Shown piece by piece: positions 1 through 64,000 of a stretch of DNA of 64,000 nucleotides; position 1 is the stretch's first letter; each line of letters opens with the position of its first letter. This stretch comes from Psychromonas sp. SA13A (GTDB taxonomy: Bacteria > Pseudomonadota > Gammaproteobacteria > Enterobacterales > Psychromonadaceae). Location: positions 248,001-312,000 of the forward strand of contig NZ_WTKU01000001.1 of assembly GCF_011378715.1 (NCBI RefSeq), written 5' to 3'. Position numbers and translations under genes: made by a program. The notes beneath the pieces were generated by a model. That model ran no database searches and had not been told where the DNA came from. It worked only from the letters and a program-made list of their open reading frames with translations.

Positions 1-421
1 CTAATGGTTGCATCAAAGAATGGCTATCAACACCGGTGCCCACGTTGGCAGAGTGCTCACCTTTTTGTAAATGAGGAATACCACAGGCATATTCTACAAC
101 TTCTAAACCACGCGTGACTTCACCCATCGCATCGGAAAGTACTTTACCGTGTTCACTGGAAATCAAGGCGGCCAACTTTTCTTTATTCGTTTCTAATAAT
201 GCTTTAAAAGCAAACATCACACGGGATCGTTTAAGCGGTGAAGTTTTTGACCAAGCAGGAAAAGCTTGTTCTGCAGCGATGATTGCAGCTGTTGTTTCTG
301 CTTCATCACTGAGCACGACTTGCTTGGTTTGCTCGCCTGTAGCAGGGTTAAATACCGGTGAAAAACGCTGACTATGACTGGCACTTACTTGACCATTAAT
401 AAAGTTTTGAATGGTTTCCAT
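1..421 (-). CDS. iolA: Methylmalonate/malonate-semialdehyde dehydrogenase, N-terminal part (cut by window edge)
   Basis: The minus strand is open from an ATG at 421-419 to the window edge. It encodes about 140 N-terminal residues of a CoA-acylating aldehyde dehydrogenase, beginning METIQNFINGQ. The start and the segment with FNPATGE, AFPAWSKTSP and SEHGKVLSDAMGEV match the MmsA/IolA family. The enzyme turns malonate semialdehyde (end of myo-inositol breakdown) or methylmalonate semialdehyde into acetyl- or propionyl-CoA in the cytosol. The catalytic Cys lies beyond the window. It follows iolC on the same strand after about 105 bp with no visible terminator, so the two are probably co-transcribed. 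The IolA rather than valine-pathway role is inferred from that neighbour. Confidence 0.9.
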   Translation of the reverse strand, partial: METIQNFINGQVSASHSQRFSPVFNPATGEQTKQVVLSDEAETTAAIIAAEQAFPAWSKTSPLKRSRVMFAFKALLETNKEKLAALISSEHGKVLSDAMGEVTRGLEVVEYACGIPHLQKGEHSANVGTGVDSHSLMQPL

Positions 422-526
422 GAACAATTTCCTTAAAAACTAACTACGAATAATATGAAAGCTCAATAATGATGTTGTGACCTTGTATCGCTATTGAACT
501 TAATGTCTGAATCACTAATAATAATT

Positions 527-2497
527 TTATGCCGCACTACCATCTACACTCACAGCACCATTCGCCTTCACAACACCATCTTGATTGGGTTGATTGCGTT
601 GCTGCCAAGATTGAATAATTGCGTGGTAATTACTTTTAATTTGTTTGATTAAGGTCTTATCATCAATATCGTTTGCTAACCAAGCTTGTGATGGCGCAGA
701 AAAGATGGTGCGCCCTATGGCAAATCCTTTAACCCAAGGACAAGTTGCAGCGATAGCAAAACCTGCTTTTAATTGTTCAGCCGGTGCATCTAAACCTAAT
801 AAAACCACACCACGACAATGTGCATCGTTTGTTTCGATCAAGTCACTTACTTGCTGCCATGATGCAGCACTCAGCGGTGGTAGCTTCCACCAATCCGGTT
901 TCACTCCCAGTTGATAAAAGTCAGCAACTAACTGTACATAATGGACATCATCCTGTGGCATCTCTTTTGGCAAGATCACCTCTAGCAATAATTCGTGACC
1001 AGAAAGGCAACAGGCTTTATACACTTCTTGCACGGTTTGTTGTTGTGCAAGTTGCATTTCAGCGCTGTCTTGAGGATGACAAAAAACTAAACATTTAACG
1101 ACGTGTTCCAGCGGCCACGTTGTAAGTTGTGAACCTATATTGCCATGTTCAAGCGCTAATGGACGCGAACCAGGTAATTCGATAGGACGACCAATCCAAC
1201 AATCGCTACCCGTTGCGTGATTCAATACTGTTTGTCCAAAGCGGCTATCGGATAAAATGCCCGCTTTACCTTCTAAATTGGCTTCTTTAGCAACTTCTTG
1301 GCTGGCTTTAAATATCAGCTCTTTTAATACGGGAATACGCCCAAGATCCGCTCCAGACTGTTCAGCCATATCGACTAATTGACTACGATGATCAAAAGCT
1401 AATACACATAACTCATGCCACTCTTTTCGGCGTGTAGTAACGCGATGAAGATGATTTAATTCAAGGTCTAAATCAGGACGAAGTACTTGATCTGCTCTTT
1501 CTAAATAATTATCTAGCTCTTCTTTAGAGGGCATAGCAGGTGCGCAGCCATGACGCGATACAACCAGCGCACCACAAGCATTGGCATATGCACAAGATTT
1601 CAACCAACCTTCATTATTTAAATAACCACGTAATAATCCGGACATAAAGGCATCACCAGCACCTAGCACGTTTAAAACATCCACACGCACACCTTCAATG
1701 GTGATCCCATCGTCCAGTGCTTTAGGGATAGTGCCAGAAAAAACAGAGCAACCTAATGGGCCGCGTTTACAAACTAATTCAGCTTGGCTGACTGCGCGAA
1801 CTCCACGCAACGCGGCTATCGAATCGGTAGAACCACCAGCAATATGAAATTCTTCTTCGGTGCCTACTATTAGGTCGAATAAATGCAACACATCTTGTAA
1901 TTGTTGTGTCACAGAAGATGAAGCAATAAAACGAGTTTCCCCGTCACCTAAAGAAGTAAGTCCCCATAAAATAGGACGATAATCGATATCTAATGCAGTT
2001 TTCACCCCATGACGGCGAGCATATTTTAATGCAGTTAACACTGCTTCTCGCGTTTGAGGATTGGATAAGTGCGTTCCAGTAATTGCCAGGCAACGAGCAG
2101 AAGCAATATATTCTTCGCTAACATCTTCAGCGGTGATCGCCATATCAGCACAGTTATCGCGATAAAAAATCAGTGGGAATGTTTCAGTATCTTTAATGCC
2201 CAATACAACTAATGCAGTTAAACGCTCTTTATCGGTAATTAAATGGCTAGTATCCACACCTACAGCGTCCAACTCTTCCTTTAAAAATCGCCCCATATGT
2301 TCATCACCAACACGTGCAAGCATAGAAGACTTTAATCCTTGGCGAGCAGTCCCGTAAGCAACATTGCCCGAAGAGCCTCCCAAGTATTTTGAAAATGACC
2401 CCATGTCTTCAAGGCGAGCACCTATTTGCTGTCCATATAAATCGACCGCAACACGGCCCATACAAATGAGGTCTAGTTTCTTGTTTTCAGCTTGCAT
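527..2497 (-). CDS. iolC: Bifunctional IolC: 5-dehydro-2-deoxygluconokinase fused to a DUF2090 aldolase-like domain
   Basis: A 656-residue protein. Residues 1 to about 330 are a PfkB sugar kinase with the GGSSGNVAYG substrate-binding stretch and the GAGDAFMSG catalytic signature. The remaining 320 or so residues are a DUF2090 domain with a class I aldolase-like fold. The kinase phosphorylates 5-dehydro-2-deoxy-D-gluconate in myo-inositol catabolism. The fused domain is common in Proteobacteria and is thought to supply the following aldolase step to DHAP and malonate semialdehyde. An ATG at 2512 is possible, but the ATG at 2497 has a GGAG at the right distance and is preferred. The gene diverges from the RpiR-type regulator, and the shared region carries repeated operator-like sites. 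Confidence 0.93.
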   Translation of the reverse strand: MQAENKKLDLICMGRVAVDLYGQQIGARLEDMGSFSKYLGGSSGNVAYGTARQGLKSSMLARVGDEHMGRFLKEELDAVGVDTSHLITDKERLTALVVLGIKDTETFPLIFYRDNCADMAITAEDVSEEYIASARCLAITGTHLSNPQTREAVLTALKYARRHGVKTALDIDYRPILWGLTSLGDGETRFIASSSVTQQLQDVLHLFDLIVGTEEEFHIAGGSTDSIAALRGVRAVSQAELVCKRGPLGCSVFSGTIPKALDDGITIEGVRVDVLNVLGAGDAFMSGLLRGYLNNEGWLKSCAYANACGALVVSRHGCAPAMPSKEELDNYLERADQVLRPDLDLELNHLHRVTTRRKEWHELCVLAFDHRSQLVDMAEQSGADLGRIPVLKELIFKASQEVAKEANLEGKAGILSDSRFGQTVLNHATGSDCWIGRPIELPGSRPLALEHGNIGSQLTTWPLEHVVKCLVFCHPQDSAEMQLAQQQTVQEVYKACCLSGHELLLEVILPKEMPQDDVHYVQLVADFYQLGVKPDWWKLPPLSAASWQQVSDLIETNDAHCRGVVLLGLDAPAEQLKAGFAIAATCPWVKGFAIGRTIFSAPSQAWLANDIDDKTLIKQIKSNYHAIIQSWQQRNQPNQDGVVKANGAVSVDGSAA

Positions 2498-2946
2498 TAT
2501 GTTGTGCTCCATTATTTGACAACGTCTCTGGTTGATAGCATTGGTCGCATTTGTAAATAAACAATACGCTTATGCCAACAACAAAAAGTCGAGAACTTAG
2601 TGCAGTTAATGATCAAAGAGATGCTCTTTTATTAACCATGCAGGCATACTATGAAATAAATGTTTCACTTTCAAGTTAAATGAAAACTTTATTTCATTTT
2701 TAATAAGGCAATGTGATGGGTGTTTTAGAAAAAGAGAAAATTAAAATTTAAAAAATAAATAAAAAACATTAAATATCAATAGTTAATAATAAATTTTGCA
2801 TTTCAAAATTAAATGAACTATTTATTTCATTAATTTAACTTTTTGAAATAATATATTCATAAATTAGGTGTGTAGGCTAACAGCCCCTATAATTAACCTT
2901 TCGATTATGTCGTCAACATTAATAAAGTGAAATAAAGGGAAGTAAC
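2498..2946. promoter_or_regulatory. Divergent iolC / RpiR regulator intergenic region with four TGAAA-N6-TTTCA-like operators
   Basis: This very AT-rich region holds two perfect inverted repeats TGAAA-N6-TTTCA at 2652-2667 and 2681-2696 (centres 29 bp apart). Two one-mismatch copies lie at 2814-2829 (TGAAC-N6-TTTCA) and 2844-2859 (TGAAA-N6-ATTCA), centres 30 bp apart. The first pair is nearer iolC and the second nearer the regulator gene. SIS-domain RpiR regulators bind short inverted repeats, so these are candidate IolR-type operators for both promoters. Binding by the adjacent regulator is inference. Confidence 0.6.
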
Positions 2947-3774
2947 ATGACCGTAGCTACTAATATCGCACAATTACAACAGCAGATTCGTACTCGCTAT
3001 GGTGATTTAAGCAAACGATTACAACAAGTTGCTTCTTATGTATTAGACAATAACAACAGCTTAGCTTTTGATACGATTGCCGTCATCGCGACCCAAGCCG
3101 ATGTTCCTCCTTCAACTTTGATCCGTTTTGCAAAAGCCTTTGGGTTTAGTGGGTTCAATGAAGTAAAACAATTATTTAGACGAGATTTAATTGAAGAAAC
3201 AAGTAATTATACGGATCGTGCTAGGCTGCTAAAAGAACACGAACCTTTGCAAACAGAGCGCGGTAAACCGCTACATATCTTACAACAGTTTGCACTGGTC
3301 AATTCACAGGCAATGCATCAACTTGCAGCTCAAACATCACAGCAACAGTTAGAAATGGCCGTCGACATATTAAATAAAGCTGACAATATTTATATTGTTG
3401 GTTTAAGGCGCTCATTCAGTATCGCTACTTACTTAACCTATGCATTACGTCATGCGCAACGCCGCGCATTTTTAATTGATGGGTTGGGGGGAATGTTTAA
3501 CGAGCAGTTATCAATGCTTGGTGTAAACGATCTTGTGTTATCAATTAGCTTCAGTCCCTATGCACAGGAAACAATCACGCTAAGTGAAGCTGCCTCAAAG
3601 GCCGGCGCTAAACAAATCATTATTACCGATAGTCAAACTAGCCCACTCATGCCGTACAGTGATGTTTGCTTTATTATTAATGAAGGTAAAGTCGATACGT
3701 TCAGGTCTCAGTCTGCATCACTATGTTTAGTGCAATCGTTAGCCGTTGCATTAGCGTTTAATGATGATGAATAA
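2947..3774 (+). CDS. RpiR/MurR-family regulator with SIS domain, probable inositol-gene regulator (IolR-like)
   Basis: A 275-residue protein with an N-terminal RpiR helix-turn-helix (about residues 10-85, including PPSTLIRFAKAFGFSGFNEVK) and a C-terminal SIS sugar-phosphate-binding domain (about 130-260, with IYIVGLRRS and SISFSPYAQET). In other Proteobacteria, regulators of this family next to iolC and iolA respond to a phosphorylated inositol intermediate and repress the iol genes. The start at 2947 follows GGGAAGTAAC. The gene is divergent from iolC across the operator-rich gap and convergent with the truncated haemoglobin gene 9 bp away. The inositol role comes from neighbourhood only. 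Confidence 0.85.
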   Translation: MTVATNIAQLQQQIRTRYGDLSKRLQQVASYVLDNNNSLAFDTIAVIATQADVPPSTLIRFAKAFGFSGFNEVKQLFRRDLIEETSNYTDRARLLKEHEPLQTERGKPLHILQQFALVNSQAMHQLAAQTSQQQLEMAVDILNKADNIYIVGLRRSFSIATYLTYALRHAQRRAFLIDGLGGMFNEQLSMLGVNDLVLSISFSPYAQETITLSEAASKAGAKQIIITDSQTSPLMPYSDVCFIINEGKVDTFRSQSASLCLVQSLAVALAFNDDE

Positions 3775-3783
3775 AGTAAACGA

Positions 3784-4200
3784 TTAGCCTCGACCGCAAG
3801 CCATTCGAATTCTTGCTGCAGGTATCGATAACTGCTCTAACAAATAAACTTTAAAGGCCGCTTCATAGGGTTGTTGATCAATCGCTTTTTCCATACATAA
3901 AAGCCAAGCATTACTTTCTTCTATGCCAACAGATAAATGCTGATGCGCCGCCGGAATATTAATGCTGCCATAATTTTCAGCATATAATTTAGGGCCACCC
4001 AACCAACCCGACAAAAAGTATGCGAGCTTTTTCTTTGACTCAAAAAGGTCGCTACTGTGCATCGCTCTTACTTTTTTTGCTTCAGGAAAGTTATCCATAT
4101 TGATGTAAAAATCATCAACCAGTTTAGAAATACCTGCTAACTTCCCTGCCATAGTGTACGAGTTATCACCTACACCATATTCCATACTAGAATTAATCAT
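3784..4200 (-). CDS. Group II truncated haemoglobin
   Basis: A 138-residue globin of the 2-on-2 group II type. The group II pattern is clear: RAMHSSDL (residues 46-52), FLSGWLGGPKLY (62-73), the likely proximal haem His86 in IPAAHQHL, and Trp99 (position G8) in NAWLLCM. These proteins bind O2, NO or peroxide in the cytoplasm and are usually assigned to NO or oxidative-stress handling. The gene is a single unit, convergent with the RpiR gene, and shows no link to the surrounding catabolic operons. The physiological ligand cannot be read from sequence. Confidence 0.88.
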   Translation of the reverse strand: MINSSMEYGVGDNSYTMAGKLAGISKLVDDFYINMDNFPEAKKVRAMHSSDLFESKKKLAYFLSGWLGGPKLYAENYGSINIPAAHQHLSVGIEESNAWLLCMEKAIDQQPYEAAFKVYLLEQLSIPAARIRMACGRG

Positions 4201-4544
4201 AAACTGAAACCTATTAAGCTACTTAGTATTAATATATGGCTGATAATAACCTACTTTAACGCTGATTTGATTATCCACCCTCGCCTTTATTGATCCAATA
4301 ATAAATTGTTGGTTAATCGCGTAACAATTAATACACCCAACCAAAACATCTCCCCTGCTCTATTGATAGCTATTTATGGAGCGCTTTCTCTTATGCTGTT
4401 TCTGAATCAGCTTCGCCCTATTGCAGTGCATCGATTGCATCACTTGCACCAACACGGAAAGACATAAGCGAATAAAATATTTATCTCAAACAAAAAACAA
4501 ACATAAGCAACTGTTTTTATTGAAATTAAAAAATATAACGTGAG
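4201..4544. other. Intergenic region without a supported gene
   Basis: This stretch lies between the haemoglobin gene start and the sigma-54 promoter of the ABC operon. The minus strand around 4390-4460 shows broken coding-like runs (for example VGASDAIDALQ followed by a stop), but no reading frame is intact. It also must carry the haemoglobin promoter, which was not resolved. An activator site for the sigma-54 promoter would be expected about 80-150 bp upstream of 4545; none was recognised. Confidence 0.35.
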
Positions 4545-4560
4545 TGGCACAATCGTTGCA
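4545..4560 (+). promoter_or_regulatory. Sigma-54 (RpoN) promoter of the ureide ABC operon
   Basis: TGGCAC at 4545-4550, five bases, then TTGCA at 4556-4560 matches the -24/-12 consensus with correct GG-to-GC spacing. Transcription should start near 4571, giving a leader of about 45 nt before the ATG at 4616. A near-identical promoter lies at 17132-17147 before the urate/xanthine permease. RpoN promoters need an ATP-dependent activator and often serve nitrogen acquisition, which fits ureide use. The activator gene is not in this window. Confidence 0.85.
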
Positions 4561-4575
4561 AAATAAAAACAAAGA

Positions 4576-4590
4576 GTTCCGATCGTTTCA
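4576..4590 (+). promoter_or_regulatory. Leader motif GTTCCRATCGTTYCA, copy 1
   Basis: GTTCCGATCGTTTCA begins 16 nt after the -12 element, so it lies at about +6 to +20 of the transcript. The second sigma-54 promoter has GTTCCAATCGTTCCA at exactly the same offset (17163-17177). It contains a GTTYC-N4-GTTYC direct repeat and shares RATCGTT with the core promoter. It could be a repressor operator acting as a roadblock, or an RNA leader element. Confidence 0.5.
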
Positions 4591-4615
4591 TTTAAATAAA
4601 ATATGGAGATACAAT

Positions 4616-5407
4616 ATGAAATTTTTAAAGGTTTTATCTAGCTTAGTTTTATCCACCTCTTTACTGTTTTCAGCACAAGCAGTACAGGCAGATAAATTAG
4701 CAGATATTAAACAATCGTCAGTACTTAGAGTGGCAGTGCCCCAAGATTTCCCTCCTTTTGGCTCTGTTGGAACAGATTTACAGCCACAGGGTTACGATAT
4801 TGATATGGCTAAGTACCTTGCCAAAGAATTAAACGTAAAGCTGGAATTAATCCCCGTTACAAGTGCAAACCGTATCCCTTATTTACAAACCGGTAAAGTT
4901 GACCTCGTTATTTCAAGCATGGGCAAAAACCCTGCACGTGAAAAAGTGGTCGATTTCAGTGAAGCTTACGCACCCTTTTTCCTAGGTGTCTTTGGAACCG
5001 CTGACGAGCAAGTTAGCAGTGCAGAAGATCTTGCTGGTAAAACAATTGGTGTAACACGTGGTTCAGTAGAAGATCTTGAGTTAAGTAAGTTAACTCCTAA
5101 AGACACAGTCATTAAACGATTTGAAGATAATAACAGTACTTTGTCTGCTTTTTTATCTGGCCAAGTTAGCTTAATCGCAACCGGTAATTTAGTCGTCACT
5201 GAAATTGCAACTCGTTACCCAGACAAAGCCCCACAAACTAAGTTTTTATTACAAAACTCTCCTTGTTATGTCGGTGTTATGAAAGGTGAACAAGCGTTAC
5301 TTGATAGCGTTAACAGTTTAATTAAAGCCGCTAAGCAAAATGACGTATTAGAAGGACTTTCACAAAAATGGTTAAAAGCGCCGTTCCCTGCAGACCTTAA
5401 GTCATAA
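4616..5407 (+). CDS. Periplasmic substrate-binding protein of a polar amino acid/ureide-type ABC transporter
   Basis: A 263-residue SBP_bac_3 family protein with a clear Sec signal peptide (MKFLKVLSSLVLSTSLLFS, AQAVQA cleavage region). The mature protein has family features such as GYDIDMAKYLA, RIPYLQTGKVDLVISSM, REKVVDFSEAY and DLAGKTIGVTRGS. It captures a small polar ligand and delivers it to the two permeases encoded next. The start at 4616 is chosen because it follows GGAGAT and gives a proper signal peptide; an upstream in-frame ATG at 4544 lies inside the promoter. Embedded with ureide catabolism genes, the ligand may be allantoate or a related ureide rather than an amino acid (inference). 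Confidence 0.9.
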   Translation: MKFLKVLSSLVLSTSLLFSAQAVQADKLADIKQSSVLRVAVPQDFPPFGSVGTDLQPQGYDIDMAKYLAKELNVKLELIPVTSANRIPYLQTGKVDLVISSMGKNPAREKVVDFSEAYAPFFLGVFGTADEQVSSAEDLAGKTIGVTRGSVEDLELSKLTPKDTVIKRFEDNNSTLSAFLSGQVSLIATGNLVVTEIATRYPDKAPQTKFLLQNSPCYVGVMKGEQALLDSVNSLIKAAKQNDVLEGLSQKWLKAPFPADLKS

Positions 5408-5422
5408 GTTGGAATAAAGACG

Positions 5423-6091
5423 ATGAGCTATCAACTGGATTTTGCAGGTTTAGTTCCTTACCTGCCGCAATTTGCGGCAGGTTTATGGGCCACTATAGAA
5501 CTCACTGTTATCTCAACACTAGGAGGGTTGTTATTAGGTACTCTTTGCGCACAGGGTCGAATCAGTAAAGATGCATGGTTACGAAGAAGTTGTTCCTGCT
5601 ATATCGAAATCATTCGTAACACTCCGTTTATTGTGCAGTTATTTTTTATATTTTTTGGTTTACCTGCCTTAGGGCTCAAGCTTTCAGCTTGGCAAGCCGG
5701 CATGTTCGCGATGATCATTAATCTAGGCGCTTATAGTGCAGAAATAATTCGAGCAGGTATTGATGCAGCGCCAAAGGGACAATGGGAAGCAGGCCAAACA
5801 CTTGGTTTAACAAGACGTCAGGTTTTTTGGCATATCATTTTACTACCAGCTTACCAACGTGTTTATCCAGCGTTAGTCAGCCAATGTATTATCGTCATGC
5901 TTGGCTCAGCCGTGGTCTCGCAAATATCCGTTGAGGAATTAACCTTTTCAGCCAACTTTGTGCAATCACGTAGTTTTTTAAGTTTTGAATCTTACATGGT
6001 AGCCGCATTAGTTTATTTACTCTTAGCAATATTAATGCGTCAGACGTTTGCATTAATAAAGCGTTTCGCTTTTAAAAACCCGTCTCTGTAG
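5423..6091 (+). CDS. ABC transporter inner-membrane permease (HisM/GlnP type), first subunit
   Basis: A 222-residue His/Glu/Gln-type permease with about five membrane segments. It has the TIELTVIST entry segment, the RNTPFIVQLFF motif, and the EAA loop GQWEAGQTLGLTRRQVFWHIILLPAY that docks to the ATPase. It lies 15 bp after the binding protein in a tightly packed operon and is paired with a second, diverged permease, as in heteromeric polar amino acid transporters. Confidence 0.9.
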   Translation: MSYQLDFAGLVPYLPQFAAGLWATIELTVISTLGGLLLGTLCAQGRISKDAWLRRSCSCYIEIIRNTPFIVQLFFIFFGLPALGLKLSAWQAGMFAMIINLGAYSAEIIRAGIDAAPKGQWEAGQTLGLTRRQVFWHIILLPAYQRVYPALVSQCIIVMLGSAVVSQISVEELTFSANFVQSRSFLSFESYMVAALVYLLLAILMRQTFALIKRFAFKNPSL

Positions 6092-6103
6092 GAGGACTTT
6101 AAA

Positions 6104-6754
6104 ATGGTACAGTTTACTGATTGGGATATTTTAAAAAACCTACTACTGGCAGCTCGTTGGACAATTTTATTGTCATTATTAGCGTTTGCAGGTGGTGGTC
6201 TATTTGGTTTGATACTAACCCTATTGCGCAGTATGCGTAGCAAAATCACCACTCGAATTATTCAAACTTACGTAGAAATATTCCAAGGTATTCCATTGCT
6301 GATGCAATTGTTTTTAACCTTCTTTGGCTTATCGTTAATTGGTATTGAAGTGGACGCTTGGTCTGCCGCAGTAATTTCTTTAACCCTGTTTAGTAGTGCC
6401 TTTTTTCATGACATTTGGCGAGGTTGTATCGAAGCGTTACCAAAAGGTCAGTGGGAAGCCTGTCGTACACTAGGTTTAACTTATTTACAAACCATGCGTT
6501 ACGTTATTGTGCCGCAAGCGATGCGCATGTCGATCGCACCTACCGTCGGCTTTTCTGTACAAATAGTTAAAGGTACAGCGCTCGCATCTGTTATTGGTTT
6601 TGTTGAGTTAACTAAAGCTGGCACCATGATCAATAATGCCGTTTTTGAACCCTTTAAAGTCTTTGCACTAGTTGCAGTATTGTACTTTCTTATCTGTTTT
6701 CCACTTTCTGTTTTAGCTCGCCATTTGGAGAAAAAAAATCATGTCGCTCGTTAG
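6104..6754 (+). CDS. ABC transporter inner-membrane permease (HisQ/GlnP type), second subunit
   Basis: A 216-residue paralogue of the preceding permease, with TIQ-like entry (LLAARWTILLSLLAF), FQGIPLLMQLF and the EAA loop GQWEACRTLGLTYLQTMRYVIVPQAM. It probably forms a heterodimer with the upstream permease. It starts after AGGAGGAC and overlaps the ATPase start by 14 bp, which suggests translational coupling. Confidence 0.9.
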   Translation: MVQFTDWDILKNLLLAARWTILLSLLAFAGGGLFGLILTLLRSMRSKITTRIIQTYVEIFQGIPLLMQLFLTFFGLSLIGIEVDAWSAAVISLTLFSSAFFHDIWRGCIEALPKGQWEACRTLGLTYLQTMRYVIVPQAMRMSIAPTVGFSVQIVKGTALASVIGFVELTKAGTMINNAVFEPFKVFALVAVLYFLICFPLSVLARHLEKKNHVAR

Positions 6755-7469
6755 CCTAGATCAAGTCCATAAATACTATGGCGAAAACCACGTATTAAAA
6801 GGTGTTGACCTTAAGGTCGAGGCTGGTGAAGTAGTTTCTATCATTGGTCGCAGTGGTTCAGGTAAAAGCACCCTTCTACGTTGTATGAATGGTTTAGAAG
6901 AATACCAAAAAGGTGCGGTTATTGTTGATAATCAGTCGGTTGAAAATGATGATTACAAACTACGTTTATTAAGTCGTAGTGTGGGAATGGTATTTCAAAA
7001 CTTTAATCTTTTTCCACATATGACGGTAGGTGAGAACGTCATGCTAGCGACTAAGCTAGTCATGAAAAAGTCTTCTGCGGAAAGTGAAATGTTAGCTAAA
7101 GAACTATTAGAGAAAGTTGGACTAGCAGATAAATTCTCAGCTTATCCTGGTAATTTATCTGGAGGTCAACAACAGCGTGTTGCTATTGCGCGATCACTGG
7201 CTATGTCACCTAAAGTTTTATTATGTGATGAGATAACCTCTGCATTAGATCCAGAGCTAGTAGGTGAAGTACTAAAAGTATTAGAAAAACTTAAACAAGA
7301 AGGTATGACATTAATACTGGTGACACATGAAATGAACTTTGCACGCGATGTTGGCGATAGAGTGGTATTTATGAATCAAGGCCGAGTATGGGAGACAGGT
7401 CAAAGTGATGAAGTATTTTCTAACCCACAAACCGAAGAATTACAAAGTTTTCTTGCGGCTGTGAGATGA
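6741..7469 (+). CDS. ABC transporter ATP-binding protein (GlnQ type)
   Basis: A 242-residue ATPase with Walker A GRSGSGKS (residues 36-43), Q-loop MVFQNFNLFPHMTV, signature LSGGQQQRVAIARSLAM, Walker B VLLCDEITSALDP and the switch His in LVTHEM. It powers the transporter formed with the two preceding permeases and the periplasmic protein. It overlaps the upstream permease gene. The next gene, an RpiR regulator, follows after 46 bp and probably belongs to the same transcript. Confidence 0.93.
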   Translation: MSLVSLDQVHKYYGENHVLKGVDLKVEAGEVVSIIGRSGSGKSTLLRCMNGLEEYQKGAVIVDNQSVENDDYKLRLLSRSVGMVFQNFNLFPHMTVGENVMLATKLVMKKSSAESEMLAKELLEKVGLADKFSAYPGNLSGGQQQRVAIARSLAMSPKVLLCDEITSALDPELVGEVLKVLEKLKQEGMTLILVTHEMNFARDVGDRVVFMNQGRVWETGQSDEVFSNPQTEELQSFLAAVR

Positions 7470-7515
7470 TAGAAAGCTATTTTTACTGCCTATATTAGCC
7501 TACAAGGAAGAGTAG

Positions 7516-8334
7516 ATGACCAGCAACAGTCACTCATTGATTGAGCGTATTACTAAACATTACCCAGACTTGACGCCAAATAGTCGTCGCTTAGCCGACT
7601 ATTTACTGCTGAACCCTGAGAAAGTCCTGATCATGTCAACAAATGACATTGCAGAGGTGTGTTCTGTTTCTAAAACCAGTGTCAGTCGTTTTATTCGTCG
7701 CTTAGGCTATGCGGATCATCTTTCTCTACGTAATGAGTTATTAGCAGTACGCGAAAGAGGCCAACCGGTATTAACAAGTGCATTAGATAACTGCGATTTT
7801 CACCAAGAGATTCAAGCTTTAGAGCGCTTACGGGAGCAACTTAAAAGCGTTGATATGAAAGCGATTATTAAACATCTTGCTGAAGCGAAACGTATTAAAA
7901 TTATTGGTTATCGCAACAGTTACCCTCTGGCGCTTCACTTTAGACAACAGCTGATGCAATGCCGCAGTCATGTAGAACTGCTTCCTTTACCAGGGCAAAC
8001 TATCGGTGAAGATTTAGCTGCAATTGAAGAAGACGATTTTGTGATTGTGATAGGTATTCGCCGTCGAGTAAGTCATTTTTCAAAAATAATTGAGCAGTTG
8101 CAAACACATCAATGTTTATTGATCACGGATCAATCTGGGCAAAAATACGTACAAAGTACCACCCATTCACTGATTTGCCATATGAATAATGAAACGCCTT
8201 TAGATAGCTATGCGGTTCCCATGAGTTTAATTTCTCATTTGGTTAATAACACCTATCAATTATTAAATGGTGAAGCGACCAAAGTAAGCAGTAAAATAAG
8301 TGTTAATTATTCCAAGCTCAATGAGTTAGAGTAA
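7516..8334 (+). CDS. RpiR-family regulator with SIS domain, in the ureide operon
   Basis: A 272-residue regulator with an N-terminal RpiR helix-turn-helix (SVSKTSVSRFIRRLGYADHLSLR) and a C-terminal SIS domain (about residues 120-255, with IKIIGYRNSYPLALHFRQQL). RpiR proteins next to purine or ureide genes in other bacteria are reported to control them, which suggests this is the local regulator. It lies between the ABC transporter and the SBF-like transporter on the same strand. Its operator might be the GTTCC repeat downstream of the two sigma-54 promoters (inference). It is clearly different from the RpiR regulator at 2947. Confidence 0.85.
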   Translation: MTSNSHSLIERITKHYPDLTPNSRRLADYLLLNPEKVLIMSTNDIAEVCSVSKTSVSRFIRRLGYADHLSLRNELLAVRERGQPVLTSALDNCDFHQEIQALERLREQLKSVDMKAIIKHLAEAKRIKIIGYRNSYPLALHFRQQLMQCRSHVELLPLPGQTIGEDLAAIEEDDFVIVIGIRRRVSHFSKIIEQLQTHQCLLITDQSGQKYVQSTTHSLICHMNNETPLDSYAVPMSLISHLVNNTYQLLNGEATKVSSKISVNYSKLNELE

Positions 8335-8373
8335 ATATTAAATTAAATAATCAGCCGTAAGAGTAATAATTAA

Positions 8374-9378
8374 ATGATAAATGTTATAAATAAACTTAAA
8401 AAAGAGTGGTTTTTAGTGGGCATGGTGATCGCCATTGCGTTAGCTACAATAACCGCTGAACTTGGTAAATCAGGAGGATTAATTCATCTTGATAAACTTA
8501 CCGGTATCGGTGTTGCGATTGTCTTCTTTTTACATGGTTTAGGGCTTTCCCCTTCTGCGATTAAAGCCGGTGTCAGCAACTGGCGTATGCACATCTACAT
8601 TCAAGCTGCGACGTTTATTGCTTATCCTCTACTTTGGATCATTTTTGGTGATCTATTGCTAGCTTATATGCCAGCAGCATTAGCATTTGGTTTCTGCTAC
8701 TTATTCGTTTTGCCAAGCACTATCTCTTCTTCAGTGGCGATGACCAGTGTTGGTAAAGGTAATGTTCCGGGGGCAATTTTTAATGCCTCATTATCTAGTA
8801 TTCTAGGCATTGTGATCACGCCTCTTTTAATCCAAGCATTCATGGGTTTTGAAGGTGTTGAACTTGATTTAGTCGCTTCTATTACCTCGATTGCTAAGTT
8901 ACTGTTATTACCAATGATCCTAGGGCAATTAGCGAGACCTTTTTTATTAAAATTTGCGGAAAGACATAAATCAGTAGTGAGTAAGGTTGATAAATACGTC
9001 ATTTTATTAATCGTTTATAACGCTTTTTGTGACTCTGTTGCGAACGGCATTTGGAGTTCATTCTCAATGCAAATGTTGATCACCTCGATTGCCATTTGTG
9101 CAGTGGTATTACTGTGTATGGTTCACCTTATTCAATGGGGAGCTCGCCGTTGTCAATTTCAATTAGCCGATGAAGTAGCGGCGGTATTTTGTGGCACTAA
9201 AAAAACACTCGCAGCGGGTATTCCGATGGCGACCGTTATTTTTGGCAGTAATCCCGACTTAGGCATGATCCTATTACCTATCATGCTGTATCACCCGATT
9301 CAGATTTTCTACTGCGCAATACTAGCTAGCCGTTATGCCACTCAAAGTGAACAAGTTAAGACGGCCTCTTCACATTAA
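8374..9378 (+). CDS. SBF-like (bile acid:sodium symporter superfamily, YfeH type) transporter
   Basis: A 334-residue membrane protein with about ten hydrophobic helices. It matches the SBF-like family: VFFLHGLGLSPSAIKAG near residue 50-66, FVLPSTISSSVAMTSVGKGNVPGAIFNA, and a C-terminal GTKKTLAAGIPMATVIFG. Members are thought to couple organic anion transport to sodium; substrates are mostly unknown. Placed between the ureide ABC transporter and the amidase, it may import or export a carboxylate of the pathway such as oxamate or glyoxylate (inference). Confidence 0.8.
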   Translation: MINVINKLKKEWFLVGMVIAIALATITAELGKSGGLIHLDKLTGIGVAIVFFLHGLGLSPSAIKAGVSNWRMHIYIQAATFIAYPLLWIIFGDLLLAYMPAALAFGFCYLFVLPSTISSSVAMTSVGKGNVPGAIFNASLSSILGIVITPLLIQAFMGFEGVELDLVASITSIAKLLLLPMILGQLARPFLLKFAERHKSVVSKVDKYVILLIVYNAFCDSVANGIWSSFSMQMLITSIAICAVVLLCMVHLIQWGARRCQFQLADEVAAVFCGTKKTLAAGIPMATVIFGSNPDLGMILLPIMLYHPIQIFYCAILASRYATQSEQVKTASSH

Positions 9379-9470
9379 GTGTTAAGTAGCTTTAAAGATA
9401 ACAGTAGTAAAAAATAGTGACAAAAAAACAAGGTTAAATAAAGCAGCCTTAAACAGGGAGTACGTTAAAC

Positions 9471-10706
9471 ATGGATCACCTAATAACTAAAGACGCAAGT
9501 GTGTACTGTACACAAGGGCCCGATAATTTAGCGGCAACTGCTGACGGTGAGCTAAGTGGTTTAACCTTCGTGTTTAAAGACCTATTCGATGTCCAAGGTT
9601 ATGTCACAGGAGCAGGTAATCCGGCGTGGTTAGCAAGCCATCAACCAGCGCAGCAAAGTGCGAGTTTAATTGAGCGCTTGTTAGCCAATGGTGCAAGCTG
9701 CGTCGGCCGCGTTCAAACCGATGAGCTTGCTTACAGTTTAAACGGGCAAAATATCCACTATGGTACGCCCGTTAATCCGCTTGCGCCAAACTGCTTACCG
9801 GGAGGATCTTCAAGTGGTAGTGCAGTGGCCGTTGCAAAGGGTGAAGCTGATTTCTCAATCGGCACAGATACTGGCGGTTCAGTGCGCGTTCCTGCCAGTT
9901 ATTGTGGTCTATTTGGTTTACGCCCAACACTTGGGAAAGTGAGCTTAGATAATGCTTTTCAATTATCAAAAAGCTTTGATACCGCAGGCATTTTCAGCCA
10001 AGACTTAAACAAACTAGCGAATGTTTTTTCATTATTAGGTGCTTCAACACAACCGGTAACTGATCCCCAAAAACCGGCAATTACTTTAAAAAAACAAGGA
10101 CAAGTTGCACAAAATTTGTATCTAGATAAAACATTACAGCAACAATTCAGTGCCCAAAGGTTGAGTGTATTAAGCCGTTGGTGCCAACAAGCTAATATCA
10201 CACTGCTAAGCTGTGATCTATTAGCCGACACAGAGCAAACTCTTGATAAGCTGAGTCTATTATTCCGCACTATTCAAGGTTTTGAAATAATTGAGGAGCA
10301 CGAGGCTTGGTTAACAAAACACGGTGACGCCTTAGATCCTTCAATTCTACAACGTGTGATTTGGGCACGTACTATTACGCCCGAACAATATCGTGAAGCT
10401 AAAGTACAACAGCATAATTTTAAACAACAATTACTTAGCCAGTTTAATGATATGCAAGGTTTATGGGTGATACCAACCACTCCATCAGGCCCACCAGCGC
10501 TGACTATGGCAGGTGAAGCACTAGCTGAATATCGGTCGCAATTAATGGGATTAACCAGCATTGCAGGTTTAGCCGGTTTTCCACAGTTACATCTACCGAT
10601 ACAAAACTTACAAGAAGGACCCTGCGGATTTTCATTGATGGGTATCGATAACCAGGAAGCGGATCTGATCAAAACGGGTCTTAGCTTATGGCAAGGAGAG
10701 CAATAA
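9471..10706 (+). CDS. Amidase-signature hydrolase (HpxY/AtzE-like), probable oxalurate or ureide amidase
   Basis: A 411-residue amidase-signature enzyme. The Ser-cisSer-Lys triad is visible: Lys36 in FVFKDLFD, Ser113 in GGSSSGS, and nucleophile Ser137 in GTDTGGSVRVPAS. In Klebsiella hpx clusters a related amidase (HpxY) accompanies the oxamate hydrolase HpxW and acts after ureidoglycine aminotransferase; the same grouping is seen here. HpxY works with a small HpxX/AtzG-type partner, and no such gene fits in the 92-bp gap upstream or elsewhere nearby. The start is at 9471 after AGGGAG. Substrate is inferred from context. Confidence 0.78.
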   Translation: MDHLITKDASVYCTQGPDNLAATADGELSGLTFVFKDLFDVQGYVTGAGNPAWLASHQPAQQSASLIERLLANGASCVGRVQTDELAYSLNGQNIHYGTPVNPLAPNCLPGGSSSGSAVAVAKGEADFSIGTDTGGSVRVPASYCGLFGLRPTLGKVSLDNAFQLSKSFDTAGIFSQDLNKLANVFSLLGASTQPVTDPQKPAITLKKQGQVAQNLYLDKTLQQQFSAQRLSVLSRWCQQANITLLSCDLLADTEQTLDKLSLLFRTIQGFEIIEEHEAWLTKHGDALDPSILQRVIWARTITPEQYREAKVQQHNFKQQLLSQFNDMQGLWVIPTTPSGPPALTMAGEALAEYRSQLMGLTSIAGLAGFPQLHLPIQNLQEGPCGFSLMGIDNQEADLIKTGLSLWQGEQ

Positions 10707-10708
10707 CG

Positions 10709-12301
10709 ATGACATTTCAAACTTCATTTACCGCACCACATTACAAAGCAGCACAAGCCGGACAAGCAGTATTAGATGCCGGCGGAACGGCTAGCGAAGC
10801 AATGGTGGCAGCGGCGGCGATGGTGTCAGTGCAATATCCACACATGAATAGTATTGGTGGAGATGGTTTCTGGTTAATTTGTAAAGCAGGGGAAAAACCG
10901 GTCGCAATTGATGCCTGCGGTGGTGCAGCGCTAAATATTGATGTGGAAAGTTACCGACAGCAAGCGGATGAATTACCAGAAAGTGGTGGTAAATCAGCAA
11001 TAACCATGGCGGGTACGGTTGCAGGTTGGCAACAAGCTCTTAAGTTAGATAGCAGTGGGCTCAATGGTAAAGCGATGCCTTTAAATAGGCTACTTAAACC
11101 TGCTATTGATGCCGCTGAACAAGGAATTGAAATCACCCAAAGTTTGGTTGATGCCAGTGAAAAAACGCTGTCTCGTTTAAGTCATTTAGCTAATTTTGCA
11201 GCGCGTTTTTTGGATCAAGATGAAGTCTTAAAAGTAGGTGAAAGCCTCATTAATCAACCATTGGCAGATACCTTTAAACATTTAGCTGAGAAGGGTTTAG
11301 ATGACTTTTATCGAGGTGAGCTTGCCAAACAAATGGCGGATGAACTTGCTGATGCCGGCAGCCCGTTAACGTTGAATGATTTTAACCAGTACCAAGCCAC
11401 GGTATCAACGCCGTTAACGGTGGATATCTCTAAGGGTAGTTTATATAACTTAGATGCACCCACTCAAGGTTTAGCGTCATTATTAATCTTAGCAATTTAC
11501 GACCGTTTAGTGGATCAAGTGACCTCTGAAGTTGAACATATTCATCTGTTAGTAGAAGCAACTAAACAAGCCTTTATCATTCGCGATCAGCAAATCACCG
11601 ATCCCGCGTACCTAGATGTACCTTTGCAGCAATTATTAAATGACGATGTGATAAAAAAATGTGCAGCTAATATCTCTTTTGAACAAGCATTACCTTGGCC
11701 ACATGTCGCAAAACCCGGTGATACAGTATGGATGGGAGCATCGGATCAATACGGCACCATGGTCAGTTTTATTCAAAGTATTTACTGGGAGTTTGGTTCA
11801 GGCGTAGTACTACCAAGCAGTGGTATTACATGGAATATTCGCGGTAAAAGTTTCAGCCTTGACGCAAATCATCACAACGTACTTGCTGCAGGTAAAAAAC
11901 CATTCCATACCTTAAATCCAGCCTATGCAGAGCTCAAGGATGGACGTCGTTTTGTTTACGGTTCAATGGGCGGTGAAGGACAACCACAAACGCAAGCTTG
12001 TTTATTTAGCCGCCACCTTTATCAAGGCATAAGTTTAGCGGCTTCAGTTTCAAAACCTCGTTGGTTGCTAGGGAGAACTTGGGGTGACAGCAGCAATAAC
12101 TTACGAGTAGAAAATCAACTTTACAAACAACACGGTGCCACCTTAAGAGCGCTGGGTCACGATATAACAATAGTGGCTGATAATAATGAATTAATGGGGC
12201 ACGCAGGTGCCATTATGCTCGATAAAAACGGGAAAGCAGCAGCAACTAGCGATCCTCGTAGTGATGGGCAAAGTTTACTTGGAGAAAAAAATGACCACTA
12301 A
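10709..12301 (+). CDS. hpxW: Gamma-glutamyltransferase-family Ntn hydrolase, probable oxamate amidohydrolase (HpxW-like)
   Basis: A 530-residue GGT-fold precursor. Self-cleavage is expected before Thr350 in the segment DQYGTMVSF, which generates the new N-terminal nucleophile. The small subunit carries GSMGGEGQPQTQ. Unlike true gamma-glutamyltransferases it has no signal peptide, as expected for the cytosolic oxamate amidohydrolase HpxW of urate-degrading Klebsiella, which makes oxalate and ammonia from oxamate. An ATG at 10709 after GGAGAG is preferred over one at 10688 inside the amidase gene. The stop overlaps the aminotransferase start by 11 bp. The exact substrate is inferred from its neighbours. 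Confidence 0.82.
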   Translation: MTFQTSFTAPHYKAAQAGQAVLDAGGTASEAMVAAAAMVSVQYPHMNSIGGDGFWLICKAGEKPVAIDACGGAALNIDVESYRQQADELPESGGKSAITMAGTVAGWQQALKLDSSGLNGKAMPLNRLLKPAIDAAEQGIEITQSLVDASEKTLSRLSHLANFAARFLDQDEVLKVGESLINQPLADTFKHLAEKGLDDFYRGELAKQMADELADAGSPLTLNDFNQYQATVSTPLTVDISKGSLYNLDAPTQGLASLLILAIYDRLVDQVTSEVEHIHLLVEATKQAFIIRDQQITDPAYLDVPLQQLLNDDVIKKCAANISFEQALPWPHVAKPGDTVWMGASDQYGTMVSFIQSIYWEFGSGVVLPSSGITWNIRGKSFSLDANHHNVLAAGKKPFHTLNPAYAELKDGRRFVYGSMGGEGQPQTQACLFSRHLYQGISLAASVSKPRWLLGRTWGDSSNNLRVENQLYKQHGATLRALGHDITIVADNNELMGHAGAIMLDKNGKAAATSDPRSDGQSLLGEKNDH

Positions 12302-13523
12302 ATCCCTATTTGAAACACTTAACCCGCCAGTTCGTTTATTAATGGGGCCGGGACCAATCAATGCGTATCCACGTGTTCATCAAGCTATTTCTAGTGCATT
12401 AATCGGTCAATACGATCCGGTCATGACAGGTTACATGAATCAAGTGCAATCCCTATACCGTGGTGTGCTTGAAACCGAAAACCAACAAACGATGTTAGTT
12501 GATGGTACTGCACGTGCAGGTATCGAAGCGGTATTGGTTTCCATTTTACAACCTGGCGATAAAGTATTAATTCCAGTGATTGGCCGCTTTGGACACTTAT
12601 TGTGTGAAATTGCACAGCGTGTTGGTGCCGTTGTTAAAACCATCGATATTGAATGGGGTGAAGTTTGCCCGCCAGAATTAGTAGAACAAGCAATTAAAGA
12701 GTTCCAACCGAAACTATTAGCAACGGTACAAGGTGATACCTCTACCACCATGAATCAACCGCTTGCTGAAATAGGTGAAATTTGTCAACGCCATGGCGTT
12801 TTATTCTACTGTGATGCAACTGCCTCTATTGCAGGCAATGAACTGAAGATGGATGAGTGGCACTTAGATGCAGTTTCAGTTGGTCTACAAAAATGTTTAG
12901 GTGGTCCATCGGGTAGCGCACCTATTAGCCTAAGCGACCAATGTGCAGAAGTTATCAACCGTCGTAAACACGTTGAAGCAGGGATTAAAGCAGACCATCA
13001 TACTGCCGGTACCGATATTAGAATTCAGTCTAACTATTTTGATTTAGCCATGGTAATGGATTATTGGGGGCCAGAACGTTTAAACCACCATACCGAAGCC
13101 ACCAGCATGTTATATGCAGCACGAGAATGTGCGCGTATTTACCTTGAAGAAGGCAGTGAAAATGTTATTGCTCGTCATAAACAAGCTGGTGATGCAATGG
13201 CAATGGGTTTGAAAGCAATGGGATTAACATTGTTCGGTAATCAACAATTTAAAATGAATAACGTGGTCGGTGTTTATATTCCAGATGGCATTGACGGTGA
13301 CAAAGTACGACAAGAGTTATTGTTATGTTTTGGCATTGAAATTGGTACTTCCTTTGGCCCTCTACATGGCAAGATCTGGCGCATTGGAACGATGGGCTTT
13401 AACGCTCGCCAAGAGTGTGTGTTAACAACATTAGCGGCACTAGAGTCGATCTTATTAAAATACAAAGCTGGCATTCAGCCTGGTCAAGCAGTCACTACTG
13501 CAATGCAGTATTACACTGTTTAA
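12291..13523 (+). CDS. pucG: (S)-ureidoglycine:glyoxylate aminotransferase (PucG/HpxJ-like)
   Basis: A 410-residue class V PLP aminotransferase of the alanine-glyoxylate type. It has the N-terminal LLMGPGPINAYPRV glyoxylate-binding stretch and the PLP Lys201 in VGLQKCLGGPSG. In purine catabolism this family converts (S)-ureidoglycine and glyoxylate to oxalurate and glycine. It lies directly before the allantoate amidohydrolase that makes ureidoglycine and after the oxamate and amide hydrolases that would act on its product line. The ATG at 12291 has GGAGAAAAAA upstream and overlaps the preceding gene; an upstream in-frame ATG at 12207 is inside that gene. Confidence 0.87.
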   Translation: MTTKSLFETLNPPVRLLMGPGPINAYPRVHQAISSALIGQYDPVMTGYMNQVQSLYRGVLETENQQTMLVDGTARAGIEAVLVSILQPGDKVLIPVIGRFGHLLCEIAQRVGAVVKTIDIEWGEVCPPELVEQAIKEFQPKLLATVQGDTSTTMNQPLAEIGEICQRHGVLFYCDATASIAGNELKMDEWHLDAVSVGLQKCLGGPSGSAPISLSDQCAEVINRRKHVEAGIKADHHTAGTDIRIQSNYFDLAMVMDYWGPERLNHHTEATSMLYAARECARIYLEEGSENVIARHKQAGDAMAMGLKAMGLTLFGNQQFKMNNVVGVYIPDGIDGDKVRQELLLCFGIEIGTSFGPLHGKIWRIGTMGFNARQECVLTTLAALESILLKYKAGIQPGQAVTTAMQYYTV

Positions 13524-13534
13524 AAGGAGCCTTT

Positions 13535-14767
13535 ATGTCCCAGACTACAACAAATGACGGTGCGCAAAAAATCATGCAATGGGCGGATCACCTCGCCACA
13601 TTCACGGCCATGCAAGGCGGTTTGCTTCGTGCTTATTTAACAGCAGAGCATAAACTAGCGCATCAACAAATTGAACAGTGGATGCAACAAGCTGGCCTAC
13701 AAACTTGGGAAGATAGTGTCGGAAACCAATGGGGACGTAAGCTATCTGCTAATCCAACATTACCCACTGTATTAATAGGTTCTCACAGCGATACCGTAGC
13801 CAATGCGGGTAAATATGATGGTAACTTAGGTGTGCTACTTGCAATTGAAGCAATGACGCAATTAATGGATCAAGAATTGCCCTTTCATGTTGATATTGTA
13901 GCCTTTGCAGATGAAGAAGGTACACGATTCAATACTACCCTGATTGGATCTAGTGCAACTGCCGGCTGCTTTAAGCCAGAATGGTTAGCCATCACTGATA
14001 ACCAAGGCATTAGCATGGCACAAGCGATGACTGATTTTGGTTTAGATCCGATGCGAGCAGGCCAAGATAAACGCAATGCCGATGATATCTTAGCGTATTT
14101 AGAAGTACATATTGAGCAAGGTCCGGTACTAGAAGATCTCAATTTACCGGTGGGAGTTGTAACTGGTATTGCCGGTGCAAAACGCTATCAATTCAAACTT
14201 AAAGGCATGGCTGGTCATGCTGGCACAGTACCCTTAGCATTACGTAAAGATGCTATGTCAGGTGCCGCACAAATGATTGGTATGATTGAGCAATTTGCCT
14301 TTGACCATGGCATTGTCGCTACCGTTGGACGCTGCGATGTGTTTCCTGGTGCAGTGAATGTGATTGCAGGTGAAGTACATTTCACCGTCGATATTCGCAG
14401 TCAATCTCAGTCAACTTTAGAGAGTTGTTGTGAAAAGCTATTACAGAATTTAACTGATATTGCCGACAAACGTCAACTGACCTTAACACATGAAAAACTT
14501 TACCAAGCAGAAGCAGTTTTATGCAGTGATGATCTACAACAAAAATGGGGTGAAGTGGTTGAAAAGCATACTCAAAAAACACCTTGTTTTCTATCAAGTG
14601 GTGCAGGTCATGATGCCATGGTGATCACCAATATTGCAGATATCGCCATGTTGTTTGTACGCTGTGAAAAAGGGATTAGTCATAACCCTAGAGAACAGGT
14701 GATGGTTTCCGATGTCGCCGTAGCCTTGGATTGTTTAATCGATATGGTTAAAAAACTTGCTGCGTAA
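13535..14767 (+). CDS. Allantoate amidohydrolase (M20 family; AllC/HpxK-like)
   Basis: A 410-residue M20/hydantoinase-carbamoylase family metalloenzyme. Metal-site motifs are in order: GSHSDTVANAGKYDGNLG, ADEEGTRF, LEVHIEQGPVLE and the C-terminal SSGAGHDAM. The central dimerisation domain contains AGHAGTVPLALRKDA. It hydrolyses allantoate to (S)-ureidoglycine, CO2 and ammonia. A ureidoglycolate or N-carbamoyl amino acid hydrolase is the alternative, but adjacency to the ureidoglycine aminotransferase supports allantoate. The ATG at 13535 follows AAAGGAGC and is preferred over 13415, which is inside the upstream gene. A strong terminator follows 40 bp later. Confidence 0.87.
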   Translation: MSQTTTNDGAQKIMQWADHLATFTAMQGGLLRAYLTAEHKLAHQQIEQWMQQAGLQTWEDSVGNQWGRKLSANPTLPTVLIGSHSDTVANAGKYDGNLGVLLAIEAMTQLMDQELPFHVDIVAFADEEGTRFNTTLIGSSATAGCFKPEWLAITDNQGISMAQAMTDFGLDPMRAGQDKRNADDILAYLEVHIEQGPVLEDLNLPVGVVTGIAGAKRYQFKLKGMAGHAGTVPLALRKDAMSGAAQMIGMIEQFAFDHGIVATVGRCDVFPGAVNVIAGEVHFTVDIRSQSQSTLESCCEKLLQNLTDIADKRQLTLTHEKLYQAEAVLCSDDLQQKWGEVVEKHTQKTPCFLSSGAGHDAMVITNIADIAMLFVRCEKGISHNPREQVMVSDVAVALDCLIDMVKKLAA

Positions 14768-14808
14768 GCTTTTTCATTTCTAAATTCGCATAGCAAAAAA
14801 AGAGATAA

Positions 14809-14846
14809 AAAAGAGCACTTAAATACCTTATTTAAGTGCTCTTTTA
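14809..14846 (+). terminator. Rho-independent terminator of the ureide operon
   Basis: A perfect 15-bp stem with arms at 14811-14825 and 14829-14843 (AAGAGCACTTAAATA and its complement) closes over a 3-nt loop and runs into T-rich sequence. The upstream A-run would also make it work on the other strand. It ends the transcript that begins at the sigma-54 promoter at 4545. Confidence 0.85.
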
Positions 14847-14855
14847 TTAGTCACC

Positions 14856-15440
14856 TAAAAGGTTAAAACCATCGGCTTTAGCCGGTCAGCTTTAGCTATA
14901 ATCTCTCTATTCGTGTTAGGAGGTAGTTATGGATTATAGATATGGCAGCCATACAGTTTTTAAAATTCAATACCACTTTGTTTTTGTGACTAAATATAGA
15001 TATCAAGTATTACAAGGGGATGTTGGTTTAAAAGTAAGAGAATTAGTTCGGCAAACATGTAATGCCTTTGAAATTGAGATTTTAAAAGGCGTTGTGAGTA
15101 AGGATCATGTTCATCTTTTAGTTTCAGCGCCACCGAATATGGCGCCCAGTGAAATAATGAGAAGAATTAAAGGGCGTTCATCTGCTAAATTATTTGAAAG
15201 TTTCCCGGATCTAAAAAAAAGATATTGGGGTCGTCATTTCTGGGCTAGGGGATATTTTTGTGTCACATCAGGAGATGTTACCGAAGAAATGATTAAGGAA
15301 TATCTAGAGCACCACTTTGAAGTTAAAGGTGACGACAATTTTAGAACGGAAGGTTAATTCAACGGGTCTTTGACCCGTATCCGGACTTTAGTCCGTAAAA
15401 CTAACCCACCTACTTTAGTAGGTGGTTGTTGAGTTCAATA
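14856..15440 (+). mobile_element. IS200/IS605-family insertion sequence (TnpA only)
   Basis: A single tnpA flanked by short imperfect hairpins rather than inverted terminal repeats, as usual for single-strand transposons. Left end: CGGCTTTAGCCG at 14873-14884 and AGCTTTAGCT at 14888-14897. Right end: stems at 15362-15378, 15382-15395 and 15406-15425. There is no tnpB. It sits between the ureide operon terminator and puuE and breaks no gene. The exact ends are approximate. Confidence 0.8.
14929..15357 (+). CDS. tnpA: IS200/IS605-family transposase TnpA (HUH Y1)
   Basis: A 142-residue Y1 transposase. The HUH pair is His60-Val-His62 in KDHVHLLVS and the nucleophilic tyrosine is probably Tyr125 in IKEYLEHH. 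Other family marks are FKIQYHFVFVTKYR near the start and RYWGRHFWARGYF. It catalyses peel-and-paste transposition of single-stranded DNA, recognising the flanking hairpins. The length is normal and the frame is open, with AGGAGG before the ATG, so it is probably functional. Confidence 0.95.
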   Translation: MDYRYGSHTVFKIQYHFVFVTKYRYQVLQGDVGLKVRELVRQTCNAFEIEILKGVVSKDHVHLLVSAPPNMAPSEIMRRIKGRSSAKLFESFPDLKKRYWGRHFWARGYFCVTSGDVTEEMIKEYLEHHFEVKGDDNFRTEG

Positions 15441-15472
15441 CAATAACTAAAACTTTAATAAACTCAAATACA

Positions 15473-16405
15473 CTAGTCGATACAAGGATGGTTTGCTATC
15501 CAATGTTGTGCAATCTCATCACGTCGTGCAACCCAAACATCATCATGTGACTGTACATAATCTAAAAATTTCTTCAGCGCCATAAAACGACTTGGCTTCC
15601 CTATTACTCGGCAATGCAAACCAATAGACATCATTTTAGGTTTGCTGTCACCTTCAGCATATAGACAATCAAAGCTATCTTTTAAATATTGGAAAAACTC
15701 TTCACCATGGCTAAAACCATAGGGAGAAGAAAAACGCATGTCGTTGTTATCTAACGTATAAGGAATGACTAAGTGTGGACGAGTTTCCTCTCCATCTTCA
15801 TCGCTAGGTACTTGCACCCAAAAAGGAAGATCATCACCATAATAATCAGAGTCATACAACATGCCTCTCTGCTCTGCAACCAAACCGCGAGTATTAGGTG
15901 AGTCACGCCCTGTATACCATCCTAGTGGACGCGATCCTGTTAGATCTTCGATGATATCCAATGCTTGATGCATATGCTCACGTTCTTCTTCAATCGGCGT
16001 ATGTTGATAATGAAGCCACTTTAAACCATGACAAGCGATCTCATGACCATCTTCAATAATCGCTTGGGTTACTTCTGGATTACGCTGTAAAGCAGTTGCT
16101 ACGCCAAAAACAGTTAATGGTAAATCACGTAATTTGAATTCGTTAAGAATACGCCACACACCTGCTCTAGAACCATATTCATATAATGATTCCATACTCA
16201 TGTGACGCTCTGGATAAGCTTCAGCACCCGCGATTTCAGACAAAAAGGTTTCAGAGTGCGGGTCACCATGCAACACACAATTCTCCCCACCCTCTTCATA
16301 GTTGAGCACAAACTGAACCGCTATCTTAGCGCCATTAGGCCAATTTGCATCGGGCACATTATCTCTTCCATAACCGATGTAATCACGAGGATTATTGATA
16401 CTCAT
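15473..16405 (-). CDS. puuE: Allantoinase PuuE (polysaccharide-deacetylase family)
   Basis: A 310-residue protein of the metal-independent allantoinase type, built on a NodB/deacetylase barrel and not related to the classical AllB metalloenzyme. Marks are RDYIGYGRDVPDANWPNGAK-like N-terminus, VLNYEEGGENC, GHEIACHGLKWLHY and GWYTGRDSPNTRGLV. It opens (S)-allantoin to allantoate, the substrate of the amidohydrolase encoded on the other side of the IS. It is transcribed away from the permease gene at 17201, on the opposite strand to the ureide operon. Confidence 0.93.
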   Translation of the reverse strand: MSINNPRDYIGYGRDNVPDANWPNGAKIAVQFVLNYEEGGENCVLHGDPHSETFLSEIAGAEAYPERHMSMESLYEYGSRAGVWRILNEFKLRDLPLTVFGVATALQRNPEVTQAIIEDGHEIACHGLKWLHYQHTPIEEEREHMHQALDIIEDLTGSRPLGWYTGRDSPNTRGLVAEQRGMLYDSDYYGDDLPFWVQVPSDEDGEETRPHLVIPYTLDNNDMRFSSPYGFSHGEEFFQYLKDSFDCLYAEGDSKPKMMSIGLHCRVIGKPSRFMALKKFLDYVQSHDDVWVARRDEIAQHWIANHPCID

Positions 16406-17131
16406 TTATTAACCTTCCTTAGTTTTATTATTTTCTAGATTCGCATAATAAGTTTGCTTTATTTATTAATACCATAGCTTATAAAAATTTATAAGGTCTG
16501 GTTTTATTATAAAGACTCTTTTTGCTGTTCGCCGGTCATGATAGTCGGCACCACTGACATACCAACACGTAGTTGGAAATCTGTGCTTTGTGCTTCAGCA
16601 ATAATAAAACCGGCTGAATATAAGCATCGTTTATAAATTGACTACTCGAATCGAATTTAGGCTTATAAGCTGAAGAGCAACGAAGATAGTTGCCTCACGA
16701 CTTCCCCACTAGGTGCTGATTCCTCCCACTATTTTAAATATAAGATGTCGTTATAACATTCGATAAGGGCTAACCATTTAAGGAGTAAATACTTATTTTT
16801 ATACCTGTCGAGGCACATTAACGAAGTTGATTCTTATAAAGATCAATATATTACGCCTTGTATTGAGGTCCGTGTTAGCTATCAATAACGCATCTTTCAT
16901 TGGTAACGGGTATAGGATGTTATGTAAATATACATTAGCAAGCATAACTAAGATTGTACAAAACCATGGTAACAAGTGAACACTATAAAAAATAAACTTC
17001 CAATAACCTGCTCAATTAAAGTGCAACTAGTGCACCAAAAATGTATTAACTGCATTTACTATTTTTCACATTTAAACGGATAAAAACTTTAATTCATTGT
17101 TTTTAAATGACTTTATAAAGCCCTCTTTAAG
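16406..17131. other. Long intergenic region with a minus-strand relic of an efflux-type membrane fusion protein
   Basis: This region separates puuE from the permease promoter. At 16507-16617 the minus strand encodes about 36 residues ending at a stop (AGFIIAEAQSTDFQLRVGMS then VVPTI), resembling the C-terminus of a HlyD/EmrA-type membrane fusion protein. No start, ribosome site or upstream continuation is visible, so it is a gene remnant. The rest (16620-17130) shows no supported gene; it must hold the puuE promoter and any activator sites for the sigma-54 promoter. Confidence 0.45.
16507..16617 (-). pseudogene. Degraded C-terminal fragment resembling a HlyD/EmrA-type membrane fusion protein
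   Basis: An open stretch of about 36 codons ends in TAA (plus-strand TTA at 16507-16509). It contains LRVGMSVVPTI, typical of the C-terminal beta-barrel of membrane fusion proteins. Nothing upstream continues the frame. It marks an old deletion or rearrangement between puuE and the permease. The family assignment is by motif memory and tentative. Confidence 0.4.
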
Positions 17132-17147
17132 TGGCACGATCGTTGCA
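17132..17147 (+). promoter_or_regulatory. Sigma-54 (RpoN) promoter of the urate/xanthine permease gene
   Basis: TGGCAC at 17132-17137, GATCG, then TTGCA at 17143-17147: an excellent -24/-12 element. The expected start is near 17158, leaving a leader of about 43 nt. Fifteen of the 16 bases match the promoter at 4545-4560, so the two transcription units are very probably activated together. Confidence 0.88.
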
Positions 17148-17162
17148 AAAATTAACTTACAA

Positions 17163-17177
17163 GTTCCAATCGTTCCA
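17163..17177 (+). promoter_or_regulatory. Leader motif GTTCCRATCGTTYCA, copy 2
   Basis: GTTCCAATCGTTCCA begins 16 nt after the -12 element, the same offset as copy 1 at 4576. Here the internal direct repeat GTTCC-N4-GTTCC is exact. The sequence between the motif and the start codon differs between the two copies, which suggests the motif itself is under selection. Confidence 0.5.
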
Positions 17178-17200
17178 CATAATGCATAGGGAAATACAAG

Positions 17201-18637
17201 ATGAGTGACGCTTCAGAGTTAATTTACGAGCTCGATGATAATCCATCGCGCAAAGAATCTTTTTTTGCAGCCATACAGCATGTATTGGCTAGTTTTATTG
17301 GCATCATTACCCCCACCTTAATCATTGGTGGTGTACTTGGTTTAGGTGAGGAGATCCCTTATTTAATATCGATGGCATTAATGGTGTCTGGTGTAGGCAC
17401 CATCATTCAAGCTAAGAAACCAATGGGTATTGGCGCAGGCATGATCTGTGTGCAAGGCACAAGTTTTGCTTTTTTAAGCTCAGTATTAGCAGCCGGATTT
17501 ATTGCAAAAGCAAATGGAGGTGGTCCAGATCAGATCTTATCGCTTATTTTTGGTGTTTGTGTTCTAGGTGCCTTTGTAGAGATTGCTGTCAGCCAGTTTT
17601 TAGAAAAGCTAAAACGAGTGGTTACTCCTGTGGTTACAGGTACTGTGATCACGGTTATTGGCATTAGTTTAATCAAAGTAGGTTTTACCGATTTAGCCGG
17701 TGGACAGTGGTTATTAACCAATAAACCAGAGCTTTTTGCGAGTTTTGATAACTTATTTTTAGGTGTATTAGTGATGGCAAGTATTATTGTTGCACATAAA
17801 TACGGTAACCAATGGGTGCGTTTATCCTCAATTATCATCGGCATGTTAGTAGGTATGGCTGCTGCGGTATTAATGGGCAAAGTTAATTACAGTGCTATCG
17901 GTAATGTAGAGACACTAATTAGCATACCTGTTCCTTTTAAATACGGCTTCTCTTTTGATTTAGCTGCGTTTATTCCTGTTGCGCTTATCTACCTGATTAC
18001 TGCGATTGAAACATCTGGTGATATTACTGCCAACTGTATGGTATCAAAACAACCTATCAGCGGAGCCTCTTACCTTAAACGTATTAAACAAGGTATCTTA
18101 GGCGATGGTGTTAACTCATTAATTGCGGGCATATTTAATACTTTTCCAAATACTACCTTTAGCCAAAACAACGGAGTAATACAATTAACGGGTATTGCTA
18201 GCCGCTTCATTGGCGTTTGGATTGGTATGATCTTAATTGTGATGGGTTTGTTTCCTCATATTGGCGCTTTATTTCGTGCAGTTCCTAACTCTGTTTTAGG
18301 TGGTGCAACCATTATTATGTTTGCGACCGTTGCTATGGCTGGAGTAAAAATATTAACTCATGTGGAATTAAATAGAAAAAATATGCTCACCTTAGCCGTT
18401 TCATTTGGGATGGGATTAGGCGTGTTATTAGTACCGCAAGTGGTTAATACTGTTGCCGCAAATATTGGCGGAGATTTAGGTGCAATAGTAAAAAGTATCT
18501 TTGGCTCACCAATCACTGCGAGTGGATTAACAGTTGTATTTTTAACGCTATTTTTAGGTGAATACCCTGAAAAATATAACCCTATTATTCAAGACTTTCC
18601 GATTGATGAAGAGATGCCACAACAAGTGAAAAATTAA
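17201..18637 (+). CDS. NCS2/NAT-family urate/xanthine permease
   Basis: A 478-residue nucleobase:cation symporter with about 12-14 membrane segments. The NAT signature is seen as QNNGVIQLTG near residue 325, and the TM3 and TM8 regions have GIGAGMICVQGTSFAF and LITAIETSGDITAN. It imports urate or xanthine with protons or sodium. It resembles the UacT/YgfU type more than uracil permeases. With PuuE next door and PuuD, UraH and UraD elsewhere in the window, urate is the likely substrate. The start at 17201 is preceded by AGGGAAATACAAG. Expression is under its own sigma-54 promoter. Confidence 0.9.
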   Translation: MSDASELIYELDDNPSRKESFFAAIQHVLASFIGIITPTLIIGGVLGLGEEIPYLISMALMVSGVGTIIQAKKPMGIGAGMICVQGTSFAFLSSVLAAGFIAKANGGGPDQILSLIFGVCVLGAFVEIAVSQFLEKLKRVVTPVVTGTVITVIGISLIKVGFTDLAGGQWLLTNKPELFASFDNLFLGVLVMASIIVAHKYGNQWVRLSSIIIGMLVGMAAAVLMGKVNYSAIGNVETLISIPVPFKYGFSFDLAAFIPVALIYLITAIETSGDITANCMVSKQPISGASYLKRIKQGILGDGVNSLIAGIFNTFPNTTFSQNNGVIQLTGIASRFIGVWIGMILIVMGLFPHIGALFRAVPNSVLGGATIIMFATVAMAGVKILTHVELNRKNMLTLAVSFGMGLGVLLVPQVVNTVAANIGGDLGAIVKSIFGSPITASGLTVVFLTLFLGEYPEKYNPIIQDFPIDEEMPQQVKN

Positions 18638-18666
18638 ATTTTCAAAAAAAATAACATAAAAAATTA

Positions 18667-18726
18667 GCTCACCATTTTTCTTAATGCATACGTTGATGCA
18701 ATTAATACAGAAATGGTGAGTTTTTC
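18667..18726 (+). terminator. Terminator of the permease gene with a branched stem
   Basis: Arms CTCACCATTT (18668-18677) and AAATGGTGAG (18711-18720) pair perfectly and are followed by TTTTTC. The 33-nt loop holds an inner hairpin (TGCAT/ATGCA). It starts about 30 nt after the permease stop. Confidence 0.7.
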
Positions 18727-19047
18727 TTTAAATGACGCGGCAAAGTTACCTCCCTGCCAACTACCTTCTACAATAAAGATCATACTATCCTCTACAATAA
18801 AGTTCAAAAATTTAAGAAATACCCTCGGTAGTCTGTAGCAATTAATATGAATATTCTCGTTATCGTTCAGGGTACTAAAATCAACATTCGCCAATATAGA
18901 TCCAAGCTTCGCTTTTCATTTCCTAACTTCATTACTCCATCACCTTGCCACCCCGTCATTTCGATAAATCTAGAATAATAGTTTGACATAAGCTTTAAAC
19001 CGGAATATATTTCGAACAATCCAGAAATAACGAATAAAGGTAAGTAA
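18727..19047. other. Intergenic region before the metal permease
   Basis: No supported gene. A 12-bp direct repeat TCTACAATAAAG occurs at 18767-18778 and 18791-18802. Short minus-strand frames across this region lack a ribosome site and family resemblance. The promoter of the following permease should be here but was not resolved. Confidence 0.35.
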
Positions 19048-20169
19048 ATGAGTCCAGAAATATTAACAATGGCCAAAGAGGCCTTAAATATGTTTGCTTT
19101 TTTAGCGACAGAATTGATCATTCTTTTTTTAGCAATCAGCTATTTAGTAGGGGTATTACAAGAATTTATTACGCCACAAAAAATTCAATCAATTTTAAGT
19201 TCACGTAATGGCAAGGGTTACATTATCGCCGCCCTATTAGGCTCGATTACCCCCTTTTGCTCTTGCTCAACCATCCCTTTTTTAAAAGGCTTACTCAGAG
19301 CAAGAGCTGGTTTTGGACCAATGATGGTATTTTTATTCTCTAGTCCTTTACTTAACCCTGTCATTATTGGTCTTTTTGTCATTACTTTTGGCTTTGAAGT
19401 CGCCTTATTTTATTTTCTTATCGCTATTATTGTAGCGGTCACTGCTGGCTTTGTATTAGAAAAATTGGGCTTTGAAAGGTATGTAAAACCGGAAGCTTAC
19501 GAAGCAGTAAAAAGTGATAAACCTTGCAGCAGCGCAAAAAAAGAAACAGCCACAAGTTCTTGCAGTGGCGATAGCGATGACAATAAAAACAGTGATATTG
19601 ATAATAATAATAATAATAATAACAAAGCAGTGCAGAACAATGCTTGTGCAAGCGCCGCTACCAACACTGTTACCAAAAACACTCAGAAGAATAGTTCCTG
19701 TGCAGTAAATGCAGCCGTGACTTCGGACTGCGGCAATAATGTTAAGCCTAAAAAAGAAGATAATCGTTGGTTACGTATTTGGTTATCAACTTGGAAAGAT
19801 TTCAAGCAAGTTTTTCCTTACTTATTAATTGGTATTTCATTAGGGGCTTTCATTTACGGTTTTATGCCAACAGATTTAATTGCAGAGTACGCAGGGGAAG
19901 GCCATTGGTACGCAATTCCTATCGCAGCCGTTATTGGTATCCCACTTTATATTCGAGCTGAAGCAGTTATTCCTTTAAGTGCGGCATTAGTGGCAAAAGG
20001 TATGGCGTTAGGCTCTGTGATGGCATTGATTATTGGTAGCGCAGGTGCCAGCTTAACTGAAGTTATCCTGTTAAAATCTATTTTCAAAAACCAAATGATT
20101 ATTGCTTTTCTTGCGGTGATCTTAGGTATGGCGATGGCTGCCGGTTATCTTTACTCTTTTCTGTTTTAA
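19048..20169 (+). CDS. DUF318-type permease with Cys/Asn-rich linker, probable metal (Cu/Zn or arsenic-like) efflux transporter
   Basis: A 373-residue membrane protein of the SO_0444-type permease family. The first four or so helices include TPFCSCSTIPF with Cys71 and Cys73, a likely metal site. Residues about 150-245 form a soluble linker containing five scattered Cys and a run of seven Asn. Four more helices follow, including GIPLYIRAEAVIPLSAAL. The adjacent ArsR-type regulator supports metal or metalloid export. The Asn run is encoded by (AAT)6-AAC (19603-19623), an in-frame microsatellite. It has no evident link to purine genes. Confidence 0.78.
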   Translation: MSPEILTMAKEALNMFAFLATELIILFLAISYLVGVLQEFITPQKIQSILSSRNGKGYIIAALLGSITPFCSCSTIPFLKGLLRARAGFGPMMVFLFSSPLLNPVIIGLFVITFGFEVALFYFLIAIIVAVTAGFVLEKLGFERYVKPEAYEAVKSDKPCSSAKKETATSSCSGDSDDNKNSDIDNNNNNNNKAVQNNACASAATNTVTKNTQKNSSCAVNAAVTSDCGNNVKPKKEDNRWLRIWLSTWKDFKQVFPYLLIGISLGAFIYGFMPTDLIAEYAGEGHWYAIPIAAVIGIPLYIRAEAVIPLSAALVAKGMALGSVMALIIGSAGASLTEVILLKSIFKNQMIIAFLAVILGMAMAAGYLYSFLF

Positions 20170-20175
20170 AATAAA

Positions 20176-20207
20176 GCAATCAGGTCGTTTATAGTCGGCC
20201 TGATTGC
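20176..20207 (+). terminator. Hairpin after the metal permease gene
   Basis: GCAATCAGG (20176-20184) pairs with CCTGATTGC (20199-20207). The following sequence (CCCACCTTTT) is only weakly T-rich, so termination may be partial, allowing some read-through into the ArsR gene. Confidence 0.45.
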
Positions 20208-20309
20208 CCCACCTTTTAATGACTAATGATTGGCACTCTCTAAGATTTCCAGTAATATCGAAATATATAAAATTTAAAATCTAACCTATTAAATAGAAAA
20301 GGTAAAATA

Positions 20310-20603
20310 ATGGATATTGATGTTGTAGCCAAAGCATTAAAAGAGTTAGGTCACCCAACACGTTTGAGTATTTATAAAAGCGTCGTTCGAGCAGGTTATC
20401 AAGGTATCGCGGTGGGCAGCTTACAAGAAAAGCTAGCAATACCCGGCTCTACCCTATCGCATCACATATCCAGCTTGCTTTCAGCAGAACTTATCTCGCA
20501 ACGTCGTGAAGGACGCACACTTTTTTGTGTCGCCGAATATAAAAAACTACAATCAGTCATTGGATTCTTACAAGATGAATGCTGTATTGATGAAAACAGT
20601 TGA
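20310..20603 (+). CDS. ArsR-family transcriptional regulator
   Basis: A 97-residue winged-helix regulator. The recognition helix is IPGSTLSHHISSLLSAELISQRREG, followed by the wing RTLFCVAEY. Cys residues lie in the wing (LFCVAE) and at the C-terminus (DECCID), so thiol-based metal sensing is possible. There is no classical ELCVCDL motif. It follows the metal permease by 140 bp in the same direction and is probably its metal- or metalloid-responsive repressor. Confidence 0.82.
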   Translation: MDIDVVAKALKELGHPTRLSIYKSVVRAGYQGIAVGSLQEKLAIPGSTLSHHISSLLSAELISQRREGRTLFCVAEYKKLQSVIGFLQDECCIDENS

Positions 20604-20678
20604 TATGCATGTACCGTTCAAGATATAAAAATTAGCAGTCTATAAGCAACTGACACTGATTTAAAAATAAGAGATTAG

Positions 20679-20715
20679 CCGAGTTTATTGATAGTTCTAA
20701 TAAACTCGTTTTTTA
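20679..20715. terminator. Bidirectional terminator between arsR-type and deoR-type genes
   Basis: CGAGTTTATT (20680-20689) pairs with AATAAACTCG (20699-20708) and is followed by TTTTTT on the plus strand. It separates the convergent ArsR gene and the DeoR-type gene that ends at 20722. Confidence 0.8.
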
Positions 20716-20721
20716 ATACTC

Positions 20722-21501
20722 TTATGGACACAACACTTCTAAACCTTTTTCAGCTAAATCCAACTTCGCACTTTCCGGTAAAGACGCATCGGTGATCACT
20801 GCATCAATTTTGTCGATATCTAAAGCGTGAAAAGAAGCTATTTTTCCATACTTAGAAGAGTCTGATACCAAATAAACTATTTTTGAGACCTTCGAGATTG
20901 CTCGTTTAACAGTTACTTTGTCTTCATTCGGAGTTGATAAGCCTTTCAAGCTCCATGATGAGGTTGAAATAAAAGCCATATCAATATTCATACTCAATAA
21001 AAAATCAGCCACTTTAGAGCCCACCGTTGATTGATTTTCTCGATCAATTTTTCCACCGGTATGGTAAATCTCATTTAAAGAATGGGTCATTAAAAAGGTA
21101 GCAATAGAGAAGTCATTAGTAATGATGAGTAAATCACTACGTTGAGAGATTTGGTGAGCAATCTCTAATGCGGTAGTACCTGCATCTAAATAAATCGTCG
21201 CGCTTCCCGGAATCAGACTCGCAGCCAACTTTCCAATTTGTTCTTTTTGTTCTGAAAACTGCATAATCTTCATTTCACGAGATAATTCACTATGAATTAT
21301 TTGTGTCAACTGAACCCCACCAGATACAGAATTAACCTTGCCCTGTTTTTCTAATTTATCAATATCTCTACGCACAGTCATATGAGAAACATCTAATAAA
21401 TCAGCTAGTTCAGTAATGCTAACTACTTCTTGGCTTTTTAAAAGCGTCAGTATTCTTCGTTGTCTTTCAGCTGGGATCATAAGGTCACTATCTAATAACA
21501 A
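20722..21501 (-). CDS. DeoR/GlpR-family repressor of the tetronate genes
   Basis: A 259-residue DeoR regulator with an N-terminal helix-turn-helix (residues about 10-65, with QRRILTLLKSQEVVSITELA and SHMTVRRDIDKLEKQGKV) and a C-terminal sugar-phosphate-sensing domain (IYLDAGTTALEIAHQI, SSWSLKGLSTPNEDKVTVKRA). Regulators of this family commonly sit beside D-erythronate/L-threonate genes. It is divergent from denD. TGTTAATAAATGT repeats at 20-bp spacing occur both in this divergent region and upstream of ltnD and are its probable operators. Confidence 0.85.
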   Translation of the reverse strand: MLLDSDLMIPAERQRRILTLLKSQEVVSITELADLLDVSHMTVRRDIDKLEKQGKVNSVSGGVQLTQIIHSELSREMKIMQFSEQKEQIGKLAASLIPGSATIYLDAGTTALEIAHQISQRSDLLIITNDFSIATFLMTHSLNEIYHTGGKIDRENQSTVGSKVADFLLSMNIDMAFISTSSWSLKGLSTPNEDKVTVKRAISKVSKIVYLVSDSSKYGKIASFHALDIDKIDAVITDASLPESAKLDLAEKGLEVLCP

Positions 21502-21917
21502 AAGGAATAATAATATTAGCAGATAAACACCAACTTGTGAATATCTGTGAATTTATGTGTAGGCAAATAGCCAAAAATCGTAATTACTATTACTTATGGT
21601 TATAAATCAATCTACATTCACGTTATTCTGGTAAAAAATGTTCTTTTCATGTTAACCCACACCACTGCATGTTAATAAATGTTACTTAGTGTTAATAAAT
21701 GTGATTTACAGCATGTTATTCATACGTAATTGCGCATATACTCCCAAACATAAACATAAATTAACAGTAAATTAACATTATCCTCATCACTACAGATTTT
21801 GTTAACTAATGACATTCATCGCTTTCATATAAATAATGTGTTCGATGAAATTAAATATGGGCAAAACACTGACAATTTAACAAAAATTCATTTATCAACA
21901 TATATAAGGTTATTTAT
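21502..21917. promoter_or_regulatory. Divergent DeoR regulator / denD promoter region with 20-bp-spaced operator repeats
   Basis: TGTTAA occurs at 21650, 21670 and 21690, exactly 20 bp apart; the last two extend to TGTTAATAAATGT. They are followed by GATTTA and, further on, ACATAAATTAACA at 21754-21766 and another TTAACA at 21772. The same arrangement recurs before ltnD (24711-24807). Phasing on one DNA face suggests cooperative binding by the DeoR repressor. A TGTGA half-site at 21701 could be part of a weak CRP site. Confidence 0.65.
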
Positions 21918-22865
21918 ATGAATATTATCATCACAGGTGGCGCAGGTTTTTTGGGCGCCAAACTATCAGAAAGTTTATTACTTCAGTTCTCTGAAATTAA
22001 TTCAATTAAACTTGTTGACCGGGTCCAGCCAAGTATAAACTTAGCTGCGAATGATAAAGTACAATTTATTACTGCAGATATTACAAAATCAGAAGAAATT
22101 GCTCAGATCATTACTGAACAAACAACCCATATATTTCATTTAGCAGCAATAGTGTCAAGTCATGCCGAAGAAGATTTTGAGCTAGGCATGCTAGTTAACT
22201 TAAAAGCAACAGAACTTTTGCTTGAACGCTGTCGTCATGTAAATCCTAAAATTCGCTTTATTTTCTCTAGTTCTCTTGCTGTATTTGGTGGAGAATTGCC
22301 TGAAAAAATTGATTATATGACAGCAATGCAGCCAAGTTCTTCATACGGCACCCAAAAGGCAATTTGTGAATTATTGGTAAATGATTATGCAAGAAAAGGT
22401 TTTGTTGATGCACTTTCAGTTCGACTACCAACTATCTGTATACGCCCAGGTAGCCCTAATAAAGCGGCATCGTCATTTGTTAGTAGCATCATACGAGAGC
22501 CACTCAAACATGAACAATCTAACTGCCCCGTTGATATTGATTTAGCGCTTTGGATTTCTAGCCCAAACAACGTCATAAAAAATATTATTCATGCAAGTCA
22601 ACTAAATACTTCATCGCTAAAAGGTTTCCGCACCATCAATTTACCTGGACTGCAAACATCACCAAGAGAGATGATTGCATGCCTCATTAAAAAAAATGGA
22701 AAACCTGCGTCAGAGCTTATCTCCTATGAAAAAGATATAAATATAGAAAGTATCGTTGCTAGTTGGCCGAAGTCGATGAATAACGAAAGAGAACTAGAAT
22801 TAGGATTTTCGAAAGACAATAATTTCACTGTAATCTTAAAAGAATTCTTAAATACAACGAATTAA
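21918..22865 (+). CDS. denD: D-erythronate dehydrogenase (extended SDR)
   Basis: A 315-residue NAD-dependent epimerase/dehydratase-family protein. It has the nucleotide motif GGAGFLG (residues 7-13), the active-site SSSLAVFGG, and the catalytic YGTQK. DenD oxidises D-erythronate at C2 to 2-oxotetronate, which the isomerase, kinase and decarboxylase encoded downstream carry to DHAP. The assignment rests on this neighbourhood, which matches characterised D-erythronate loci. It is the first gene after the operator array and is followed 31 bp later by the permease. Confidence 0.87.
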   Translation: MNIIITGGAGFLGAKLSESLLLQFSEINSIKLVDRVQPSINLAANDKVQFITADITKSEEIAQIITEQTTHIFHLAAIVSSHAEEDFELGMLVNLKATELLLERCRHVNPKIRFIFSSSLAVFGGELPEKIDYMTAMQPSSSYGTQKAICELLVNDYARKGFVDALSVRLPTICIRPGSPNKAASSFVSSIIREPLKHEQSNCPVDIDLALWISSPNNVIKNIIHASQLNTSSLKGFRTINLPGLQTSPREMIACLIKKNGKPASELISYEKDINIESIVASWPKSMNNERELELGFSKDNNFTVILKEFLNTTN

Positions 22866-22896
22866 ACCTTTACTAATTATCGCGAGGAGCTACAAC

Positions 22897-24396
22897 ATGT
22901 TACCCATATCAGTTATCGGTTTAATAATAGCCGTATTTGTCCTAATATTTTTAGTTTTAAGAACCAGAGTTCATGTATTGATCGCAATGCTAGTAGCAGC
23001 TTGTATTGCCGGATTAATTGGAGGCTTAAGTGTAGATCAAACAATGTCTGCAATCAGTAAAGGTTTTGGTGGCACACTAGGTGGCATCGGCATTGTTATT
23101 GGTTTAGGGGTAATGATGGGAGCTATTTTGGAAACATCAGGTGCCGGAGAGTCAATCGCTTATCATTTTATTAAATGGCTAGGTAAAAGAAAAGAAGAGA
23201 TGGCTTTAGCAATCACAGGTTATATCGTTAGTATTCCTGTTTTTGTTGATAGCGCTCTTATAATCTTATATCCAATCGCAAAGTCGTTAGCAAAAACATC
23301 AAATCGCTCAATTTTAACATTAACGGTATCACTTGCTGGTGGTTTAGTTGTTGCACACCATTGTATTCCACCAACACCAGGTCCTTTAGGTGTTGCAAGT
23401 ATCTTTAATGTTGATTTAGCTTCTATGCTTGGTTTTGGACTTCTGATTGCAGTCCCATGTGTATATGGCATTATTTTATATTCACGTTGGCTTGAGAAAC
23501 ATTTTCCTGAATTTACAGTAATCCCTGAGTTAAATAAAACAGATGGGGATCTTAAGAAAGTACACGAAGATTATATGGCTTCTAAAACATCTAAGGATTT
23601 ACCTTCTTTAATTAAATCGATTATGCCAATTGTTGTTCCAATAGCATTAATTTTAATCAAATCCCTGATGAGTTTAGCCGAAAATCAATTTAATATGGAA
23701 GGATTATCGTCTAGTACAATCGGTACTCTTTTTAACTTCTTAGGCCACCCAATTATTGCATTATCTATTAGTACTTTATTAGCAGTATATACACTAACAC
23801 CATATTTAGATAAAGAAGCTACGACTTCTAAATTAGAAGAAGGAATTTCAACATGTGGAATTATTTTATTAGTGACAGGTGCAGGTGGAGCGTTAGGAAG
23901 TGTATTACGCGAGTCTGGTGCAGGCGCGGAAATAGCTAATCAGATTGTTAGCTTATCGATTTCACCAATTATGATTCCGTTCATTATCGCTACACTTGTT
24001 CGAATAATTCAAGGAAGTGGTACAGTATCAATGATAACAGCGGCATCAATATCAGCTCCAGTATTAGCCGAAATGCAAGGGGTCAATATGTTATTTGCTG
24101 CCTCAGCTGCAACAATGGGAAGCCTATTTGCAGGTTACTTTAACGACAGTTTATTCCATATAGTTAACCGTTTAATGGGCGTTACTGAAGTCAAGAAACA
24201 ACTAATCATTTGGACGATACCAACCACTATTGCATGGGCTATTGGTGGTTCATTGATTATGACTTTAAACCTAATATTTGGCAGCCAAGGCAGTATCTAT
24301 GATCCATTATTCCCTTTATTGGTTCTAGCAGGTTGCATATTTTTTGTTAAAAGCCAGAGTAAAATAACAGAAAAACTTATACAACAAACTGCATAA
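22897..24396 (+). CDS. GntP-family permease, probable D-erythronate/L-threonate transporter
   Basis: A 499-residue gluconate:proton-symporter-family protein with about 12-14 membrane helices. Motifs include GFGGTLGGIGIVIGLGVMMG, the conserved HHCIPPTPGPLGVA, and TGAGGALGSVLRESGAG. It probably imports the four-carbon aldonates used by the adjacent enzymes. It lies between denD and ltnD, with a terminator after it, so it is probably transcribed with denD. Length is slightly above typical GntP proteins because of a longer central loop. Confidence 0.87.
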   Translation: MLPISVIGLIIAVFVLIFLVLRTRVHVLIAMLVAACIAGLIGGLSVDQTMSAISKGFGGTLGGIGIVIGLGVMMGAILETSGAGESIAYHFIKWLGKRKEEMALAITGYIVSIPVFVDSALIILYPIAKSLAKTSNRSILTLTVSLAGGLVVAHHCIPPTPGPLGVASIFNVDLASMLGFGLLIAVPCVYGIILYSRWLEKHFPEFTVIPELNKTDGDLKKVHEDYMASKTSKDLPSLIKSIMPIVVPIALILIKSLMSLAENQFNMEGLSSSTIGTLFNFLGHPIIALSISTLLAVYTLTPYLDKEATTSKLEEGISTCGIILLVTGAGGALGSVLRESGAGAEIANQIVSLSISPIMIPFIIATLVRIIQGSGTVSMITAASISAPVLAEMQGVNMLFAASAATMGSLFAGYFNDSLFHIVNRLMGVTEVKKQLIIWTIPTTIAWAIGGSLIMTLNLIFGSQGSIYDPLFPLLVLAGCIFFVKSQSKITEKLIQQTA

Positions 24397-24418
24397 TAGA
24401 AGCACTAGTACTTAAATC

Positions 24419-24452
24419 AAGAATGGAGCACTCGAAATACTCCATTCTTTCG
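24419..24452 (+). terminator. Terminator after the denD-permease unit
   Basis: AAGAATGGAG (24419-24428) pairs with CTCCATTCTT (24440-24449), followed by a short T-run. It separates the denD-permease transcript from ltnD. Confidence 0.75.
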
Positions 24453-24825
24453 CCTTAATTAATAACTAGAAATACACTTTATGTACAAGTAAATAAAAAT
24501 TTAGATTAAAAAAATAAAATTATTTGTTCCGTTAATACTATTTTCATTTCCCTAAACTACCTAGTTAAAATAACTATATTACATTTAAGTACTTCATTAG
24601 ATATCTATTTACTAACAACCTCCGTATTAAAATAATGCCCAACTTAATTTATTATGCTGCAGTATTCAATTTTCCTAAAAATTGTATTTATTCATTGAAA
24701 ACACCAAAAATGTTAATAAATGTTAAATAAAGTTAATTAATGTGATTTAAAACATATTATCTGACCTATTCAAGGGGTACAATCTCAAATCAAGACATAA
24801 ATTAACAATTATTAACGGAGGCGGT
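24453..24825. promoter_or_regulatory. ltnD promoter region with second DeoR-type operator array
   Basis: TGTTAATAAATGT (24711-24723) and AGTTAATTAATGT (24731-24743) repeat at 20-bp spacing, then GATTTAAAACATATTAT, and ACATAAATTAACA at 24795-24807. This mirrors the array before denD element by element. No gene is seen in the AT-rich stretch 24453-24700. Confidence 0.6.
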
Positions 24826-25728
24826 ATGGCAAATCAAGTTAAATCTATCGGTGTGATAGGACTAGGATCGATGGGAATGGGTGCAGCAAAATCTTGTGTT
24901 ACTGCAGGATTAGACGTTTATGGTATCGATTTAAATAATAAAGCATTACAAGAACTCAGTGAGTTTGGTGCTAAAGCTGTCTCCAATAATGCCTTAGATT
25001 TCTCAGACCAATTAGATGCGGTATTGGTACTTGTTGTTAACTCTAAACAAGTCAATATGGTGTTATTTGATACTGGATTAGCAGCTTCACTTAAACCAGG
25101 CACAGTAGTAATGGTATCAGCAACTATATCAGCTGAAGATGCTAAAAATATTGAGCAGAAGCTAAAAGAACACCAACTAATTATGTTAGATGCACCCGTT
25201 TCTGGTGGTGCAGCTAAAGCTGCCACTGGCGATATGACCATTATGGCATCAGGCTCAACACTCGCATTTGAAAAACTTCAACCTGTACTCGATGCTACAG
25301 CCGCCAAAGTCTATAACATTGGCGAACAAATTGGTTTAGGTGCAACCGTTAAAATTATTCATCAGTTACTTGCCGGTGTGCATATTGCAGTAGGCGCAGA
25401 AGCAATGGCACTTGCCGCACGCGCTAACATTCCACTAGATCTTATGTATGACGTTGTGACGAATGCAGCAGGAAACTCTTGGATGTTTGAAAACCGCATG
25501 AAGCATGTGGTTGATGGCGATTACTCACCAAAATCAATGGTCGATATTTTTGTTAAGGATCTCAACCTTGTTGCTGATACCGCTAAAGAACTGAAGTTCC
25601 CTCTTCCTTTATCGAGCACGGCTTTAAACATGTTCCTTTCTGCCAGCAATGCAGGATTTGGACAAGAAGACGATAGCGCAGTGATCAAAATTTTTGATGG
25701 AATAGAGTTACCAGGTGTGGAGAAATAA
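24826..25728 (+). CDS. ltnD: L-threonate 2-dehydrogenase
   Basis: A 300-residue beta-hydroxyacid dehydrogenase. It has the NAD motif GLGSMG (12-17), the substrate-binding DAPVSGGAAKAATGD (122-136), and catalytic Lys176 in VKIIHQLL. LtnD oxidises L-threonate to 2-oxotetronate. Together with denD this lets both C4 aldonates enter one shared route. The start follows ACGGAGGCGGT. It heads the operon ltnD-otnK-otnC-otnI, in which each following gene starts within a few bases of the previous stop. Confidence 0.9.
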   Translation: MANQVKSIGVIGLGSMGMGAAKSCVTAGLDVYGIDLNNKALQELSEFGAKAVSNNALDFSDQLDAVLVLVVNSKQVNMVLFDTGLAASLKPGTVVMVSATISAEDAKNIEQKLKEHQLIMLDAPVSGGAAKAATGDMTIMASGSTLAFEKLQPVLDATAAKVYNIGEQIGLGATVKIIHQLLAGVHIAVGAEAMALAARANIPLDLMYDVVTNAAGNSWMFENRMKHVVDGDYSPKSMVDIFVKDLNLVADTAKELKFPLPLSSTALNMFLSASNAGFGQEDDSAVIKIFDGIELPGVEK

Positions 25729-25729
25729 T

Positions 25730-26986
25730 ATGTTATTAGGTGTTATTGCAGACGACTTTACAGGCGCAACTGATATTGCAGGTTTTCTAGTTGAAAATGG
25801 CATGCGCACAATCCAAGTTAACGGTGTGCCAGCGACATCAACAGACATAAATGCAGATGCTGTTGTGGTTAGTTTAAAATCTCGTTCATGTCCAAGCCAA
25901 CAAGCCATTGATGATTCAGTTGCCGCATTAAAATGGTTACAAGCCCAAGGCTGCCAACAGTTCTACTTTAAATATTGCTCTACCTTTGATAGTACAGCAA
26001 AAGGCAACATTGGCCCCGTTACAGATGCGTTATTAGATCAATTAGGAGAAGACTTTACGATTGTTTGCCCAGCTCTTCCAGTTAATGGGCGTACAGTGTT
26101 CAATGGCCATCTTTTTGTACTTGGTCAGTTGTTAAGTGAATCAGGCATGCGTAACCACCCTGTCACACCCATGACTAACTCTAATCTTATGCAGTTAATG
26201 GATGCACAATCAAAGGGTGAAACAGGTCTAATTGATTATCAAAATATTGAGCAAGGTGCTGACCATATAGTATCAGGCTTCGAGCAACTTAAAGCACAGG
26301 GAAAACGTTATGCAGTAGTGGATGCTTTTAATGCAACTCATCTAGATGAGATTGGTAAAGCAGTCAGCTCGCTTAAACTGATTACCGGTGGTTCAGGTTT
26401 GGCAGTGGGCATCGCAAACAACTGGGCCGAGCATTTGCAGGATCAATCCGAAGCGAAAAAAGCAGGTTATCCAGCCAAAGCACCTACTGTTATTTTCTCT
26501 GGTTCTTGCTCTGTAATGACAAATAAACAGGTTGAGGATTACAAAGCAAAAGCACCGCACTTTGCGATCGATATCGAAGATTGTTTACATAAAAAAGAAT
26601 ACAGCACCCAAGTTTGTGATTGGGTGATCAATCAATCTACAGGTCCACTAGCGCCAATTGTTTATGCAACAGCGGATGCTAAAGCACTGCAACTGATACA
26701 ACAAAAATACGGTGCAGAAGTATCAAGCCAAGCGGTTGAGAACTTCTTTAGTAAATTAGCAATTAAATTACAAGCGCAAGGTATTACTAACTTTATTGTC
26801 GCTGGAGGAGAAACATCAGGTGTTGTTACACAAAGCTTACAAGTTGATAGTTTCCATATTGGCCCGCAAATCACACCGGGTGTGCCTTGGGTAAAAGCGG
26901 TTAATCAAAATCTATCTCTGGCTTTAAAATCAGGCAATTTTGGTGACCAAACCTTCTTTACTAAAGCGCAGGAGTATTTCCAATGA
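25730..26986 (+). CDS. otnK: 3-oxo-tetronate 4-kinase
   Basis: A 418-residue four-carbon acid sugar kinase with the two-domain DUF1537 architecture. The N-terminal domain starts MLLGVIADDFTGATDIAGFL with the conserved DDFTGA; the C-terminal nucleotide-binding domain has FIVAGGETSGVVTQ. It phosphorylates 3-oxotetronate at O4. The ATG at 25730 follows GGAG and lies one base after the ltnD stop; an alternative ATG at 25715 is inside ltnD. Confidence 0.93.
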   Translation: MLLGVIADDFTGATDIAGFLVENGMRTIQVNGVPATSTDINADAVVVSLKSRSCPSQQAIDDSVAALKWLQAQGCQQFYFKYCSTFDSTAKGNIGPVTDALLDQLGEDFTIVCPALPVNGRTVFNGHLFVLGQLLSESGMRNHPVTPMTNSNLMQLMDAQSKGETGLIDYQNIEQGADHIVSGFEQLKAQGKRYAVVDAFNATHLDEIGKAVSSLKLITGGSGLAVGIANNWAEHLQDQSEAKKAGYPAKAPTVIFSGSCSVMTNKQVEDYKAKAPHFAIDIEDCLHKKEYSTQVCDWVINQSTGPLAPIVYATADAKALQLIQQKYGAEVSSQAVENFFSKLAIKLQAQGITNFIVAGGETSGVVTQSLQVDSFHIGPQITPGVPWVKAVNQNLSLALKSGNFGDQTFFTKAQEYFQ

Positions 26987-27615
26987 ATGAAGTTCAATTA
27001 AGACAACAAATGGTTGATCTTGCTCGTTCAATGTTTGAACGAGGTTACGCAACCGGTGGTGCTGGAAATTTATCATTAAAACTACCTGATGGTAACTTTC
27101 TTGCTACCCCAACAGGTTCTTCATTCGGACGCTTGGTGGCAGATGAACTCTCTGTCGTAGATAAAGATGGCTTACATATTTCAGGCAAACGCCCCTCTAA
27201 AGAGGTCGCTTTTCACCTAGCGATTTATGAGAAAGATGAACAATGTAATGCCATTGTACATTTACATTCAACCTATTTAACTGCTTTATCATGCCTTGAA
27301 AACTTAGATCAAGATAATGCAATTAAAGCCTTCACACCTTATTACGTGATGCGCATAGGTGAATTGCCAGTGGTACCTTATTACCGCCCAGGTGCACCAG
27401 AAATTGCACAAGAATTATCAAAACTTGCTGGTAAGCATCGTGCATTTTTACTTGCAAATCATGGCCCTATTATTACTGGAACTGATTTTTTAGATGCTAT
27501 TGATAATGCTGAAGAGCTAGAAGAAACTGCAAAATTAGTATTTTTATTAACAGGAAAACCAACTCGTTACCTAACAGATGAAGAAGTAACTGATTTAAAA
27601 GGGAGAGGAAAATAA
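26983..27615 (+). CDS. otnC: 3-oxo-tetronate 4-phosphate decarboxylase (class II aldolase family)
   Basis: A 210-residue class II aldolase/adducin-family enzyme. Zinc ligands are expected in VHLHSTYLTAL and in ANHGPIITG, and the phosphate-binding GGAGNLSLK is near residue 23. It decarboxylates 3-oxotetronate 4-phosphate to DHAP. It overlaps otnK by 4 bp and otnI by one base, indicating tight coupling. L-fuculose-phosphate aldolase-like alternatives are disfavoured by the operon. Confidence 0.92.
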   Translation: MNEVQLRQQMVDLARSMFERGYATGGAGNLSLKLPDGNFLATPTGSSFGRLVADELSVVDKDGLHISGKRPSKEVAFHLAIYEKDEQCNAIVHLHSTYLTALSCLENLDQDNAIKAFTPYYVMRIGELPVVPYYRPGAPEIAQELSKLAGKHRAFLLANHGPIITGTDFLDAIDNAEELEETAKLVFLLTGKPTRYLTDEEVTDLKGRGK

Positions 27616-28391
27616 TGGCTAAATTTGCAGCAAACCTAACCATGCTTTTTACCGAAGTTCCATTTTTAGAGCGTTTTGAACGCGCACATAATGCTGGCTT
27701 TAAAGCAGTAGAATATTTATTTCCCTATGCGTTTGATGCCGATATTTTGGCTAATAAACTACAACAATTTGGCTTTGAGCAAGCACTGTTTAACATGCCT
27801 CCTGGCGACTGGGATGCTGGTGAACGTGGTTTTGCAGCAATACCTGGACGCGAACTAGAATTTCAAGAAAGTGTTAAAACAGCGCTAACGTACGCTAAAG
27901 CACTTAATTGTAAAAAAGTGCATGCAATGTCAGGTATTGTTGATCCACGCTTCACACGTGAACAACATACAAATACTTTTATTAACAATATCCGTTTTGC
28001 TGCTGATGCTTTTGCAGAACAAGATATTGAACTGATGATAGAGCCATTAAATACACGCGATGCGCCTAATTACTTTATTGCGCATCAACGACAAGCTGCA
28101 GATTTAATTAGGCAAGTTGAGCGTGCTAACGTGAAGCTTCAACTGGATCTTTACCACGCTCAAATCATGGATGGTGATCTTACACACCTTATTAATGATC
28201 TTGCTGATGTTACTGGCTATATTCAAATTGCCTCTATTCCAAGTAGAAATGAGCCTTTCGAAGGTGAAATCAACTATCCACACTTATTTACAGTACTGGA
28301 TGACTCTGGATATGACGGTTGGATTGGTTGCGAATATAACCCTAAAAATACAACAGAAGAAGGTTTGGACTGGGTTAAGCCTTACTTATAA
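27615..28391 (+). CDS. otnI: 2-oxo-tetronate isomerase (hydroxypyruvate isomerase family)
   Basis: A 258-residue TIM-barrel isomerase similar to Hyi. Metal-binding acidic residues lie in MIEPLNTRD, LQLDLYHAQIMDGD, IQIASIPSRNEP and GCEYNPKN. OtnI interconverts 2-oxotetronate and 3-oxotetronate between the dehydrogenases and the kinase. It is the last gene of the tetronate operon. Confidence 0.92.
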   Translation: MAKFAANLTMLFTEVPFLERFERAHNAGFKAVEYLFPYAFDADILANKLQQFGFEQALFNMPPGDWDAGERGFAAIPGRELEFQESVKTALTYAKALNCKKVHAMSGIVDPRFTREQHTNTFINNIRFAADAFAEQDIELMIEPLNTRDAPNYFIAHQRQAADLIRQVERANVKLQLDLYHAQIMDGDLTHLINDLADVTGYIQIASIPSRNEPFEGEINYPHLFTVLDDSGYDGWIGCEYNPKNTTEEGLDWVKPYL

Positions 28392-28494
28392 ACGTCCAAT
28401 AGCAAGCTAGCCAAATGACCGAACAAAGTGGCTACTAATTTATTTAGTAGCCTATTTAAACTTATTTAAAAGTAAGTTCAAATAGGGGTTCACC

Positions 28495-28640
28495 ATGGAT
28501 AGTACATTAATAGGTATTTTCCTCGGTATCATGGAATGATGCTAATGATCATAAAAATACGTATCCCATTAGCACTAGCAATATTTGCCACGAATCTTAT
28601 TATGGGACTGTTTACTGATATGACACCACTGATTGGTTAA
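28495..28640 (+). pseudogene. Frameshifted N-terminal remnant of a TRAP-type large permease
   Basis: An ATG with upstream AGGGG opens MDSTLIGIFLGIME then a stop at 28537-28539. The next frame (28536-28640) continues with MLMIIKIRIPLALAIFATNL and then MGLFTD before a stop. Joined, they resemble the first helices of a DctM/large TRAP permease. The rest of the gene is missing. It may be what remains of an alternative threonate/erythronate transporter. Confidence 0.5.
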
Positions 28641-28696
28641 CCCAATAAAAGCAAAATATCCAGCAACACAATCACCTGCTATTGCTTAATGTTTTT

Positions 28697-28725
28697 ATAA
28701 AGGTCTAACAATGTTAGACCTTTAT
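28697..28725 (+). terminator. Perfect palindrome, probable terminator after the tetronate operon
   Basis: ATAAAGGTCTAACA and its exact complement meet over one base. As RNA it would form a stable hairpin with a short T-rich tail (ATATTTC). It could terminate the otnI transcript across the TRAP relic; a protein-binding site is an alternative. Confidence 0.55.
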
Positions 28726-29044
28726 ATTTCATCACTACCTAGTTTTTTCAACGCTTTACTATATTTCTTCTAGATTAAATAAGTACTTGCTACTTAATAA
28801 CTCAATCCTTTTAACTATCTATATCTCAATAACAGTTAAATCCTATTTTCACCTCACTACTTCCAACGACAAAACAAGTTGGTTTACCTTTTTTAAGTTT
28901 TTTTCCTTGTATTACCCCCTCTCATTTTCACAAAAATTTATTTGAAGAACAAAAAAGTTAAAGACAGGAAAATTAGATAATAAAAAACAATAAGTTAAAA
29001 GCAATTACAAAAAATAATAAAACAAAGTAATAAAAGTTATTTTT

Positions 29045-29059
29045 TGAAACAATGTTTCA
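29045..29059. promoter_or_regulatory. KdgR-like operator upstream of kduI
   Basis: TGAAACAATGTTTCA is a perfect 15-bp palindrome around a central A and extends to 17 bp with flanking T and A. It matches the KdgR box described for pectin/uronate genes of Gammaproteobacteria. KdgR is an IclR-family protein; the IclR gene at 38045-38812 is a candidate for binding it. Confidence 0.55.
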
Positions 29060-29105
29060 ATTAAGTTCAATTATTAGATCCCTGTCAAAAATAAAACAAA
29101 TTGAC

Positions 29106-29126
29106 AACCAATAACATTGATTGGTT
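29106..29126. promoter_or_regulatory. AACCAAT-N7-ATTGGTT inverted repeat upstream of kduI
   Basis: Perfect 7-bp arms with a 7-bp spacer. ATTGGTT also occurs at both sites between the GntR gene and the UxuB-type gene (34209-34215 and 34411-34417). UxuR/ExuR of enterobacteria bind related TTGGT/ACCAA sequences, so this may be a site for the GntR regulator encoded at 33236. Confidence 0.45.
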
Positions 29127-29295
29127 AACAACCCTGTCGTATTGTACTCACAGACGACTAATTATTAGACGATTAAAATATTTGAATAGCGTTATTCAGT
29201 TACGAATTTTGATGATTTTAATTGTTGCTAACAATAAGAAAAATGCAGCAACCTAATATAAATCAAAGCATTAACGAACTTCACAAGGTGTAAAA

Positions 29296-30135
29296 ATGCA
29301 TATTAATTATAATAGTAATCCAGTAGACGCAAAAACGTACGATACCACGCGGCTTCGAGATGAGTTCTTAACCGAAGAGATGTTTAAAGATAATGAAATT
29401 GTAACTGTATACAGCCATATTGATCGTATTGTGGTAATGGGAGTCTCACCTAAAAACAATAACTTAGTATTAGATGACTTTATTAATAATAAAGATTTTG
29501 GTACCGATTTTTTTCTTCAGCGTCGCGAGTTAGGAATGATTAACCTCGGTGGTAAAGCAGAAATAACAACCAAAGAAAAAGTTTATACGTTAAAGCATAA
29601 AGATGCTTTATATCTGGGTCAGGGCAATGAAAATATCGTATTTAAATCTTTAGAGAGTGAATCCCCCGCTTTATTATATTGTATTAGCGCACCATCTCAC
29701 CATATTCATCCTTCTCGCATTATTCGTCTTGAGGATGCAAAGGTCGTAGATTTAGGTGATCAAAGCAATGCAAATGCACGCTGTATTAATCAATACATTC
29801 ATCCTGATGTTTTACCTACCTCACAGTTATCAATGGGACTAACTTCATTAAAAGCTGGCAGTGTTTGGAACACCATGCCTCCTCATACCCACGAACGTCG
29901 TATGGAAGCTTATTTCTATTTTGATATTAAACCACAACAGGTGGTATTTCACTTCATGGGTCAACCGCAAGAAACTCGCCATATTGTTGTTAGAAACCAT
30001 CAAATGGTGCTATCTCCAAGTTGGTCAATTCACTCAGGATGTGGAACACAAAATTATAGTTTTATTTGGGGAATGCTAGGTGAAAATCTTACATTCGATG
30101 ATATGGATTTTGTTGATATGAACAAAATTCGTTAA
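29296..30135 (+). CDS. kduI: 5-dehydro-4-deoxy-D-glucuronate isomerase
   Basis: A 279-residue cupin-type isomerase of normal length. The zinc site is in MPPHTHERRMEAYFYF and SIHSGCG. It converts 5-keto-4-deoxyuronate (from pectin, alginate-like or glycosaminoglycan disaccharides) to 2,5-diketo-3-deoxygluconate; KduI of E. coli also helps galacturonate and glucuronate use. The following TRAP transporter and uronate/aldonate dehydrogenases support hexuronate use. The partner reductase KduD is not seen in the window. Confidence 0.93.
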   Translation: MHINYNSNPVDAKTYDTTRLRDEFLTEEMFKDNEIVTVYSHIDRIVVMGVSPKNNNLVLDDFINNKDFGTDFFLQRRELGMINLGGKAEITTKEKVYTLKHKDALYLGQGNENIVFKSLESESPALLYCISAPSHHIHPSRIIRLEDAKVVDLGDQSNANARCINQYIHPDVLPTSQLSMGLTSLKAGSVWNTMPPHTHERRMEAYFYFDIKPQQVVFHFMGQPQETRHIVVRNHQMVLSPSWSIHSGCGTQNYSFIWGMLGENLTFDDMDFVDMNKIR

Positions 30136-30166
30136 TTTTTCATTAATAATGACACGGAGTACAATT

Positions 30167-31147
30167 ATGTCTAAGTTTAAAGTATTAACCCTTGCTACCA
30201 CTATTGTCGGTGCACTTGGCGTTTTTTCAATGGCGAATGCTGCAACGGAAATAAAAGCAGCCTTCAACCAATCAGATAAACATCCCCAATACACAGCCCT
30301 CAACGATTTTGGAAAAAAATTCGCCGAAGCAACTGACGGTCGCTATAAATTGAATATTTTCCCAAATGAATTACTGGGCGATCAACGCGCATCATTAGAA
30401 TTGGTACAAAATAGTGCAATTCAAATGGCTATAGTTGCTAATCCGCTGGTTGAAAACTACAGTGCAGATTTTGGCATTATTAGCCTGCCATACATATACA
30501 GTGGCTATGACCACCAACAAAAAGTATTCACTTCAGGTGTATTAGATAACCTATTCAAACAAACCACGCCAATGGGTTTTGAAGTATTAGCTGCATACAC
30601 TGGTGGTGCTCGTAGCATGTACACTAAAGAAGGCCCTATCAATACGATTGCAGACATGAAAGGCGTGAAAACGCGAGTGATGCAATCTGACACCATGATT
30701 AAGACTCTTTCATGCATGGGTGGCCAAGGCGTTCCAATGGGACAGGGTGAAGTTTACTCAGCAATTCAACAGGGTGTACTTGATGGCGCTGAAAACAGTG
30801 AAATCACCTACTACGACCTTAAACAATATGAAGTTGCCCCATTTTATTCAGCGACCCGCCATTTAATGGTGCCAGACTTAGTGATTGTGAGTACTGACTT
30901 TATTAATTCAATGTCAGAACAAGATCGAGCTACCTTTAGACGTCTAGCCAAAGAAAGTACTGCTGCTGAATTTGATTTATGGAAGAGCCAAATCAAAGTA
31001 TCTAAAGAAGCAGCACAGAGCAAAGGAGCTAAGTTTAACGAAGTTGATATCACTCAATTCCAAAAAGCATGTACTCCACTTCAACAAGAGTTAATCAAAA
31101 CTGCCGCTCAAAAAGAGTTATACAACAAAGTTATTGCTCTGCGATAA
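30167..31147 (+). CDS. TRAP transporter solute-binding protein (DctP type), uronate/aldonate-like
   Basis: A 326-residue DctP-family periplasmic protein with signal peptide MSKFKVLTLATTIVGALGVF and ANA cleavage region. The conserved Arg-containing carboxylate site is in MKGVKTRVMQSD, and the VPMGQGEVYSAIQQGVLDGAEN segment is present. The start at 30167 is preferred over 30149 because it follows CGGAG and yields a proper signal peptide. It delivers an acid sugar to the QM membrane proteins. Hexuronate or 5-keto-4-deoxyuronate is the likely substrate from context. Confidence 0.9.
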   Translation: MSKFKVLTLATTIVGALGVFSMANAATEIKAAFNQSDKHPQYTALNDFGKKFAEATDGRYKLNIFPNELLGDQRASLELVQNSAIQMAIVANPLVENYSADFGIISLPYIYSGYDHQQKVFTSGVLDNLFKQTTPMGFEVLAAYTGGARSMYTKEGPINTIADMKGVKTRVMQSDTMIKTLSCMGGQGVPMGQGEVYSAIQQGVLDGAENSEITYYDLKQYEVAPFYSATRHLMVPDLVIVSTDFINSMSEQDRATFRRLAKESTAAEFDLWKSQIKVSKEAAQSKGAKFNEVDITQFQKACTPLQQELIKTAAQKELYNKVIALR

Positions 31148-31156
31148 TTATTTGAG

Positions 31157-31190
31157 AAATAAGGTCAGGAAAACACTGACCTTATTTTTT
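31157..31190 (+). terminator. Intra-operon hairpin between the TRAP binding protein and the membrane genes
   Basis: AAATAAGGTCAG (31157-31168) pairs perfectly with CTGACCTTATTT (31176-31187) over a 7-nt loop and ends in a T-run. As an attenuator or mRNA-stabilising stem, it would keep the binding protein more abundant than the permease subunits. Confidence 0.75.
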
Positions 31191-31202
31191 CAGGATTAAA
31201 TT

Positions 31203-31748
31203 ATGCCAAATAATAAATTAAACCGCTTAGTTTCAGTGTTTCAGAAACTTAAATTCGGAATCGATAAAATACTTTCAATTTTTTTAATCGCACTGATGGG
31301 ATTAATGACCTTACTGGTAACCTATCAAGTCATCGTTCGCTATGTTTTTGATAACCCTAGTGCTTTTAGTGAAGTTGCCTCACGCTACCTATTTATTTGG
31401 ATGATTCTATTTGGAAGTGCCTATGTTTTTGGATTACGCGAACACATGGCGATCACCTTCATTAAAGATAAATTCAATAAAAAGACACGCATTATTGTTG
31501 AAATGTTTATTGAGTTAATCATCGTTATCTTTGCTTATACCGTGATGATTACAGGTGGTTATAACGGCTCTATGCGCCAAATGTGGCAACTTGATTCTTC
31601 ATTACAGATCCCAATCGGTGTCATTTATATCGCCATTCCAGCATCTGGAGCAATCATGTTATTTTATTTTATTTGTCATGAAGTGGGCTTTGTTAAACAA
31701 CTAGCAGACTTAAAGCACGATCAACCACAGCAAGGAGGTAATTTATAA
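31203..31748 (+). CDS. TRAP transporter small membrane subunit (DctQ type)
   Basis: A 181-residue protein with four predicted helices and the DctQ motif VIVRYVFDNPSAFSEVASRYLFIWMILFGSA-like core (shown in part). It pairs with the large subunit encoded next, whose ATG overlaps its stop (TAATG at 31746-31750). Confidence 0.9.
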   Translation: MPNNKLNRLVSVFQKLKFGIDKILSIFLIALMGLMTLLVTYQVIVRYVFDNPSAFSEVASRYLFIWMILFGSAYVFGLREHMAITFIKDKFNKKTRIIVEMFIELIIVIFAYTVMITGGYNGSMRQMWQLDSSLQIPIGVIYIAIPASGAIMLFYFICHEVGFVKQLADLKHDQPQQGGNL

Positions 31749-33055
31749 TGGATATAGCATTAACTGCTTCGCTAATTATGTTTATCGGTGTTGTGGTCCT
31801 ATTAATTATAGGTGTGCCGATAGCAATGAGTGTGGGAATTTCATCGTTGGCAGCGATGGCAACTATTCTCCCTTACAACGGCGCGTTAACCACGTCTGCA
31901 CAACGTATGTTTGTTGGCTTAGACTCCTTTGCTTTGCTAGCAATACCTTTTTTTATTCTAGCCGGTAACCTAATGAATAATGGTGGGATTGCAATACGAC
32001 TAATCAACTTTTCAAAAATTGTGAGCGGCTTCTGTCCCGCAGCCCTTGCACAAACTAATGTAGTATCTAACATGTTATTTGGTTCAATTAGTGGTTCTGG
32101 CGTTGCTTCATGTGCAGCTGTTGGTGGCATTATGAGCCCAATTCAGAAAAAAGAAGGTTATGATCCTAAGTTTAGTACCGCGGTAAATATTGCTTCAGCA
32201 CCAACGGGAATGCTAATACCACCAAGCAACGCTCTGATCGTATACGCTACGGTTGCTGGTAGTGTTTCTATATCTGCATTATTTCTAGGCGGTTATGTGC
32301 CCGGTCTTCTATGGGGGCTTGGTGTGATGATTGTGGCTGGAATAATGGGAAAACGTCGAGGATATATCGGTAAGCATTCAATGACACTTAAAGAGTGTAT
32401 TAAAGTAACCATTGATGCCATTCCTAGTCTGTCATTAATTGTCGTTGTGATTGGAGGTATTCTAGGCGGAGTATTTACTGCAACAGAGGCTTCCGCAATC
32501 GCCGTTGTTTATTCAGTTATATTGGGATTTTTTTATCGACAACTGAAAATTAAAGATTTACCAGAAATCCTTTTAAGCACAGTGAAAATGGCTTCGATTG
32601 TTATATTTATGATTGGTACATCTTCAATAATGTCTTGGGTGATGGCCTTTACACAAATACCAGGCATGATCGCAGATGGCTTACTTTCACTAACCGATAA
32701 TCCTATATTAATACTATTAATCATTAACTTAGTGTTATTATTTATCGGCACTTTTATGGACCCAACACCTGCAGTATTAATTTTCACCCCCATTCTCTTA
32801 CCCATTTGTATGGACTTAGGAATGCACCCAGTACAATTTGGTATTTTGATGGTATTTAATCTATCTTTAGGGACTATCACGCCACCCGTTGGGCCGATCT
32901 TATTTACGGGTTGTAAAATAAGCGGTATCAGTATTGATTCGGTTATCAAAACCTTATTACCATTCTTTTTAGTTATCTTCTTAGTACTCATGTTAGTAAC
33001 ATACATTCCAGCTATCTCAATGATGTTACCTACGATGGCAGGCCTAATAATGTAA
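31748..33055 (+). CDS. TRAP transporter large membrane subunit (DctM type)
   Basis: A 435-residue permease with about 12 helices. Family motifs include GLDSFALLAIPFFILAGNLM, FGSISGSGVASCAAVGGIM, IPPSNALIVYATVAGSVSI and NLSLGTITPPVGPILF. It forms the sodium-coupled translocation channel with the DctQ protein. It ends the kduI-TRAP unit. Confidence 0.92.
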   Translation: MDIALTASLIMFIGVVVLLIIGVPIAMSVGISSLAAMATILPYNGALTTSAQRMFVGLDSFALLAIPFFILAGNLMNNGGIAIRLINFSKIVSGFCPAALAQTNVVSNMLFGSISGSGVASCAAVGGIMSPIQKKEGYDPKFSTAVNIASAPTGMLIPPSNALIVYATVAGSVSISALFLGGYVPGLLWGLGVMIVAGIMGKRRGYIGKHSMTLKECIKVTIDAIPSLSLIVVVIGGILGGVFTATEASAIAVVYSVILGFFYRQLKIKDLPEILLSTVKMASIVIFMIGTSSIMSWVMAFTQIPGMIADGLLSLTDNPILILLIINLVLLFIGTFMDPTPAVLIFTPILLPICMDLGMHPVQFGILMVFNLSLGTITPPVGPILFTGCKISGISIDSVIKTLLPFFLVIFLVLMLVTYIPAISMMLPTMAGLIM

Positions 33056-33235
33056 AAGGTGAAGTAAGCAAGTAGAAGCAGTTTTGTTGCTGAGTGAGTG
33101 TGATGGACAGTACCTCACTCAGTGACATTTTTTAATTTAAAGTAATTAAATTAAAACTATAGCCCTCTAAAAAGCCAAAGATCAGCTATTTTCGACAATC
33201 AAGCAAGCACTATAAATAAAGAAAATAAAACAAAA

Positions 33236-34006
33236 TTAGATATCTATATTATCCATTTCAGTAGCAAAAAAATAATCATCCATCGATTCATTACTATCAT
33301 CTATATCAGCCAATTTTAACAACTCTTGCTTACTATTCTCTATATGCTGCCATACTGCTTGGCGTGCAGATTCAGGGGATTTTTTTTGTAACGCCATCAA
33401 TATTCTTTTGTGATCTTGAATCCAAGTTGTTTGTAATTTTTCTTCATGTAAATACTTATGGTTCAGTTCTTTCCATAACGGGTTTTTAGTGCGGACTAAG
33501 TTCCACAAATCACTGGCTTGCTTTATCAACACTCTATTTTGTGTCGATTCCGCGATAAGTCGATGAAATTCTTGATCTAAACTTTCGAATTTTTCACTAT
33601 CTCCGTTAATCTCATTTTCTTGCTGCCTCAATACACTTTTTAACTCTCTAAGCTCATTAAACTTGATTTGGCTGGCAGCAAAAGCAGCGATACTGCTTTC
33701 AAGAATTTGTCTAGCTTGTAATAACTCAAAAGGACCAACATCAGAAATTGGAATAAAATTACGTTGATTTAACTCATCTGGAGAATCTATAAAATAGATA
33801 CCTGCACCTTGTTTAACGACAACTAAACCTTTTAATTCCAACATAATAATAGCTTCACGGATAGTTGCACGACTTGTATCAAGTCGCTCACTTAGCTCTC
33901 GTTCAGATGGCAGGCGTTGACCTGCTTTAAATACACCCGTATGCAGCAACTCTTCAATTTGTAAACCAATTTCAAAATATCTTCTCTTTGTCGCTGCTTT
34001 ATCCAT
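33236..34006 (-). CDS. GntR-family (FadR subfamily) regulator, UxuR/ExuR-like
   Basis: A 256-residue FadR-type regulator. The winged helix spans residues about 10-75 (RLPSERELSERLDTSRATIREAIIMLELKGLV) and the all-helical FCD ligand domain follows. FCD proteins such as UxuR and ExuR sense hexuronates or aldonates. An ATG at 34006 follows GAGGAAG at good distance and is preferred over the ATG at 34021. It lies between the TRAP genes and the divergent UxuB-type gene, so it probably controls both through ATTGGTT sites. Confidence 0.87.
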   Translation of the reverse strand: MDKAATKRRYFEIGLQIEELLHTGVFKAGQRLPSERELSERLDTSRATIREAIIMLELKGLVVVKQGAGIYFIDSPDELNQRNFIPISDVGPFELLQARQILESSIAAFAASQIKFNELRELKSVLRQQENEINGDSEKFESLDQEFHRLIAESTQNRVLIKQASDLWNLVRTKNPLWKELNHKYLHEEKLQTTWIQDHKRILMALQKKSPESARQAVWQHIENSKQELLKLADIDDSNESMDDYFFATEMDNIDI

Positions 34007-34475
34007 TTTAAACTTCCTCATGATGGATTATCAATTCTATAACGCCTGATAATAACGAAAAGCCCTACAATGAGCAAGGAAAGGCAAGCACTATAAGGAC
34101 TAGCGACACAAAGCTTAACTTAAAAAATTAATAATGGAGGTTCAATAAATGAGCTCAAAGTAAATCATGGCTTATCAGTTACTTTGTCAAAAGTTGATTC
34201 CCAATGAAATTGGTTGATAAAAATTAAAAATTTTAATATTGCACTATTATCAGCCGGCTATTTATAACAATTAATTTAAATATCCCTCAAAGCTAGAAAC
34301 ATAAAAAATAACTATAAATCAACAAATTAAGAAAAACAAACTAAGAAATCAAAAATAATGAGCTTGCTTCAAGATCACATTTCAAGACTTTGCTTATTTT
34401 CCCTATGGAAATTGGTTGTCCAATTGTAGATAATGGTTAACACAAAAAGATAAAACATAAATAGGTAGCCTTCTG
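34007..34475. promoter_or_regulatory. Divergent GntR / UxuB-type promoter region with ATTGGTT operators
   Basis: CCAAT-GAA-ATTGG lies at 34201-34213 and AAATTGGTTGTCCAATTG at 34409-34426. The second closely resembles the ExuR/UxuR consensus (AAATTGGT..ACCAATTT). A further inverted repeat TTTCC-N4-GGAAA (34398-34411) overlaps its left edge. No gene is present; the rest is AT-rich. Confidence 0.6.
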
Positions 34476-35909
34476 ATGAACAGATTTGAACAACAGGGTC
34501 ATTTTGATTTACACACAACTTACAATCGTTCTGATTTAACCTCTCGCATTGTACACATAGGATTTGGTGCATTTCATCGCGGTCATCAAGCGGTTTATAA
34601 CGATATCACTAATCAGGAAAGTGGTGACCTTTGGGGGATCTGTGAAGTAAGCATGTTTAGCTCCATTGAGCCCCTTAAAATTCAAGATTGTTGTTTTAGT
34701 GTTGTTGAACAGTCAGCAGAGAAAACAAGTACACGCTTAATTAGAACAGTTTCAGAAGCGTTGGACGGTCGCCATGATGGTATTCAAGCAATTATTAAAA
34801 AAATAGCTGAACCACAAGTAGCGATAGTGTCTTTAACGGTCACTGAAAAAGGTTACTGCATCGATCCTCAAACGCGTCAGTTAGATATTAAAAATGAACA
34901 TGTCATACATGATTTAGAGTCAGAAGGCCTACCTAAAACTGTTATTGGTTTACTCGTTCAAGCTTTAAAACAAAGAATGCTCAATGGACAAAGTGGTTTA
35001 AGTATTATGTCCTGTGACAACATTCCTGAAAACGGCATTTTAACGCGTAATGCAGTGATTGGTTTTGCACAACAGAAAGATGCAATGTTGGCAGATTGGA
35101 TAGTTAAAAAAGTATCTTTCCCGAGCACAATGGTCGACCGAATAGTCCCCGCGATGCAAGTTGAAGAGTATGCATTAATAGAGAAACTGACTAATGTAAA
35201 AGATCAGGTCGGTGTGGTATGCGAAGATTTTTCACAATGGGTGATTGAAGATAAGTTCATTGCAGGTAGACCTAATTGGGCACTTGCTGGCGCATTATTT
35301 GTAGATGATGTTGTGCCCTATGAAGAAATGAAGTTACGTATGTTAAATGGCAGCCACTCATTTTTAGCTTATAACGGCTCCCTTGCGGGTTATGAGTTTA
35401 TTTATCAATGTATGCAAGACAATAGTCTAAAACAAGTCACTAAAAACTTGATGGAAGAGCAGTCTCACTCCTTAAAAAAAGGACTGAATGTTGATATAAA
35501 TGAATATATTAATCTACTTCTACAACGTTTCAGCAACCCTAAAATTAAACATAAAACAGCGCAAATTGCGATGGATGGCTCTCAAAAACTACCACAACGC
35601 GCATTAGATCCTTTTTTAACCTTACAAACAACAGGCTGCCATAGCATTTATATTCCAATCATGGTCGCGGGTTGGGCACATTACATCATCAACTCCATCA
35701 ACAACCATGTCGATGTTAAAGATCCTCTCGCTTCTCAATTTATTGAGATCGTCGAAACAGCATCTAGCCCTCAGCAAGCGTTACAGCAGTTATTAAACAT
35801 AGAAAGAATCTTTGGAAAACCAAACCAGGCACTATTTAACCTAGTGAATAAAGCCTTTGAAGAAATTAGTGATAAGGGTATTTGTGCCTTTATAGAAAAA
35901 ATTAAATAA
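34476..35909 (+). CDS. Mannitol dehydrogenase-family oxidoreductase, fructuronate/tagaturonate reductase-like (UxuB type)
   Basis: A 477-residue polyol dehydrogenase of the UxuB/MtlD long-chain family. N-terminal VHIGFGAFHRGHQA binds NAD, SLTVTEKGYC and MSCDNIPENG are in the middle, and MKLRMLNGSHSFLAY carries the catalytic Lys. E. coli UxuB reduces D-fructuronate to D-mannonate and shares these motifs closely. The neighbouring LgoD-type enzyme makes D-tagaturonate from L-galactonate, so tagaturonate reduction is the alternative. UxuA, UxaA and UxaC are not in the window. Confidence 0.82.
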   Translation: MNRFEQQGHFDLHTTYNRSDLTSRIVHIGFGAFHRGHQAVYNDITNQESGDLWGICEVSMFSSIEPLKIQDCCFSVVEQSAEKTSTRLIRTVSEALDGRHDGIQAIIKKIAEPQVAIVSLTVTEKGYCIDPQTRQLDIKNEHVIHDLESEGLPKTVIGLLVQALKQRMLNGQSGLSIMSCDNIPENGILTRNAVIGFAQQKDAMLADWIVKKVSFPSTMVDRIVPAMQVEEYALIEKLTNVKDQVGVVCEDFSQWVIEDKFIAGRPNWALAGALFVDDVVPYEEMKLRMLNGSHSFLAYNGSLAGYEFIYQCMQDNSLKQVTKNLMEEQSHSLKKGLNVDINEYINLLLQRFSNPKIKHKTAQIAMDGSQKLPQRALDPFLTLQTTGCHSIYIPIMVAGWAHYIINSINNHVDVKDPLASQFIEIVETASSPQQALQQLLNIERIFGKPNQALFNLVNKAFEEISDKGICAFIEKIK

Positions 35910-35918
35910 GGAATAAAG

Positions 35919-36935
35919 ATGAAAACGCTTATTTGTAATGAACCACATTCTATTGAATACATTGAACGTGATATTCCAACTATCCAACCCAATGAAGTGT
36001 TATTGAAAATAAAATCTGTTGGTATTTGCGGCACTGATATTCATGCTTATACAGGTAACCAACCTTTCTTTTCTTATCCTCGCGTATTAGGCCATGAAAT
36101 GAGTGGCACCGTGAGCCAAGTAGGGAGTGATTGTAAGGATATTACACAGGGTCAACGCTGTGCTGTTATTCCCGCCATTCCATGTGGTCAATGTGCCGCC
36201 TGTGCCGAAGGGAAAACAAACTGCTGTGAAGATATTTCTCTTTATGGCGTTCATCAAGATGGTGGCTTTTCTGAATATTTAGCCGTATTAGAAGATAACT
36301 TGGTGAAGCTACCTGATAACGTTAGCGATAGCCAAGGATCTATCGTTGAGTGTTTTTCTATTGGGGCTCACTCAGTTAGACGGGCAGAAATAAAGCCAGG
36401 ACAGAATGTATTAGTTATTGGTGCAGGACCAATAGGGCTTGGCGTTGCTTCGATTGCAAAAGCAGAAGGTGCAAATGTAATTATTGCAGATGTATCAGAT
36501 GCCCGTAGAGAACATGCAGAAAGCTTATTACAAATAACAGCGCTAAATCCAATGTCTGAAACGTATGTTGATGATTTGAAATCAACATTTAAAGGGCGAC
36601 TCCCATGCGTATTAATGGATGCGACAGGAAATAAAGCCTCAATGAGCCGCTCCGTTGAACTCATTCGACACGGAGGAAAAATTGTATTTATCGGCTTATA
36701 TATTGGTGATTTAGTACTGGATGATCCCACTTTCCATAAAAAAGAAACCACCCTATTAAGTAGTCGTAATGCAACGAGACAAGACTTTGAACGTGTCATC
36801 GAATTAATGTCATTAGGCAAAATAGACGAAAAAATAATGAAAAATAAAGAATACGACTTTCATACTTTTGGGAATACCTATAAAGAAAATGTGGTGGAAA
36901 ATAAGTCTTTAGTTAAAGGCATCATTAAATTTTAA
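35919..36935 (+). CDS. L-galactonate 5-dehydrogenase-like zinc alcohol dehydrogenase (LgoD type)
   Basis: A 338-residue medium-chain dehydrogenase. It has catalytic-zinc Cys and His in SVGICGTDIHAYTGN and GHEMSG, four structural-zinc Cys in CGQCAACAEGKTNCC, and the NAD motif VIGAGPIGLG. Long stretches match my memory of E. coli LgoD/YjjN, including IKSVGICGTDIHA, NQPFFSYPRVLGHE, GVHQDGGFSEYL and FHKKETT. LgoD oxidises L-galactonate to D-tagaturonate. It lies 9 bp after the UxuB-type gene. A starvation-sensing RspB-like role is the alternative. Confidence 0.83.
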   Translation: MKTLICNEPHSIEYIERDIPTIQPNEVLLKIKSVGICGTDIHAYTGNQPFFSYPRVLGHEMSGTVSQVGSDCKDITQGQRCAVIPAIPCGQCAACAEGKTNCCEDISLYGVHQDGGFSEYLAVLEDNLVKLPDNVSDSQGSIVECFSIGAHSVRRAEIKPGQNVLVIGAGPIGLGVASIAKAEGANVIIADVSDARREHAESLLQITALNPMSETYVDDLKSTFKGRLPCVLMDATGNKASMSRSVELIRHGGKIVFIGLYIGDLVLDDPTFHKKETTLLSSRNATRQDFERVIELMSLGKIDEKIMKNKEYDFHTFGNTYKENVVENKSLVKGIIKF

Positions 36936-36952
36936 GCGAAGGGAACCAAAAC

Positions 36953-37960
36953 ATGACAACTCAACTTATATTTGCAGAAGAACTCAATAAACTCGCTTTT
37001 GATAAATTGCATGGTGCAGGGCTGGATCAAGAAACAGCACAAAAAGTAGCAGATGTATTAGTTCATGCTGATATCACCGGTGTCCATTCCCACGGTGTAA
37101 TGCGTATAGAACATTATTGTAAACGCCTTGCAGCAGGTGGTTTAAATAAAACAGCTAATTTTTCAATTGAACAAATATCTCCCTCCGTAGCAATTTTAGA
37201 TTCAGATGATGGTATGGGACATGCGGCATTAATTGCAGCCACAGAGCACGGTATTAAATTAGCTGCTGAAACAGGACTTGGTTTTGTCAGTGTAAAAAAC
37301 ACCTCGCATTGTGGTGCATTGTCATACTTCATGGAGCAAGCAACGGACCAAGGAATGATTGCTATTGCAATGACACAAACAGATACCTGCGTTGCTCCCT
37401 ATGGTGGTGCGACTCGGTTTATTGGAACAAACCCTCTGGCATTTGGATTCCCAGTAGAAGGGAGTACACCAATGATTGTTGATTTTGCAACCAGTGCCAC
37501 CGCATTTGGTAAACTATTATTAGCTAAAGAATCGGGTAAACCAATTGAGAAAGGTTTAGCGATAGATGCTAATGGATATGAAACAACAGATGCCAATGAA
37601 GCCGTCACATTATTACCTTTCGGTGGCCATAAAGGGACAGGTATTGCACTTGCAATCGATGCGTTAACAGGAATATTAATGGGCGCTGAATATGGTAATC
37701 ACATAGTCAGAATGTATGATGAATATGACAAAATGCGAAAATTAGCTAGTTTAGTTATTGTCATTGATCCACGTAAATTAGGTTCGCCTCTATTTCCCGT
37801 TATCATGGCAATGATGGTCAAAGAATTACAGGCTGCGCCACCAGCACCAGGAGTTGAAAAGGTGTTAGCACCTAATGACATTCAGGTCGAGTATAAAGCA
37901 AAATGCCAAAAAGAAGGTATTCCCATTAAGACCGCGTTGTATCAATTCTTAACAAGTTAA
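36953..37960 (+). CDS. Malate/L-lactate/ureidoglycolate dehydrogenase-family protein (AllD/YbiC type)
   Basis: A 335-residue member of the type-2 malate/lactate dehydrogenase family, with the catalytic His in VHSHGVMRIEHY, the substrate segment NTSHCGALSYF and the cofactor segment FGGHKGTGIALAID. Its N-terminal third resembles E. coli AllD (ureidoglycolate dehydrogenase), which is striking because the window also encodes ureide catabolism. The immediate operon is for hexuronate/aldonate use, however, so a sugar-acid substrate is equally likely. It is paralogous to YiaK at 54577 but clearly diverged. Confidence 0.78.
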   Translation: MTTQLIFAEELNKLAFDKLHGAGLDQETAQKVADVLVHADITGVHSHGVMRIEHYCKRLAAGGLNKTANFSIEQISPSVAILDSDDGMGHAALIAATEHGIKLAAETGLGFVSVKNTSHCGALSYFMEQATDQGMIAIAMTQTDTCVAPYGGATRFIGTNPLAFGFPVEGSTPMIVDFATSATAFGKLLLAKESGKPIEKGLAIDANGYETTDANEAVTLLPFGGHKGTGIALAIDALTGILMGAEYGNHIVRMYDEYDKMRKLASLVIVIDPRKLGSPLFPVIMAMMVKELQAAPPAPGVEKVLAPNDIQVEYKAKCQKEGIPIKTALYQFLTS

Positions 37961-37990
37961 GGTATTAATTTCAATACGCTACGGTCGCCG

Positions 37991-38023
37991 TTAGTAGTCT
38001 CCAGAATGAGCCTGCTAACGGTG
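37991..38023. terminator. Possible bidirectional terminator between the dehydrogenase and IclR genes
   Basis: An imperfect stem forms from CGTTAGTAG and CTGCTAACG, between convergent genes. There is no strong T-run on the plus strand, so the call is tentative. Confidence 0.35.
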
Positions 38024-38044
38024 TATTAGTAGCAAGCTACTCAT

Positions 38045-38812
38045 TTATTTATCTACTTTTTGCCCTAGTTTTGCAGAGACAAATGCAGAAAACTCATGTA
38101 ATTCATCTATTAGCTTACTTTGACCATAACGCTTAATCTCAGGGGTTAAACCAGACACACTAATCGCATAAGAGACGATGCCATTAATTTCCAAAGGCAC
38201 ACCGATACAAGTAATGCCTGATTCATTTCCTTCACCATCTAATGCAAACATACGCTCTTTAATACTGTCTAGTGCTGCAAAAAATGTAGTTTTATCACTG
38301 ATGGTATTATCACTGAAGTGCTGTAATTTGTTCAAATCTTGGCAATGTGAAGCCCAGTATTTCTCTTTATCCTGTAGTGAAAAATTGGCCAAAATCACTT
38401 TGCCACAAGCCGCATTAAGCAAAGAGGAAGTTAAGCCAGTATGCGCATTAGTATGGAAAATAGAAGCACGAGATTCTTCTTTTTTTAACAAAATAACGTT
38501 ATCAAAATCACGGCGCTGTAAATTGATTGTAAAACCCACTCTATTAGCTAGATCTGACATATGAGGCGTAATATCCATCAGTAAGGCATCATTATGTATG
38601 ACGTTGTAACCTAATGAGATCATTTTAGTCGTTAACTGATACAAGCCGCTTGAGCGTTGGCTGATATAGCCATTTTGGTTTAAACACTTACAAATTCGAT
38701 GCAGTGTTGGTTTAGGGTAAGGTAATTCCTTCCCCAATTGCTCTAATGTAATACCATTGGAATAATTAGCTATTTTTTCAAGCACTTCGAAAGTTTTATT
38801 AACTGATTGCAT
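38045..38812 (-). CDS. IclR-family transcriptional regulator (hexuronate block)
   Basis: A 255-residue IclR regulator. The N-terminal helix-turn-helix is ITLEQLGKELPYPKPTLHRICKCL; the C-terminal effector domain has ACGKVILANF, DGEGNESGITCIGVPL and IVSYAISVSGL. It is convergent with the hexuronate/galactonate genes. KdgR belongs to this family, and a KdgR-like palindrome precedes kduI at 29045, so it may be the KdgR equivalent here; this is inference. It is distinct from the YiaJ-like IclR protein at 46786. Confidence 0.83.
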   Translation of the reverse strand: MQSVNKTFEVLEKIANYSNGITLEQLGKELPYPKPTLHRICKCLNQNGYISQRSSGLYQLTTKMISLGYNVIHNDALLMDITPHMSDLANRVGFTINLQRRDFDNVILLKKEESRASIFHTNAHTGLTSSLLNAACGKVILANFSLQDKEKYWASHCQDLNKLQHFSDNTISDKTTFFAALDSIKERMFALDGEGNESGITCIGVPLEINGIVSYAISVSGLTPEIKRYGQSKLIDELHEFSAFVSAKLGQKVDK

Positions 38813-39121
38813 AGTATATTTGCCCGTTTGCCTGCATTTTTTATTTTAGTTATTTGCTCATCAATCTTTATTGTTACTTTTTGTAGCAATTAAACCAATG
38901 TAAGTGGGGATAGTTTACTATTATTACATACGCTAATCACTCGATACCGTGTAATGGCACTAGCGACAATGTATTAAACGAGGAGAATTTAAAGGTAATA
39001 ATATGATAACCCGGCTTTATCCCCTGATAGATAGAATGTGCCATATTACATGATTGCAGCACAATATACCTGCTGACCTTTAAGCGTATCGTTGCCTTTA
39101 GTTGAGAATATAAGCACAAGG
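38813..39121. other. Intergenic region between the IclR gene and the sugar ABC operon end
   Basis: No supported gene. The left part must hold the IclR promoter. AACGAGGAGAATTT near 38978 looks like a ribosome site followed by ATG at 39003, but the frame closes after few codons. Confidence 0.3.
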
Positions 39122-39187
39122 CTTAAAATAAGTGGCATAGCGTCAAGGTTTGCTGATTTGTTCACATCCCTCTAGCATAGCCACTTA
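39122..39187 (-). terminator. Probable terminator of the minus-strand sugar ABC operon
   Basis: On the minus strand TAAGTGGC (from 39187-39180) pairs with GCCACTTA (39136-39129) and is followed by TTTTAAG. The loop is long (43 nt). It lies 27 bp beyond the lactonase stop. Confidence 0.45.
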
Positions 39188-39213
39188 AGGTTAACTTAAT
39201 AGCGAGCTTTCTT

Positions 39214-40101
39214 TTAACTCAGCTTGCTTAAATAAGCGGTATCAATATCTATCGCATACACTGAAGTTGATGCTGTGATATATAGCGTTTTCTCTGCACT
39301 ATCAAAGGTGCAATTAGAAACCGTTTCGGTGGTCGCAATTTTACCTAATAATTGCATCTCTTTACTAAGCACTAATATGCCTTCAGAAGAACTTAAATAA
39401 AGCGTCCCAAATTGATCAACTGTCATGCCATCCGGTATACCATGCTCCACTTCATACACTAAACGGCCATTCGATAAAGTACTACCATTAACATCAAAGG
39501 CTTTTAAATGTTTTAAACCTTGCGTTGGAAAATCCACAATGGACATATCAGCGACATAAAGTATTGATTCATCCGGAGAGAACACAAGACCATTTGGCCT
39601 TTGCACATCAGTGGTAGCTATCGTCAACTGCTCCGTTTTAGGGTCATAACAATAGACATAACAACCGACTATTTGGCTCTCTGATTTAAACCCCTCATCA
39701 TCACTAATAATGCCGTAGGGAGGATCTGTAAACCAAATCGTTTGGTCAGATTTTCGTTCAACTAAGTCGTTAGGTGAGTTTAATCGCTTACCATCCAACT
39801 TTTCGATAATCACCTTCGCAATAGCTAAATTATCTTTAGACCTTAAAGAGATACATCTTCGCCCATGTTCACAGGAGATCACATCGCCGCTGCTTAAGGT
39901 GCAATTACCGTTAGCATAATTAGATTGGTCCGTGACTAACAAAGTTGATTGGGTATCAACATCATAAAGGTGTAACGCCCCTTTTTTAACATCTGAAAAC
40001 AATAGTTGGTTAGAATGCGGCAACCAAGCCGCACCTTCACACCAAATATGTCCTTCGCTGACTCGTCGTAATGGCGAGACAATTGCTTCAGAAAATGGCA
40101 T
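39214..40101 (-). CDS. SMP-30/gluconolactonase-family lactonase
   Basis: A 295-residue six-bladed propeller of the SMP-30/regucalcin/LRE family. Metal ligands are expected in EGAAWLPHSNQLLFSDV (Glu), NSPNDLVERKS (Asn) and YVADMS (Asp). Such enzymes hydrolyse aldono- or related lactones; no signal peptide is seen, so it acts in the cytosol. It is the last gene of the sugar ABC operon, 11 bp after the binding-protein gene, suggesting the imported sugar derivative is a lactone or is made into one. The shared palindrome with the diketogulonate operon points to an ascorbate-like or gulonolactone substrate (inference). Confidence 0.85.
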   Translation of the reverse strand: MPFSEAIVSPLRRVSEGHIWCEGAAWLPHSNQLLFSDVKKGALHLYDVDTQSTLLVTDQSNYANGNCTLSSGDVISCEHGRRCISLRSKDNLAIAKVIIEKLDGKRLNSPNDLVERKSDQTIWFTDPPYGIISDDEGFKSESQIVGCYVYCYDPKTEQLTIATTDVQRPNGLVFSPDESILYVADMSIVDFPTQGLKHLKAFDVNGSTLSNGRLVYEVEHGIPDGMTVDQFGTLYLSSSEGILVLSKEMQLLGKIATTETVSNCTFDSAEKTLYITASTSVYAIDIDTAYLSKLS

Positions 40102-40112
40102 GTTTATCTCCT

Positions 40113-41228
40113 CTATTTAGCATTCCAAGACGCAGAGTAATAAGCACGGTAATTGTTATCAGGATCATAAAGGTTATCATCCCCACCATTACTATGAATG
40201 TTATCGGCAGTCACCAAATGTACTGGTGTTACGTAACCACTAATAGGTTGATCTTGGAAGATACGATTAAACTCATCAATAACTTGCCAGCCATGTAAAC
40301 TCAATGGTTCAGCTACTGTTGCTACCTGAAAATCACCATTACGAATTCTTTCAAATGCCGATTCACTACCATCACCCGCAGAGATGTTATAAGGTGCATC
40401 ACCTTTTTTCTTACCCGCTGATCTTAATGCTGGGGACATATAATCGAAATAGAGATCATTGATCGCTAATGTATAATTATATTTTTCACCGTGTTTTTGC
40501 ACTAAAGAGTAAGTCAGCTGTGGAATACGTGATGACGTGTTCGCTAGCGGTGTATCTTCATAACCTAATACCGAACAACCTTCACATTTTTCAATGTAAG
40601 ATTTCATTACATCCGCTTTATGAACAGCAATGCTGTACAGACCGTCGGTCAATATAACAACATTAGCTTTCCCCTCTGATTTAGCAATTGCATACATCGC
40701 AGATACGCGGGCTACATCATCAGCTGAACTCGTAATATTGGTTTCAATAAATAAATCTTTGATAGGGCCTGGATCAGGCGTTGCATGCCAACTCACTAAC
40801 TTGATACCTAATTTATTAGCTTTACGTAATGTCGGCACCATAGTATTTGGTGTAAACCCACCTATCACAATCCCATCTGGCTGTAAGGCAAGGGCTTGTT
40901 TTACCGCAGATGATTGCGATGGCACACTACCCGCGCCATCCAATACTCTGACATTCCAACCAATCGCTTCTGAAGCTTCCTCAAACCCTTTTACCACGCC
41001 AGCGACACCACTATTTTTTAAGTCCGATGCGATAAAGATAACTGTTTTATCTTTAACTGCGGCAGGTCCTGCAGGCAAAGAAAAAACACTATTAGTTTCA
41101 CCTGATGCTTCAGCAACCACTTGCTTTGCCATATCAACATATTGTTGGGCACTGCTGGTGTCAGCATTTGCGTAGCTTGCTAGTGATGTGATCACTGCAA
41201 AGCTCAAATATTTCATTGTCTTTTTCAT
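40113..41228 (-). CDS. Sugar ABC transporter periplasmic binding protein (ribose/xylose-type)
   Basis: A 371-residue type I periplasmic binding protein with signal peptide MKKTMKYLSFAVITSLASYANA. The mature part has the family features GVVKGFEEASEAIGW, PDGIVIGGF and SAGDGSESAFERIRNGDFQVATVAEPL. It is longer than RbsB. The stop is 11 bp before the lactonase start and its ATG overlaps the permease stop (TAATG). The ligand is unknown; the adjacent lactonase and the operator shared with the yia operon suggest a C6 sugar-acid lactone. Confidence 0.87.
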   Translation of the reverse strand: MKKTMKYLSFAVITSLASYANADTSSAQQYVDMAKQVVAEASGETNSVFSLPAGPAAVKDKTVIFIASDLKNSGVAGVVKGFEEASEAIGWNVRVLDGAGSVPSQSSAVKQALALQPDGIVIGGFTPNTMVPTLRKANKLGIKLVSWHATPDPGPIKDLFIETNITSSADDVARVSAMYAIAKSEGKANVVILTDGLYSIAVHKADVMKSYIEKCEGCSVLGYEDTPLANTSSRIPQLTYSLVQKHGEKYNYTLAINDLYFDYMSPALRSAGKKKGDAPYNISAGDGSESAFERIRNGDFQVATVAEPLSLHGWQVIDEFNRIFQDQPISGYVTPVHLVTADNIHSNGGDDNLYDPDNNYRAYYSASWNAK

Positions 41229-42265
41229 TATTTCACCTTTACGTTGTTTTTAGTTGCGGTTTGTTTTCGTTTTTGACTAAAACCAGCCAAGGTAATAGCC
41301 ACTAGTAAAATTGCGCCATTAAATAAGGGTTCGACGAAGAAAGGAGTACCCAGTTGTTGTAAACCTGAGATACCAACACTTACCAAGGAGACGCCAATAA
41401 TGGTGCCCCATACATTCACTCTGCCAGCTCTAAATGTGGTTGACCCTAAAAAAGCCCCCACTAAAGCAGGTAACATAAAATCTTGTCCAACCGAAGAGGA
41501 ACCAATACCGATATGTGAAGCTAACAACACACTAGCAAAGGCGATCAGGCCATCGGAAACAACATAAGATCCGATATAACAAGCCTTTGTATTAATACCA
41601 TTTAAGGTTGCTGTATTAGGGTTCGCACCTACCGCATACAACTTTCTGCCCAGCGCTGTATATTCAGTTAACAACCACAAAGCAAAAGTGATTGCTGCGA
41701 GATAAAACACCACAACAGGCAAGCCAAATATTTCAAAACCACTTAAATTATAAAAACTTTCAGGTAAAGCACCGACTATTTGACGACCATCCGTATGCCA
41801 AAGTGAAATAGCATAAATCACTGTGCCGGTTCCTAATGTTGCAACAAATGAATCAATGTCTGCTAATGCCACTAACATGCCATTTAGCACGCCATATAAG
41901 CAGCCACATAACACCACGATAACTGCAGCCACTTCCCATGAAAAACCGTAACGTTGTTGTAGTGTAATGACTAAAACATGCCAAAACGTAACACCAAAAC
42001 CTACATTCAGATTCATCTTGCCTGTCACCATAGTGACCATTGCAGCTAGCGCCAGAATCGCGACCACACTCTTTTCACTGAGGATCGCCTGTAGCGTTAA
42101 CATCGAGAAAAAAGTATCTGTGGTGGCACTAAACAATATAATTAATAAGACGGTTAGTATTAATAAGCCATATCTCATTAATACTTGTGTGACCATGTTT
42201 CCTAAACCTAGCTTCATCGTCACTTCTGTTTCTAACGCGGTAGACTTAATATTAGATGTTGACAT
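41228..42265 (-). CDS. Sugar ABC transporter permease (RbsC/AraH type)
   Basis: A 345-residue BPD_transp_2-family permease with about ten helices. Marks are LSEKSVVAILALAAMVTMVTGKMNLNVG near residue 60-85, the VATLGTGTVIYAISLW stretch and NPNTATLNGINT. It overlaps the ATPase stop by 14 bp; its own stop overlaps the binding-protein start. Confidence 0.88.
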   Translation of the reverse strand: MSTSNIKSTALETEVTMKLGLGNMVTQVLMRYGLLILTVLLIILFSATTDTFFSMLTLQAILSEKSVVAILALAAMVTMVTGKMNLNVGFGVTFWHVLVITLQQRYGFSWEVAAVIVVLCGCLYGVLNGMLVALADIDSFVATLGTGTVIYAISLWHTDGRQIVGALPESFYNLSGFEIFGLPVVVFYLAAITFALWLLTEYTALGRKLYAVGANPNTATLNGINTKACYIGSYVVSDGLIAFASVLLASHIGIGSSSVGQDFMLPALVGAFLGSTTFRAGRVNVWGTIIGVSLVSVGISGLQQLGTPFFVEPLFNGAILLVAITLAGFSQKRKQTATKNNVKVK

Positions 42266-43790
42266 GTTGTACCTCTTCTACTTTTGAACCTGACGCGTAC
42301 TTCAATAAATTTGATAAAGTCACATCTTCTTGAATTAACTCTTTCACGACTCGTCCACGGTTAAAGACTAACGCGCGATTTGATATATTGACGACCTCTT
42401 CAAAGTCGCTTGAAATAACGATCACAGCGAGACCATTGTTAATCGCTTTTTGCATTATTTTGTATATTTCAGAGCGTGCACCTATATCAACGCCAGCAGT
42501 TGGGTTATCTAAAATCATGACTGGTTTATTCATATTGAACCATCTAGCTAGGATAATTTTTTGCTGGTTGCCACCACTCATAGCATTGATAGCAATGTCA
42601 GGATCCCTTGGTCTAACCGTATACTCGAGCATCGCTTGTAATGTCGATGACTGCTCTTTTTCCTTGGACAAAAACGATAAATCGTTCTTGCCTAAGTTCT
42701 TCGGATTTAAGTTTAAATTTTCCAAAGCACTCATCGATCCACAAATACTTTCTTTTACGCGGTCTGCTGCGACCATCGCTATACCACTGGCAATACTATT
42801 TGCTGGTGAGGAAATATTCGCTGGCTGCCCATTAATCACTACACTGCCACTGTGAATATTTAAGCGACCAAATAACGATTGTCCTATTGCCTCTTGCCCT
42901 GCGTTTCTCAACCCAACTAAAGAAATTAGCTCACCTTTTCGTAGCGTCATATTAAAAGGGTCAAGGTCACCCACCTGTAGATTTTTTATATCTAAAACAA
43001 TGTCAGCGGTTGAGTTTAATGGCGTTCTATAACTCATCTCTTTTTTCATACCAACGATTAACGTCACTAAATCATCTAATGAATAATCTTTAACTAAACC
43101 AGAGCCCACCATTTTTCCATCACGTAACACCACCACATCATCACAAATATCATGAATTTCATCTAAACGGTGTGAAACATAAATCATGCCTACACCTTGA
43201 GACTTCAAACGCTTAAGTACATCAAACATGCGCCCGACATCACTCGCCACTAAAGATGCTGTTGGTTCATCCAATATCAACACCTCTGCATCAGCTATCA
43301 GCGCACGAGCAATCGTTAACAATGCTTTTTCAGCAGCGCTCAAGTTAAAAATACGTTCAGAAGCTTTTGCATCTAAGCCCACTAAGTTAAGAACTTCAGT
43401 TGCTTTTTTTTCAGCTTCTTTCCAATTAATTAAGCCCCACTTTTTAGGAAAACCTAACGTTAACCCAATATTTTCGGTAACTGTCATCCATTCAATCAAT
43501 CCCAAATCTTGATGGATAAATGCAATCGGTGATTTACCAGAACGATTCAGAACAGTGGCATCTTCTATCGACTTGTCCTTAAAAAGAATGTCACCGCTGG
43601 TTTTTTTATTAATGCCAGCCAAGGTTTTGATTAAAGTCGATTTGCCAGCACCATTTTCTCCTAATAAAGCAACGCACCGACCTGGGTGCACATTAAAAGA
43701 AGCAGACTCTAACGCTACAAAATTAAAAAACCGTTTCGTCAGGTTATTAATCGAAAGCAAACTACCTTCGGGGGTCTCTACAAATCTCAT
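42252..43790 (-). CDS. Sugar ABC transporter ATP-binding protein, two nucleotide-binding domains (RbsA/XylG type)
   Basis: A 512-residue tandem ATPase. The first domain has Walker A GENGAGKS (residues 44-51), Q-loop FIHQDLGL, signature NLSAAEKALLTIAR and Walker B VLILDEPTAS. The second has the degenerate Walker A typical of the family (GLRNAGQEAIG), signature MSGGNQQKIILARW and VMILDNPTAGVD. It is the first gene of the operon, starting 39 bp from the 17-bp palindrome at 43829. Confidence 0.93.
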   Translation of the reverse strand: MRFVETPEGSLLSINNLTKRFFNFVALESASFNVHPGRCVALLGENGAGKSTLIKTLAGINKKTSGDILFKDKSIEDATVLNRSGKSPIAFIHQDLGLIEWMTVTENIGLTLGFPKKWGLINWKEAEKKATEVLNLVGLDAKASERIFNLSAAEKALLTIARALIADAEVLILDEPTASLVASDVGRMFDVLKRLKSQGVGMIYVSHRLDEIHDICDDVVVLRDGKMVGSGLVKDYSLDDLVTLIVGMKKEMSYRTPLNSTADIVLDIKNLQVGDLDPFNMTLRKGELISLVGLRNAGQEAIGQSLFGRLNIHSGSVVINGQPANISSPANSIASGIAMVAADRVKESICGSMSALENLNLNPKNLGKNDLSFLSKEKEQSSTLQAMLEYTVRPRDPDIAINAMSGGNQQKIILARWFNMNKPVMILDNPTAGVDIGARSEIYKIMQKAINNGLAVIVISSDFEEVVNISNRALVFNRGRVVKELIQEDVTLSNLLKYASGSKVEEVQHVNI

Positions 43791-43828
43791 ACAATCCTCT
43801 TATATTGTCTTTTTAATATAAGGACTAA

Positions 43829-43845
43829 ATTCCACAATGTGGAAT
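43829..43845. promoter_or_regulatory. 17-bp palindromic operator upstream of the sugar ABC operon
   Basis: ATTCCACAATGTGGAAT is a perfect palindrome around a central A. Fifteen of 17 bases match the palindrome before yiaK (55597-55613). A half-site ATTCCAT lies 30 bp upstream (43859-43865), as it does (31 bp) at the yiaK site. The YiaJ-like IclR protein encoded at 46786 is the likely ligand. Confidence 0.7.
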
Positions 43846-43865
43846 ATCATTCCGACAAATTCCAT

Positions 43866-44136
43866 ATTATAGTAGTGATAGTCATTGAAATAAGATGTGA
43901 TTCACCTCCTAATTTAAATCTATTGGTTCACTAATCTCTGTTTAATTGATCTTCATCCCATTAAAATCACTCACTAAAAACAAGGTTTTATAAGTAAAAA
44001 TGAACAGATGAAATGCAAAAAATAGCCATCAAAAACTTAGCTATATCGCATTATTTATTGATATTTTTAGGTAGGTCATTGATCTAATTTGAATTTATTA
44101 CCAATCTGAAAGAGGTAATAATATTACAACGCAAAG
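43866..44136. other. AT-rich intergenic region upstream of the small membrane protein
   Basis: No coding region is supported. It separates the divergent sugar ABC operon promoter from the sigma-70 promoter at 44137. Confidence 0.3.
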
Positions 44137-44165
44137 TTGACTTGAGTCACAGTTTTGAGGATAAT
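44137..44165 (+). promoter_or_regulatory. Near-consensus sigma-70 promoter for a small protein gene
   Basis: TTGACT (44137-44142) and GATAAT (44160-44165) are separated by exactly 17 bp. The predicted start is near 44172, about 30 nt before the ATG at 44202. Such a strong promoter in an otherwise regulated catabolic region supports the small gene as real. Confidence 0.7.
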
Positions 44166-44201
44166 ATGTACGAATTCATTATATAAGTAAGGAAATTACG
44201 T

Positions 44202-44339
44202 ATGAATACTACAACTTTAGATAACTCAGTAAAAAATTTAGACAACGTTTCAGCATTTGCTGATAAAGCATTTTTCTTCGCGAAAATGGCGATTGTGATG
44301 AGTGCAATTATTTTAGTAGAAGTGTCAGCTTGGGTTTAA
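44202..44339 (+). CDS. Small membrane protein of 45 residues, unknown function
   Basis: The frame begins MNTTTLDNSVKNLDNVS and ends MSAIILVEVSAWV. It has a charged, soluble first half (about residues 1-25) and one hydrophobic segment to the C-terminus (about 26-45), so it is probably a single-pass small membrane protein. An AAGGAAATTACGT ribosome site and a near-consensus sigma-70 promoter support expression. I do not recognise a family. It lies alone between two minus-strand operons and points the opposite way. Confidence 0.65.
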   Translation: MNTTTLDNSVKNLDNVSAFADKAFFFAKMAIVMSAIILVEVSAWV

Positions 44340-44451
44340 TTAATCATTTTTTTAATTAAAAATGAAAATATATATTTAAAAACGAAAACATAATATAGAA
44401 AAAAGTCTCCCTTTTTGGGGTACTAATAGCACTTATTACAAGCACCACAAT

Positions 44452-44483
44452 AAAAAAACGCCAGTAATGATCCACTACTGACG
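44452..44483 (-). terminator. Terminator of the diketogulonate operon (minus strand)
   Basis: Read on the minus strand, CGTCAGTA (44483-44476) pairs with TACTGGCG (44466-44459) and is followed by seven T. It lies about 80 bp after the last gene of the operon. Confidence 0.75.
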
Positions 44484-44561
44484 CCTCTTGTTTAACAATC
44501 ATCCATATTCTTATGCTGATATAGGCTTAGTACACTTCGCCTAGCACAGCAATCAAATGTA

Positions 44562-44885
44562 TTAATCCTGAATAAGATTCATGTGATGCACCCTAATGTT
44601 ATATTTTTCAATAATTTTCTTAGTTGCATTCATACTCTGTATTCTTTGTTCAGAATCTAAAGCCTGTTGCATTAATGCTTTGTTTGCATAGCTATGCTGC
44701 ATTATCAACAATACTTCCTGATGCGCTTCAGACTCAATAAACTCAGGCTTACTTAATACAACACCTTGATTGTGAGGAAAAGTATCAATAATAGGTGCAA
44801 CAACCTGTTGCATATATTGATAAAAATCTTCTTTTTCTTCAGCACTCAAGTTGGCTTCAAAAAATGCCGTTCTTAAAATAGTCAT
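44562..44885 (-). CDS. ABM-domain (antibiotic biosynthesis monooxygenase-like) small protein
   Basis: A 107-residue protein that fits the dimeric ferredoxin-like ABM/YgiN superfamily by size and by the pattern MTILRTAFFEANLSAEEKEDF near the start with a C-terminal YNIRVHHMNLI strand. Such proteins range from quinol monooxygenases to sugar mutarotase-like or stress proteins, so no reaction is assigned. It is the last gene of the diketogulonate operon, 50 bp after the transaldolase gene. Confidence 0.6.
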   Translation of the reverse strand: MTILRTAFFEANLSAEEKEDFYQYMQQVVAPIIDTFPHNQGVVLSKPEFIESEAHQEVLLIMQHSYANKALMQQALDSEQRIQSMNATKKIIEKYNIRVHHMNLIQD

Positions 44886-44935
44886 TCAGTATTTCCTTTG
44901 TAACCTATTAAACTGTTAAACCAAGCTTTAGCAGA

Positions 44936-45883
44936 TTATAATTTAGCTGCAATCATCGCTTCAAGTTTGCCTTGGTCGAGTGCAAAATTTCGAATACCTT
45001 CAGCCAGTTTTTCAACCGCCATTGGGTCTTGGTTATGTTCCCATAAAAACTCAGCTTCGCTCATTGCTTCAGGGCGATCTTGCTGTGTTTGAGCGGGTTG
45101 TAATTTAACTTCAACATCACCATCTGACTGTTCTAATTTTTGCAATAAATCAGGGCTGATCGTTAATCTGTCACAACCTGCTAATTCCAGAATTTCACCT
45201 ACGTTTCTAAAACTAGCTCCCATCACTACGGTTTTGTAATTATGCGCTTTGTAATAATCATAAATTTGGCTAACAGACTGTACACCAGGATCTTCACTGG
45301 CTTCAAAATCTTGTCCTTGCTTCGCTTTATACCAATCCATAATACGACCAACAAAAGGCGAAATTAAAAAGACACCGGCTTCAGCACAAGCACGCGCTTG
45401 AGCGAATGAAAATAACAGAGTTAAATTACAGTTAATGCCTTCTTTTTCAAGTTGCTCGGCAGCACGTATACCCTGCCAAGTAGCCGCCAACTTAATCAAG
45501 ATACGATCATTCTTAATACCAGCATCGTTATACATTTTGATTAACTGACGTGCTTTAGCAATACTGCCCTCGCAATCATAGGAAAGGCATGCATCGACTT
45601 CTGTTGAAATACGCCCTGGGACAACGTTTAATATCTCTTTACCAATGCTTACCGCTAACATGTCACAGGCTGCTTGGACTTGTTCTTTACTGTCTTCACT
45701 TTGTGTTTTTGCATAGGCAATCGCTTGATCCATTAAAGGTGCATAATCACTTAATTGTGCCGCTTTTAGAATCAAAGAAGGGTTAGTTGTTGCATCTTGA
45801 GGATGATATTTTTGAATCGCTTGAATATCGCCAGTATCAGCAACCACTACGGTTAGTTTTTTAAGCTGTTCTAATTTATTCAT
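44936..45883 (-). CDS. tal: Transaldolase (TalB type)
   Basis: A 315-residue transaldolase. The Schiff-base Lys131 is in [13 protein letters not shown], with [12 protein letters not shown] near the start and [17 protein letters not shown] later. It interconverts sedoheptulose 7-phosphate, glyceraldehyde 3-phosphate, erythrose 4-phosphate and fructose 6-phosphate in the cytosol. Its place in this operon makes sense because the pathway ends in xylulose 5-phosphate. The start follows GAGGTGGAATAGTAATA. Confidence 0.95.
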
Positions 45884-45906
45884 TATTACTATTCCACCTC
45901 TTATAT

Positions 45907-46776
45907 TTATAGTGCAAAGCCTGCCGCATTAGCAATGGTTTTTAATTTGCTTCTAGCTGCTTTAATATCATCTAACCATTGATCATTTTGCGCCCACATT
46001 TCAATAACGAGGGGAGCGCTATAATCAATCTCAGCTAATGTTTTAAAGATCGCTGGGAAGTCCACTTGCCCCTCACCAATAACTAAATCTCTAAATTGGC
46101 CTTTACAGGTTTCAGAAACACGCAGCGTATCTTTTAGATGTATTTGCACAATATGGTCACGCGATAATTTCAACTCTGTACACACGTCATAATTCCAACC
46201 TGTAATGTTACCCACATCAGGATAAGCCATAAAAAATGGAGATGGAATTTCACGCTTTAACACTTCAAACTTACTTAATGAGTTAAGGTATGGTGTATCC
46301 ATGATCTCTACACCAAGCATGATCCCTGCTCTTTCAGCCATTTTAGTTGCTTGTTGCATGCCATCAATAAAACGCAAATGAGTTTCCTCTGACTGCGGTT
46401 CATAAAACACATCGTAACCCGCCATTTGAATACAACGAATACCTAGCTTATAAGCCAGTGCGATTGCTTTTTCCATGATCACTAATGACTCAGCTCTAAT
46501 AGCATCGTCCATTGAACCAAATGGAAATTTTCTATGCGCACTTAAACACATAGATTGCAAAGGCATTTCATGTTCTTCACATAAACGGCGCAAAGCATAT
46601 ATTTCTTGATCACTCCAATCTAAACGCGCACGACGTTCATCAGTTTCATCCACAGATATTTCTACAAAATCAAATCCCGCTTGTTTAGCATTGATTAAAC
46701 GCTCTTCCCACGTTAATGAGGTTGGCATCGCTTTTTCATAAATACCCAAACGAAACTTATTCTTTAAATTAAACAT
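45907..46776 (-). CDS. sgbU: L-ribulose-5-phosphate 3-epimerase (UlaE/SgbU type)
   Basis: A 289-residue TIM-barrel epimerase. Family marks include [18 protein letters not shown] at the N-terminus, [34 protein letters not shown] and [13 protein letters not shown]. It converts L-xylulose 5-phosphate to L-ribulose 5-phosphate after the decarboxylation step. Together with SgbH and SgbE it links 3-keto-L-gulonate 6-phosphate to D-xylulose 5-phosphate. Confidence 0.93.
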
Positions 46777-46785
46777 ACTAGGTCC

Positions 46786-47544
46786 TTAGTAAAGTTGCTG
46801 CTCTATACGTGCAGTAAAGGATTGAATTTTTTGAGCTAAAATGGGGTAACTAATTTTCCTCATTTTAGGTGTTAAAGAGGAGACGCTCACCGCGTAAACA
46901 GGTTTTTGAAATTTATCAAAAACGGGTACCGCAACACAGGAAATACCAGCTTCATTTTCTTCATCATCGAGGGCATAACCTAATTTTTTAATATCATCTA
47001 AAGCAGTAAAGAACTGACCTTTATCTAGGATGGTATTCTCGGTTAGCGGTTTCATGGTGCTAGCATTTCGTTGCCAGTAAGCTTCTCTGACCATGTCAGA
47101 GCTAAAGGCTAAATAACATTTCCCAGCCGCAGAGCAATACATTGGCGAGTGTAAGCCTACGTAAGTACGGGTTCTAAAAGACGCATTCTCAGGCTCAAAC
47201 TTATCTTTAAAGACAATGTTATCAGCATCAAATGATAAGAAATTAACTGTCTCATTCACTTCACCTAATAACTCAGATAAATAGGGTTTTACTATGCCAG
47301 TCACGTCAGAATTCATTGCAGAATGGCCAAGGTGCACCAATTTCATGGTCAATCGGTACTCTTTACCTGAACTGAGTTGAGCAACATATCCTGCTTCTTC
47401 AAAGGTTGCCAAAATTCGATGAGCTGAGGATTTATTAAACCCAGTTCCTTCTGCAATTTTTTGTAGAGAAACGCCATTAGGGAACTGCCCTAAAAATTCT
47501 AAAACGACTAATGCTTTCGATAAGGATTTAATTTGCTCACTCAT
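46786..47544 (-). CDS. IclR-family regulator (YiaJ-like)
   Basis: A 252-residue IclR protein with helix-turn-helix FNKSSAHRILATFEEAGYV and effector domain marks AAGKCYLAF, DDEENEAGISCVAVPVF and VYAVSVSSLTP. E. coli YiaJ represses the equivalent yiaK-S operon. Here the gene is inside the operon, between sgbH and sgbU, rather than divergent from it, so it would be autoregulated. The two 17-bp palindromes before yiaK and before the sugar ABC operon are its likely sites. Confidence 0.87.
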   Translation of the reverse strand: MSEQIKSLSKALVVLEFLGQFPNGVSLQKIAEGTGFNKSSAHRILATFEEAGYVAQLSSGKEYRLTMKLVHLGHSAMNSDVTGIVKPYLSELLGEVNETVNFLSFDADNIVFKDKFEPENASFRTRTYVGLHSPMYCSAAGKCYLAFSSDMVREAYWQRNASTMKPLTENTILDKGQFFTALDDIKKLGYALDDEENEAGISCVAVPVFDKFQKPVYAVSVSSLTPKMRKISYPILAQKIQSFTARIEQQLY

Positions 47545-47551
47545 AATGTCA

Positions 47552-48196
47552 TTACCAATATTTATTCATTTGACTATGGAAGCTATTAGCAATTTCAACA
47601 CCGTTGCTACCCGCTAAAGCGCGACCAGCAATAAATGATTTAACTGATATATCCTGAAATAGATGTACATCTTCAGGCACAATGCCACCGGTGATAGAAA
47701 GCGCAATACCAAGGTCTGATAGGCTTTTCATTTTTTTCAAATCTTCATCTGTCCAACTCACCCCAGCTAATTCAGCATCACGAGAGCGATGATAAATAGC
47801 TTGAGTAATACCCATTTCAACCCAATCTTTAGCATCATCTAATGTCCAATGGCCATAAAGCTCGATTTGCACTTCACCATTAAATTCATCGGTTACTTTT
47901 TTCGCAGAACGAATGGTTTCTATATGTGCAGCAGCACTCACTGTTACCCAGTTAGCACCGGCTTCCATAGCTAAACGCGTTAGAATGGCGCTGGCATCGG
48001 TAATTTTCATGTCACAAACAATAATATGATCTGGGTATTTATTGCGTAATACTTGAACGCTATCCACACCATGAGCAAAGGCTAAAATCGTTCCTATTTC
48101 AATCACATCTAATTTTTCTGAAACATCTGCTACTGAAGCTATTGCCGTTTCTAGATCCGTTGCATCTAGGGCCATTTGTAATAAGGGTTTAGTCAT
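47552..48196 (-). CDS. sgbH: 3-keto-L-gulonate-6-phosphate decarboxylase (UlaD/SgbH type)
   Basis: A 214-residue OMP-decarboxylase-superfamily enzyme. The catalytic Asp62 and Lys64 of the KGPDC motif are visible in CDMKITDA at the same positions as in E. coli UlaD, and SITGGIVPEDV binds phosphate. It releases CO2 from 3-keto-L-gulonate 6-phosphate to give L-xylulose 5-phosphate. The ATG at 48196 gives the family N-terminus MTKPLLQMALD and overlaps the kinase gene by 8 bp; an ATG at 48211 is less likely. Confidence 0.94.
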   Translation of the reverse strand: MTKPLLQMALDATDLETAIASVADVSEKLDVIEIGTILAFAHGVDSVQVLRNKYPDHIIVCDMKITDASAILTRLAMEAGANWVTVSAAAHIETIRSAKKVTDEFNGEVQIELYGHWTLDDAKDWVEMGITQAIYHRSRDAELAGVSWTDEDLKKMKSLSDLGIALSITGGIVPEDVHLFQDISVKSFIAGRALAGSNGVEIANSFHSQMNKYW

Positions 48197-49682
48197 TAAT
48201 CTGTTCCTCAAATGTTTTAAATAGTTGAACTAATTGCTGATAGTGATGATATTTTTTATTCAAAGCTTGGTGGTTATCAACATTAGGCAGAATACGCTTG
48301 CTTTGACTGACAATATTATCCATGCACTCACGGCTCGATGAATACTCGCCAGCTCCAACCATCGCAACAATAGCCGCCCCTAATGAACCGGTTTCATCTA
48401 TGTCCGTTATCTCCACTTCCATACCGGTCAAGTCCGCTAACATTTGCATCCACGTATTATTAGAAGTAGGTCCGCCAGTCACTTTTAGTATTTTTGCTTG
48501 TGGGAATCTAGCTCTCATTCTTTCTAGGTGTATATTGTGACAGAACAATATACCTTCCCAGATTGCTTGAATAATATGCGCCTTAGTATGGTGAGCCTGC
48601 AAACCATAAAAGCCTGATTTAAGGCCTAAACCTTGGTTAGAACCATATAAAAATGGAACAAAATAAACACTACTCGATGCCACTTCCAAGTTAGCCACTA
48701 ATGACTCATTGTGTTGATGTTGTAATTCCCCATCTGCACTTAAATATTCAGCAAACCATTCATAATTTCCCGCCGATGTAGGGCTTGCTTCATGAATAAT
48801 ATATTCACCTTCAACGGCATAATGTCCGTACACAAAATTATGTGTTGCTTGAGTTATTTCACGTGTAATACCTGAGGTCACCGCCCACGTTCCCATCACA
48901 TAGTTTAATGCTTGTTCCGATGCATCAATACCCGAACACAATGCGGTAGAAACAACATCAAACAATCCACCAAAAACAGGTGTACCAGCAACTAAACCCG
49001 TTTCAAGCGCGACTTGCTGAGTAATGCTACCGGCTAATTGATCCGGTTGAACAATATTAGGTAGAGCATCCCAAACTTCTTCGATATCAAATAAGGTTAA
49101 TAAATCCATATCATATTGGCCGGTTTGAGCGTTAAAGAAATTACTCTCCGACATATTGGTTATTTCAGCACCCACCTCACCCGTGAAACGATATCGAATA
49201 TAATCATGCGCCATCATGATCGCTCCAATATTAGAATAAAGCTCAGGTTGATTGTCTTTTAACCAACGGATAATAGACACCGGGTGTCCAGTCCATAGCG
49301 TTTGCAGCGTTTTGCTGTAGATCTGATCTGGTAAACCTTGTTGTAACCATTCTTTAACAATGCTTAATGAGCGTGAGTCAGAAGACATGATGCCACGCCC
49401 TAAGTTGTGACCTTGCTTATCTAGTAGGTAAACGCCTTTTCCTTGCGCGGAAATACTAATGCCTTTAATATCTTCACGATTGATATCTGTGGTTGCTAAT
49501 AACTCTTTGATCACAATAACTGCATCATCCCACAAACTATCAAGATCTCTTTCTACCCAACCCTGCTGTTCATTAATGACACTTGCAGAGGTTCTTGTTA
49601 AAGCAACTTGTACACCTTTACTATCGTATAAAGCAGCCTTCATAAAAGTGCCGCCAGAGTCTAAACCTATATAATAATTCAT
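48189..49682 (-). CDS. lyxK: FGGY-family L-xylulose/3-keto-L-gulonate kinase (LyxK type)
   Basis: A 497-residue FGGY carbohydrate kinase. N-terminal YIGLDSGGTFMKAALYD binds phosphate, SAQGKGVYLLDKQG is in the middle, and the C-terminal TGGPTSNNTWMQMLADLTGMEVEI is the FGGY signature region. E. coli LyxK, of almost the same length, phosphorylates L-xylulose and 3-keto-L-gulonate. Here it would make 3-keto-L-gulonate 6-phosphate for SgbH. Confidence 0.92.
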   Translation of the reverse strand: MNYYIGLDSGGTFMKAALYDSKGVQVALTRTSASVINEQQGWVERDLDSLWDDAVIVIKELLATTDINREDIKGISISAQGKGVYLLDKQGHNLGRGIMSSDSRSLSIVKEWLQQGLPDQIYSKTLQTLWTGHPVSIIRWLKDNQPELYSNIGAIMMAHDYIRYRFTGEVGAEITNMSESNFFNAQTGQYDMDLLTLFDIEEVWDALPNIVQPDQLAGSITQQVALETGLVAGTPVFGGLFDVVSTALCSGIDASEQALNYVMGTWAVTSGITREITQATHNFVYGHYAVEGEYIIHEASPTSAGNYEWFAEYLSADGELQHQHNESLVANLEVASSSVYFVPFLYGSNQGLGLKSGFYGLQAHHTKAHIIQAIWEGILFCHNIHLERMRARFPQAKILKVTGGPTSNNTWMQMLADLTGMEVEITDIDETGSLGAAIVAMVGAGEYSSSRECMDNIVSQSKRILPNVDNHQALNKKYHHYQQLVQLFKTFEEQIND

Positions 49683-50173
49683 TATTTTATGTCCAATAAA
49701 TCGTTATGGATCTTCACCACCAGCTTACGAACTATTTGCTGATCATCATCTTGGATGTTCGTAATGTGGACCACATTCGGTGTAAACAGATAAAAGCACC
49801 CAGGGATCGCTGCGATATAATTTAAATCGATACCTTGATATTCATAAAAAAGAATATCTCTGTCTGGGTTATAAGGCTGATTAATTTGATGTTTACCTGT
49901 ATCTAATGCCCATGCCATCGTTTCTTGGCCTGTTAATACTATTTGTAAATCAGAATGGTATTGATGCACTTCCGGCTGTAAGTCGGTTAATGGTGATTTG
50001 TTATATTCTAGAAGTACAAACCACACTTTTTGATTATCTAAGTTGTTAAACTCATGTCGCCCCAGCGCTAATGAATGCAAGTCTAAAGCTGATAACTCAT
50101 TCAATACATCATCAATGATCGCCGGATAGCTAGTTCTCATTGCACTGTTGTCAATATGTCCAATTAACATCAT
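49682..50173 (-). CDS. yiaL: YhcH/YjgK/YiaL-family cupin-like protein
   Basis: A 163-residue protein of the DUF386 family. The metal-binding His and Glu pattern is seen in VHQYHSDLQIVLTGQETMAW and in VVHI near the end. E. coli YiaL sits in the same operon, and relatives are thought to be sugar-acid anomerases or isomerases. The stop and the following kinase start overlap at 49682. The reaction is not established. Confidence 0.85.
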   Translation of the reverse strand: MMLIGHIDNSAMRTSYPAIIDDVLNELSALDLHSLALGRHEFNNLDNQKVWFVLLEYNKSPLTDLQPEVHQYHSDLQIVLTGQETMAWALDTGKHQINQPYNPDRDILFYEYQGIDLNYIAAIPGCFYLFTPNVVHITNIQDDDQQIVRKLVVKIHNDLLDIK

Positions 50174-50180
50174 GTACCCT

Positions 50181-50999
50181 CTATAAAAATGTTTTTAATA
50201 GCAGCTGTGCAAGTGCACTTGGGTGGTCGTTATTCGAGGTGACGTGTTGCGCGTGTTGCTTAACCTCTGGCTCAGCGTTATCCATTGCAACGCCTAACCC
50301 TGCTAATTGCAGCATAGAAATATCATTATGATTATCACCAACCGCGACAATCTGATTTGCTTCAATCCCTAAGTTAAGCGCATATTGAGAGAGCGCATTA
50401 CCTTTGCTATTACCTTTATTGGCAAAATCAACTCTATCTACCCAAGAGCGTTCACCATTAAAATTATTGTTAATAAAATCAGTCTGATTAAACGAGTCCA
50501 CTTCACCGCCTTCAACAACAAACTTCCAAATATAATCTGTCTCTTGTAAGGCATCAGTAAAACTATCAACCTGTAAAATACTTGGCCTTTCGGCTACTGG
50601 ATAGTTATTTGCCCACTGTGACAGTTTTTCCATATAAGCAACCGGTTGCTGTGTTGAATACAGCATTGAATCTCGGCTATACATCACCATTTTGAGGTTG
50701 AATTGTTTCGCAAGCTTAATGAAATCAAGTGCTTTTGACTTATCTATTGATTTTTCAGAGAGCACTTTTTTATTATGGTAATCGTAAATATAAGTACCGT
50801 TACAACAAATAATTGGCGTGCTTAGGCCTAACTCATGGTAATAAGGAGCAGCCGCCACATGATGACGTCCAGTCACAATAACAACATGGTGAACCTGTGA
50901 AATTTGTTGAATTGCCTGAACTAACTGAGCGCTAATTTTATGCTCTGAATTTAAAACAGTACCATCGAGATCCAACGCCAATAATTTATACATAAGCAT
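50181..50999 (-). CDS. HAD-superfamily (Cof type) sugar-phosphate phosphatase
   Basis: A 272-residue HAD hydrolase of subclass IIB. The nucleophile motif LALDLDGTVLNSE is at the start, motif II is IVTGRH, and the C-terminal motif VAVGDNHNDISML binds magnesium. It probably removes phosphate from a sugar phosphate and could act as a house-cleaning enzyme for the pathway. It is not part of the E. coli yia operon. ATGs at 50999 and 50993 are both possible. Confidence 0.87.
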   Translation of the reverse strand: MLMYKLLALDLDGTVLNSEHKISAQLVQAIQQISQVHHVVIVTGRHHVAAAPYYHELGLSTPIICCNGTYIYDYHNKKVLSEKSIDKSKALDFIKLAKQFNLKMVMYSRDSMLYSTQQPVAYMEKLSQWANNYPVAERPSILQVDSFTDALQETDYIWKFVVEGGEVDSFNQTDFINNNFNGERSWVDRVDFANKGNSKGNALSQYALNLGIEANQIVAVGDNHNDISMLQLAGLGVAMDNAEPEVKQHAQHVTSNNDHPSALAQLLLKTFL

Positions 51000-51005
51000 G
51001 TGCCT

Positions 51006-51704
51006 TTATTTTTGACCGTAGTAAGAGTTTGCACCGTGTTTGCGAGAATAATGTTTATCTAATAACGCGGGATTAATCATAATCTCAGGATTTAATGCTC
51101 TAGTGCCAATCGCCATTGCAGATATTTCTTCTAATACAACCGCATTATGCACGGCATCAAAGGCATCTTTTCCCCATGAGAAAGGAGCGTGCCCAGCAAT
51201 TACAACACCTGGAATTGCTTTTGGATCTAACTTGCGTTTAGCAAATTCTTCAATAATCACCGTACCTGTATTTTTTTCGTAATCATGCTCGATTTCAGCA
51301 TCACTTAATTGTCGCGTACATGGAACATTGCCGTAAAAATAGTCTGCGTGTGTTGTCCCTAGCGCCGGGATATCGATGCCAGCTTGGGCCCAAATAGTTG
51401 CATTTCTAGAATGCGTATGAACAATGCCACCGATATTAGGGAAAGCTTTATAGAGTTCGATATGCGTTGCCGTATCACTAGAAGGGTTAAGCTCACCTTC
51501 AATTCGATTACCTTCTAAATCAATAATGACAATATGTTCTTCTGCCATTACATCATATTCAACACCCGATGGTTTAATCGCAATCACACCTTTTTCTCTA
51601 TCGATTTCAGAGACATTACCCCAAGTAAAAGTCACTAGACCATACTTAGGAAGTTGTAAATTAGCCTCTAATACTCTTTTTTTTAATTCTTTATATATGC
51701 TCAT
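51006..51704 (-). CDS. sgbE: L-ribulose-5-phosphate 4-epimerase (AraD/UlaF/SgbE type)
   Basis: A 232-residue class II aldolase-fold epimerase. Zinc ligands lie in [13 protein letters not shown] and in AGHAPFSWG; the conserved TTHADYFYG is present. It converts L-ribulose 5-phosphate to D-xylulose 5-phosphate, the last pathway step before central metabolism. The araD name is less fitting because no arabinose isomerase or kinase is nearby. Confidence 0.94.
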
Positions 51705-51787
51705 ACCCTGTGGCCCCTTTTTATCATTTACATTGATAAATACGCCACCTAGTCACACCCTTAACTAGATGACGTATATTTTCTTAT

Positions 51788-52762
51788 CTATTTTGTAGCA
51801 GCTTGGATCTTGTTAATCATGTCATCGCCATTTGCTTCAATAAATGAAGCCCATACTGGCTTAACCACTTCTTGGAAAGCAGCACCATCAACATCACGGT
51901 TAACTTTCATACCATGCGATTCTAAATCAGCGATCATTTGATCTTCTTTAGCAATACTAAGCTTACGTTGCATATCAACGGCTTCTTTAGAAACTTCTGT
52001 TATGATTTTTTGATTTTCAGCACTTAATTTATTGAATTTTTTCAAGTTCATAGTCAATACTAAAGGCGAGTAAGCGTGTTGCGTCATGCTTAAGTATTTT
52101 TGAACTTCATAAAATTTAAATGACAATGTCACGCCAATTGGATGGTCTTGTGCATCAACAACACCTGTTTCTAATGCGCTGTAAAGTTCAGCAACAGGGA
52201 TTTGTTGTGGATTGGCTTTAAGCTCATTAAACATATCATTCAATGCTTTCGAACCATTTACTCGCATTTGTAAGCCTTCAAGATCTGCTGGTGTGCGAAT
52301 TGGTTGACGGCTGTTAGTAACATTACGGTATCCACTTTCAGGATAACCTAAACCTTTAATACCGAATTTTTCCATTGAAACTAATACTTCTTTACCAGGT
52401 GCGCCATCAAGTGCTGTATAAGCAGATTCGCGGGTAGGAAATATAAACGGAAGTGTAAAAGCCGATGATTCAGGTAAGAAACCAGAGTAGTTATTTACAC
52501 CTACCATGGAGAAATCTAGAATCCCTGAGCGAGTACCGTCGATCATTTGTTTATCGTTACCTAACTGTCCCTGTGGGAAGATATTAATTTTAATATCGCC
52601 ATTGGTACGAGCCTCTACTTCTTTTTTAAAGAATAAGGACATGTCTTGTTGTAAATCAGATTCAGGCGCAGCATGAGCCAGTTTTAATGTCGTTTGTGCC
52701 GACACTGATGAACAAAAAGCAATCGTCGATGCAATCCCTACTATTTTAAAAAATGTTTTCAT
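51788..52762 (-). CDS. yiaO: TRAP transporter solute-binding protein (YiaO type), 2,3-diketo-L-gulonate
   Basis: A 324-residue DctP-family periplasmic protein with signal peptide MKTFFKIVGIASTIAFCSSVSA. The conserved Arg site is in LEGLQMRVNGSK, followed by VAELYSALETGVVDAQDHP. The E. coli equivalent binds 2,3-diketo-L-gulonate. The start at 52762 follows AGGAGAAG and gives the signal peptide; the ATG at 52795 would add 11 residues and overlap the upstream gene. Confidence 0.9.
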   Translation of the reverse strand: MKTFFKIVGIASTIAFCSSVSAQTTLKLAHAAPESDLQQDMSLFFKKEVEARTNGDIKINIFPQGQLGNDKQMIDGTRSGILDFSMVGVNNYSGFLPESSAFTLPFIFPTRESAYTALDGAPGKEVLVSMEKFGIKGLGYPESGYRNVTNSRQPIRTPADLEGLQMRVNGSKALNDMFNELKANPQQIPVAELYSALETGVVDAQDHPIGVTLSFKFYEVQKYLSMTQHAYSPLVLTMNLKKFNKLSAENQKIITEVSKEAVDMQRKLSIAKEDQMIADLESHGMKVNRDVDGAAFQEVVKPVWASFIEANGDDMINKIQAATK

Positions 52763-52781
52763 TTTCTTCTCCTTGGGTAGT

Positions 52782-54062
52782 TTAACCAATGACAAAAGCC
52801 ATCGGGACAGTAATAATACTTGGAAATATTACAAATAAAGTTAACAGAATCATGTACGCACCAATAAAAGGTAACACCCCTTTTACCGCGGTAGACATGG
52901 GTACTTTAGCCACACCACACACCACGTTTAAAACGGTGCCAACAGGTGGAGTGATTAAACCTATAGAACAGTTAATAACAAACATCAAACCAAAATAAGT
53001 GACGTCAATACCCGCCATTTTAACAATCGGCATCAGTAATGGTACGAGGATCAAAATCGTCGGACTAAGGTCCATTACCATACCCACACACAATACCAAT
53101 AACATGATCACAGCCATCAATAAGCGAGGGCTATCAACCAGTGGACCTAACATGCCAGCAAGTTGTTGTGGTAATTGCGCAACAGTAATCAACCAAGCCG
53201 CAACCATTGCACATCCCACCAAGAACATAACCATGGCAGTTGAACGCCCCGCAGTTAATAAGATGTTATAAAAATCTCTTAAGGATATTTCACGGTAGAT
53301 GACACTTGATACAAAAATGGCGTAAACAGCAGCAACCACAGCCGCTTCTGTTGGTGTAAAAATACCAAAACGTATACCGCCAATAATAATGAATGGTAAG
53401 AACAACGCCCAAATACCATCTTTTAGTGCTGCACGTCTCTCTGCTTTTGATGCTTTCTCTTTGACTTCTAAATCTTCTTTTCTAACTAATAAGCTCCATA
53501 CAAACATGAGCGTTAAGCCCATTAACAAACCAGGTACGATACCGCCTAAGAAAAGGTTTTTAATAGAAATACCGCCTGCAACACCCACTAAAATCAGTGG
53601 TAGTGAAGGGGGAATAACAGGGGCGATAATGCCACCGGAAGCGAGCAAGCCCATTGATGAACCTTCAGGGTATTTAGCTGCTTTCATCATAGGATATAAA
53701 ATACTAACCAATGCCGCCGCATCTGCTACTGCTGAGCCAGATAAACCCGCCAGTAATACCGAAGTTAAGATTGCTACGTAACCTAAGCCACCTTTACGAT
53801 GCCCAACATAGGTGGTTGCTAATCTCACAATTCTTTTAGACAGACCACCTGCAGACATCACCTCACCAGCGACTAAAAAGAATGGAATAGCTAATAATGT
53901 GAAACTATCTACGCCATTAATAAGGCCTTGAGCAAGAATATCCGCACTGAATAGATCTAAATGGAACATCAGTGCTATTGATGACAATAGCAATGCAAAT
54001 GCAACCGGAAGACCTAACAGAATTGAGATAATCAATACCGATAAAAATATTGCTAAAACCAT
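52782..54062 (-). CDS. yiaN: TRAP transporter large membrane subunit (YiaN type)
   Basis: A 426-residue DctM permease with about 12 helices. Motifs include GVDSFTLLAIPFFLVAGEVM, LLAGLSGSAVADAAALVSIL, IPPSLPLILVGVAGGISI and GLITPPVGTVLNV. It forms the channel with YiaM and receives substrate from YiaO. Order M-N-O matches E. coli. Confidence 0.92.
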   Translation of the reverse strand: MVLAIFLSVLIISILLGLPVAFALLLSSIALMFHLDLFSADILAQGLINGVDSFTLLAIPFFLVAGEVMSAGGLSKRIVRLATTYVGHRKGGLGYVAILTSVLLAGLSGSAVADAAALVSILYPMMKAAKYPEGSSMGLLASGGIIAPVIPPSLPLILVGVAGGISIKNLFLGGIVPGLLMGLTLMFVWSLLVRKEDLEVKEKASKAERRAALKDGIWALFLPFIIIGGIRFGIFTPTEAAVVAAVYAIFVSSVIYREISLRDFYNILLTAGRSTAMVMFLVGCAMVAAWLITVAQLPQQLAGMLGPLVDSPRLLMAVIMLLVLCVGMVMDLSPTILILVPLLMPIVKMAGIDVTYFGLMFVINCSIGLITPPVGTVLNVVCGVAKVPMSTAVKGVLPFIGAYMILLTLFVIFPSIITVPMAFVIG

Positions 54063-54065
54063 TAT

Positions 54066-54551
54066 TTATTCTCCATTCTCTTTATGATCGAGCAACCAAT
54101 CTGGATTAATAATCCGTACCAAAGCAATCACTCCCATCAGCCCGCCAGAAATAACACCCGCGAGATAAAATAGTGCAGATGGTAGCCCCGTCAGTTGAGA
54201 AATATCTCCCCAATTAGCCATCATTTGATTGAATGAACCTAGGTATAACATGCTAACTGACACTAAAATGACAGCCCAACATAGGCGTCTTAATATGGGC
54301 ACGAACTTGGGAAACAATTTCTCGGAAAATTCACTCACAGCAAGGTGCTCACCGCGGCGCAGCACAACGACTGCACCTAACATGACAACCCAAACAAGGC
54401 CTAGACGAGAAAGTTCCACGGAAGGACGTAGACCTGAGGAAAATCCATAACGTAAAACAACATTAGTAAAGACAAGCACAATCATAAAAGACAAAACGGC
54501 TGCCATTAAAATATCGATACAGTTCCAGATCCACTTAAATACACTTCGCAT
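54066..54551 (-). CDS. yiaM: TRAP transporter small membrane subunit (YiaM type)
   Basis: A 161-residue DctQ protein with four helices and the family segment NVVLRYGFSSGLRPSVELSR. It ends 3 bp before the large-subunit gene and starts 25 bp after yiaK. Confidence 0.9.
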   Translation of the reverse strand: MRSVFKWIWNCIDILMAAVLSFMIVLVFTNVVLRYGFSSGLRPSVELSRLGLVWVVMLGAVVVLRRGEHLAVSEFSEKLFPKFVPILRRLCWAVILVSVSMLYLGSFNQMMANWGDISQLTGLPSALFYLAGVISGGLMGVIALVRIINPDWLLDHKENGE

Positions 54552-54576
54552 AAAGTTCTCCTAATCTAGCGCTCAA

Positions 54577-55578
54577 TTACAAGGCTGTGATTTGATTCCA
54601 AATCTCATCGTGAATCTCGATGCCACCGGCTTTTTCATGCTTATCGATGAAGTTCTGCATTTCTGAACCAGCAATCATTACAGATCCTGTTTCAGCAGGC
54701 TCAGACGCTAATACATAATCACGAATACGTTTCATCTCACGAGCAAATTGGTCTTTTTCCATAGTTCTGCTCAAATCAATCGCAATCAAGAATTGAGATA
54801 CGCCAAATTCGCCGCCCATATCTTCAGTAAGAGCAGGAACAGAGTTACCACCAGTGATTGCCGTTAACATCATGTCTAATACGATAGACATCGACGAACC
54901 TTTCCAAAATCCCATTGGTAATAAACGTTTGTTTTCCCATAAGATATGCGGGTCAGTCGTTAACTCACCATTATCATCAAAACCACCAACAACAGGTAAT
55001 TGCTTATCAGCTAATACATAGTTTTGTAATTGACCGTAAGAGAATTGGCTCATTGAGCAATCAACAACTACAGGTGGATCGCCGGCAATTGCCATAATAA
55101 GCGGGTTAGAACCAACACGATGATCTTTACCACCCCAAGCAGGCATAACAGCGATAGAGTTAGTTGATGCGATACCAGCAAACCCTTGTCTCGCCATTTT
55201 TAATACATAAGCACCACCACGCATCCAATGGTTAGAATTACGCATACCAACCATGCCAATACCATGTTCGCGTGCTAATTCCATTGCTCGTTCAGAACAA
55301 ATCAAACCATTCAAAACACCCGGTCCAAAATTACAATCCCATTGCTCAAGCGCGCCCATACTGTTAACACATTTAGGCACTTCATTAAGTTTGATTTGGC
55401 CTTTATCTACTTGATCAATAAAAACAGGAAAGCGATTAATACCATGAGAATAAGTTCCTTCGTTAGCCATCTCTACGAAACCAGCGGCTAGTTTTGTAGC
55501 CATTTCGCCATCCATATCTCTCGCTAATAAAATGCGTTCGTATTCTTCTTGTAATCTTTTAATTGCTACTAATGCCAT
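54577..55578 (-). CDS. yiaK: 2,3-diketo-L-gulonate reductase
   Basis: A 333-residue type-2 malate/lactate dehydrogenase-family enzyme. The catalytic His is in TYSHGINRFPVFID, with MRNSNHWMRGGAYV and WKGSSMSIVLDMM further along, as in YiaK. It reduces 2,3-diketo-L-gulonate to 3-keto-L-gulonate with NADH. It is the first gene of the operon, 18 bp from the palindromic operator, and keeps the E. coli order yiaK-M-N-O. Confidence 0.92.
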   Translation of the reverse strand: MALVAIKRLQEEYERILLARDMDGEMATKLAAGFVEMANEGTYSHGINRFPVFIDQVDKGQIKLNEVPKCVNSMGALEQWDCNFGPGVLNGLICSERAMELAREHGIGMVGMRNSNHWMRGGAYVLKMARQGFAGIASTNSIAVMPAWGGKDHRVGSNPLIMAIAGDPPVVVDCSMSQFSYGQLQNYVLADKQLPVVGGFDDNGELTTDPHILWENKRLLPMGFWKGSSMSIVLDMMLTAITGGNSVPALTEDMGGEFGVSQFLIAIDLSRTMEKDQFAREMKRIRDYVLASEPAETGSVMIAGSEMQNFIDKHEKAGGIEIHDEIWNQITAL

Positions 55579-55596
55579 CTTGACCTCCAGTTATGA

Positions 55597-55613
55597 ATTC
55601 CACAATACGGAAT
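55597..55613. promoter_or_regulatory. 17-bp palindromic operator upstream of yiaK
   Basis: ATTCCACAATACGGAAT has perfect 6-bp outer arms (with flanking A and T, AATTCC/GGAATT). It matches 15 of 17 bases of the site at 43829-43845. A half-site ATTCCAT lies at 55628-55634. Because it sits only 18 bp before the ATG, a bound repressor would block initiation or elongation. Confidence 0.7.
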
Positions 55614-56152
55614 TAATACTAACCAAGATTCCATTTTATTCACTATTTTAAGGCTTGTTTTTAGACACAAAGCACACAAAAATTTATAAATAATTGTTTT
55701 AAAAGGATTTAAAATAAATTTGAAGGAGATCGTATAAATAGAGATTAAAAGAGATGGTTTTATAAAAATTTGAAATGAATCACTTTTTTATTGCTGGAAA
55801 TAGAGTTTCACCTGTCATTACATAGTGAGATAGTGAGATAGTGATACAAAAAATATAGGGAAAGCGTGAGGATGAAAAACAAGGAGTAGTTATTGTGGAT
55901 AAGAGAAAGCCGGGCAATGCTGCAATGATTTTTGTTGCAGCCATTGATGCCACAGAAGATATTAGTGACCCAATAATGGGCTTTATTATACCTACCCCGT
56001 TAGTTTAATAATCGAATATTATGTAGGGAAAAGGAGCTAGTTTAAGGCAAAAGTTACCGTAAATGGTTACTCCCTTTACAAAACTTTTAACGCAAAAATA
56101 GTTTCTTTTAGCCAGTAAGATTGATCAGTTACTTAGCGGAGTCGGTATTAGC
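55614..56152. other. Intergenic region upstream of yiaK
   Basis: AT-rich DNA with an 8-bp tandem repeat (AGTGAGAT twice and partly a third time, 55824-55845) and one short frame with a ribosome site (55895-56008). The yiaK promoter should lie in its left part. Otherwise nothing recognisable is seen. Confidence 0.4.
55895..56008 (+). CDS. Possible short coding remnant or small protein of 37 residues
   Basis: A GTG start preceded by AAGGAG opens VDKRKPGNAAMIFVAAIDAT and continues EDISDPIMGFIIPTPLV to a stop. The C-terminal half looks like part of a membrane or periplasmic protein rather than random sequence, but I do not recognise it. It could be a real small protein or the end of a decayed gene. 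Confidence 0.3.
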   Translation: MDKRKPGNAAMIFVAAIDATEDISDPIMGFIIPTPLV

Positions 56153-57067
56153 TTAAGCAGCTTCGATACTATCTCTCCACTCAGCCAGCACTTGAATATG
56201 ATCAGGTCTGATACCACAACATCCGCCGATAATATTGGCTCCTAGCTCATACCATTTTTTAGCAAATTCGAGATAGGCTTCAGGGGATAACTCACGGTAA
56301 GCTTGCACACCTTCATTGGCTTTATAATCGCTAGCGATCGGTGTAAAGCTATTAGCAAACACACCGATGTTGGCCTGTATGTTATGCACAGATAAAGCTT
56401 GGTTAGTATCTGCTATTGCCTGCTCTATTACCTCTGGAATAGAACAGTTAAAGAAAATACCGTCAATATTTTCATTAAAACTGCCATTAAGGATAATGTT
56501 AATCGCTTCTGTAACAGACTCGCCAGATCTTAATCTAGCAACTTGTTCAACTTCATCGCTTAATGTGAATGCATAGTGGCAAGGTTTTGTTGAATGCTTA
56601 AGTACATTTGACATAACCTGTGCTTCTTCAATACTTGAGATGGTTTCAGCCAACCAGATATCTACATGTTCATCTTGTGCGTTAAATAAAGTGCTTAAAA
56701 TATCAAAGGCACCTTCGCTTTCAAATAAATCTGGACGGTAAGATCCAAAAGCAGGCGGTAAAGATCCAGCTACTAAAACCTCATGTTTAGCGCCTTTTGC
56801 AACGTCATTAGCAATCACTGCAGCTTGTGTTGCTAATGCACTACCTTGTTGTTGATACAATGTTTCACCGAGATGAAAAGGCACACAGGCATAGCTATTA
56901 ACCGTAATAATTTCAGCACCTGCATCAATGTACCCTTGGTGTGCTTGCGTTACATAATGTGGGGCTTCTAGCAGTGCTTGTGCACTCCACAATGGTTGCG
57001 AGAACGGTGCGCCAATACGCTTAAGTTCGCGTCCCATGCCACCATCTAATATAGTTAATTTTTTCAT
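56153..57067 (-). CDS. Homocysteine S-methyltransferase family protein (MmuM type)
   Basis: A 304-residue Zn-dependent methyltransferase barrel. Zinc Cys ligands are in FFNCSIP and in GGCCGIRP; the N-terminus LDGGMGRELKRIG is characteristic. MmuM moves methyl from S-methylmethionine to homocysteine, giving methionine. No S-methylmethionine permease is adjacent. It appears to be a single gene between the yia operon and puuD and shows no link to either pathway. Confidence 0.87.
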   Translation of the reverse strand: MKKLTILDGGMGRELKRIGAPFSQPLWSAQALLEAPHYVTQAHQGYIDAGAEIITVNSYACVPFHLGETLYQQQGSALATQAAVIANDVAKGAKHEVLVAGSLPPAFGSYRPDLFESEGAFDILSTLFNAQDEHVDIWLAETISSIEEAQVMSNVLKHSTKPCHYAFTLSDEVEQVARLRSGESVTEAINIILNGSFNENIDGIFFNCSIPEVIEQAIADTNQALSVHNIQANIGVFANSFTPIASDYKANEGVQAYRELSPEAYLEFAKKWYELGANIIGGCCGIRPDHIQVLAEWRDSIEAA

Positions 57068-57304
57068 TAATGGACTTCTATACGTCTAAAAGATATGTCC
57101 TTATTTAAACATATTTAGACAAAAATCATAATGAAACTTACGCTGGATGAAGATGAGAAAAATTCAATGTAGCGGGATAGGTTAAAAGCACTCAAGATAA
57201 GTGCTTTATTTCATACGTTATTCAAGATTTTATTCAGTACGTTTATAACCAACACATTCATAAATAGAAGCAGGACTAGCCGATGATCAGCCAGCGTGAT
57301 CGAG

Positions 57305-57330
57305 GAGCCCTAACATATTAAACAGGGCTC
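57305..57330 (-). terminator. Hairpin shortly after puuD
   Basis: GAGCCCT (57305-57311) pairs with AGGGCTC (57324-57330), 22 bp beyond the puuD stop. There is no T-run on the minus strand, so it may be an mRNA-end stabiliser rather than a full terminator. A second stem (AAAGCACT/AGTGCTTT, 57185-57207) followed on the minus strand by TTTT may complete termination. Confidence 0.45.
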
Positions 57331-57351
57331 ATCTTGAACGTTAAATTTTAA

Positions 57352-58581
57352 TCACTGCTTGGCTTTCTTCAGGCGATAGTTTTCAATCCATCTACCCAAA
57401 GTTTCACGTTCCTCTGCTGTGATCTTCGTTAAATTAGCTAAAGGCATGTCTTGGTTTAACACCGCTCGCGAATAGATCTTGTCATGTTGGATTTCCACAG
57501 CTTGCATTGAATCAAGCGTAAACCCTAACGGCGCGCTAGCAAACATCGTTGAAGTCGGTGTTGCACTGTGACACTCAGTACAATGCTTTTCTATAATAGA
57601 CCAAGCTTGCGCATCTGAAACTTGCGCTATATCGGTTGCTTCTGCTCCCGTTGCAACAACTCTCGGCGCAAAACTATCCCAAGGTGCAATCGCCAACATC
57701 AATACAAAAAATGCAGCAATACCACTGATTAATACGGAAGGTTTATTAATATGGCGATGCTTAAGATTAAAATAATGTCTGATCCACATACCAATCACGA
57801 TAAAGGCGATTAACACTAACCAACCATACTGATGCGTATAAGTATGTGAAAAATGATTACTTAGCATAATGAAAATAATCGGCAGAGTTGCGTAGTTATT
57901 ATGAATTGAACACAACTTTGCTTTTAAACCTACAGCCGGATCAGGAATGCGCCCTGCTTCTACTTCTTTAACTAGATAACGCTGACCAGGCATGATGATA
58001 TGATAAACATTACCCGCCATACAGGTACCAATTAATGCACCGATATGAATATAAACTGCTTTATCAGCAAACAATTGGTCAAAACCCCAAGCCCATACTG
58101 CTAACAGCAGCACCATAGCTACCGCAAATAACAAACCGTTTTTAACCAAAGGCGAATTACATAATAGGCGATAAATAATATAACCTACCGCGATACTACC
58201 CAGTGATGTTGCAATCGCCGCCAGTTTACTTAATTCACTTTTACTACCATCTAATAGGTTTACATCCGCGCCAACGTAATACAGCAAACTAAATAACAAA
58301 CCACCGGTGATCCAAGTTGTATAAGCTTCCCATTTAAACCAATGTAAAGTGGTTGGCATGTGCTCTGGCCCATTTTTATATTTAGCCACTTCGTAAAAAC
58401 CACCGCCATGAATAGCCCACAGGTCTCCACTGATGCCTTTATCTGCTTTTACTTTTGGGGGCGTTTCTAAGCTGTTATCTAACCAAGCAAAATAGAAAGA
58501 AGCCCCAATCCATGCGATGCCTGCAATTACATGGAAATAACGCAATACTAAATGCGCGACCTCAATTAAGTAATTTTCCAT
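57352..58581 (-). CDS. puuD: Membrane urate oxidase (urate hydroxylase) with C-terminal cytochrome c domain
   Basis: A 409-residue protein with about eight membrane helices in residues 1-310 (DUF989) and a C-terminal haem-c domain with Cys334-Thr-Glu-Cys337-His338. PuuD oxidises urate to 5-hydroxyisourate and passes electrons to the respiratory chain instead of O2. It is unrelated to cofactor-free uricase. The neighbouring UraH and UraD process the product. It is the last of the three urate genes on this strand, after a 286-bp gap that contains a palindromic repeat element. Confidence 0.93.
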   Translation of the reverse strand: MENYLIEVAHLVLRYFHVIAGIAWIGASFYFAWLDNSLETPPKVKADKGISGDLWAIHGGGFYEVAKYKNGPEHMPTTLHWFKWEAYTTWITGGLLFSLLYYVGADVNLLDGSKSELSKLAAIATSLGSIAVGYIIYRLLCNSPLVKNGLLFAVAMVLLLAVWAWGFDQLFADKAVYIHIGALIGTCMAGNVYHIIMPGQRYLVKEVEAGRIPDPAVGLKAKLCSIHNNYATLPIIFIMLSNHFSHTYTHQYGWLVLIAFIVIGMWIRHYFNLKHRHINKPSVLISGIAAFFVLMLAIAPWDSFAPRVVATGAEATDIAQVSDAQAWSIIEKHCTECHSATPTSTMFASAPLGFTLDSMQAVEIQHDKIYSRAVLNQDMPLANLTKITAEERETLGRWIENYRLKKAKQ

Positions 58582-58614
58582 AATTTATATCGTCCTTTTT
58601 ATTCTTATTTTTAG

Positions 58615-58787
58615 GTAACTACTCAGGCCGTCGCTATTTAAGCCTATTTCTTCGTTGAAAAATGCTCATTTAAACGACTAAACTGCGCTTTTTCGCCTTG
58701 AACTAAGCATAAATAGCTTAGCCCTGAGCATTTACGTTTTTATTTTGGTAAAAAAGCACTCAGTTTTAATGGGTGCTGAGTAGTTAC
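58615..58787. repeat. Palindromic MITE/ERIC-like element between uraH and puuD
   Basis: GTAACTACTCAG (58615-58626) and its exact complement (58776-58787) bound a 173-bp element. Nested complementary segments lie inside: AAATGCTCA (58660-58668) with TGAGCATTT (58725-58733), and CTAAGC with GCTTAG. The whole folds toward a centre near GCGCTTTTTCGC. There is no transposase. This layout is that of a non-autonomous palindromic repeat such as ERIC. Confidence 0.65.
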
Positions 58788-58867
58788 ATTTTTAGTGGCT
58801 ATTTTTTTAGTAACGGTTTTTTAGAGTCTATAGAGCTGTTTTTTACGGTCTATAAAATAGATACTTA

Positions 58868-59233
58868 CTAGCTACCACGGTATGTGGAATAACTATAAGG
58901 GGAGAGCAAGAGAGGCACATGATGGTGCTTACTGTCCTGCACTTTAAAACAGATTTCAGCGCTAGGATAAAAGGCATCAATACCTTGCTTCTGCCAATAA
59001 GCATCCAGCTCAAATACGATTTTATAGGTCGAAAAAAGATCCTCTGGCTGTTTATCTTGATACCAGCTGTTATCCAACCAATCGTCAATGCGTCCATCTT
59101 CATTAGTCACAGCAGCAGACAATAACTGCCAAGTTTGCTCATTTAAAACAAAAAGCTGAATGGCTATATCCGCTGCCGGTTTACCCAGTGCAGTATTAAG
59201 TATGTGTGTGGTTATTGGGTTTTTATTGATCAT
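58868..59233 (-). CDS. uraH: 5-hydroxyisourate hydrolase (transthyretin-related)
   Basis: A 121-residue transthyretin-like protein. The active-site His is in ITTHILNTALGKPA near the start, Arg is expected in NEDGRIDDW, and the C-terminal YRGS signature (118-121) is intact. It hydrolyses 5-hydroxyisourate to OHCU. It overlaps uraD by 4 bp, so translation is coupled. There is no signal peptide. Confidence 0.95.
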   Translation of the reverse strand: MINKNPITTHILNTALGKPAADIAIQLFVLNEQTWQLLSAAVTNEDGRIDDWLDNSWYQDKQPEDLFSTYKIVFELDAYWQKQGIDAFYPSAEICFKVQDSKHHHVPLLLSPYSYSTYRGS

Positions 59234-59727
59234 AATTGTTCCAACCTAATTTGCGTTATTTTGGCCTGTTCTTGACTGGCTATTGTGAGTTCAGTTTGAC
59301 GATCGTTACCGATCCTTGATTGAATAATCGCTAACATTTGTTGTGCACTTTTCCCCGATGCACAAACAATAAAAATAAAACCAAACTTGGCTAAGTAAGC
59401 TTTATTTAAGTCCAGCATCTCCTCAAGCAGTGTTTGTTCTGCCACTGACATACCTGACTGCTCATGACTTGCACTGCCAGAAGTGCTGGCATATTTTTCA
59501 TGTAGAGTCGCTAAATTACCTATTTGCGGATGTCCGGTAAAAGCAGTTAGATAATCCTGCTCAGATAATTGCAGAAATATGCGTTGTGATGCCGCTAATA
59601 ATGCACTCATATCTTTGAATGGACGCTCTGCAACCATGCTATTAATCCAGTTTGGCGCGCAACAGCAGTGCTCAAAAAGATCATAAGCTTGCTCTGCACT
59701 GGCATTATTTATTTTATCCAAACTCAT
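59230..59727 (-). CDS. uraD: OHCU decarboxylase
   Basis: A 165-residue all-helical decarboxylase. The catalytic His66 lies in TAFTGHPQIG. It turns 2-oxo-4-hydroxy-4-carboxy-5-ureidoimidazoline into (S)-allantoin, the substrate of PuuE encoded about 43 kb away. It is the first gene of the minus-strand unit uraD-uraH-puuD. Confidence 0.93.
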   Translation of the reverse strand: MSLDKINNASAEQAYDLFEHCCCAPNWINSMVAERPFKDMSALLAASQRIFLQLSEQDYLTAFTGHPQIGNLATLHEKYASTSGSASHEQSGMSVAEQTLLEEMLDLNKAYLAKFGFIFIVCASGKSAQQMLAIIQSRIGNDRQTELTIASQEQAKITQIRLEQL

Positions 59728-60255
59728 CTAACTTCCTTTTTCATCTCGGTAAGATTGACAATAAACCTCATTATATAAAAACACTATTCTGCTGTTCGCT
59801 AAACGCTGTTGATGATCTGTTACAGCAACAAATAGTAATACTCATTAACTACAAATCGTTAATCGATTACTGTTTTAATCGAAGCCCTGTAATGGTGCAA
59901 AAGAGAAAATAATGTCCACTCTTGGTGCTTATAAAATTATTTTAAGACCTGACTTGCTAGGTTTAAAAAACCATTAAAAATGCATTTAAAAACATAAAAT
60001 CATTTATTTATTAGTGCCTTAAGCTATTTATAAAATATCACTTACGGGCATTCAGCCAATGGATTTTTAATAACTGGTAAGGTTATTGCTAATATCATAC
60101 CAACTTTGACCAATTGGACAGGTTACAGTGTAAACCAGTATTAATAAGGCTATTTCGATGGGCATTCTGATGGTTATAGAACAACCAAAATACTCCTTTA
60201 TTAAAAGCTGTTTTTAAAAGACACAGTAATCATTGTAATTAAAAGGGATTTATTA
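59728..60255. other. Divergent intergenic region between uraD and the purine ABC operon
   Basis: This 528-bp region must hold both promoters. No sigma-54 element, purine riboswitch or convincing operator was seen, and no gene is supported. It contains a small palindrome CCAATTGG near 60110 and otherwise AT-rich sequence. Confidence 0.35.
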
Positions 60256-61836
60256 ATGAGCAATGTTAAACGTTTGGCAATGCAGGGGATAACCAAAGAA
60301 TATCCAGGCTGTAAAGCCAACGATCAAGTCTTTCTAGATATAGAGCATGGTGAAATTCATGCCCTATTGGGAGAGAATGGCGCCGGAAAAAGCACCTTAA
60401 TGAAAATGTTATACGGCGTAGTCAAACCCGATGCTGGCAGCATTATTTGGAATGGCTCACCTGTATCGATAGATCAACCTGCGATTGCACGTGGTTTAGG
60501 TATTGGTATGGTTTTTCAACATTTTTCATTATTTGAAACCTTAACAGTGACTGAAAATATAGCACTCGTACTAGGTGATCAAGCAGGCCACCTGAAGACA
60601 TTAGCGCATCGTATCAAAGCAACGTCTGAGCGCTATGGTATGCCCTTAGATCCCGAGCGTCGTATTTCTAGTTTATCCACAGGTGAACGCCAACGTGTTG
60701 AAATCGTGCGTTGTTTATTATTAGATTTACAGCTACTCATTTTAGATGAACCCACCTCGGTATTAACCCCTCAGGAAGTACAGGACCTATTTAAAACCTT
60801 AAAAAAACTCACTAAAGAAGGCTGCTCAGTACTGTTTATCAGCCATAAGTTACATGAGGTCACTGAGCTATGTGACAGCGCAACCATCCTTAGAGCAGGT
60901 AAAGTAACTGGTCATTGCATCCCTAAGAATGAAACCTCCGAGTCCATCGCACGTATGATGGTAGGCGACGATATAGCGATCAGTAATGAATGTAAACGCG
61001 CTCTAGGCGGTGATGTTTTTGCCAGTATTGAAGGCTTGTCTACACAGTCAATCGGGCAATTTGATATTGCACTTAAAAATATTAATTTACAGGTTAAACA
61101 AGGCGAAATTGTAGGTATTGCAGGAATAGCTGGCAATGGACAAGAAGAGTTATTAAAAGCGTTATCCGGTGAAGAGATCCACCGTAATTCACAAGCAATA
61201 AAGTTTGCAGGTCAATTTGTTGATCAACTCAGCCCATTAAAACGTCGTCGTTTAGGGTTAGCTTTTGTGCCAGAGGACCGCTTAGGCCGAGGTGCTGTTC
61301 CTGATTTAGACTTATGCGATAACGCACTACTGACCAGCTTTGATTCAGGCTTAGTGCAAAATGGCTTCTTAAAAAAATCTAAAATTGTGCAGTTAGCAGA
61401 CAAAATAATTAAACAATATAAAGTAAAAACACCGGGTAATCACACTAGTGCCGCAAGCTTATCTGGCGGCAACCTACAAAAATTCATTGTTGGGCGAGAA
61501 ATAGATCAAGAGCCAAAATTTTTATTAATGTCGCACCCAACTTGGGGAGTTGATATTGGAGCCCAAGTCGCTATTCACGATGCAATTTTACAGTTAAGAG
61601 ACCGTGGCTGCGCAATTTTAATTATTTCCGAAGATTTAGACGAGTTATATAAAATCAGTGACCGCTTAGGTGCTATCTGTGACGGTAGCGTATCAGACTT
61701 TTTAGTACCGGAAGTATTACCGTTAGTTAAGTTAGGACAATGGATGGCCGGTGATTTTGGACCAAGTACAGAGCCAAAGACAGCAACAACCGCTGCGACA
61801 AAAACAGTGGAAATAGGAGCAACAAGTCATGATTAA
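60256..61836 (+). CDS. Nucleoside/purine-type ABC transporter ATP-binding protein (two domains, YufO type)
   Basis: A 526-residue tandem ATPase. First domain: Walker A GENGAGKS (39-46), Q-loop MVFQHFSLFETLTV, signature LSTGERQRVEIVR, Walker B LLILDEPTSV. Second domain: GIAGNGQEELLKAL, VPEDRLGRGAVPDLDLCDN, signature LSGGNLQKFIVGRE. The LGRGAVPDLDLCDN and SHPTWGVDIGAQ stretches are typical of the BMP-lipoprotein-dependent nucleoside/guanosine family. Its position beside urate oxidation genes suggests purine or nucleoside uptake. No BMP-type binding protein is in the window; it may follow beyond the right edge. Confidence 0.88.
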   Translation: MSNVKRLAMQGITKEYPGCKANDQVFLDIEHGEIHALLGENGAGKSTLMKMLYGVVKPDAGSIIWNGSPVSIDQPAIARGLGIGMVFQHFSLFETLTVTENIALVLGDQAGHLKTLAHRIKATSERYGMPLDPERRISSLSTGERQRVEIVRCLLLDLQLLILDEPTSVLTPQEVQDLFKTLKKLTKEGCSVLFISHKLHEVTELCDSATILRAGKVTGHCIPKNETSESIARMMVGDDIAISNECKRALGGDVFASIEGLSTQSIGQFDIALKNINLQVKQGEIVGIAGIAGNGQEELLKALSGEEIHRNSQAIKFAGQFVDQLSPLKRRRLGLAFVPEDRLGRGAVPDLDLCDNALLTSFDSGLVQNGFLKKSKIVQLADKIIKQYKVKTPGNHTSAASLSGGNLQKFIVGREIDQEPKFLLMSHPTWGVDIGAQVAIHDAILQLRDRGCAILIISEDLDELYKISDRLGAICDGSVSDFLVPEVLPLVKLGQWMAGDFGPSTEPKTATTAATKTVEIGATSHD

Positions 61837-62917
61837 GTTAACCCCTCGCGCGCAAGCTTCGGCAAAGTGGGGTTACCTATCCCCTGTATTGGCCGTTTTT
61901 TTAACCCTGATTGCAGCCACTGTCTTATTCTGGGGATTAGGAAAAGATCCACAACTCGCGTTGTATACCTTTTTCATCAGCCCTATTGAAAATTGGTACG
62001 GCATTACAGAATTACTAGTTGTCGCAATCCCTATTTTACTCTGCGCCTATGGGTTGGCCTTATGCTATCGCGCTTCAATATGGAATATCGGTGCAGAAGG
62101 ACAATTATTATTAGGTGCAGTGGTTGCCACCACAATGGCCTTAAAATTTGTTGATTCAGATAGTTTATGGGCAATGCCCTTAGTATTACTGGCAGGTATG
62201 GTTGGCGGTATGCTTTGTTCCGGCATCTCAGCGTTCCTCAACTTGCGTTTAAATTGTAACGAAACGCTAGTGACCATCATGATGAACTACATCGCGCTTA
62301 ATACTCTTTTGTGGGCGGTCTATGGCCCTTTAAAAGATCCGAGCGGATATAACTTTCCTGAAAGTGCCCTATTTGGAGACAGCTCTTTATTACCTATTTT
62401 ATTTGAAGGAACACGCCTACATTTTGGTTTGTTATTGGTCATCTTAGCCTTGGTTATTGTTTGGGTATTTATGAGCAAAACTTTTTTAGGTTTCCAAATC
62501 AAAGTACTAGGGTTGGATAAACCAGCCGCTCGCATGGCAGGGTTTAAAGAGAAAAAATTAGCAGCGATGGTGTTTTTGGTTTCAGGTGCATTAGCAGGGC
62601 TTGCCGGCGCAGTCATTGTCACCGGTTCAACCGGCCAATTAATCCCCGCTATCTCTCCCGGATACGGTTATTCGGCGATTATTGTTGCCTTTTTAGGGCG
62701 TTTGCACCCAGTGGGAATTACCCTAGCAGGGTTATTAATTGCCTTAATATTTATGGGCGGGGAAATGTCACAAATGGTATTGCAATTACCTAGAGCAATC
62801 ACAGGTATTTTACAGGGGTTGATCTTATTTTTCTTGCTCTCCTGTGATGTGCTGATCCGTTACCGTATCGTATTCACCGTTAAGTTACCTGGTTTCACAG
62901 CAGCTGCTAAACATTAA
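61829..62917 (+). CDS. Nucleoside/purine-type ABC transporter permease, first subunit (YufP type)
   Basis: A 362-residue BPD_transp_2-family permease with about ten helices. Marks are ALCYRASIWNIGAEGQLLLGA, LNCNETLVTIMMNYIAL and the C-terminal GYGYSAIIVAFLGRLHP. It overlaps the ATPase gene by 8 bp. Confidence 0.9.
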   Translation: MIKLTPRAQASAKWGYLSPVLAVFLTLIAATVLFWGLGKDPQLALYTFFISPIENWYGITELLVVAIPILLCAYGLALCYRASIWNIGAEGQLLLGAVVATTMALKFVDSDSLWAMPLVLLAGMVGGMLCSGISAFLNLRLNCNETLVTIMMNYIALNTLLWAVYGPLKDPSGYNFPESALFGDSSLLPILFEGTRLHFGLLLVILALVIVWVFMSKTFLGFQIKVLGLDKPAARMAGFKEKKLAAMVFLVSGALAGLAGAVIVTGSTGQLIPAISPGYGYSAIIVAFLGRLHPVGITLAGLLIALIFMGGEMSQMVLQLPRAITGILQGLILFFLLSCDVLIRYRIVFTVKLPGFTAAAKH

Positions 62918-62939
62918 AGATTAACAAGGAGATCAACAA

Positions 62940-63866
62940 ATGGATATTGATTTAGTTACCAATATTTTATACGCCATGATCATGACCGGTACCCCGCTAT
63001 TATTGGTTGCGTTAGGTGAAATGGTATGTGAAAAAAGTGGCGTGCTCAATTTAGGTCAAGAAGGCATGATGCTAATGGGCGCGGTTGCAGGCTTTATTGC
63101 CATGTACCACACGGATAATCACTTTATTGGTTTTATCGCGGCGATCTTAGTCGGTATTGCCATGTCACTTTTATTTGCCTTCATTGCATTAAATTTAAAT
63201 GCAAATCAAGTTGCAGCAGGCCTAGCCCTAACTATCTTCGGCACTGGTTTGTCCGCTTTTTTAGGCAACGATTATGAGGGCAAGCAAATAGCTGTGCTAC
63301 CTTCGTTATCTATCGATGCATTACAAAGCATTCCATTAATAGGTAAGCCACTATTCGGGCAAAATGCGATTGTATATTTAAGCTGGATATTGGTCATTGT
63401 GGTGTATTTATTCTTCCGTTATCACCGCCAAGGTTTATCAGTAAGAGCGGTTGGCGAAGACCCAAGCGTTGCTAGCAACTTAGGACTACCGGTGATGTTC
63501 ATTCGTTATTTATCGGTTATTTTTGGTGGTGCAATGGCTGGATTAGCAGGTGGTTACTTATCCATTGCTTATACTCCCATGTGGACAGAAGGCATGGTAT
63601 CAGGCAAGGGTTGGATTGCATTAACCTTGGTTGTGTTTGCGAGCTGGCGAATAGAACGCATTATTTTAGGCGCATATTTATTTGGCTTTGCAAGTATTAT
63701 GCACCTTGTGGCACAGGGTTTAAATTGGGATGTCTCTTCTAATTTATTAGCGATGATGCCTTATGTTGCGACATTAGTGGTGTTGGTGATGTTAAGTCGC
63801 GACAAGCAACGATTGAAGTTGTTTGAGCCGATGGCATTAGGGAAACCATGGCACAGGAGTAGCTAA
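62940..63866 (+). CDS. Nucleoside/purine-type ABC transporter permease, second subunit (YufQ type)
   Basis: A 308-residue permease paralogue with about eight to ten helices. It has GEMVCEKSGVLNLGQEGMMLMGA, the LNANQVAAGLALTIFGTGLS stretch and GMVSGKGWIALTLVVFASW. It starts 22 bp after the first permease behind AAGGAG and pairs with it to form the channel. Confidence 0.9.
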   Translation: MDIDLVTNILYAMIMTGTPLLLVALGEMVCEKSGVLNLGQEGMMLMGAVAGFIAMYHTDNHFIGFIAAILVGIAMSLLFAFIALNLNANQVAAGLALTIFGTGLSAFLGNDYEGKQIAVLPSLSIDALQSIPLIGKPLFGQNAIVYLSWILVIVVYLFFRYHRQGLSVRAVGEDPSVASNLGLPVMFIRYLSVIFGGAMAGLAGGYLSIAYTPMWTEGMVSGKGWIALTLVVFASWRIERIILGAYLFGFASIMHLVAQGLNWDVSSNLLAMMPYVATLVVLVMLSRDKQRLKLFEPMALGKPWHRSS

Positions 63867-63910
63867 CCTCGCTAGGTTGTCATCGCTTATTTAATGCTTT
63901 GGATGGGTTT

Positions 63911-63995
63911 GCTTTGAGTTGGGTTCGTCTGCGCTCATCAGGTCAGTGCGATTAATTGTTCGCTTTGAGTTTGGTTCGTCTGCGCTCATCCGGTC
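63911..63995. repeat. 34-bp near-identical direct repeat at the right edge
   Basis: Copies at 63911-63944 and 63962-63995 differ at two positions and are spaced 51 bp start to start. Each contains GGTTCGTCTGCGCTCATC. The array may continue beyond the window. It is more G+C-rich than the surroundings. Confidence 0.75.
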
Positions 63996-64000
63996 TACTT

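Follow-up and report, generated by a model that had tools for sequence, protein, structure and literature searches.

A shared tandem operator suggests a single regulon for an ABC transporter–lactonase operon and the diketogulonate operon of Psychromonas

Gene content of the locus

The 64-kb stretch of Psychromonas DNA analyzed here (the window) holds two minus-strand operons, one encoding a sugar-type ABC transporter and a lactonase and the other the enzymes and TRAP transporter of diketogulonate utilization (Table 1). The lactonase belongs to the SMP-30 family (Pfam SGL, 1.1e-29) and, aligned with 3dr2, displays the motifs EGAAW (residue 22), SPNDL (109), RPNGL (168) and PDGMT (223), which we take to be its metal site. 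The only solved relative of the binding protein found by sequence is an arabinose-binding protein, a weak match, and the AlphaFold model of the binding protein is poor (mean pLDDT 46.9).

As the original prediction stated, an IclR/YiaJ-like regulator gene (here, IclR1) sits within the second operon, encoded together with yiaK and the 3-keto-L-gulonate pathway; the protein has an IclR helix-turn-helix and an IclR_C effector domain. By identity alone, rather than from a tree, IclR1 stands at 38% to Escherichia coli PlaR and matches of the PlaR clade at 57–99%. That prediction overlooked a second IclR-family gene, IclR2, at 38045–38812.

Table 1. Features of the window, by position
Feature	Position	Strand	Remarks
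IclR-family regulator IclR2	38045..38812	-	401 bp after lactonase gene, same strand
SMP-30/gluconolactonase	39214..40101	-	conserved site motifs; N-terminus not signal-like by eye
Periplasmic sugar-binding protein	40113..41228	-	Peripla_BP_4; signal-like N-terminus by eye
ABC permease	41228..42265	-	BPD_transp_2
Sugar-type ABC transporter ATPase	42252..43790	-	best NCBIfam matches xylose, arabinose, ribose, below cut-offs
Palindromic operator, ABC-lactonase operon	43829..43845	.	ATTCCACAATGTGGAAT; 23.4 bits
Weaker second palindrome, one ATTCCAT arm	43859..43875	.	30 bp upstream of 43829 site; 3 mismatches
Transaldolase	44936..45883	-
Pentulose-5-phosphate 3-epimerase (SgbU/UlaE-like)	45907..46776	-
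IclR-family regulator IclR1, likely binder	46786..47544	-	38% identical to E. coli PlaR/YiaJ
3-keto-L-gulonate-6-phosphate decarboxylase (SgbH/UlaD-like)	47552..48211	-
FGGY kinase	48189..49682	-	49% to E. coli LyxK
YhcH/YjgK/YiaL family protein	49682..50173	-
Cof-type HAD hydrolase	50181..50999	-
L-ribulose-5-phosphate 4-epimerase (SgbE/AraD-like)	51006..51704	-
TRAP transporter dctQ-dctM-dctP	51788..54551	-	matches E. coli YiaM, YiaN, YiaO
yiaK, 3-dehydro-L-gulonate 2-dehydrogenase (2,3-diketo-L-gulonate reductase)	54577..55578	-	above NCBIfam cut-off
Palindromic operator, yiaK (diketogulonate) operon	55597..55613	.	ATTCCACAATACGGAAT; 25.5 bits
Second half-site, ATTCCAT arm	55628..55644	.	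31 bp upstream of yiaK operator

Two operators in one genome

The claim that set off this analysis, that one palindrome precedes both operons, is confirmed. The two sites agree at 15 of 17 bases, with eight of eight palindromic pairs in ATTCCACAATGTGGAAT and six of eight in ATTCCACAATACGGAAT; each lies directly before the first gene of its operon, 38 nt from the ATPase ATG (43790) and 18 nt from the yiaK ATG (55578); and each has its extra ATTCCAT, starting at 43859 and 55628, with 30 and 31 bp between this start and that of the palindrome. ATTCC-N7-GGAAT occurs nowhere else in the window. Scored with a matrix built from relatives' loci with the window's own sites left out (best possible score, 27.8 bits), the next-best match in the window reaches 11.4 bits, far below the two operators. 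A search of the window at up to three mismatches returns five rows, four of which are the two strands of the two operators; shuffled windows give 0.85 rows on average, and five rows in 1 of 100.

A genome-wide scan, which had been proposed as a check, finds ATTCCRYAWTRYGGAAT exactly at two places in 4.57 Mb, both at this locus, none at one mismatch and ten at two mismatches; at up to three mismatches there are 101 places versus 138 in the backward control, i.e. no excess. With the arms alone, ATTCC-N7-GGAAT occurs at three genome places, is equally frequent read backwards, and at the third place (C5:2961) has a different centre. As for a wider regulon, we compared the ten two-mismatch places with the window's proteins only and claim no further target; the top-scoring one (C49:156328, 18.0 bits) falls within a TRAP permease-like gene.

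Conservation across relatives

Is this pairing peculiar to one genome? Among 24 loci with IclR1 orthologues (62–92%) from Psychromonas, Vibrio, Buttiauxella, Marinomonas and Thorsellia, 23 carry the palindrome (at least 14 bits) before yia or yia/ABC units, a count to be read knowing that the matrix was drawn from the same relatives and that related species are not independent; the single miss, L023, is a locus cut before yiaK. In 15 genomes with IclR1, ATTYCRYAWTRYGRAAT occurs exactly at 14 places, 13 of them within the yia/ABC locus, and at up to one mismatch at 62 places versus 31 in the backward control. The tandem arrangement is conserved as well: a GGAA half-site lies at offset 30 or 31 in 31 of 32 distinct upstream regions, and the most that any of 2000 single-base shuffles achieved was 4.

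ABC-lactonase genes are present in nine IclR1-type loci, and in eight of these (the window, L004, L005, Vibrio L018, Marinomonas L019, L020, L021 and L026) both units have clear sites; in L025 both sites are weak. Sites of the PlaR-clade form precede both units in L129, L130 and Pantoea L196 and, less surely, in L136. Palindromes on both units recur in Vibrio, Marinomonas, two genomes of family f18 and Pantoea. Among PlaR-clade loci, 10 of 28 show no palindrome of this type within the 400 bp taken, and L131, with its ABC genes separate from the yia genes, yielded no site ahead of the former. Additionally, of 394 genomes in the order, 38 have a PlaR/IclR1 match and 14 the ABC permease, and all 14 are among the 38 (P 5e-16); counted by genus, the permease occurs in 11 of 115, all within the 22 with a regulator match (P 1e-9); these P values ignore relatedness beyond the genus count, and the best five or six candidates per genome were scored.

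Comparison with known systems

One close known counterpart is the E. coli PlaR (YiaJ)/yiaKLMNO-lyxK-sgbHUE system, whose IclR-family regulator, enzymes and TRAP transporter are all matched in Psychromonas; one difference is that the IclR1 gene lies inside its operon, whereas E. coli plaR is divergent. The operators differ too, with ATTCC arms in Psychromonas versus ATTTC in E. coli, and a second half-site at 30 or 31 bp in the IclR1 clade versus 20 bp in the PlaR clade. The original prediction held that joining the two units is not the E. coli arrangement. This is right for K-12, which has no ABC-lactonase genes within the 18 kb read, and a search of E. coli genomes with the L129 ABC genes gave no near match; in Pantoea, two f18 genomes and eight of the nine permease-bearing f9 genomes, however, the yia genes include or adjoin ABC-lactonase genes. 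In Pantoea (Pantoea sp. Lij88 and P. deleyi plasmids), for example, an ABC-SMP30-yiaK-yiaL-MFS-kinase-ulaD-epimerase run sits beside a PlaR-type IclR gene. The pathway and the proteins are related (ABC 48–56%, SMP-30 51%), and in Lij88 palindromes precede both the ATPase gene and yiaK, as in Psychromonas; however, Pantoea has a single gene run, an MFS carrier in place of the TRAP transporter, a regulator 71% identical to PlaR and operator arms of the PlaR clade.

Two other systems bear on ascorbate. In the E. coli UlaABC-UlaG route, a PTS imports the lactone, which is opened by a metallo-beta-lactamase-fold lactonase acting on the 6-phosphate and proceeds via 3-keto-L-gulonate-6-phosphate; Psychromonas instead has an ABC transporter and an SMP-30 lactonase. 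Cupriavidus necator reportedly degrades ascorbate with a gluconolactonase-family enzyme that opens the oxidized lactone to 2,3-diketo-L-gulonate (Stack et al. 2020, JACS), and the downstream route is said to be non-phosphorylative. A Paraburkholderia graminis cluster with a related ABC-lactonase module is similar in composition to the C. necator pathway: the ABC and SMP-30 genes lie beside proteins annotated YncE-like, cytochrome b561 and PdxA, presumably the set of the published ascorbate pathway, and the 12.9 kb read there has no yiaK, kinase or ulaD annotated. The YncE-like and b561 names rest on record annotation, since Pfam at 1e-5 matched neither these proteins nor the Leisingera b561 protein.

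According to PMC6958661, the E. coli PlaR regulon is linked to ascorbate and the PlaR box is ATnTGAAACnnnGTTCAnTT, which is not the ATTCC-N7-GGAAT motif described here. In K-12, GTTTCGCATATTGAAAT (8.0 bits) lies in the spacer between plaR and yiaK, and near relatives have ATTTC-N7-GAAAT. By our own reading, these sites would overlap the published box, and judging from the comparison, GTTTCGCATATTGAAAT would be part of the E. coli yiaK operator, adjacent to that box.

A second entrance to the diketogulonate pathway

What does the ABC-lactonase operon bring in? Gene context, the Paraburkholderia cluster included, supports the original proposal of a second entry route; of the substrates that it offered, dehydroascorbate and ascorbate fit better and gulonolactone less well, and we lean toward one of the former two. 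The lactone imported by the ABC transporter would most likely be dehydroascorbate (or ascorbate), to be opened to 2,3-diketo-L-gulonate by the SMP-30 lactonase once inside the cytoplasm; the TRAP transporter may take up diketogulonate already opened outside the cell. Both entries would then converge on YiaK, followed by the LyxK-type kinase and SgbH, SgbU and SgbE.

The same regulon could serve another lactone, e.g. L-gulono- or L-galactono-1,4-lactone, opened to an aldonate that would enter via another dehydrogenase such as those encoded at 34476–37960. SMP-30 enzymes are broad in substrate, and about 1.3 kb from the lactonase gene is the end of a cluster that includes a fructuronate-reductase-like gene, a zinc dehydrogenase and an Ldh_2 dehydrogenase; however, the stretches read around IclR2 in G018 and G014 showed no such cluster, and in Pantoea, both f18 genomes and eight of the nine f9 genomes the ABC-lactonase genes are accompanied by yiaK or the kinase, making this an unlikely reading. 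The transporter family, judged by gene context, does not always go with ascorbate: a permease relative is present in 163 plasmid records, most of them Rhizobium, and of the five whose context was read, one Rhizobium stretch has neither yia nor b561 genes. Within the Psychromonas genome, a search with the Paraburkholderia YncE-like and b561 proteins gave no match, an empty answer that carries little weight. A PTS route was also considered there and set aside; an EIIC scores above the cut-off of an ascorbate-PTS model, but its neighbours are ribokinase-like and aldolase genes, and operator scores there peak at 12.4.

One regulator for both operons

Because the control sequence is common to both gene sets and the pairing recurs in several bacterial groups, one regulator probably switches both. 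We consider a single local regulon under IclR1 very likely, as originally predicted: phylogenetic footprinting, palindromes on both units in several groups and the joint occurrence of ABC permease and regulator all point that way, in addition to the observed identity, position and genomic rarity of the sites. From these observations we infer that IclR1 binds the tandem operator before both operons, the ATTCCRYAWTRYGGAAT palindrome plus a half-palindrome 30–31 bp (about three helical turns) upstream, and would repress both until an ascorbate-derived metabolite, the putative inducer, is present. Repression is put forward by analogy, since promoter scans gave nothing above shuffles.

Could each operon instead have its own regulator, IclR2 for the ABC-lactonase genes and IclR1 for the yia genes, as paralogues recognizing similar palindromes? 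Both are IclR-family proteins, 35% identical to each other; in the window and in G018 the IclR2 gene follows that of SMP-30 on the same strand, and in G014 it is found at a contig end, where the same gene order would put it. Yet 13 non-Psychromonas genomes lack an IclR2 orthologue (E 1e-30; the only match is IclR1 itself) and keep the palindrome at their yia units and, where present, ABC units, and the region upstream of IclR2 holds no operator copy; by this comparison IclR2 does not track the operator across genomes, and we regard separate regulators as very improbable. IclR2 as common binder of both sites is set aside on the same two grounds. Chance resemblance is hardly credible and is rejected: the genome is AT-rich, with 101 places at up to three mismatches, and one shuffled window in 100 matched the five rows, but the 4.57-Mb genome contains just two exact matches and none at one mismatch, both exact matches precede these operons, and five named genera retain the sites ahead of the same genes.

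Outlook

Our literature search, covering titles and the starts of abstracts with subscription papers mostly outside its reach, returned no ABC-SMP-30 operon joined to a YiaJ/PlaR regulon. We think it reasonably probable that the diketogulonate pathway has a recurrent accessory module, made up of a dedicated dehydroascorbate/ascorbate ABC importer and an SMP-30 lactonase of its own, and that the IclR1 clade reads both this module and the core operon through a tandem operator. With its 17-bp palindrome and a half-site 30 or 31 bp upstream, that operator is unlike the PlaR-clade one in arms and spacing (offset 20 in the latter); by the same comparison, GTTTCGCATATTGAAAT would belong to the E. coli yiaK operator. 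The comparison thereby offers a check on the published PlaR box. It also provides a specific candidate for a bacterial ABC importer of oxidized vitamin C and links that candidate to both a regulator and an operator; the diketogulonate pathway of marine bacteria, of Pantoea and of other genomes in the order would often have a second entrance, absent from the K-12 locus.

Predicted operator sites in the window

Both palindromes of the original prediction, with their coordinates and ATTCCAT half-sites, are present in the sequence, one ahead of the ABC-lactonase operon (ATPase-permease-binding protein-SMP-30) and the other ahead of the diketogulonate operon (yiaK-dctQMP-araD-cof-yiaL-kinase-ulaD-IclR1-ulaE-transaldolase). 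A genome-wide scan for the 17-bp motif, proposed earlier as a check, used the relaxed form ATTCCRYAWTRYGGAAT and found it exactly at two places in 4.57 Mb; at one mismatch the 4.57 Mb genome held zero places, and at up to three mismatches there were 101 places versus 138 in a backward control, i.e. no excess. When the window was scored with a weight matrix derived from 17 sites in relatives, its own sites excluded, the two palindromes came out on top with 25.5 and 23.4 bits (maximum 27.8), and the third-ranked place scored 11.4.

Positions of the features discussed
Feature	Position	Content or basis
Operator of ABC-lactonase operon	window 43829-43845	palindrome, operon on minus strand
Operator of yiaK operon	window 55597-55613	palindrome, operon on minus strand
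IclR1	window 46786-47544	IclR-family regulator inside yiaK operon
IclR2	window 38045-38812	second IclR gene
L-threonate cluster, complete	window 24826-28391	L-threonate dehydrogenase, 3-oxo-tetronate kinase, decarboxylase, 2-oxo-tetronate isomerase; all above NCBIfam cut-offs
Cluster with hexuronate-like genes	window 29296-37960	UxuR/ExuR-like GntR, fructuronate-reductase-like, zinc dehydrogenase and Ldh_2 dehydrogenase genes
Further Vibrio palindromes	L008 1757, L013 1687, L014 2538, L015 1674, L018 5078	matrix scan
ABC family near annotated cytochrome b561 genes	L198 6404-12810, L197 4022-10216	Paraburkholderia, Leisingera
araD running into IclR1	L025 9380-10510	Marinomonas MAG; araD (to residue 172) into IclR1 (from residue 84)
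PTS EIIC	L202 6067-10076 (G000:C5)	above cut-off of NCBIfam 'ascorbate transporter' model

Conservation across related loci

Our search returned 63 related loci. The footprint was formed from 24 whose identity to IclR1 is 62% or more (Vibrio 11, Marinomonas 8, Psychromonas 2, Buttiauxella 2, Thorsellia 1), the 39 remote loci (at most 35% identity) being excluded. The matrix scan placed a site scoring 14 bits or more ahead of yia or yia/ABC units in 23 of these 24; the sole miss, L023, is a sequence ending before yiaK. ATTYCRYAWTRYGRAAT was searched in 15 genomes of these loci, a set without the L020 genome, and occurs exactly at 14 places, 13 within the yia/ABC locus (by hand comparison of coordinates with locus contig ranges) and one outside it, in Thorsellia (C57:4167); allowing one mismatch raises the count to 62, versus 31 in the backward control. 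For the half-site, 33 chosen sites gave 32 distinct upstream regions, extra far-upstream palindromes excluded; a GGAA is spaced 30 or 31 bp from that of the main palindrome in 31 of these 32 (the exception is L025 at 9408), versus a maximum of 4 for any neighbouring offset pair in 2000 single-base shuffles, the regions coming from related species and so not amounting to 32 independent events. In several Vibrio another palindrome, possibly a looping site, precedes the yiaK operator by 133-237 bp.

Nine cases have all or most of the ABC genes, and both units carry sites in the window, L004, L005, L018, L019, L020, L021 and L026; in the ninth, L025, both sites score low (14.1 and 11.6 bits). In the uncultured Vibrio L018 the ABC-lactonase and yia gene sets face each other, with no kinase or later genes found within its 20.8 kb, and in Marinomonas L019, L020, L021 and L026 yiaK is the first gene of the ABC-lactonase unit. 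L025 also has an araD remnant running into that of IclR1, a partial SMP-30 match, and no kinase, ulaD or ulaE found; it fits a case of decay, weak operators alongside gene loss, but is one metagenome assembly, and its losses are either natural or assembly errors.

Among nearer relatives of PlaR (YiaJ), the E. coli regulator, L129 and L130 (family f18) and Pantoea sp. Lij88 carry ATTYC-N7-GRAAT palindromes before both ATPase and yiaK; f18 also includes genomes with 90-99% PlaR. L136, of family f9 (Pasteurellaceae, at a guess), has both palindromes too, a less sure case because they coincide with predicted starts. Of nine f9 genomes with the permease, seven have the ABC-SMP-30 genes inside the yia run, L136 has them beside it and L131 separate from it, with no operator site found before the ABC genes of L131.

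The probable regulator

Which regulator would act at these sites? IclR1 shares 38% identity with E. coli PlaR and 35% with IclR2, whose gene, absent from the original prediction, lies 401 bp past the first operon on the same strand. IclR2 has orthologues (78-79%) in two other Psychromonas; in 13 other genomes its sole match at E 1e-30 was IclR1 itself, and no operator copy was found in its upstream region, and therefore IclR1 is the common factor.

The SMP-30 gene (E 1e-60) occurs in 3 of 24 Psychromonas genomes, the identical three that have IclR1. Across 394 genomes of the order, a number and set of handles that the permease and regulator searches have in common, with the best 5 or 6 candidates scored per genome, the permease (E 1e-80 or better) occurs in 14, all of which have a PlaR/IclR1 match (E 1e-45 or better; 38 of 394 overall; hypergeometric 5e-16); counted by genus, its 11 of 115 fall within the regulator's 22 of 115 (1e-9). 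Since 24 of the 38 regulator genomes lack the permease, the ABC module is optional. The footprint, the recurrence on two units and this co-occurrence give good support to the predicted single regulon, which is very probably under IclR1; binding by IclR1, repression and the inducer are inferred.

Substrate and neighbouring genes

The binding protein's N-terminus is signal-like by eye and the lactonase's is not, so the lactone would enter whole and be opened inside. Opening of dehydroascorbate gives 2,3-diketo-L-gulonate, the YiaK substrate, and opening of ascorbate would give 3-keto-L-gulonate, the kinase substrate; we lean towards one of these two as the substrate. Paraburkholderia graminis has a related ABC (44-57%) and SMP-30 (41%), whose neighbours are a PdxA, a dehydratase of the enolase superfamily and two proteins that the record annotates as YncE family and cytochrome b561 domain; Pfam at 1e-5 gave no match for either of these two. 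In the work of Stack et al. 2020, b561 and gluconolactonase-family enzymes reportedly convert ascorbate to 2,3-diketo-L-gulonate, and the P. graminis set presumably resembles the gene set of that pathway. Leisingera also has ABC genes near a gene annotated b561, with no SMP-30 gene found in the stretch. Against a fixed ascorbate link, 163 plasmid records (Rhizobium in 130 cases) carry a permease relative, and the one R. leguminosarum stretch examined has L-idonate dehydrogenase and gluconokinase genes and no yia or b561 genes. L-gulonolactone is a possible lactone instead; however, reading beside the module in two other genomes (G018, G014) did not reveal the dehydrogenase cluster that lies near it in the window.

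Threonate is a breakdown product of ascorbate, as a passage of PMC12540250 has it, and G014 carries the window's L-threonate genes ~4.5 kb from IclR2, which together point to an ascorbate-breakdown island. The genes at 29296-37960, adjoined by a TRAP transporter and a 5-dehydro-4-deoxy-D-glucuronate isomerase, look like a hexuronate cluster. Elsewhere in the genome, the name 'ascorbate transporter' may mislead for a PTS EIIC whose neighbours are ribokinase-like and class II aldolase genes.

Relation to the E. coli system

The E. coli PlaR box is ATnTGAAACnnnGTTCAnTT and the PlaR effectors are ascorbate and galacturonate, according to extracts of PMC6958661. In the PlaR clade an NTTYC-N7-GRAAN palindrome lies upstream of plaR in 18 of 28 loci; a GRAA half-site accompanies it at offset 20 in 13 of the 18 and at 30/31 in none, in contrast to the 30/31 of the IclR1 loci. 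The other 10 yielded no such palindrome in 400 bp upstream, at least one, L161, being missed because of its assigned start codon (compare L139). The published box would correspond to the left arm of the PlaR-clade palindrome together with the half-site at offset 20. The proposed Psychromonas regulon would be a variant within the PlaR/YiaJ type.
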